Below, piece by piece: positions 1-21,935 of a stretch of 21,935 bases of DNA; position 1 is the first letter of the stretch; each line of letters opens with the position of its first letter. The stretch is from a bacterium. Lineage in GTDB: Bacteria > CAIJMQ01 > JAADFP01. The translations under genes were made by a program, and so were the position numbers. Below the pieces are notes generated by a model, which saw only the letters and a program-made list of their open reading frames with translations, was not told where the DNA came from and ran no database searches. The stretch spans positions 1 through 21,935 of the forward strand of contig JALUVB010000297.1 of assembly GCA_027021085.1 (NCBI GenBank). Direction: 5' to 3'.

Positions 1-1735
1 AATACATGGCAATATCAGCATTTCTCACCAGGGTCTCGGCATCCTTGCCGTCCTCGGGGTAAATAGCAATGCCAATGCTGGTGGTGATGCGCAGTTTACG
101 GTTATCTATTTCAAAAGGCTTTCGGATACCAGAAAGAATCTTTGCGGCAATTTTCTCCACATCTTTCACCCGGGAGATTTCCGGTAACAACAGGACAAAC
201 TCATCGCCTCCCATGCGGGAAACAGTATCGCTTTTACGCAAGATATCTGTCAGCCTCTTCCCTACGCTTTGCAGGAGGTAATCTCCCACACTATGTCCAA
301 GCGTATCGTTAATATCCTTAAAATGGTCCAGGTCAAGCAGCATAACGGCAAATATTCGCTGGTGACGCTCTGCCCGGCTTATCTCCAGGAGAAGACGATT
401 ATTAAAGAGCATGCGGTTGGGCAACCCTGTCAAGTGGTCATGGTAAGCCAATCTTCTCACTGTTTCCTCCGCCCGCTTGCGCTCGGTAATATCCAGGGTT
501 ACCTCCACCACCCCTTCCACTTCCCCTTTTGTATTTCTCACCGGGTATCCCCGCACAAGCCATATCCTTCCGTCAGGAGTACTCACCTCTCCCTCACGGA
601 ACTCACCGGAGTCCCGCGCTTCTGCCACGGGACAAATAACGCATGGCACATTCCGGTGATACCATATCTCATAACAGTAACGTCCTATCAGCTGTTGAGG
701 CTGTTGGTTGACCGACTCGCCTGCTGCCTTATTTGCCCAGATTACCCTATGCTCCAAATCCTGGAATGTAACCAGCTCGCTCATATTGTCAAGTACCAGG
801 GCTTTTTCCTGCTCGGCTCTCCTGAGTTTTTCTTCTATCTGTTTATGAGCGGTAATATCCCTTATGGAAGAGATAAAGGCTGTTGGTTCTCCCTTACTAT
901 CTCTGAGCAAGGAGATGCTTAATTCACCTACAAACTTGCTCCCGTCTTTTTTTAATAATTCATACTCCCTGCCGGTTACAAACCCCTTTTTCAGTGTCTC
1001 TCTAAAGGTTTTTTCTGCCTCCTTACGAACTTCAGGGGAGATAAATTCAAATATACTCCGTTCCATTAATTCTTCCTCTTTTTTATAACCATAGAGCCTC
1101 AAGGCATGCCGGGATATGTAAGTAATTCTTTCTTTTAAGTCAGTCACTATCACTGCATCCGGTAAATTCTTGATTAAACTCTCGTACAACTCCACGCTTT
1201 CTCTCAGTGCTTCTTCCGTCCGGATGCGGGAACAGAGATGCCCTAACATGGAGGCATAGAAACCAAGAAGTTCACACTCCGGTTCTGTAATGGGATGTTT
1301 GTCAAGCAGGTTATCGGTAATCAGGTAACCGATTATTTCTTCCCCGCGCCCCATCGCTGCACATGCCCAGGTTCCCTGCCCCACAATTTTCCCCTCGTGG
1401 TTGTAGAGATTACCTTCCCGACAAATGACACCGGGGACCCTAAGATTTAGTATTTTCTCTGCCGTATCGGGTTTGTTGACAAAAACCTTTTTCCCTCTTT
1501 CATCCCGGATACTGCCCCTTTCATCTGTACCAAAGGAACCAACAATCTTCTGAGGGTCTTCCTGGCTCCTGAACCATATGGACAGGCGGTCAAAGCCCAA
1601 CCTATCCCGGCCCAATTCAACCGCCCGCCGGCACAAATCATCTAGAGAGCCCATGCTGGTAAGCTCATTGTTTACCTGGAGTAAAAGCACCAGCTGTCGG
1701 CGAGAATCCAGTGCAACCTCTTTATTCGCTTTCAA
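1..1735 (-). CDS. GAF-PAS-PAS-GGDEF diguanylate cyclase (C-terminus cut by window edge)
   Basis: Sensor protein expected to make cyclic-di-GMP. I translated the reverse strand by hand: the frame is open from the window edge to a stop just upstream of 1735, giving about 578 visible residues. Order: short helical lead, GAF-like domain (about 20-165), PAS (about 178-295, ending in an IRDIT-type linker), a second PAS (about 308-415, with CYEIWYHR and a CPV cysteine motif), then GGDEF (from about 425) with YHDHLTGLPNR and an intact MGGDEF signature, so catalysis is likely. The C-terminal end of GGDEF, and any EAL domain after it, lie beyond position 1. The start is probably TTG at 1735, preceded by AAGGAG about 12 nt upstream; a stop lies a few codons further up. 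The N-terminus looks short for such proteins, so it may have lost an upstream part. No transmembrane segment was seen, so it is probably cytosolic. Confidence 0.85.
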   Translation of the reverse strand, partial: MKANKEVALDSRRQLVLLLQVNNELTSMGSLDDLCRRAVELGRDRLGFDRLSIWFRSQEDPQKIVGSFGTDERGSIRDERGKKVFVNKPDTAEKILNLRVPGVICREGNLYNHEGKIVGQGTWACAAMGRGEEIIGYLITDNLLDKHPITEPECELLGFYASMLGHLCSRIRTEEALRESVELYESLIKNLPDAVIVTDLKERITYISRHALRLYGYKKEEELMERSIFEFISPEVRKEAEKTFRETLKKGFVTGREYELLKKDGSKFVGELSISLLRDSKGEPTAFISSIRDITAHKQIEEKLRRAEQEKALVLDNMSELVTFQDLEHRVIWANKAAGESVNQQPQQLIGRYCYEIWYHRNVPCVICPVAEARDSGEFREGEVSTPDGRIWLVRGYPVRNTKGEVEGVVEVTLDITERKRAEETVRRLAYHDHLTGLPNRMLFNNRLLLEISRAERHQRIFAVMLLDLDHFKDINDTLGHSVGDYLLQSVGKRLTDILRKSDTVSRMGGDEFVLLLPEISRVKDVEKIAAKILSGIRKPFEIDNRKLRITTSIGIAIYPEDGKDAETLVRNADIAMY

Positions 1736-1893
1736 TGTTTTCTCTAACTCCTTATTTCTCTTTTATAGTCTAACCGATTATTTCCCTTTGTTTTATTTCT
1801 ATATCTCATATCATAGCATAGTTAACCTATAGTATAATTTAACACTTTTAAGCCTGTCAATGCAAGGAAATAGCAGATTTTTCAGCTTCTCTA

Positions 1894-1920
1894 ATTCCTC
1901 TCTTCCGCAGAGGCAGGAAT
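1894..1920. other. Small hairpin upstream of the diguanylate cyclase gene
   Basis: Arms ATTCCT and AGGAAT enclose a second stem of CTCT and AGAG with loop TCCGC and a two-base bulge. It lies about 160 nt upstream of the TTG start at 1735 on the minus strand. No clear T-run follows in either direction, so I do not call it a terminator. Its function is unknown. Confidence 0.4.
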
Positions 1921-1938
1921 CTCTCTCCTTTACTATTC

Positions 1939-1962
1939 TATTTACACCCTGGAGGGGTAAGT
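1939..1962. repeat. TTTACACCC hairpin element, copy 1
   Basis: A near-palindromic 24-mer with TTACACC on the left and GGGGTAA on the right. It matches 21 of 24 positions of the sequence at 8581-8604, where the palindrome is perfect. Both copies lie in non-coding DNA, so this is probably a small dispersed element or a shared binding site. It is directly followed by the heptad repeat region. Confidence 0.5.
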
Positions 1963-1974
1963 AGAGCTCCCTTC

Positions 1975-2030
1975 GGTCTAAAGTCTATGGTCTTCGGTCT
2001 AAGAGTTGTGAGTTATGAGTTGTTAGTTCC
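1975..2030. repeat. Degenerate heptad array A1, eight 7-bp units
   Basis: Reads as uninterrupted 7-mers: GGTCTAA, AGTCTAT, GGTCTTC, GGTCTAA, GAGTTGT, GAGTTAT, GAGTTGT, TAGTTCC. The unit sequence drifts from a GTCTA type to a GAGTT type while the 7-bp spacing is kept. Confidence 0.8.
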
Positions 2031-2077
2031 CTGTCCCGGCGCCTGTCGGGGCACCTGTGCCCCCGCCTGTATTCTGT
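2030..2077. repeat. 12-bp periodic GC-rich tract, four units
   Basis: CCTGT recurs at 2030, 2042, 2054 and 2066, exactly 12 bp apart, with GC-rich spacers (CCCGGCG, CGGGGCA, GCCCCCG) and an AT-richer last one. It sits between two heptad arrays and contrasts sharply with the local base composition. Confidence 0.7.
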
Positions 2078-2113
2078 ATCTTCCCTCACTACTTTCTTGC
2101 ATCTTCCCTTTCT

Positions 2114-2148
2114 CAGTCTACAGTCTAAAGTCTATGGTCTATAGTCTA
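2114..2148. repeat. Degenerate heptad array A2, five 7-bp units
   Basis: Consecutive units CAGTCTA, CAGTCTA, AAGTCTA, TGGTCTA, TAGTCTA share the core GTCTA with the first units of array A1. Confidence 0.8.
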
Positions 2149-2160
2149 AAATGTTCCCCT

Positions 2161-2195
2161 CGCTACCCGCTACTCACTACTCGCTACTTGCTATA
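2161..2195. repeat. Degenerate heptad array A3, overlapping the stop codon of the EAL gene
   Basis: Consecutive units CGCTACC, CGCTACT, CACTACT, CGCTACT, TGCTATA. The last unit contains the minus-strand stop codon (2191-2193) of the upstream gene, so the array begins exactly at the end of coding sequence. A 19-nt stretch (2163-2181) is repeated exactly at 10721-10739. Confidence 0.8.
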
Positions 2196-4170
2196 AACTT
2201 TCCTGTTTCTTCAGGAATTTCACAACATCTCTTTCCGGGAGGGGAGGGGTATAAAAATATCCCTGCACCACATCGCATTTCAGAAGGCGCAATATCTTCA
2301 ACTGCTCTTCCTTCTCCACCCCTTCGGCAACGGTTTTTAAACCTAAGGCATGCGCCATTAAGATTATTGCACTTACAATGGAAACATCATCCGGATTATC
2401 AGAGATCCCCCTTATAAAAGTAATATCAATCTTCAAATTATCCACCGGAAGCTTTTTCAGGTAGGCTAAGGAGGAATACCCTGTGCCAAAATCGTCCAGT
2501 GAGATTAATATTCCCCGCTCTTTAAGCTGGCTGAGCAAGTCCCTGGTTAAATCAAGATTGTCCATCAAGGCACTTTCTGTTATTTCCACGCCCAAAAAAC
2601 TCTTCTCAAGCTTACATTCCTCTACCTTTCTCCTGAGTACTTCATAAAACCCCTCCCTTTTAAACTGCACAGGAGACACATTTACAAATATCGGGACATT
2701 TAAGAAACCTTCCTTCCTCCACTGGCAGATTTTCCTGCACACTTCCCCAATTATCCACTCCCCTACTTCCCATATCATGCCCGTTTCTTCCAGTATGGGG
2801 ATAAACTCTACAGGTGATACTATTCCCCTCTTTTTGCTCTTCCAGCGCAGGAGAGCCTCCATTCCTTTAACCTTACCCGTCTCTATCTCAAAGTAAGGCT
2901 GGTAATAGAGAATAAATTCCTTTTTGCTTAGTGCATGAGAGAGTGCAGAATAAAGAGAAAGAAATTTTGCCGCAGTATTCCCCATTTCTCCGGTAAAGAA
3001 CTGAAAGTTATTTCCCCCCTCTTCTTTCACCCTGTTCACAGTTACACGGGCATTTCTTAATAGTGTATCCGGGTCAGCCCCATCGTAGGGGTACAAGCTC
3101 ACTCCTATGCTTAAATTTATTTTTACTTCTTTTCCTTTTATTTTTAGGGGAAGGGAAAAACTCTCCTGCAGTTTGTTTAAGATATTGGCTACTTTCTGCT
3201 CCCTGCGTATATTGGGAATAGCCAAGGCAAACTCGTCACTTACCAGCCTCCCCAGGATAAACTTCTTGTCGGAAATATCCGAGAGCCTTTTCGCAACTCC
3301 TCTCAAAACCTCGTCCCCAAAAACAAAACCATAGGCTTCGTTCAACCTTTCCATCTTATCCACATCCACCAGCATCACCGCCACTAACTTGTTGTTTTTC
3401 CTGGCAATCTCTATGCTGTTCTCCAAATCTTTCATGAAGAGTTCCCTGTTGGGAAGACCGGTAAGTACATCGTAGCTGGTAAGATAGGTTACTTTTTCTT
3501 CCAGGAGTTTTGCTTTAGTTATATCTTTTCCTACTGAAATAAAGTGGGTTATATCTCCTTTCTCATCTTTAACCGGGGTTATGGATTCTTCCAGGTAGAA
3601 CAACTCCCCCTTCCTGTTTCTATCGGCAAATACCCCGCGGTAAGCTTTCCCTGAGAGAAGAGTTGACCAGAGATTATCGTAAAAATTACTCTCATGCCTG
3701 TCCGACTTCCAGACAGAAGGAGTTTTACCAATAAGTTCTTTCCTTTTATAACCGGTTATTTCTTCTACTTTCTTATTTACAAATTCTATCCTTCCCCTTT
3801 TATCCGTAATAACTATCCAGTCTGATGACTGCTCTACTGCATGCAGAAATTTCCTTAGCTCTTCCTCAGCCTTTTTTCGTTCGCTTATATCCCACACACA
3901 TATTATTACCCGTTCTACCTGGGAAAAATAGCAGAAATGAATCTCCAAGAATTTATCTTTTATCTTCAACTCTTTTACTACTTTCTTTTTCTCCTTTAAA
4001 GTATCCTTGACTTCTGCCAGTTTTTTAAGAATCGGATGGGACTCCTCACTAAGAAGCCGGGGGTAGCTCTTCCTGGCAGCAGGATTGAGGTAGGTAATCT
4101 TTCCCTCAAGCGTAGCTTCAATTACCGGTTCAGGATTCAACTCCGAGAAAAAGTAAAAATCCTTCTGCAA
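2191..4170 (-). CDS. PAS-PAS-GGDEF(degenerate)-EAL cyclic-di-GMP phosphodiesterase
   Basis: Predicted to hydrolyse c-di-GMP to pGpG through its EAL domain. Order over 659 residues: PAS (1-105), PAS (105-230), GGDEF fold (232-395), EAL (405-655). In the GGDEF domain the signature reads LVSDEF, so the GG needed for cyclase activity is missing; it probably serves as a regulatory domain. The EAL domain keeps the MEALLRW, NVSPVQF, EITESALM, DDFGTGYSSL, AEGVE and VVQGYFY motifs, so it should be active. The start is TTG at 4170, four nucleotides after the stop of the upstream gene; a GAGGAAGGA ribosome site overlaps that stop, which implies translational coupling with the HD-GYP gene. No transmembrane segment was seen. 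The stop lies inside heptad array A3. Confidence 0.9.
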   Translation of the reverse strand: MQKDFYFFSELNPEPVIEATLEGKITYLNPAARKSYPRLLSEESHPILKKLAEVKDTLKEKKKVVKELKIKDKFLEIHFCYFSQVERVIICVWDISERKKAEEELRKFLHAVEQSSDWIVITDKRGRIEFVNKKVEEITGYKRKELIGKTPSVWKSDRHESNFYDNLWSTLLSGKAYRGVFADRNRKGELFYLEESITPVKDEKGDITHFISVGKDITKAKLLEEKVTYLTSYDVLTGLPNRELFMKDLENSIEIARKNNKLVAVMLVDVDKMERLNEAYGFVFGDEVLRGVAKRLSDISDKKFILGRLVSDEFALAIPNIRREQKVANILNKLQESFSLPLKIKGKEVKINLSIGVSLYPYDGADPDTLLRNARVTVNRVKEEGGNNFQFFTGEMGNTAAKFLSLYSALSHALSKKEFILYYQPYFEIETGKVKGMEALLRWKSKKRGIVSPVEFIPILEETGMIWEVGEWIIGEVCRKICQWRKEGFLNVPIFVNVSPVQFKREGFYEVLRRKVEECKLEKSFLGVEITESALMDNLDLTRDLLSQLKERGILISLDDFGTGYSSLAYLKKLPVDNLKIDITFIRGISDNPDDVSIVSAIILMAHALGLKTVAEGVEKEEQLKILRLLKCDVVQGYFYTPPLPERDVVKFLKKQESL

Positions 4171-4174
4171 TTTA

Positions 4175-6376
4175 CTATCCTTCCTCTTTAAACTTGAACC
4201 CCTTTTTCAATACTGCCATACATGCTTCCACTACATCAGAATCATAGAGTTTTTCCTTATTTTGCAAAATTTCTTCCAAGGCTTTATCTATCCCCAGAGC
4301 AGGCCTATAGGGACGGTGGGAACTCATTGCCTCCACTACGTCAGCCACTGCCAGTATTCTCGCCCCCAATAAAATCCTGTCTCCTTTCAAACCCTGCGGA
4401 TAGCCAGAACCATCCATTCTTTCATGGTGCTGGAGAATGATTTCTGCCACGGGCCAGGGAAAATCAATTCTTCTCAGTATTTCGAAGCCTACTTCCGGAT
4501 GTTCTTTAATTATGTCAAACTCAATTTCGTTTAATCTCCCGGGCTTGTTAAGTATTTCAATGGGGACAGCAATCTTTCCGATATCATGCAGCAAACCTGC
4601 TACCTGAAGGCCTTTTATCTCTTCTCCGGGAATCCCCATATTTTTTGCTATGGCACAGGCAAGCTGGGTAACCCGACGCGCATGGTCAGAAGTGTAGGGG
4701 TCTCTTTTTGCAATAGCTACCGATATAGCCTGAGTAATCTCGTATATTATCTTCTGCAACTTTCCCAGTATTTTTTTGATTTCTTCCTCTGTCCGCCTGC
4801 GTTCTTCTTCTGCCTCTATCCCATGCAGAGCCAGGGCAATATCACCGGCAACCTCCTCAAACAAGGATATTTCCTGCTCTTCCTCTATATAACTTTCCGG
4901 TATAGAAGCAGCCAGGAGGCCGTACATCTTGCCCCCATTTTCCAGGCGCATTATCATGGCACTCATTCCGGGATACTTATTTACCAGGGGACAATCCGGA
5001 CAGGTGGAGAGAGGTTTTTTAATTACCATTGCTTCCGGCTTCTTCCATGCTTGTTTAAAACAAGTAGGCAGATTGCCACGTTCTAATTGCTTAATAAAAG
5101 CTTTGAATTTATCCCCCAAACCAGCTTCGGCACTCTCAGTGATATTACCAGCCCCATCTATGAGCACTACCCAGACATGGTAATATCCACGCGTCTCAAC
5201 CAGGTTTTTGCAGATACCTTCAAGCAGCCGGTGCCGGTTCTTTTCCACGCTGATAAGCTGGTTCACCTTGCGGATGGCACGCAGGACAGCATTTAAATGC
5301 TGTATTTTTTCTTCGGATTCTCTCCGTTCAGTAATATCCCGGAAAATCCCCATTAGATACACCTTATCATTTACTTTTATAGGAGCAGAGTTAATATCGG
5401 CAAAAAATACGCTTCCGTCTTTTCTTTTCACCGGAATATCGCGGGAGAAGGTAATTTCCCTTCCTACCTGCCGCTCAAACTGCTCCATTATATAGGACAA
5501 TTCTTCTCGGGGATGGATATCCATAACCTTAAGTTTTTTCAACTCTCCCAGGCTATACCCCAGCATCTGGCAAATCTTTTTGTTACCCAGATATATTGTT
5601 TTATCTTCCGGGTCTGCCAGCAATATCCCATCCACTGCACTCTCAAAAATAGTTTCAAACATCTGCTCTGATTCTTTAAGTGCCTTTTCCGCACGTTCAC
5701 TTTTTTCTTTATCTCGCTTTCTCTCCACCAGGTTGTCTCTTACCATCTGGTAAGTCTTTTTTTCTGCCTCTTTCTTTGTCTTCATATCCGGAGGCAAATA
5801 ACAGGGATTTTCGCATAAATCGCAGTAAACAATAACTTTAGGGTGGGTACGAATTACCTCAAGAAGAATCTCCGGAGAGAATCTCTTTTCGTTGTACTGG
5901 CACATTGCCATGCACCGGCTTTCCGGAACGAAATAATTCAACCGGGACTCATACTCTAATAATTTTTCTGTCCCCGGCAGCCCGCTAAAAACCCGGGTCA
6001 TTTCTCCCGTAACCCTCAGCCCAGTAAAACCATCTTTAATTGCTCGTTTCTCCGCCTGCCTCAACATATCTATCATTCTTCCCGGGGTAAAGTAGCCTTT
6101 CTTCAGATAGGCATCATCCTTGCCCAAAAACTCAAAATGCTTTGAGGCAAGATATTTTTCCATATCTATACCTGCTTTTTTGCATGCCCTGATAATTTCC
6201 TGCTTGCTTCTTTCCTCCACAATATAGATGCACTTCTCTTTCCTCTCCAACCCCACGTTCATGAACGCAGTAATCACAGCCAATTGCTCTTCTTTATTCC
6301 TGTAGATGGAGCAGATATGCTCTCCAGGTCCCAGGCGCCTGAGCTCTCTTTTCAGCTTCTCGGCTGAATTACTCAT
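4175..6376 (-). CDS. MEDS-PAS-GAF-HD-GYP sensor phosphodiesterase
   Basis: A 733-residue cytosolic sensor predicted to degrade c-di-GMP. N-terminal MEDS domain (about 15-195; the methanogen/methylotroph DcmR-type sensor) starts with LGPGEHICSIY and ends with MAMCQYNEKRF plus a cysteine-rich tail (CDLCENPCYLPPD). A charged coiled coil (205-235), a PAS domain (237-360) and a GAF domain (375-535, containing STCPDCPL) follow. The C-terminal HD-GYP domain (550-725) has LLHDIGK and the full HHERMDGSGYP signature, so it should be catalytic. MEDS domains are thought to sense small organic ligands; the ligand here is unknown. The ATG at 6376 has only a weak ribosome site. A 126-nt gap separates it from the upstream HD-GYP gene, whose C-terminal domain it closely resembles (tandem duplicates). 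The EAL gene follows after 4 nt. Confidence 0.92.
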   Translation of the reverse strand: MSNSAEKLKRELRRLGPGEHICSIYRNKEEQLAVITAFMNVGLERKEKCIYIVEERSKQEIIRACKKAGIDMEKYLASKHFEFLGKDDAYLKKGYFTPGRMIDMLRQAEKRAIKDGFTGLRVTGEMTRVFSGLPGTEKLLEYESRLNYFVPESRCMAMCQYNEKRFSPEILLEVIRTHPKVIVYCDLCENPCYLPPDMKTKKEAEKKTYQMVRDNLVERKRDKEKSERAEKALKESEQMFETIFESAVDGILLADPEDKTIYLGNKKICQMLGYSLGELKKLKVMDIHPREELSYIMEQFERQVGREITFSRDIPVKRKDGSVFFADINSAPIKVNDKVYLMGIFRDITERRESEEKIQHLNAVLRAIRKVNQLISVEKNRHRLLEGICKNLVETRGYYHVWVVLIDGAGNITESAEAGLGDKFKAFIKQLERGNLPTCFKQAWKKPEAMVIKKPLSTCPDCPLVNKYPGMSAMIMRLENGGKMYGLLAASIPESYIEEEQEISLFEEVAGDIALALHGIEAEEERRRTEEEIKKILGKLQKIIYEITQAISVAIAKRDPYTSDHARRVTQLACAIAKNMGIPGEEIKGLQVAGLLHDIGKIAVPIEILNKPGRLNEIEFDIIKEHPEVGFEILRRIDFPWPVAEIILQHHERMDGSGYPQGLKGDRILLGARILAVADVVEAMSSHRPYRPALGIDKALEEILQNKEKLYDSDVVEACMAVLKKGFKFKEEG

Positions 6377-6502
6377 ATTCTATCTTCGTCTTGCATTGAA
6401 ACAACCGCCATGCTCGCTTAAACTCAGCAAAATCTACTCACTCCTTCCATTCTACATCTTTCTCCCCTATTAGCAAACTAAAGAGAACAACTTACTTATT
6501 CT

Positions 6503-8356
6503 TTACCTTATTTCTCCCGCAAACTGAAATCCTTTTTCAAATATTGCAATGCACGCTTCCACTACCTCAGGGTCGTACAGCTTTCCCTTATTCTGCGAAA
6601 TTTCCTCCAGGGCCTTATCTATCCCCAGGGCTGCCCGATAGGGACGGTGGGAACTCATTGCCTCCACCACGTCAGCCACTGCCACAATCCTGGCCTCAAA
6701 GGTAATCTTGTATCCCTTTAAGCCTTCCGGATAACCCGAGCCATTTATTCGTTCATGATGCTGGAGAACAATTTCCCCTACCGGCCAGGGAAACTCTATT
6801 CCCTTTACTATCCCGTATCCCAGCTGGGGATGCACCTTTATCAGGGCAAATTCTGTTTCCGTTAACTTCGTGGGTTTATTCAAAATTTCTGCCGGGACTG
6901 AGATCTTCCCTACATCATGAATACTGGCGCCTAAGCGAAGCCCTTCTATTTTATCCGACATCACCCCAATTTCCCTGGCAATAGCCGAGGCAAGAACGGA
7001 AACTTTTCTCTGGTGGCCAGCTGTATAGGGGTCTCGTTTTTCTATGGTGGAGGAAATAGCTACGACAGTTTCTTCCAGGACCCTTTTCAGCTTCTCCAGG
7101 TTTTCCCTGGCTTCTTTTTCTGCCCGCCTGCGCGCAGTAATATCCAGGAGTGTACCAACAATCGCAGGGCTTCCCTGATAATCAACCCTCCTTCCCAAAG
7201 CTTCACACTCAATAACCTTATTATCCTTCCTTAGTCCCCGGAACACATAATGCACACCGTCTAACTCCCCCTCCATTCTACGCTTTATCACTTCTTTTAC
7301 CGATCCTCTGTCCTCGGGATAGGTAAGATCAAGGGGACCTTTCTTCCCTACTATTTCTTTCACACTGTAGCCAAAAATTCTTGCCAACGCCGGGTTTACA
7401 TAAAGGAACTTATTCTTTCTAAATATGTAAACCCCCACCAGCGATTCATCCGTCACCATACGGAACTTTCTCTCGCTACCCAGTATTTCTTCTTCCATCT
7501 CCTTCTTTCGGGAAATATCCCTCAGAGTCACCAAGGCAGAAAGATTACCCTGGTAATTGATTCTGTTAGCTACCACCTCTATCCAAAATTCTTTTCCGTC
7601 TTTTTTCCTGACTTTATACTCAGATAAAATACGCTTCTTACTTTTTATAACTGCATTCAAATCTCTTTTTATTTCTTCTCTGTATTCCGGCAGAATAAAA
7701 TCAAAGGCATTCTTTCCTATTCCCTCTTCTATCTCACGGAAGCCAAACATTTTTGCTGCAATCTCGTTTCCGTACAGGACTTTCCCACTGCCTGCAATTA
7801 TCAAAATCCCCTCACCTATTGCTTCTAAAATTAATCTGGCCCTCTCCTCAGACTCTTTCAGAGCCTTCTCCATCCGCTTTCGTTCAGTAATATCCTTGGT
7901 AACATGGACTGTACCAAGAATCTCGCCTTTCTTATTAAATATGGGTGAAGCAGAGACCTCGAGTTCAATTCCTAAGTAAGGCTCGAAAAATTCTTTCGTG
8001 GAGGGTTTTCCTGTTTCCAGCACCTCTTTGTGGGGACAACCAGGAAGAGGCCCGTCTCTCCCGTGGAAAATCCGGTAACAGGTTTTACCCACCAGTTCCT
8101 GGGGCTTCATCTTAAAGAAATCAGCACAGGGTCTATTCACCCTGATAAAGTGATAATCTGTATCATGGATGGAGACCCAGTCGGTAATAGAGTCAAAGGT
8201 AGTCCTCCACTCTTCCGCTGCATGCTTTATAATCTTTTCCTTTTTCTTACGTTCAGATTCTTTCCTTTTTAACTTGGAAACAGACTGGCGGAGCTTTACT
8301 ATTTCATCCATAATCTGATTCTTTGTATTACCCTGCCCTTCTATCTTTTTTATCAT
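6503..8356 (-). CDS. PAS-PAS-PAS-HD-GYP sensor phosphodiesterase
   Basis: A 617-residue protein with a basic coiled coil (about 15-45), three PAS domains (about 50-170, 170-290 and 295-415), a linker helix and an HD-GYP domain (425-610). Expected role: hydrolysis of c-di-GMP under control of the PAS sensors. HD appears as SIHDVGK; the second signature is HHERINGSGYP, with Asn in place of the usual Asp, so activity may be altered. The first PAS carries CYRIFHGR and a GCPH motif, a cysteine arrangement also seen in the diguanylate cyclase downstream. The ATG at 8356 follows a purine-rich AAGGGGG site. It is the first gene of the minus-strand signalling group, and twin ACAAATTTGT palindromes lie 51-84 bp upstream. 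No transmembrane helices are apparent. Confidence 0.9.
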   Translation of the reverse strand: MIKKIEGQGNTKNQIMDEIVKLRQSVSKLKRKESERKKKEKIIKHAAEEWRTTFDSITDWVSIHDTDYHFIRVNRPCADFFKMKPQELVGKTCYRIFHGRDGPLPGCPHKEVLETGKPSTKEFFEPYLGIELEVSASPIFNKKGEILGTVHVTKDITERKRMEKALKESEERARLILEAIGEGILIIAGSGKVLYGNEIAAKMFGFREIEEGIGKNAFDFILPEYREEIKRDLNAVIKSKKRILSEYKVRKKDGKEFWIEVVANRINYQGNLSALVTLRDISRKKEMEEEILGSERKFRMVTDESLVGVYIFRKNKFLYVNPALARIFGYSVKEIVGKKGPLDLTYPEDRGSVKEVIKRRMEGELDGVHYVFRGLRKDNKVIECEALGRRVDYQGSPAIVGTLLDITARRRAEKEARENLEKLKRVLEETVVAISSTIEKRDPYTAGHQRKVSVLASAIAREIGVMSDKIEGLRLGASIHDVGKISVPAEILNKPTKLTETEFALIKVHPQLGYGIVKGIEFPWPVGEIVLQHHERINGSGYPEGLKGYKITFEARIVAVADVVEAMSSHRPYRAALGIDKALEEISQNKGKLYDPEVVEACIAIFEKGFQFAGEIR

Positions 8357-8406
8357 TTAGATAGTTCCCCCTTCCCTGAGATAGAACCGGAGATCTTTCC
8401 CGCGTA

Positions 8407-8440
8407 ACAAATTTGTACTGCCCTAACTGCACAAATTTGT
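8407..8440. promoter_or_regulatory. Twin palindromic operator-like boxes (ACAAATTTGT x2)
   Basis: Two perfect 10-bp palindromes ACAAATTTGT, at 8407-8416 and 8431-8440, are spaced exactly 24 bp apart and both followed by AC. This arrangement is typical of a dimeric regulator binding two sites. They lie 51-84 bp upstream of the minus-strand HD-GYP start and 240 bp from arsR, so the HD-GYP gene is the likelier target. The regulator is unknown. Confidence 0.55.
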
Positions 8441-8558
8441 ACGCCACCTCCTTTCCCCTCCTTACAATCATTCTCTCCTAACACTCCCCCGCCTCTCATA
8501 AACCATCTCCTTCTCCTTTCTCCCCGGAACAAGCTACCCCTATATACGTGCAAAATTC

Positions 8559-8582
8559 ATACCAATACCACTTATACCAATA
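8559..8582. repeat. ATACCAATA direct repeat pair
   Basis: ATACCAATA at 8559-8567 and again at 8574-8582, 15 bp apart, just upstream of the arsR promoter. The reverse complement TATTGGTAT resembles half of a regulator site, but no protein can be named. Confidence 0.4.
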
Positions 8583-8608
8583 TTTACACCCCCGAGGTGT
8601 AAGTGGTA
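8566..8608. promoter_or_regulatory. Compound inverted repeat upstream of arsR (includes TTTACACCC element, copy 2)
   Basis: Inner perfect palindrome TTACACC (8584-8590), loop CCCGA, GGTGTAA (8596-8602). Outer arms TACCAC (8566-8571) and GTGGTA (8603-8608) extend the pairing around a bulge. It ends 28 bp before the TATAAT box, so it could be an operator (possibly for ArsR) or a folded element. The core, 8581-8604, matches 21 of 24 positions at 1939-1962, which argues for a dispersed element rather than an ars-only operator. Confidence 0.45.
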
Positions 8609-8636
8609 AGTGCTTTCTTTTCTGGTTTCCCCCTGG

Positions 8637-8642
8637 TATAAT
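8637..8642 (+). promoter_or_regulatory. Probable -10 box of the ars operon
   Basis: A perfect TATAAT. A clear -35 hexamer is lacking (the best-placed sequence is T-rich, TTTCTT), which fits a regulated promoter. Transcription from here would start near 8649, making the ATG at 8645 unusable and supporting the arsR start at 8681. Confidence 0.5.
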
Positions 8643-8680
8643 ACATGCGGTTATGCAAATATAGGAAGATAGTTTTTAAG

Positions 8681-9043
8681 ATGCATGAATTAATAAAAGC
8701 TTTTAAAGCTCTGTCTGATGAAACGCGGTTAAGAATACTAAAGCTCCTGGAAGAGAGGGCAGAGCTTTGCGTATGCGAGATTATGCAGGCCCTGAATATC
8801 TCCCAGACCAGGGCATCCCGCAACCTGGGTATCTTAAAGGACGCAGGTTTTGTGCATGATAGACGAGAGGGATTATGGGTGTATTACTCAATCAACCATA
8901 AGAAAATAAGAGATTACCACCTGGAATTGACCGAATTGCTGAAAAAATGGTTGAACCAGGAAGAAATTATTAAAAAGGATAGAGAAAGATTAAAAAAGGC
9001 AGTTAAATTGAACAAGGAGAAAAAGTGTAATTATGGCTGTTAA
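8681..9043 (+). CDS. arsR: ArsR/SmtB-family arsenic-responsive repressor
   Basis: A 120-residue winged-helix repressor expected to release the ars promoter when it binds As(III) or Sb(III). It begins [20 protein letters not shown], the usual family start. The metal-site motif ELCVCEI holds the Cys-x-Cys pair typical of ArsR, followed by the recognition helix around [12 protein letters not shown]. The C-terminus adds two more cysteines (KKCNYGC), which could contribute to metal binding. I chose ATG 8681 over the in-frame ATG at 8645 because the TATAAT box ends at 8642 and homology begins at 8681; AGGAAG at 8663 is the likely ribosome site. The last 11 nt overlap the start of acr3, so the operon is translationally coupled. 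Autoregulation is the family norm. Confidence 0.93.
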
Positions 9044-10184
9044 GGAAGAGAAAAGACTATCAGGTTTTGAAAAGTACTTAACTTTCTATGTTTTACTTTC
9101 CATTGCGGCAGGGATACTTCTGGGAAAGACAGCTCCTCAGGTAGCAGAAAGACTGGATTCTTTTTCAATATACCAGGTATCCATCCCCATAGCTATCTGC
9201 CTGTTCTTCCTGATGTATCCCATCATGGTAAAGATTGATTTTTCCGAGGTGTTAAAAGCCGCCAAGACTCCCAAGCCCGTGGCCCTGACCCTCTTCATCA
9301 ACTGGGCAATTAAACCTTTCACCATGTACCTGATTGCCTATTTTTTCCTGGGCTACCTTTTTAAAGGATTTCTCCCGGGGACAGAAATCATCAAGACAGG
9401 CCAGGAAGTAGAACTATGGCGAAGTTACATCTCAGGGGCCATTCTTCTGGGAATTGCTCCCTGCACAGCCATGGTCTTGATGTGGAGCTACCTGGCAAAA
9501 GGCAACGATGGCCTTACCCTGGTATTAGTAGCCATAAACTCTCTCACCATGCTGGTGCTCTATGCTCCCCTGGGAGGTCTTCTCCTGGGCATAAATGCAA
9601 TGCCCATACCCTGGAAAACAATACTGTTTTCCGTGGCAATTTACGTGGCACTGCCTTTAATTGCCGGCTACTTTTCCCGCAAGTGGATTATCAAAGCTAA
9701 AGGATTGGAATGGTTTAATAAAAAATTCCTGCATCATCTCACACCGGTCAGCATAATTGCACTGCTGGCTACATTAGTGCTTCTTTTCTCCTTTAAGGGA
9801 GAAGTTATCATAAAAAACCCCCTCACCATACTCTGGATAGCCATCCCCCTCTTTATCCAGACAACATTTATTTTCAGTTTGGGGTACTTTGTCCTGGCAA
9901 GACTGTTAAAGCTATCCTACCAGGATGCCGCTCCTTCTGCCATGATCGGAGCCTCAAACCATTTTGAAGTAGCAATTGCCACGGCCACCATGCTCTTTGG
10001 ATTATCCTCGGGCGCAGCACTGGCAACCGTGGTGGGGGTTTTAATTGAAGTACCGGTAATGCTTATGCTCGTTTCAATATCCAAGCGAACCTGCCACTTA
10101 TTTGAAAAATGCCACCTTAACCTGCCCCAATGCAAATCGAAAGGGAGAGAAAGAAAGCCCTGCCTCACCTCTGGAGAAATATAA
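9033..10184 (+). CDS. acr3: Arsenite efflux permease, Acr3 family
   Basis: A 383-residue inner-membrane carrier of the BASS/Acr3 type with about ten hydrophobic segments, exporting arsenite using the membrane potential or proton gradient. Family hallmarks are the [19 protein letters not shown] stretch with the essential Cys (C144) and the [16 protein letters not shown] motif near the C-terminal end. The start codon overlaps the end of arsR by 11 nt. Its stop (TAA, 10182-10184) shares one base with the ATG of arsC. The C-terminal cytosolic tail contains three cysteines ([14 protein letters not shown]). Role and placement agree with an ordinary arsenic resistance operon. Confidence 0.95.
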
Positions 10185-10606
10185 TGAGAAAGAAAAAAGT
10201 GCTCTTTATCTGCACCCATAATTCCTGCCGTTCCCAGATGGCAGAGGGTCTGCTGCAAGCCTTATACGGAGATTATTACCAGGCATACAGCGCAGGGACC
10301 AGACCATCCCAAGTACACCCCCACGCAGTAAAGGCAATGGCAGAAATCGGCATTGATATTTCGGGGAATAAATCAAAGAGTATAAATGAATTCCTGGAAA
10401 CCGAATTTGACTACGTGGTCACTGTCTGCGACCAGGCAAATGAAACCTGTCCCATCTTTCCCGGAGGCGGGAAACACATCCATAAAAGCTTCCCCGACCC
10501 CTCACGCCTGGAAGGAAGTGAAAATGAAAAGATAAATGCCTTCCGCCAAACCAGAGATGAAATCAAGGACTGGATTAAAAAAACCTTTTCTCCCTCTAAT
10601 CCCTGA
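10184..10606 (+). CDS. arsC: Arsenate reductase, thioredoxin-coupled (low-MW phosphatase fold)
   Basis: A 140-residue reductase converting arsenate to arsenite for export by Acr3. The P-loop CTHNSCRS gives the C10-x5-R16 signature, and the redox cysteines C82 and C89 lie in VCDQANETCP, matching the numbering of the Staphylococcus aureus pI258 ArsC, so it should be thioredoxin-dependent rather than glutaredoxin-dependent. SFPDPS supplies the conserved Asp of the low-molecular-weight phosphatase fold. I chose ATG 10184, which overlaps the acr3 stop, over an in-frame ATG at 10130 that would add 18 non-conserved residues from inside acr3. It is the last gene of the operon; no convincing terminator follows. 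Confidence 0.94.
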   Translation: MRKKKVLFICTHNSCRSQMAEGLLQALYGDYYQAYSAGTRPSQVHPHAVKAMAEIGIDISGNKSKSINEFLETEFDYVVTVCDQANETCPIFPGGGKHIHKSFPDPSRLEGSENEKINAFRQTRDEIKDWIKKTFSPSNP

Positions 10607-10666
10607 TACCTCCCGGCTAAAATTTCCCCTCTCGGGTAACCAGAGACCAGGATACTGAGTTACCAT

Positions 10667-10701
10667 ATCACTATTCACTGCTCACTGCTTACTGTTCACT
10701 A
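10667..10701. repeat. Degenerate heptad array B1, five 7-bp units
   Basis: Consecutive units ATCACTA, TTCACTG, CTCACTG, CTTACTG, TTCACTA. The core CACTR and the 7-bp spacing relate it to the arrays at 1975-2195. It lies in the 244-nt gap between arsC and the GntR gene. Confidence 0.8.
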
Positions 10702-10711
10702 TCCTTCCCCC

Positions 10712-10739
10712 CGCTACTCACTACCCGCTACTCACTACT
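10712..10739. repeat. Degenerate heptad array B2, four 7-bp units
   Basis: Consecutive units CGCTACT, CACTACC, CGCTACT, CACTACT, ten bases after array B1. Positions 10721-10739 (CTACCCGCTACTCACTACT) are identical to 2163-2181. Confidence 0.85.
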
Positions 10740-10828
10740 AAACAGGGGATCTTTTATTCAAAAAAACTCGCACACAGCGTTAAACTTTAGGACTTTGGAG
10801 CAAAAATTACCAGCTTGATTTCTAAAAA

Positions 10829-10849
10829 TTGGTATGATAGTATTACCAA
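10829..10849. promoter_or_regulatory. Probable FadR/GntR-type operator overlapping the gntR start
   Basis: Inverted repeat TTGGTA (10829-10834) and TACCAA (10844-10849) with a 9-bp centre. The TGGT...ACCA pattern is the known style of FadR-subfamily operators. It contains TATGAT (10833-10838), a possible -10 box, and ends one base before the ATG at 10851. The regulator gene starting there is the obvious candidate to bind it (autoregulation). An extra ATTACCA at 10807-10813 repeats the right half-site. Confidence 0.5.
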
Positions 10850-10850
10850 A

Positions 10851-11564
10851 ATGGAGCTAAATTTTGAATCGGTAAAGAAGGTATCCTTATCGCGCTCGGT
10901 GGCAGAGAAGATAATCGGGTACATAAAGGAAGGCTATTTAAAGGTAGGAGATAAACTACCTCCCGAGAGAACTCTCTGCGAGAAATTCCAGGTAAGCAGG
11001 ACATCCCTCAGGGAAGGAATTAAAGCACTCACTCATTTAGGAATACTGGAGAGTATTCCCGGGAGCGGTGTATATGTAAGGACCGGTTTCCCGCGGAAAG
11101 TGCTGCAACGCAGGCTGGAGGAATTCAAGATAAACGAGGCCACCATATCAAATCTTATTGAATTCAGGGAAGGAATAGAATCTTTTATCGGGGAGCTGGC
11201 GGCAAAAAGGGCTACCGGGGAAGAAATCAGTGAACTGGAAAAGACCATAATAAAAATGGAGAAGAAAAAAGAAAAAGGAGTTTCCTTTGCCAAGGAAGAA
11301 GCTGAATTTCATAAGATTCTTGCCCGGGCTTCTCATAACGACTTTTTTGTAAAGGTGCTTGACTCCATTGTCCCTTCCATACTGCGCTGGGTATATGCAC
11401 GGGAATTGGTCATCGATCCGGATAGAGCCATTTCACTGCATAAAAGTATCCTGGAAAGCATCAAAAAGCGGGACAGGGAAGAAACCAAGAAAGCTATAAA
11501 GACCCACTTTGCCCATGCAAGGGAACTCATTAAAAAAATTACACCGGAAGACCAGGTTAAATAA
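10851..11564 (+). CDS. GntR-family transcription regulator, FadR/FCD subfamily
   Basis: A 237-residue DNA-binding protein: winged helix about 10-78 (PPERTLCEKFQVSRTSLREG, then GSGVYV) and an all-helical FCD ligand domain about 95-225 with the FHKILARASHNDFF and LHKSILESIKKRD motifs carrying the usual His metal/ligand positions. FCD domains bind small carboxylates such as lactate, gluconate or glucuronate, so a hydroxyacid or sugar-acid effector is plausible. It heads a same-strand run of eleven further genes and most likely controls it. Start is uncertain: ATG 10851 matches where homology begins but has no Shine-Dalgarno site, so the message might be leaderless; an in-frame TTG at 10815 would add 12 residues. 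The next gene follows after 12 nt. Confidence 0.88.
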   Translation: MELNFESVKKVSLSRSVAEKIIGYIKEGYLKVGDKLPPERTLCEKFQVSRTSLREGIKALTHLGILESIPGSGVYVRTGFPRKVLQRRLEEFKINEATISNLIEFREGIESFIGELAAKRATGEEISELEKTIIKMEKKKEKGVSFAKEEAEFHKILARASHNDFFVKVLDSIVPSILRWVYARELVIDPDRAISLHKSILESIKKRDREETKKAIKTHFAHARELIKKITPEDQVK

Positions 11565-11576
11565 GCGAGGAGAACC

Positions 11577-12521
11577 ATGTATTCTGAAAAGATAGGAGTT
11601 AAGGTTAGCGAGGCAAAAATAGGAGTATCCACAAATTCTCCCCATCTTTTAAAAAGGGAAGATTTCTACTGGCTGGACACCAACTTCCTCTCTGTAGATT
11701 TTATCCCTTTCACCGCAGGCATGGATTCCTATATGGAGGTAGAAGATAGAGAAGAATCCCCCGTTTTAGAAATAGAAGGTAAGCATTTAAGAGTTAAGGG
11801 GAGCTTTTCCGCCTGGAAAAAAGAAGCTAAAGACAAGAGATATACCCTCTTTGGAAACCTGGGGGTTCTTTCCGCCTGGGCTTTAAGAACCCTGGAAGAA
11901 GAACACGATATTTCCACTTTTCATGCCTGTGCGTTGGTAAAGGATGGAAAATTAATGATAATTTCCGGGGGGGCAGGAGCAGGAAAGACAGTATTTATTC
12001 TTTCTGCCCTAAAGAAAGGCTGGAAAATTTTTTCCACAGAATTTGTACACTTCCGGGTAAAAGAAAAGGTGGAGTTTTTCAAAGGTGCACTTAAAGATGC
12101 GGTGAGAGTGGATACATTTCAATACCACTTTCCGGAGATGGCAGAGAAATTAGGCGTAAACTTGAAGGAAGAGACGGGAAGTAAACTTATGGTAGATTTC
12201 TCCTCTTTCCGGGCAGAAGAAGACACGTTATCAGACCCTGAGATTACCCTAATTTTTCCCCACGTGGAGGAGAAAAGGGAAAGACTAATACATAAAGAGG
12301 TAAAAGATAGAGAGTCTTTGCTGAGAACACTTTTTAATACTGCTTCAGAAAAGATAGGAAAAAGCATGCTTCTCTACGGCAAATGGGCTGTTCCCGGGCT
12401 GGATACACTTTTTCTTGCAGAGAAGAGATTGGAAAGATTAGAAAAATTTTTAGAAAGGGGAAAGATTCAGAAATCTTTCCTCTGGGTTTCCGGAGTTAAA
12501 GAGGTAATAGAAATCGTTTAA
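11577..12521 (+). CDS. HPr-kinase-like P-loop protein
   Basis: 314 residues. The C-terminal half resembles the catalytic domain of HPr kinase/phosphorylase: STFHACALV, then a strong Walker A, SGGAGAGKT (residues 130-138), where HPr kinases have GxSGxGKS. The acidic SDD motif that normally follows is replaced by FSTEFVHFR, so the usual catalytic Asp is absent or substituted by Glu. The N-terminal 110 residues have no family I recognise. No HPr or other PTS gene is visible. Similar stand-alone HprK-like kinases occur in many bacteria and their substrates are mostly unknown; it could phosphorylate a small molecule or a protein of this cluster. It sits between the regulator (12-nt gap) and the ComA-like gene (24-nt gap), with GGAG just before the ATG. 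Confidence 0.6.
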   Translation: MYSEKIGVKVSEAKIGVSTNSPHLLKREDFYWLDTNFLSVDFIPFTAGMDSYMEVEDREESPVLEIEGKHLRVKGSFSAWKKEAKDKRYTLFGNLGVLSAWALRTLEEEHDISTFHACALVKDGKLMIISGGAGAGKTVFILSALKKGWKIFSTEFVHFRVKEKVEFFKGALKDAVRVDTFQYHFPEMAEKLGVNLKEETGSKLMVDFSSFRAEEDTLSDPEITLIFPHVEEKRERLIHKEVKDRESLLRTLFNTASEKIGKSMLLYGKWAVPGLDTLFLAEKRLERLEKFLERGKIQKSFLWVSGVKEVIEIV

Positions 12522-12545
12522 TAAAACTAAGGAAAGGAGGACATT

Positions 12546-13385
12546 ATGGTCAGAGCGTTTGCAGATTTCATCCCCATCCCTGAGGAGACCGGAGTGGTAA
12601 TGGTAATAGAAAAGGAGTTTGGTCCCCGCAGCGCAGAAGACTGGACAAACATAGCTGCCGGTATTGTCGATATCGTAAAAGTCACTTTTGGCACCGGTGC
12701 ACTATACAACGAGGAGATACTGAAAGAGAAACTCAGTGTTTACAAAAATGCCGGGATAAACCCCATGATAGGAGGCACGCTTACCGAGGTAGCCATACTT
12801 ACAGCCGGAGGCTACTCCGGGAAAGAACTGGAAGGTTATCTTAAGTACGCCAAGTCACTGGGATTTACCTACATAGAATTCTCTGACGGCTCCATATACA
12901 TTCCTGATGAGAAAAGAAGTGAAATAATTAGAATGTGCATAGGAGAAGGATTTACCGTGATATCCGAGGTGGGCAAGAAGGATCCCAAAAAGGATGCCTT
13001 AATAACCATGGAAAAACGAATTGAACTGATGGAACAGGACCTGAAAAGTGGGGCAAAAATGGTGATTATCGAGGCCAGGGAATCCGGTAAGGGTATTGGG
13101 GTCATGGACAAGGCAGGAAAGGTTGACTTTACCGAGCTGGATGCCATTATCAGTGCAGTGGGGCTGGAGAATACCATGATAGAATCACCGGAAAAATCGC
13201 AGCAGCAGGCAGTTTTCCTGCAATACGGACCAAAGGCAAATATCGGCAACGTGCAACCGCGGGATATTCTTTCCGTGGGCGCTTTAAGAGGAGGATTGAG
13301 AGGCGATACCATCAGTGCCTTAAGAAAAGAAGCCTGGGAAAAATACCATGCTTCCCAAAACGCTCCTGAAGAATACAGGATTTAG
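12546..13385 (+). CDS. comA: Phosphosulfolactate synthase (ComA) family protein
   Basis: A 279-residue TIM-barrel protein. In methanogens ComA adds sulfite to phosphoenolpyruvate to give (R)-phosphosulfolactate, the first step of coenzyme M synthesis; Bacillus YitD belongs to the same family. Conserved family motifs visible here are VKVTFGTG (45 is Lys), GFTYIEFSDGSI, EVGKKDPKKD (141-150), IEARESGKGIG, ESPEKSQQ and LRGGLRGDT (247-255), so the active site looks intact. It is somewhat longer at the N-terminus than the roughly 250-residue methanogen enzyme. No ComB, ComC, ComD or ComE homologue is seen in the window, so it is not part of a visible coenzyme M operon. A strong AAAGGAGG precedes the ATG. 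Direction and product in this organism are unknown. Confidence 0.85.
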   Translation: MVRAFADFIPIPEETGVVMVIEKEFGPRSAEDWTNIAAGIVDIVKVTFGTGALYNEEILKEKLSVYKNAGINPMIGGTLTEVAILTAGGYSGKELEGYLKYAKSLGFTYIEFSDGSIYIPDEKRSEIIRMCIGEGFTVISEVGKKDPKKDALITMEKRIELMEQDLKSGAKMVIIEARESGKGIGVMDKAGKVDFTELDAIISAVGLENTMIESPEKSQQQAVFLQYGPKANIGNVQPRDILSVGALRGGLRGDTISALRKEAWEKYHASQNAPEEYRI

Positions 13386-13417
13386 GTAAACAATTGTAAT
13401 TATAAAGGAGGTAAAAG

Positions 13418-14410
13418 ATGATTCTTGTAGGCTGGATAGTAATGGCGATAGTTGCCTATGCCTCTATGCTGATAAACCGTTTAGTAGTAATAAACGGAAC
13501 ACATCCGTTTGAGGCTATTGCAGTAGGCGTGGTTCTGGGGGCTCTGGCCAGGAACACCGGGTTAATTCCGCCCCGCTGGGAACCGTACCTGAAGAAATTC
13601 GAAATGCCTTTGCTCTGGGGAGTAGTGCTCCTGGGAGCAGGCTTCACCACTGAAATCGCCAGGGCTGAACCTTTAAGTTTAATAGTCATCTTTGTAACCA
13701 TGGCCATAGGATACTGGTTCATTTATTTCCTGGCCAGGAGAGTAGGATTACCCAAAAAATTGAGTGCCTTACTTTCGGTAGGCACCACTATCTGCGGCGG
13801 TTCTGCCATAGCCATAACCGCCCCCTTAATTAAGGCAAAGGAAGAGGAGACCAGCTATGCAGTAAGCACCATAGTAATTGCTGCCTTTATTCTTCTCATT
13901 ACTCTTCCTTTTCTGGGAAAGGTAATGAACCTCTCTCAAACCGCATTCGGTGTTTGGGCAGGAACCTCTGTGCATAATACTCCACAGACTATAGGAACAG
14001 GGTACATGTACGGAGATAAGGCAGGGCAGGTAGCTACCATGGTGAAATTAACCAGAAATATGTTCATGATCGTGGTAGCCTTGTTTGTCTCCCTCTGGAT
14101 AGGGACACAGGAATCAGCTGATAAGAAACTCGGGAAAAAAGCTATACTTAAAGCTTTCCCCTGGTTCCTCTTCGGATATATTGGTATGGCTATTTTCAAA
14201 CTGCTTGGATTTTTCACCCCACAGGGAATCTACTGGTTTCTTAAATCGGGGAAATTCCTTATACTTATGGGTATGGTAGGGATTGGTTTCGGCACAGATT
14301 TCAGGCATATCAAGAAGCTGGGGATTAAACCGCTCATGGTAGGAATTGTCGGGGCTATAGTAGTAACCGCTATAAGTCTGCTAATGGTTAAATCCATAGG
14401 ATTCCATTAA
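13418..14410 (+). CDS. YeiH/UPF0324-family membrane protein (putative sulfate-type exporter)
   Basis: A 330-residue polytopic membrane protein with about ten hydrophobic segments. It matches the YeiH/UPF0324 family by VGTTICGGSAIAITAPLIKAK (about 125-145, quoted in part), GTSVHNTPQTIGTGYMYGD and KLTRNMFMIV. The family is annotated as putative sulfate exporter, but transport has rarely been shown. Next to a ComA homologue an exporter or importer of sulfite, sulfate or a sulfonate is a reasonable guess. AAAGGAGG stands 7 nt before the ATG; gaps of 32 nt upstream and 9 nt downstream place it in the operon. Confidence 0.85.
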   Translation: MILVGWIVMAIVAYASMLINRLVVINGTHPFEAIAVGVVLGALARNTGLIPPRWEPYLKKFEMPLLWGVVLLGAGFTTEIARAEPLSLIVIFVTMAIGYWFIYFLARRVGLPKKLSALLSVGTTICGGSAIAITAPLIKAKEEETSYAVSTIVIAAFILLITLPFLGKVMNLSQTAFGVWAGTSVHNTPQTIGTGYMYGDKAGQVATMVKLTRNMFMIVVALFVSLWIGTQESADKKLGKKAILKAFPWFLFGYIGMAIFKLLGFFTPQGIYWFLKSGKFLILMGMVGIGFGTDFRHIKKLGIKPLMVGIVGAIVVTAISLLMVKSIGFH

Positions 14411-14419
14411 AGGATAGAT

Positions 14420-15646
14420 ATGCTTTTCCATATCCCTTACGGAAAGGGGTTCTTAGACCTGGATATTAAGGAGCGGGAGGGAGAAATTTTCCTCCCGCGC
14501 TCCTTACCCCCCAGCAAAAATTTACGGGAAGAACTAAAGAAAAAGTTAGAATTTCCCCTGGACACCCCTCCCCTCTCCCAATTATGCCGAGGGAAGAAAG
14601 AGGCCTGTATCGTAGTGGATGATAATACCCGCCCGCCCCTGGGGAAAGTTATATTTCCTTACCTTCTTCCCTATTTAAAGGAGCACGGGATAGAAAAAGC
14701 AACTATTCTTATAGCCCTGGGACTGCATACCCCGGTGAAGAAGGAAAGAATAGAGGAACTCCTGGGAAAACTCCCTTCCTGGGTGAAGGTAAAAAACCAC
14801 TGTATAGAAGAAACCAGAGAGGTGGTAAAAATTGACGGGGTAAGCGTGAAGTTGAATTCTTCCTTCCTCAATGCTCCCTTGAAAATTATTATCGGAGATG
14901 TAGAACTCCACCAGATTTTTGGCTACGGGGGAGGAGCAAAAAGCCTGCTGCCGGGTATCTCCGATAGGGAAAGCACAACTTACATTCATTCATTTCTTAT
15001 CCATCCTGATTCAGGCCCGGGTAAACTTGCGGAAAACCCCGTACAGAAATTCCTGGGCAAATTATACGATAAAATAAAGGTAGATTTTTCCCTGCAATTT
15101 GTTTTGAACGAGGAGGAAGAGATTGCCAATATCTTTTCCGGTAGCTTAAAAACAAGCTTCCTGGAAGGAAAGAAACTGGTGGACAGGATGAACAAGGTCA
15201 AAGTGGAAAAAGAATTTGACATATTAGTGCTCTCACCCGGAGGATTTCCCAGGGATATTGACCTTTACCAAACGCAGAAAGTAATAAATATGAGCTTCAG
15301 GGCATTAAAAAAAGGCGGGAAAATGATAATTTTTTCCGAATGTAGCGAGGGTGCAGGTCCCAGCGATTTTGAAAAATGGATAGAAAAGAATTTGACCGGT
15401 GAGGAGGTGGAGAGAAAGGCCAGGGAGAAATTCTCCATGGGATTGCACAAGCTGTATCTATTTTTTAAAGGCACCCGGGGAAGAGAAGTATTTCTCTTCT
15501 CTTCTCTGCCGGAATCGATTGTAAAAGGAGTATTTCTGCATCCGATTGACCTAAACGGAGCAAAGAGCCTGATGGCAAAGGGTGAGAAGATAGGGTTTGT
15601 CCCCTATGCCACCACCACTCTCCTGGAGAAGACAAATGGGAATTAG
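14420..15646 (+). CDS. larA: LarA-family nickel-pincer racemase/epimerase
   Basis: 408 residues, close to the usual 420-430. LarA enzymes use a covalently bound Ni-pincer nucleotide to racemise or epimerise 2-hydroxyacids by hydride transfer. Residues matching the cofactor and active site of the Lactobacillus enzyme are visible: DDNTRP (67-72), H103 in ALGLHTP, H164 in GDVELHQIF, K174 in GGGAKSLLPG (cofactor attachment) and H190 in TTYIHSF. The C-terminal domain has LSPGGFPRDIDLYQTQK. The substrate cannot be read off, since the family includes lactate, malate, phenyllactate and gluconate-type enzymes. larB, larC and larE, needed for the cofactor, are not in this window. The end overlaps the start of the EamA gene by 11 nt. 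Confidence 0.87.
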   Translation: MLFHIPYGKGFLDLDIKEREGEIFLPRSLPPSKNLREELKKKLEFPLDTPPLSQLCRGKKEACIVVDDNTRPPLGKVIFPYLLPYLKEHGIEKATILIALGLHTPVKKERIEELLGKLPSWVKVKNHCIEETREVVKIDGVSVKLNSSFLNAPLKIIIGDVELHQIFGYGGGAKSLLPGISDRESTTYIHSFLIHPDSGPGKLAENPVQKFLGKLYDKIKVDFSLQFVLNEEEEIANIFSGSLKTSFLEGKKLVDRMNKVKVEKEFDILVLSPGGFPRDIDLYQTQKVINMSFRALKKGGKMIIFSECSEGAGPSDFEKWIEKNLTGEEVERKAREKFSMGLHKLYLFFKGTRGREVFLFSSLPESIVKGVFLHPIDLNGAKSLMAKGEKIGFVPYATTTLLEKTNGN

Positions 15647-16607
15647 TCCCTACTTTGCTACTGTCTTCCTGTCCTTTATCTGGGCAGTGTATATTGTTCT
15701 TTCCCGCCTAGCAGTACAGCAGGTACCCCTCTTTGCCGTAGGATTCTTCTCCCGCCTGGTAGCTGTGCTGGGGCTGAGTATATGGGTAATAGGTAAAAAA
15801 GAGATTAAAAAACTTTTTCATTTGAAGAAAGAACAGTTTTATCTTCTCCTGCTTATTGGTTTTTTTGCTTTCCTCCTGGATGCTGCTGCTTTTTTAGGCC
15901 TGCGATTTTCCACTGCCACTAAAGGAGCCCTTCTGCTCAGGACAGATATCTTCTTCATAGTAATATTCAGCTACTTTTTCCTGGGGGAAAGATTTAAAAA
16001 AATAGAGTGGGCAAGCATGGCTTTCATGCTGGCGGGAGCTGTCCTGATAATGAACATCAACCTGAAAGAAGTGCGCCTTTCTTCCTGGGGAGATGCTTTA
16101 TTTATTCTGAACGCTTTTTTAATCACTTGCAATGCTTTTATCATCAAGCTAAAATTGCAGGAGGTTTCCGATACTACTATTGCTTTTTACAATAATTTAT
16201 TTGCCACTTCGTTTTACGGAGTAGCTTTCTTCCTGGGAGGTTACGGCAACATGCTGGCCGCTGGATTAAAAAGAATTCCCTACCTTACTTACATATTGGT
16301 GGCCATGGGTATATGCGATGTCTTCCTTTTTGTTACCTATTATCATGCCCTTCGCAGGCTGCCGGTATGGATAGTAAGAACCCTGCTCCTTCTCATTCCC
16401 TTGTGGAGCATTCTTTTAGGCTCTATCTTCTTAGGAGAAAGGCTAAATATATCTCAAAGCATCGGTACGATTCTTCTCCTGGGAGGTTCTGCAGGAATTA
16501 TTCTCAGCAGGAGAAAACCTCGCAATTCCCATATCCAGGCAACGGAAGTTAGAAAGAGAATTTGGAGAAAGGGGATTTCTTCATTACAGGTAAGAAGGGT
16601 ATTATAA
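15636..16607 (+). CDS. EamA/DMT-superfamily transporter
   Basis: A 323-residue inner-membrane protein with about ten hydrophobic helices and the two-repeat EamA layout: first half with SFIWAVYIVLSRLAV and LGLRFSTATKGALLLRTDIFF ending in FFLGERF, second half ending in SIFLGERLNISQSIGTIL. The LGER motif at the end of each repeat is typical. Substrate unknown; the family exports or imports amino acids, sugars and other metabolites. Start: ATG 15636, with GGAGAAG 6 nt upstream, overlapping the end of larA; an in-frame TTG at 15597 would add residues lying inside larA and is unlikely. It could carry the substrate or end product of this cluster. Confidence 0.88.
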   Translation: MGISPYFATVFLSFIWAVYIVLSRLAVQQVPLFAVGFFSRLVAVLGLSIWVIGKKEIKKLFHLKKEQFYLLLLIGFFAFLLDAAAFLGLRFSTATKGALLLRTDIFFIVIFSYFFLGERFKKIEWASMAFMLAGAVLIMNINLKEVRLSSWGDALFILNAFLITCNAFIIKLKLQEVSDTTIAFYNNLFATSFYGVAFFLGGYGNMLAAGLKRIPYLTYILVAMGICDVFLFVTYYHALRRLPVWIVRTLLLLIPLWSILLGSIFLGERLNISQSIGTILLLGGSAGIILSRRKPRNSHIQATEVRKRIWRKGISSLQVRRVL

Positions 16608-16630
16608 ACTATAAAAAAGGAGGTTTTATC

Positions 16631-17491
16631 ATGACAAGAGGCGAAGAAGTAAGAAAACTGCTCTCCATGGGACCGGAAGAATTGGTGGAAAAGGCAAAAG
16701 GCAAGCTAATAGTTCTGGATACTCTGGATGAGTTACATGAGCATTTTGCCCGCACTATTGCCGATGAAATAAAAGGAAATAACGAAAAAGGCAAAGCGAC
16801 AAAACTAATCCTTCCGGTGGGCCCCGTAGGACAGTATCCCATCCTGGCGGAAATTATCAACCAGGAAAGGATAAGCCTGAAAAACTGCTATTTCTTCTAC
16901 ATGGACGAATATTGCGACGATAGCGGCAAAGCCATCCCTCCCTCTCATCCCCTCAGCTTCCGGGGCGAGATGGAACATCTCTTCTTCTCCAAGATTGACT
17001 CTGAATTGAACATCCCGGAAGAGCAGCTCATCTTCCCCTCGCATGAGAACCTGCACCTCTTGAAAGGTAAGATTGAAGAAGCGGGAGGAATAGACACCTG
17101 TTACGGAGGCATAGGAGTGCATGGACACGTAGCCTTTAACGAACCGGAACCAAACATACGCTATACTGACCCGAGGCTGGTTTACCTTAATCAATACACC
17201 ATAACTATTAATGCTATCCGTTCGGAAGTAGGCGGAGACCTGGTCAACTTCCCCCGCAAGGCAGTGACCCTGGGAATGAATCAAATATGCGGGGCAAGAA
17301 GGGTAAGGCTCTACTGCCGGAATGACATAGTGGATATCGACTGGGCAAATCTGGTGCTAAGGTTGGCAGTATTGGGTACACCGGGCGACGATTACCCGGT
17401 CACTTACCTTACAGAACATCCTGACTACGTAGTGGTAACCATTAAGAATACTGCTGAAAAACCAAAAATTATTCTTTCCCTGCCCTATTAA
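16631..17491 (+). CDS. Divergent NagB-fold protein (glucosamine-6-phosphate deaminase-like)
   Basis: 286 residues. The fold is set by FYMDEY (89-94), HPLSFRG, GGIDTCYGGIGVHGHVAFNEPEP (in part, 152-174) and the following core. NagB normally opens the sugar-6-phosphate ring and converts the 2-amino group. Two key sites differ: the phosphate-binding loop, usually PTGxTP or ATGSTP, reads PVGPVGQYP (62-70), and the catalytic Asp of GxDGH is His (GVHGH, H164). The Asp of MDEY, the His of GH (H166) and Glu171 are kept. It is therefore unlikely to be a standard GlcN6P deaminase; an isomerase acting on a different acid-bearing sugar is possible. The N-terminus is about 25 residues longer than usual. 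AAGGAGG precedes ATG 16631; an in-frame TTG at 16562 lies inside the EamA gene. Confidence 0.75.
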   Translation: MTRGEEVRKLLSMGPEELVEKAKGKLIVLDTLDELHEHFARTIADEIKGNNEKGKATKLILPVGPVGQYPILAEIINQERISLKNCYFFYMDEYCDDSGKAIPPSHPLSFRGEMEHLFFSKIDSELNIPEEQLIFPSHENLHLLKGKIEEAGGIDTCYGGIGVHGHVAFNEPEPNIRYTDPRLVYLNQYTITINAIRSEVGGDLVNFPRKAVTLGMNQICGARRVRLYCRNDIVDIDWANLVLRLAVLGTPGDDYPVTYLTEHPDYVVVTIKNTAEKPKIILSLPY

Positions 17492-17512
17492 GGGGAGAGA
17501 GGAGGTTAAAAA

Positions 17513-18757
17513 ATGAAAATAGTAGTATTTGAAGACGAAGGATACAAGAACCTTCACCCCCTGACGCTTTTCCGGCCTGCTTTTGAATTAAGGTGTGGAT
17601 TCACTACGCTCCTGGAGAAGATTGCCCGGAAATTCCCAGAGTATCCTTTTCTTCTTTTCACCCGGGATTACCTGATTCCTACCCTGAAGAAAAGGTGGGC
17701 ATATTCTATAAACAAGTTGGAAGAATTGAAAGAAGATGATATTCTATTCCTGAACGGCAGAGTGCTGGTAGACAAAAACTTCTCCCTGGAGCCGGAGGGA
17801 GAAGAAATAAGCGGGAGAAAGGGAAACCAGGTAGTTTACCTTCGGGCAAAGAAAGAGACTACAAGAAAAATTCAGTACTCCAGCCTGGCAGAACTCATTG
17901 AGAAGCTCTCTTCCCTCTTGCCCTCCCGGGAAGTGGAAGACACTCTTATAAACTATCCCTGGGACCTGATAAATCTTAACGGGGAAGCCATTGAAGATGA
18001 CTTCCAGCATGTGGGAGGAAAAATACTCGGCTCTCTTTCCAGTCAGGCAAGCATTATAGGAGACAAAGGAAAAGTATTCATAGGAAAAGGAGCCATTGTA
18101 CATCCATTTGTAGCACTTGATGTAAGAGAAGGCCCCATAATAATTGACGAAGAAGTAGAGATTTACCCCGGCTCTCATATTCAGGGCCCCACGGCAATAG
18201 GCAAAAAGTCCCATATAGTAGGAGCCAAGGTAAGAGAAGGATGCTCATTCGGTCCTGTGAGCATGATAGGAGGCGAGGTAGAAGAATCTATTTTCCAGGG
18301 TTATGCCAACAAGTTCCACGAAGGCTTCCTGGGGCATGCCTACATCGGCGAATGGGTAAACCTGGGTGCCCTCTGCACAAATAGCGACCTCAAAAATACT
18401 TATGGCCCGGTAAAAGTATATATAAACGGGGAAATGATGAACTCAGGAGAGCTCAAAGTAGGCTCCTTTGTAGGAGACCATGCCAAGCTGGGAATAGGCA
18501 CCCTTCTCAACACCGGGACAGTAATCGGGGCAGGAAGTAATGTGTTTGGGGGAGAAATGCCTCCCAAGTTTGTTCCTTCCTTCTCCTGGGGTTCGGGAAA
18601 GGAGTTTGTGGAATTCCGCCTGGAAAAAGCCTTAGCCACAGCCCGGGTGGTAATGAGCCGAAGAGACGTGGTAATGAGCGAGGAAGATGCTGAACTAATA
18701 AAGAAAGTTTTTGAACTCACCCAGGCAGAAAGAGAAAAATTCGGGGTAAGGAGGTAG
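17513..18757 (+). CDS. GlmU-like sugar nucleotidyltransferase/acyltransferase with beta-helix
   Basis: 414 residues. The N-terminal half starts VVFEDEGYKNLHPLTLFRPAF and ELRCGFTTLLEKI, the signature of the alternative bacterial GlmU-like family rather than canonical GlmU (no GxGTRM loop). The C-terminal half (about 165-385) is a left-handed beta-helix with hexapeptide repeats (IIDEEVEIYPGSHIQGPTAI, VGAKVREGCSFGPVS, IGTLLNTGTVIGAGSNVFGG), as in acyl- and nucleotidyl-transferases. It probably makes or modifies an activated sugar; the donor and sugar are not known. AGGAGG precedes the ATG, with 21 nt after the NagB-like gene and 3 nt before the first oxidoreductase, so it is tightly in the operon. 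Confidence 0.78.
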   Translation: MKIVVFEDEGYKNLHPLTLFRPAFELRCGFTTLLEKIARKFPEYPFLLFTRDYLIPTLKKRWAYSINKLEELKEDDILFLNGRVLVDKNFSLEPEGEEISGRKGNQVVYLRAKKETTRKIQYSSLAELIEKLSSLLPSREVEDTLINYPWDLINLNGEAIEDDFQHVGGKILGSLSSQASIIGDKGKVFIGKGAIVHPFVALDVREGPIIIDEEVEIYPGSHIQGPTAIGKKSHIVGAKVREGCSFGPVSMIGGEVEESIFQGYANKFHEGFLGHAYIGEWVNLGALCTNSDLKNTYGPVKVYINGEMMNSGELKVGSFVGDHAKLGIGTLLNTGTVIGAGSNVFGGEMPPKFVPSFSWGSGKEFVEFRLEKALATARVVMSRRDVVMSEEDAELIKKVFELTQAEREKFGVRR

Positions 18758-18760
18758 AAG

Positions 18761-19807
18761 ATGTTGAATTACGGAGTCATTGGATGCGGAGCAGTATTCG
18801 AGGTCTTCCAGGTAAATGCGCTTGCGCAGGCTTCCGGAGTAAAACTCCTCGCCGTTTGTGATATTAACCAGGATAGGCTCTCGGCCATTCAGAAAAAATA
18901 CCAGGTTCCCCGCACCTATACGGATTACCATGCACTTCTGCAGGACAAAGATATAGAGGTGGTAATGATTAATCTTCCCCAGCATCTTCACCGGGAGATA
19001 GCTCTAAAATCTGCCCAGGCAGGGAAACACGTCTATGTAGAAAAGCCCATAGCCACTACCCTGAAAGATGCCCGGGATATCATAGAATCCTGCAGGGAAA
19101 ACGGGGTAAAACTCTGCGTAGGCCACCAGAGAAGATTTATTACTACAGAACTAAAGGCAAAAGAAATGATTGAAGCAGGTGAACTGGGCAAAATCTTCAA
19201 AGTGCGGGCAGTGGCCTGCTGGTTTGAAGCAAGGAAAAGCCTTCTCTCCAAAGACTGGTGGTATAAAAAGGAATGCGGCGGAGGCCCCCTCATGCGCTGG
19301 GGTGTGCATAAAACCGACACCTTGCATTTCCTGCTGGGGAAAAAACCTTTGCGGGTATATGCAGAAATGGGGCAGTTCGTGCACCAGGGAGGAGGAGTAA
19401 CAGTGGAAGATAATCTCCTGGCTCTCTACCGCTTTGAAGGAGATATAATAGGAGAACTGGAAGTAAGCAATTCCCAGCACGAATGGAAATTCGGAGGAGA
19501 ATACATAGAAATATTCGGGGATAAAGGCACCTTGAGATACTGGCCTTCGGAAGGGATAATGAGAATATACATCCCCGGAAATAAGGACCCCCTTCCCGGG
19601 TGTGAAGAGACCATAGAAATAATTCCTGACGGGAAAGAGATGATAAGGATACACGAATCCTTTGTGAAAAGTATAGAAAAGAATACTTCACCACCGGTTA
19701 CCGGAGAAGAGGGATATGTTGCTTTAGAAATGGCACTGGGTGCATACTATTCTGCAGAAACGGGTAAAGCAGTGCGGTTTCCCCTGACGAATGAAGCAGG
19801 AGGTTAA
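18761..19807 (+). CDS. Gfo/Idh/MocA-family oxidoreductase (copy 1)
   Basis: 348 residues, NAD(P)-dependent sugar or polyol dehydrogenase family. Rossmann part: GVIGCGAVFEVFQ at the N-terminus, then VVMINLPQHLHREIA and the EKPIATTL motif (about 94-101) carrying the conserved Lys. The C-terminal domain has GGGPLMRWGVHKTDTLHFLLG with the usual His/Asp pair, although the standard MDxGxH is MRWGVH here. It cannot be assigned a substrate; the family oxidises or reduces sugars, inositols and sugar nucleotides. AGGAGG for its start is inside the end of the GlmU-like gene (3-nt gap). The stop is one base before the second oxidoreductase start, so the two are probably made together. Confidence 0.87.
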   Translation: MLNYGVIGCGAVFEVFQVNALAQASGVKLLAVCDINQDRLSAIQKKYQVPRTYTDYHALLQDKDIEVVMINLPQHLHREIALKSAQAGKHVYVEKPIATTLKDARDIIESCRENGVKLCVGHQRRFITTELKAKEMIEAGELGKIFKVRAVACWFEARKSLLSKDWWYKKECGGGPLMRWGVHKTDTLHFLLGKKPLRVYAEMGQFVHQGGGVTVEDNLLALYRFEGDIIGELEVSNSQHEWKFGGEYIEIFGDKGTLRYWPSEGIMRIYIPGNKDPLPGCEETIEIIPDGKEMIRIHESFVKSIEKNTSPPVTGEEGYVALEMALGAYYSAETGKAVRFPLTNEAGG

Positions 19808-19808
19808 A

Positions 19809-20804
19809 ATGCTTAAATGGGGCGTGATTGGAGCAGGAGGATTCGCTGACCGGCGGGTTATACCTCAAATATTAGAAGCAAAAGGCTGTGAATTAGAAGC
19901 AGTCATGGTAAGAGACAGGGAAAGAGCAGAAAAAATTGCCGGGAAGCATGGGGCTAAAAAGGCTTACGATTCCGTGGAAAAACTTCTTGAGGATGCCGAG
20001 ATAGATGCAGTTTATATCTGCACTCCTCTCTACCTTCACCGCGAGCATGCGCTCCTGGCAGCCGGGAAAGGCAAACACATCCTATGTGAGAAACCCATGG
20101 CTTTGAACCAGAGGGAATGCGAAGAAATGATAGCGGTATGCCGGGAAGCAGGGGTAAAATTAATGATAGGATTCATGATGCGGTTTCATCCTGTTCACCG
20201 GAAAGCAAAAGAGCTGGTAGAAAAAGGCACTCTGGGTGATATTGTGCTGGCAAACATCCAGAACTTTCTCTGGTACCCGCGCACGGAAGGAGCCTGGCGC
20301 CAGACCCCGGAATTAGGGGGAGGCGGAGCATTGATGGATGTTGGTTCTCATTGCATTGACCTCCTATCGTTTCTCCTGGGAGAAGTCAAGAAAGTATCAG
20401 GGACAGTGGCAAATGCAATTTTTGACTACCCGGTGGAAGATACTTCCCTGCTAACCCTGCAATTTAAAGGAGGAGCCCACGGAGTGGTGGAAAACAGCTT
20501 TGCCATACCGCACCGGGAAAACCACCTGGAAATTTATGGCAGCAAGGGAACCCTGCTTATCTCCCGCAGTATAGGCCCTTTTAAAGATTTCCAGATGAAA
20601 CTAATTACAGAAGAGGGGGAAAAGATTTTTGTTATTCCTTACGAAGACCCTTACCGGAAGGAATTCGAAGAATTTGTTAAAGCAGTGGAAGAAGATACCT
20701 TACCACCCATTCCCGGTGAGGCAGGAAAAGAGAACATCAAAATAATAGAAGCCGCTTACCTTTCCTCCCGAGAAAAAGGGAAGTTCGTATATGTTGATAA
20801 GTGA
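19809..20804 (+). CDS. Gfo/Idh/MocA-family oxidoreductase (copy 2)
   Basis: 331 residues. Rossmann motif GVIGAGGFADRR, then VYICTPLYLHREHALL, EKPMALNQRECEEM and, in the C-terminal domain, GGGGALMDVGSHCIDLLSFLLGE with the usual MDxGxH. The catalytic Lys and His of the family are present. It differs clearly from copy 1, so the two are likely distinct steps or opposite halves of an oxidation/reduction pair rather than a fresh duplication. I chose ATG 19809 because AGGAGG sits just before it; an ATG at 19791 would add six residues and include the ribosome site. After it comes the only sizable gap (120 nt) in this part of the cluster, holding a long hairpin. Confidence 0.88.
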   Translation: MLKWGVIGAGGFADRRVIPQILEAKGCELEAVMVRDRERAEKIAGKHGAKKAYDSVEKLLEDAEIDAVYICTPLYLHREHALLAAGKGKHILCEKPMALNQRECEEMIAVCREAGVKLMIGFMMRFHPVHRKAKELVEKGTLGDIVLANIQNFLWYPRTEGAWRQTPELGGGGALMDVGSHCIDLLSFLLGEVKKVSGTVANAIFDYPVEDTSLLTLQFKGGAHGVVENSFAIPHRENHLEIYGSKGTLLISRSIGPFKDFQMKLITEEGEKIFVIPYEDPYRKEFEEFVKAVEEDTLPPIPGEAGKENIKIIEAAYLSSREKGKFVYVDK

Positions 20805-20835
20805 AAGGGAGACATTTCGAGCCTGGAGTTTTGTC

Positions 20836-20893
20836 CCGAAGGTTCCTCTCGACCTGCCTGTTCGCTTTCTCGTGGGTCGGAGGACAGCTTCGG
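20836..20893. other. Long imperfect hairpin between oxidoreductase and transaldolase genes
   Basis: Nested arms: CCGAAG (20836-20841) with CTTCGG (20888-20893), TCCTC (20844-20848) with GAGGA (20880-20884), and CGACC (20850-20854) with GGTCG (20875-20879), closing a 20-base loop. About 16 base pairs form, with small internal loops. It lies 31 nt before the transaldolase start and 32 nt after the oxidoreductase stop. No T-run follows on the plus strand, so it is not a normal terminator. It could be an mRNA processing/stability element, a REP-like repeat or an uncharacterised RNA structure. Confidence 0.5.
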
Positions 20894-20924
20894 AAGATTT
20901 AGGGTTTAAAAAAAGGAGGTTGAC

Positions 20925-21569
20925 ATGAAATTCTTTCTGGATACCGCACGGGTTGAGGAGATTAAGGAAGCCTTGGAATGGGGAATATTGGATGGGGTAA
21001 CCACCAATCCCACCCATATTGCGGCCACCGGTAAAAAATTCAGGGAAGTGGCAGAGGAAATCCTCGCCCTGGTAGATGGTCCTGTCTCCCTGGAAGTGGT
21101 GAGTACAAACTGGAAGGGAATGGTGGAAGAGGCCAAGGACCTGGTTAAAATGGGAGAGAACGTGGTAATAAAAATTCCCTTGATAAGGGAAGGAGTGCGA
21201 GCAGTAAAAGAGCTCACTGAATTGGGAATAAAGACCAATGCTACCTTAAACTTCTCTCTTTCCCAGGCTTTAATGGCAGCAAAGGCAGGAGCTACCTATG
21301 TAAGTCCCTTTGTGGGCAGACTGGATGCCGTGGGGGAAGACGGGATGGGACTGGTAGAAAAAATCAAATTAATGCTGGATAACTACGGGTTCCAGACCCA
21401 GATCATAGTCTCTGCAGTACGTCATCCCATGCACGTGGTAGAAGCTGCTCTTATAGGTGCGCATGTATCCACAATGCGCTTTGATATAATGAAGCAGCTC
21501 TTTGAACATCCGCTTACTGACATCGGCTTGAAAATGTTCCTTTCTGACTGGGAAAAGGTTCCCAAGTAA
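20925..21569 (+). CDS. FSA/TalC-type transaldolase-family protein
   Basis: 214 residues, the length of the short transaldolase/fructose-6-phosphate aldolase type. The Schiff-base Lys is K83 in VVIKIPL; Asp6 in FLDTA, Glu57, T107 and the phosphate-side residues R132 (VGRLD) and S163/R166 (SAVRHP) are present. Compared with ordinary family members as I know them, three positions close to the active site are polar where hydrophobic or small residues are usual: TTNPTH for TTNPSL, TLNFS for TLIFS, and STMRF for the usual xTxPF. This suggests altered substrate choice. The ATG at 20925 has AGGAGG five nt upstream. Being at the end of a ComA/NagB-like cluster it may cleave or transfer a three-carbon unit from a ketose. 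Confidence 0.88.
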
Positions 21570-21578
21570 GCAGGTAAA

Positions 21579-21935
21579 GTGGAAAAAGCTTTTGTTACGC
21601 CTTTAAGGTTTGCCTGTATAGAAGGCTGCGGCCTCTGCTGCAGTTACCGGGTAAAAGTGGAGAGAGAAGAAATTAAAAGGATAGAAAAACTGTCTCGGGA
21701 AAAGTTTCTGCGGGATGAAGGAGAATTCATGAGAAAACAGAACGGATACTGCATATTTCTGGACAAAGATAACAAATGCAGTATTTATTCTGAAAGACCA
21801 TCCCAATGCAGGACTTTCCCTTTTTACTTAGAGAGGGGGCAGATAGACATTGACCTGAGCTGTCCCGGGGTAGGTAAAGGAGAATTAGTAGAAAAATCCT
21901 TCTGGGCAGAACTGGTCAAATACTCCCCTGCTTCA
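21579..21935 (+). CDS. YkgJ-type Cys-cluster protein (partial, runs off right edge)
   Basis: 119 residues visible. Begins at GTG 21579, nine nt after the transaldolase stop, with AGCAGGTAAAG as a weak ribosome site. Motifs: FACIEGCGLCC, then NGYCIFLDKDNKCSIYSERP and CRTFPFY, the cysteine pattern of the YkgJ/UPF0153 zinc- or iron-chelating domain, and a further Cys in LSCPGVG. Function of the family is unknown; it is often annotated as an Fe-S or zinc oxidoreductase-like protein. Whether it belongs functionally to the cluster is unclear. Confidence 0.85.
   Translation, partial: MEKAFVTPLRFACIEGCGLCCSYRVKVEREEIKRIEKLSREKFLRDEGEFMRKQNGYCIFLDKDNKCSIYSERPSQCRTFPFYLERGQIDIDLSCPGVGKGELVEKSFWAELVKYSPAS

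Follow-up and report, generated by a model that had tools for sequence, protein, structure and literature searches.

Sulfolactate is a common product of the breakdown of plant and algal sulfonates. It is an analogue of malate that carries a sulfonate in place of a carboxylate, and LarA and fumarase enzymes act on malate-type acids. The routes for sulfolactate that we found described in the literature go through SuyAB, Xsc or CuyA. Known degraders turn the S form into the R form via SlcC/ComC, after which SuyAB acts (PMC12421959, PMC11382572), and the SuyZ protein of a sulfolactate degrader belongs to the YeiH family (PMC11582611). This family has been linked to sulfite resistance, a Salmonella deletion being sulfite-sensitive (PMC12880088). 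Phosphosulfolactate is made by ComA from PEP and sulfite during archaeal and Xcb coenzyme M synthesis (PMC8727900). The archaeal pathway proceeds through ComA-ComB-ComC-ComDE and the bacterial one, in Xanthobacter and Mycolicibacterium, through XcbB1-C1-D1-E1, where XcbB1 is the ComA relative. Here we describe a bacterial gene cluster with a ComA superfamily protein that looks like an undescribed way of handling sulfolactate.

Results

The window, that is the whole stretch of 21,935 nucleotides that was analysed, carries at 10851-21569 an operon made of a GntR/FCD regulator and ten closely packed genes, all on the plus strand (Table 1). Every gene named by the first-pass annotation was found there on that strand, but the eleven genes that it had placed after the regulator are ten, eleven being the count with the regulator included. 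The tiny gaps and overlaps that it had noted do exist (about -17 to +32 nt), except for 120 nt upstream of the transaldolase gene. AGGAGG-like ribosome sites precede most of the genes, and scans for promoters and terminators returned sites no more numerous than in shuffles. A CxxCxxCC gene, as assigned by Pfam, begins 9 nt past the end of the transaldolase gene.

Table 1. Genes of the operon, with positions in the window.
Predicted product	Position	Strand	Remarks
GntR/FCD-family regulator	10851..11564	+	Pfam FCD E=5e-23, GntR E=2e-16; ATG start, TTG at 10815 possible
PEPCK/HprK-like putative small-molecule kinase	11577..12521	+	Walker A GGAGAGKT; STEFVHF replaces HprK SDD region
ComA-superfamily protein (PF02679), distinct subfamily	12546..13385	+	Pfam E=3e-74
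Membrane protein of the YeiH/SuyZ family (PF03601); predicted to export sulfite or a sulfonate	13418..14410	+	Pfam E=1.5e-62
LarA-family Ni-pincer racemase, nearest malate racemases; predicted sulfolactate racemase	14420..15646	+	Best NCBIfam LarAH6
EamA-family transporter that may take up or export sulfolactate	15636..16607	+	Pfam E=3e-31
NagB-fold sugar-phosphate enzyme; accessory sugar part	16631..17491	+	TIGR00502 95 bits vs cut-off 237
GlmU-like sugar-1-phosphate nucleotidyltransferase/acetyltransferase; accessory	17513..18757	+	TIGR03991 397 bits vs cut-off 225
Gfo/Idh/MocA oxidoreductase 1; accessory	18761..19807	+	Pfam; PDB matches broad only
Gfo/Idh/MocA oxidoreductase 2; accessory	19791..20804	+	Pfam
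TalC/FSA-type transaldolase	20925..21569	+	TIGR00875 306 bits vs cut-off 246

The ComA protein of the window largely exceeds the curated cut-off of PF02679 (249.8 bits vs 25.2) and falls below that of the NCBIfam equivalog TIGR03849 (260.1 bits vs 280); it is therefore filed as a member of the ComA superfamily and not as a proven synthase. It is 37.5% identical to the Xanthobacter protein XcbB1. In an alignment with four reference ComA proteins, it deviates at D22E, G24E and E245G, and its GGTL motif is followed by a 6-residue insertion, changes specific to the subfamily that probably lie near the likely active site. These changes at invariant positions, the missed equivalog cut-off and the odd contexts in which ComA relatives occur (for instance a NeuB/NeuC cluster, or together with PrpF/PrpD) would suit a subfamily that has moved to another substrate, for instance another nucleophile or 2-phospho-acid, in a module handling a malate-like acid instead of sulfolactate. 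We consider this rather unlikely, as 40 of the 54 positions invariant in the references are kept, the EVGKK, ESGKG and LRGDT blocks match the ComA of M. jannaschii, and the sulfite-linked YeiH family is present at two of the three loci of the subfamily.

We collected these loci by scanning about 85,000 genomes, among which the close relatives of the window's ComA were only two (74-75% identical), one from a Planctomycetota MAG (genome G007, locus L002) and one from a Spirochaetales MAG (G008, L003), the window's own genome being G000. Viral contigs searched with the ComA alignment gave no relative. At all three loci the kinase-like gene directly adjoins comA, in two different orientations. YeiH is encoded in the window and at L002, and LarA in the window and at L003; at L002 the place of LarA is taken by a class I fumarase-type hydratase. 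Neither YeiH nor EamA was found at L003, and EamA was also missing from L002. Between loci, the two YeiH proteins are 30% identical and the two LarA proteins 35%. The core thus comprises the kinase-like gene and comA, plus YeiH, plus either a LarA of the malate-racemase type or a fumarase-type hydratase, a recurrence that rests on three loci related by descent through ComA. The co-occurrence check proposed by the first-pass annotation accordingly gave a split answer: the kinase-like gene lies beside comA in three phyla, and the genes from NagB to the transaldolase are missing from both L002 and L003. Operons can mix functions, the sugar half looks unrelated to the core, and the operon might be metabolic genes with nothing in common that came together by chance. 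We regard this as highly improbable given the kinase-ComA adjacency in three genomes: judged from the number of genes, the odds of each instance are about 1 in 1000 to 1 in 2200, although the loci have ancestry in common.

The kinase-like proteins, of about 315-380 aa, fit no curated family; the window's protein has no Pfam match and carries a Walker A motif. In two low-confidence structure models (pLDDT 58 and 44), PEPCK was the top fold match, with a fit spanning most of their length: Z 11.2 and rmsd 5.5 over 248 residues for the first model, for which HprK reached a Z of about 9, and Z 10.1 and rmsd 4.4 over 219 aligned residues for the second. A PDB sequence-profile search with the kinase alignment returned generic P-loop matches only, and the fold claim therefore rests on the models, which suggest a resemblance to the PEP carboxykinase/HPr kinase superfamily. 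Judging from sequence, the protein is probably not an HPr kinase/phosphatase itself: it scores 23 bits against NCBIfam HprK_rel_A, far under the cut-off of 200, and all three proteins have STE where an HprK-related Planctomycetota protein has the Asp pair of the SDD motif. The kinase profile gave no further convincing match in 392 Planctomycetota genomes, no relative on plasmids, and no match in the stretches read around other ComA loci (plasmids, Planctomycetota and a broad bacterial set). Within these searches, the kinase-like protein turned up next to this rare ComA type and nowhere else. The conserved XcbF1-type gene (about 309 aa), which lies beside the ComA gene in bacterial coenzyme M clusters, was considered as a relative and rejected, since its product lacks a Walker A motif and the loci that contain it are not matched by the kinase profile.

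Concerning LarA, the window's protein keeps R71, K174 and H190, which bind the NPN cofactor, and the catalytic residues D68, H103, H164 and K287, along with Q286 and K344. It thus has the NPN, catalytic and second-acid residues of the malate racemases LarAH5/LarAH6 (Mar1, Mar2), including the lysine equivalent to Mar2 K351, which in malate racemase is thought to serve the second acid group. It differs from them in the loop after H164, which reads QI and not YK (both ComA-linked LarA proteins have HQ[I/F] and not HYK), and in remaining below the curated cut-offs of the LarAH5/LarAH6 equivalogs, with 300 bits vs 500 for LarAH6 and 280 vs 462. LarC is needed for the LarA cofactor; its gene is full-length in G000 and partial in G008, whose loci both include LarA, whereas none was found in G007, which has the hydratase instead. 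The alpha subunit of this hydratase passes the fumarate hydratase model, and the enzyme may therefore be an ordinary one. As for YeiH, the window's protein exceeds the PF03601 cut-off (211.7 bits vs 24.5) and stays under that of the TIGR00698 subfamily (125.5 bits vs 232.6).

The second half of the operon was suspected to form one pathway between C3 sulfonates and an amino or acidic sugar, through NagB, GlmU, Gfo/Idh and the transaldolase, and the position of all these genes in a single tight run on the same strand would favour it. We found this very unlikely. Indeed, no sugar gene accompanies comA at the other two loci. The PDB relatives of the NagB-like protein are GlcN6P deaminases; it is 64% identical to Haloarcula plasmid proteins, and its relatives sit in unrelated sugar and nucleoside clusters. 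A sulfo-TAL-like role is not supported either: the transaldolase scores 266.6 bits to the Thermotoga maritima transaldolase vs 170 to the sulfofructose transaldolase BmSF-TAL, and it is 81% identical to that of a family relative without ComA (G006). It is probably an ordinary TalC/FSA type inherited within the family. The sulfo-TAL sulfoquinovose pathway also uses an FSA-type transaldolase, but no other sulfo-TAL gene was seen here, nor any annotated sulfolactaldehyde dehydrogenase, sulfolactaldehyde reductase or sulfoquinovose isomerase.

Discussion

We propose that the first half of the operon encodes a sulfolactate module, most likely a degradative one, and we give this reading a probability of about 0.4. 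LarA would interconvert the S and R forms of sulfolactate in a single step, the fumarase-type hydratase taking its place in the Planctomycetota locus. The PEPCK/HprK-like protein would then phosphorylate (R)-sulfolactate with ATP, and ComA, acting in reverse by a retro-Michael reaction, would split the resulting phosphosulfolactate into PEP and sulfite. Sulfite would be exported by YeiH and PEP would enter central metabolism, while EamA may carry the sulfonate. What we observe is the gene content, the conserved neighbourhood, the conserved residues and the lack of ComB; we infer all the substrates, the direction and the role of the kinase in this scheme. Several points count against it. No documented case of ComA reversal was found in the literature that we consulted, and the reversal is probably uphill because PEP is a high-energy compound. 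ComA fails the equivalog cut-off, deviates from the references at three positions and carries the insertion. The hydratase of L002 may be an ordinary fumarase, and L003 has neither YeiH nor EamA. The loci are only three and related by descent, the YeiH and LarA proteins are poorly conserved between them, and the confidence of the kinase models is low. The link to C3 sulfonates suspected in the first-pass annotation gains weight from the conserved ComA positions, the intact LarA residues, the ties of the YeiH family to sulfite and sulfolactate, and the recurrence of ComA with the kinase-like gene in two other phyla.

The module would share with the sulfo-lyase pathway (SlcC/ComC, SuyAB and SuyZ) of Paracoccus pantotrophus and Chromohalobacter salexigens its predicted substrate, the inversion from S to R, the release of sulfite and an exporter of the YeiH/SuyZ family. 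However, SuyAB is absent from the window's cluster, where the kinase and ComA would replace it, and a nickel racemase (or a hydratase) would replace the two dehydrogenases. With archaeal coenzyme M synthesis it has in common a ComA superfamily enzyme, but ComB (PF04029), detected in seven controls, is absent from all three genomes, ComDE was not seen at the loci, and a PEPCK/HprK-like protein is present instead. Another protein must therefore handle the phosphate. Likewise, in contrast to the bacterial pathway, the window's ComA has neither XcbC1, XcbD1 or XcbE1 neighbours nor epoxyalkane genes.

The same proteins could work in the opposite direction and fix sulfite, ComA adding it to PEP and the PEPCK/HprK-like protein taking off the phosphate, either as HprK/P does or with its conservation as ATP; LarA or the hydratase would then adjust the product, and sulfolactate would be exported or used. 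HprK homologues can dephosphorylate, and ComB is missing. ComA itself is known to work this way round when coenzyme M is made, in archaea as in the Xcb pathway (PMC8727900). We nevertheless hold sulfite fixing to be rather improbable: the other coenzyme M genes (argininosuccinate-lyase-like XcbC1, XcbD1, XcbE1) are missing from all three loci, the Ldh_2-type ComC (PF02615) is absent from the window's genome, as it is from G007 (G008 has one copy), and a racemase beside a sulfite-linked exporter better suits the uptake and breakdown of mixed enantiomers.

Within the degradative reading, it is possible, though doubtful, that a new route of C-S cleavage operates, seen so far in three phyla, uniting a PEPCK-like kinase from a previously undescribed family, a reversed ComA and a nickel-pincer sulfolactate racemase. 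A phrase search of the literature returned no mention of a "sulfolactate kinase", racemase or epimerase, nor of a "phosphosulfolactate lyase". If such a route exists, the kinase and ComA would add another path for sulfolactate, one that yields PEP directly, and functions could be assigned to an unannotated kinase-like family, a LarA subgroup and a YeiH-family protein. In that case, bacterial ComA genes alone would not imply coenzyme M synthesis. The host of the window belongs to a little-sampled phylum.

Conservation of the ComA neighbourhood

The window, contig C297, comes from a 1.93-Mb draft genome (93.9% complete); Pfam and NCBIfam models served to place its genes in families. The tight gene run led by a GntR/FCD regulator, proposed in the first-pass annotation, was confirmed: ten genes follow on the + strand, most of them preceded by a clear AGGAGG-like ribosome site, and lie about −17 to +32 nt apart except for the transaldolase gene, which a 120-nt gap separates from the gene before it. 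When bacteria and archaea were scanned at one genome per species, by exact peptide matches that more distant relatives can escape, only two close ComA relatives turned up beyond the window, one at L002 in a Planctomycetota MAG (75% identical) and one at L003 in a Spirochaetales MAG (74%). By profile search, this ComA type occurred in one of the seven genomes of its own phylum in the collection, one of 392 Planctomycetota and one of 392 Spirochaetota genomes, and, within a broad set of 386, in no genome of any other phylum; remaining relatives scored far lower. Because of these searches and the contents of the three loci, we define the core as the kinase-like gene and ComA, joined by YeiH and by either LarA or a fumarase-type hydratase. 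As to co-occurrence of the run genes in other genomes, the kinase-like gene and ComA recur at L002 and L003, with YeiH at L002 and LarA at L003; the NagB-like, GlmU-like, Gfo/Idh, EamA and transaldolase genes are found at neither. Judging from the sequences, the new element is this cross-phylum neighbourhood (n = 3 loci) of ComA and an unannotated PEPCK/HprK-like family, with LarA or a putative fumarase-type enzyme alternating.

Features of the window, the core loci and other loci with ComA-family genes
Locus	Position	Strand	Content
Window	10851-11564	+	GntR/FCD regulator, head of the run
Window	8645-10606		Upstream ArsR-type regulator, SBF-family (ACR3-like) transporter, low-molecular-weight phosphatase (ArsC-like); apparently a small operon for arsenic resistance
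Window	4175-6376		MEDS-PAS-GAF-HD sensor protein (733 aa) in a dense cluster of signalling genes, with other PAS/GGDEF/EAL and PAS/HD-like proteins encoded on that strand
L002			Kinase-like, ComA, YeiH, fumarase alpha, fumarase beta
L003			Kinase-like (divergent strand), ComA, LarA
L055 (Planctomycetota G019, contig C39)	7797-11839		ComA-family gene (PF02679, E=3e-71) adjoining NeuD-like, UDP-GlcNAc 2-epimerase (NeuC-type) and NeuB genes; sialic-acid-type cluster
L027 (Bradyrhizobium guangxiense plasmid p53363)	3310-6738		PrpF and MmgE/PrpD genes, then directly ComA-family gene; tripartite tricarboxylate transporter protein nearby; ComA with the same match on seven Bradyrhizobium plasmids
L025 (Legionella lytica plasmid)	4850-8478		ComA domain as C-terminal end of an about 970-aa protein; aminotransferase before, ComB gene directly after

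Components of the core

The window ComA is a clear PF02679 member, scoring 181 bits against archaeal ComA and 107 bits against 1u83, the other solved relative. It keeps 40 of the 54 positions invariant in M. jannaschii ComA, the Xanthobacter relative XcbB1 and two other bacterial proteins, departs from these four references by D22E, G24E and E245G, carries a 6-residue insertion C-terminal to the GGTL motif and, at 260, falls below the curated equivalog cut-off of 280. Phosphosulfolactate chemistry is therefore likely but not certain.

The kinase-like protein matched no Pfam family, and its match to an HprK-related model covered only 54 residues and fell far short of the cut-off. Walker A and S-T-E-x-x-H-F motifs are common to the three copies, which are 25-35% identical; an HprK-related Planctomycetota protein has S-D-D in place of S-T-E, so that Thr-Glu replaces the usual Asp pair. 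Modelled with AlphaFold (pLDDT 58, pTM 0.60), the window protein is similar to ATP-dependent PEP carboxykinase along its length (Z 11.2, rmsd 5.5, 248 residues) and to HPr kinase across 116-121 residues (Z about 9). PEP carboxykinase (Z 10.1, rmsd 4.4, 219 residues) was again the top-ranked match for a weaker model of the L002 copy (pLDDT 44). No strong match other than the ComA-adjacent copy came from the 392 Planctomycetota genomes.

The window LarA is closest to malate racemases. Every NPN and catalytic residue listed for Mar2 (PMC7583248) is kept, as is the lysine thought to hold the second carboxylate of malate, and both ComA-linked LarAs have H-Q-I/F where Mar2 has H-Y-K. LarC is present in both genomes with LarA at the locus and was not found in the one whose locus carries the hydratase; since a genus relative devoid of ComA also has LarC, this pattern offers weak support.

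Proposed reaction scheme

Known degraders use SlcC and ComC to turn (S)-sulfolactate into its R form, which SuyAB cleaves into pyruvate and sulfite; the sulfite is then exported (PMC12421959; PMC11382572). The module may follow this logic with other parts: LarA would replace the two dehydrogenases, the kinase and a reversed ComA would stand in for SuyAB, and YeiH would perform export, one ATP being spent and returned at PEP → pyruvate. We infer all substrates, and likewise the direction. Salmonella requires YeiH to resist sulfite (PMC12880088), and the same family includes SuyZ from a Paracoccus that degrades sulfolactate (PMC11582611). The L002 hydratase is harder to place, and could be an ordinary fumarase because its alpha subunit passes a fumarate hydratase model. 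Alternatively, the module may fix sulfite, which would run ComA in its known direction, but no known subsequent step is present. ComB was absent from all three core-bearing genomes (controls positive), and the Ldh_2 family (ComC type) from those of the window and L002.

The first-pass annotation had proposed a route linking an acidic or amino sugar with sulfolactate-type C3 sulfonates, or else one that fixes sulfite; the ComA/LarA/YeiH sulfolactate half of this idea is supported, and the interpretation narrows to it. For the sugar half, no evidence of a tie to sulfonates was found other than the shared operon. The NagB-like protein, whose motif is HGH as against DGH in the solved GlcN6P deaminases, has relatives beside aldolase and sugar-transport genes on Haloarcula plasmids (64% identical) and in a Vibrio nucleoside cluster (38%). 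Nor does the transaldolase appear to be of the sulfofructose type: it passes the TIGR00875 cut-off, matches the enzyme of T. maritima best (267 bits vs 170 for sulfofructose transaldolase), and is 81% identical to a gene of a family relative without ComA, whose neighbours look like housekeeping genes (e.g. a ribose-phosphate pyrophosphokinase-like ORF).

Elsewhere in the window's genome, contig C270 (L083) encodes an about 770-aa protein that carries two NIR_SIR sulfite/nitrite-reductase domains and has a relative in the genus sibling; it is a possible sink for sulfite.

Follow-up and report, generated by a model that had tools for sequence, protein, structure and literature searches.

A NagB-fold protein with a shortened phosphate loop as a candidate sulfoquinovose isomerase in a probable sulfonate operon

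The stretch of DNA analysed here (hereafter the window) comprises 21,935 nucleotides of a bacterial genome, and every gene between position 10815 and the end of the contig (21935) lies on the plus strand, with short gaps in between (Table 1). Upstream of this run are an arsenic-resistance-like group at 8645-10606, with an ArsR regulator, an SBF-family (ACR3-like) efflux protein and an LMWPc arsenate-reductase-like protein, and, on the minus strand at 2-8356, four PAS signalling proteins in a row (GGDEF, GGDEF-EAL, MEDS-HD_5 and HD_5). The YeiH family is annotated as a putative sulfate exporter, and the closest NCBIfam model of the LarA-like protein was malate racemase LarAH6 (300 vs 500). The solved protein nearest to the window transaldolase was the T. 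maritima transaldolase 1vpx (267 bits), with the sulfofructose transaldolase 8bc3 at 170 bits. The two Gfo/Idh proteins were considered as sulfoquinovosidases and ruled out, since they lack the sulfonate residues and have other best PDB matches.

Table 1. Features of the window, followed by loci elsewhere that carry two gene types found near NagB-like genes
Feature	Location	Strand	Remarks
GntR/FCD-type regulator	10815..11564	+	Heads co-directional run; PF00392 + PF07729; 12 bases to next gene
HprK/PEPCK-fold protein, putative sulfolactate kinase	11577..12521	+	P-loop GGAGAGKT; weak TIGR04352
ComA-family phosphosulfolactate synthase homologue, putatively in reverse direction	12546..13385	+	PF02679 250 bits
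YeiH/UPF0324-family transporter, proposed sulfite/sulfate exporter	13418..14410	+	PF03601 212 bits; TIGR00698 125 vs 232.6
LarA-like Ni-pincer 2-hydroxyacid racemase, putative sulfolactate racemase	14420..15646	+	PF09861
EamA/DMT transporter	15597..16607	+	PF00892 109 bits; true start probably further downstream
NagB-fold protein, PVGP subfamily, proposed sulfoquinovose isomerase	16631..17491	+	286 aa
LPVGPVGQYP codons, residues 61-70	16811..16840	+	Shortened former phosphate loop
IGVHGHVAFNEP codons, residues 161-172	17111..17146	+	His164 (E. coli Asp141), His166 (His143), Glu171 (Glu148)
Alternative GlmU-type nucleotidyltransferase/acyltransferase	17513..18757	+	TIGR03991 397 vs cut-off 225
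Gfo/Idh/MocA oxidoreductase	18761..19807	+	Adjoins NagB-like also in L007, L009; no sulfonate-site residues
Gfo/Idh/MocA oxidoreductase	19791..20804	+	Adjoins NagB-like also in L007, L010
TalC/FSA-type transaldolase, proposed sulfofructose cleavage	20925..21569	+	TIGR00875 306 vs 246
YkgJ-type CxxCxxCC protein	21579..21935	+	Cut by contig end
PF04909-amidohydrolase loci	L012, L017, L019, L020, L022, L024-L026, L029, L030, L033-L037, L041-L043, L046, L052, L054, L072
Second NagB-fold type	L004:8985-9839	-
Second NagB-fold type	L037:12739-13596	+
Second NagB-fold type	L055:7565-8410	+
Second NagB-fold type	L056:7767-8828	+

The open reading frame of the NagB-like protein is directly preceded by a strong AGGAGG ribosome-binding site. 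Its best curated model was nagB (TIGR00502), at 95.5 bits against a cut-off of 236.9; a profile search returned no Pfam family above threshold, and the curated matches were all of NagB type, with none to the YihS or SftI/SqvD families. GlcN6P deaminases are the nearest solved proteins. An AlphaFold2 model built on a 59-sequence alignment (pLDDT 95.9, pTM 0.92) matched B. subtilis NagB 2bkv with a VIA Z of 29.7 (234 aligned, rmsd 2.0) and E. coli NagB 1dea with a Z of 29.4, which confirms the NagB fold named in the first-pass annotation. Overall, GlcN6P deaminases scored higher (Z 24-30) than 6-phosphogluconolactonases (Z 18-23), which have the same fold and ~15-21% identity across aligned residues, whereas the window protein carries the NagB-type AFNEP active-site strand. 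The same genome also encodes a canonical NagB at another locus (L003, with LATGSTP and GGDGH) and a distant third NagB-fold protein (L002).

Residues were compared with E. coli NagB from MG1655, in which the catalytic and phosphate-ligand roles of the positions named here are established; identity to the window protein is 28% across 246 aligned positions. The first-pass annotation had described a rewritten phosphate loop and a catalytic Asp replaced by His, with MDEY, the second His and the Glu retained, and the alignment bore out each of these points. The loop reads LPVG--PVGQYP in place of LPTGGTP, with G43 and T44 deleted and T41 changed to Val, and D141 corresponds to His164, whereas D72, E73, H143 and E148 are retained as D92, E93, H166 and E171. 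Further differences from NagB are the replacement of the 6-phosphate ligand K208 by Ala239, a five-residue insertion after MDEY, and a new Arg244 where E. coli has Gln213; Arg172, also a 6-phosphate ligand, aligns to Ile196 but may be replaced by the adjoining Arg197.

A family scan with one genome per species yielded 68 loci from Chloroflexota, Lentisphaerota, Planctomycetota, Armatimonadota, Lokiarchaeota and others, and plasmid records added two further Haloarcula and Vibrio copies; no further carrier was found in seven genomes searched from the window's own phylum. The two-residue loop deletion, Arg244 and the retained D72/E73/H143/E148 are present in all 61 aligned members, T41 to Val and D141 to His each in 57 of the 61, the replacement of Lys208 in 59 and Trp238 in 58. 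The loop and His changes thus mark a widespread subfamily, here called PVGP, and not one odd protein. Because the changes are fixed and the catalytic residues invariant across the 61 members, decay or an isolated mutation was ruled out, in good agreement with the earlier reading that the gene is not decaying. That the protein is a normal GlcN6P deaminase whose changes are neutral, or comes from a decaying gene, could account for nagB being the best curated model (95 bits), but that score lies far under the cut-off of 237, the fixed changes leave the catalytic residues in place and the frame is intact with a good ribosome-binding site, making such an explanation extremely improbable. Because the wider subfamily includes clusters free of any sulfonate signal, the loop change by itself indicates a probable loss of 6-phosphate recognition in the subfamily and not sulfonate specificity.

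In the synthesis of coenzyme M, ComA joins PEP and sulfite to give (2R)-phospho-3-sulfolactate, and a ComA gene is therefore a direct sulfonate signal. The window homologue scored 260 bits with TIGR03849, just under the cut-off of 280, and its relatives reached 350 (L007), 346 (L111), 340 (L121) and 285 (L123). It matched PDB 1qwg with 181 bits and, like the coenzyme M enzymes of the same family, retains the active-site motifs VGKK, ExRExGKG, E.P and RGLRGDT. It differs from that pathway in being paired with an HprK/PEPCK-fold protein and YeiH, and at one locus with pyruvate kinase; ComB, the phosphatase of the usual biosynthetic route of ComA, was not found in the window's or the L007 genome.

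The HprK-like gene was present in 5 of the 32 genomes tested (the window's, those of L007, L008 and L009, and one Chloroflexi genome with three copies), adjoining ComA in L007, L111 and L121 and lying near it in L123. Its model, built from 7 sequences, reached a pLDDT of 70.7 and matched PEP carboxykinase (Foldseek E 3.5e-6; VIA Z 12.8, 253 aligned, rmsd 4.6) more strongly than HprK/P. Because of the structural match to PEP carboxykinase, a phosphotransfer role is plausible. The L008 genome (L121) has the HprK-like, ComA, YeiH and LarA-like genes in the same order as the window, with identities of 49, 47, 63 and 49%, respectively.

In the Chloroflexi genome G035 (L123, 4417-8938), genes for a LarA-like protein, an HprK-like protein, pyruvate kinase (409 vs cut-off 306) and ComA (285.5 vs 280) are grouped in one run, with a PGDH-like gene and a TctA transporter close by, and this run looks like a stand-alone operon for sulfolactate degradation. 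Because pyruvate kinase sits between the kinase and ComA, we propose that ComA there would work in the PEP-forming direction.

Overall, we consider it probable that the window operon handles a sulfonate. The first-pass annotation had suggested another group at C6 of the substrate, for example a sulfonate or a carboxylate; the sulfonate gained support, all of it from gene context, and the carboxylate was dropped, with zero supporting genes found.

The closest relatives point to which sulfonate this may be. SqgA is an NAD+-dependent sulfoquinovosidase whose structures and sulfoquinovose contacts have been described (PMC10755693). The L007 NagB-like protein is 79% identical to that of the window, and its cluster shares the HprK-like, ComA, transaldolase, NagB-like, alternative GlmU and Gfo genes. 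Amid these shared genes is one for a Gfo/Idh protein that, among solved proteins, best matched the SqgA structures 8qc2 (147 bits) and 8qc3 (141.5 bits), and it keeps 8 of 8 sulfoquinovose contacts (K107, Y136, R166, L170, K172, E189, H193 and H321), including the sulfonate triad R166/L170/K172. The genome of L009, whose NagB-like protein is 70% identical to the window's, carries a PGK paralogue, SqgA, the HprK-like gene, ComA and YeiH in one run on a 6-kb contig. The SqgA-type protein of L111 keeps 7 of the 8 contacts (Y136 is Leu), and the YeiH beside SqgA, HprK-like and ComA (L111, L009's genome) is 72% identical to the window YeiH. At L021, an SqgA-like gene (best match 8qc2, 127 bits, triad kept) comes directly after the NagB-like gene, and a transketolase subunit is next. 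The window's own genome, a fragmented assembly of 307 contigs that is 93.9% complete, yielded neither an SqgA orthologue (best 29% identity) nor a YihQ-type SQase.

YihQ-family GH31 genes lie near the NagB-like gene in five loci (L016, L017, L020, L023 and L052) and scored 765-829 bits against a cut-off of 553 in the three that were scanned. Because Arg301, which we take to be the sulfonate-binding residue of YihQ, is Gln in all five, these neighbours were set aside as proof of sulfoquinovose and not used as evidence; they are perhaps glycosidases for a non-sulfonated 6-deoxy or plain sugar.

In the tree, the window copy pairs with L007 (100/96), followed by the Haloarcula copies, L009 and L010. 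A transaldolase accompanies the NagB-like gene in the window, L007, L009 and L014, and a transketolase does so in L021; the Haloarcula gene adjoins a ketohexokinase and a DeoC/LacD aldolase. The neighbours of distant members are amidohydrolases, GH4 proteins, PIG-L deacetylases and nucleoside genes, and these members may use other sugars. The PVGP subfamily, including the window member, could accordingly consist of general isomerases or deaminases that act on sugars lacking a 6-phosphate (either free aldoses or the free glucosamine that a deacetylation leaves), with the ComA/YeiH neighbourhood incidental. Such a role would suit the variety of the sugar clusters (amidohydrolase near or adjacent in 22 loci, GH4 in 10, PIG-L deacetylase in 5), the ketohexokinase and aldolase of Haloarcula, and the nucleoside hydrolase and ribokinase beside the Vibrio copy. 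However, SqgA, ComA and HprK-like genes occur in the operons or genomes of the nearest relatives (70-79%), and ketohexokinase with a DeoC/LacD aldolase is also a sulfo-EMP layout; we therefore regard this general role as rather unlikely.

Several further features of these contexts were observed. A PF04909 amidohydrolase lies near the NagB-like gene in 22 loci and is mostly directly adjoining. The distant Vibrio nigripulchritudo copy (38% identity) is on a conjugative plasmid (L006:5004-12230), among genes for a nucleoside hydrolase, adenosylhomocysteinase, adenosine deaminase, ribokinase and a nucleoside transporter. In four lineages, the PVGP-type copy is adjoined by a protein of a second, divergent NagB-fold type; it has a PVGPLDY-like loop, with Thr or Asn at Asp141 and Asp, Leu or Ser at Glu148, and may serve as a partner subunit or carry out a second step.

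Known sulfoquinovose isomerases were also searched for. The L009 genome has no homologue of SftI/SqvD or YihS, and in the window's and L007 genomes the SftI family was matched weakly, with no more than 176 of 700 bits, and the YihS family had no match. Certain NagB-like loci also hold an SftI-like isomerase (230-284 bits of 700). That sulfosugar-like clusters can contain both proteins is consistent with the NagB-like protein acting at another step or on another sulfosugar (a C6-sulfo epimer, sulfotetrose isomerisation or sulfogluconolactone hydrolysis), and the 6-phosphogluconolactonase structures do have the same fold. The NagB-type motifs (MDE, GHxAFNEP) and the better match to GlcN6P deaminases argue against this, as do, for a lactonase, the transaldolase and transketolase contexts, which call for an aldose-ketose isomerase. 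These alternatives are unlikely as a group, and the lactonase role in particular is disfavoured by the NagB-type motifs, close as the two folds are.

With regard to the lower pathway, the window genome encodes one aldehyde dehydrogenase, outside the operon. At L007, a YkgJ-type gene is followed by a type II GAPDH gene adjoining a PGK paralogue. The PGK encoded in the operon is, in both the L007 and L009 genomes, an additional copy, in which E. coli Arg62, the 3-phosphate arginine, is replaced by Asp. Downstream of the NagB-like gene at L014 (14131-18295), genes for an aldehyde dehydrogenase, a UxaA/GarD-type dehydratase and a LarA-like racemase stand in a row; UxaA/GarD-type dehydratases are the family of the sulfolactate sulfolyase SuyB.

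The alternative GlmU has no place in the proposed sulfoquinovose pathway. It adjoins the NagB-like gene in the window and in L007 (60% identical), and the window genome has no GlmS above the cut-off, which was found in 14 of 14 control genomes; these observations would suit a NagB-like protein working in reverse, from ketose and ammonia to glucosamine that feeds the alternative GlmU. Nevertheless, the alternative GlmU is not kept beside the NagB-like gene in most relatives, the phosphate ligands required for F6P/GlcN6P are lost, and the canonical NagB (L003) elsewhere in the genome could serve instead, so that we consider amino-sugar synthesis very unlikely. Given the absence of GlmS from a 94% complete genome (G000), the canonical NagB might itself work in reverse.

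The reading we prefer is that the window protein is a sulfoquinovose isomerase of a new fold type. Sulfoquinovose is 6-deoxy-6-sulfoglucose, a structural mimic of glucose 6-phosphate, and its isomerisation to sulfofructose is common to all three sulfoglycolytic types with C-C cleavage. A NagB-fold aldose-ketose isomerase without 6-phosphate recognition would convert sulfoquinovose to 6-deoxy-6-sulfofructose: His166 and Glu171 would open the ring, and Asp92 would transfer a proton from C2 to C1, the same shift that GlcN6P deaminase performs but with no amino group to expel. The operon transaldolase would then cleave sulfofructose to sulfolactaldehyde, which would be oxidised to sulfolactate; the LarA-like racemase, the HprK/PEPCK-fold kinase and ComA in reverse could convert sulfolactate to PEP and sulfite, the latter being exported by YeiH. 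We infer every reaction and direction of this route from the sequence changes, the fold, the operon, the gene order and the SqgA ligands of relatives. Because the fragmented genome yielded no SqgA or YihQ, the transaldolase looks ordinary, ComA falls under its cut-off, the alternative GlmU is unplaced and distant members possibly act on other sugars, we put the isomerase assignment at close to an even chance.

An entire, as yet undescribed route of sulfoglycolysis in uncultured bacteria, which would join the NagB-type isomerase and the transaldolase to a sulfonate analogue of lower glycolysis, the PEPCK/HprK-fold kinase, ComA and pyruvate kinase, is more tentative, and we hold it to be possible but clearly short of an even chance. 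In certain members, type II GAPDH and the PGK paralogue would make sulfolactate, which the kinase would convert to 2-phospho-3-sulfolactate; ComA, acting like enolase, would expel sulfite to give PEP, and pyruvate kinase would yield pyruvate and ATP. If true, this route would cleave the C-S bond independently of oxygen and radicals, with recovery of ATP.

Compared with YihS and SftI/SqvD, the proposed reaction is the same, but folds and families differ. With the sulfo-TAL pathway, the cluster has in common a sulfoquinovosidase (in relatives), an isomerase slot and a transaldolase; it differs in that the isomerase is of NagB type and that sulfolactate would be processed through LarA, the HprK-like protein, ComA and YeiH and not through export or SuyAB. 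A 2026 review (PMC12890257) names YihS and SqvD as isomerases and SuyAB or glycyl-radical enzymes for anaerobic C-S cleavage; it is silent on ComA and on any isomerase of NagB type. In the open-licence literature, we found no earlier description of NagB with sulfoquinovose or of ComA in degradation.

The membranes of plants and algae are rich in the sulfur sugar sulfoquinovose. Billions of tonnes of it are made yearly (PMC10755693, PMC12890257). Its breakdown by C-C cleavage is known to begin with isomerases of two unrelated families, and the NagB fold would be the third. Such a third type would add many unannotated sulfosugar degraders among Chloroflexi, Lokiarchaeota, Haloarcula and candidate phyla, whose enzymes currently carry amino-sugar or pentose-phosphate annotations. 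If ComA runs backwards beside a kinase, the C-S bond of sulfolactate would also be cleaved in a new manner, as an alternative to SuyAB and glycyl-radical enzymes.
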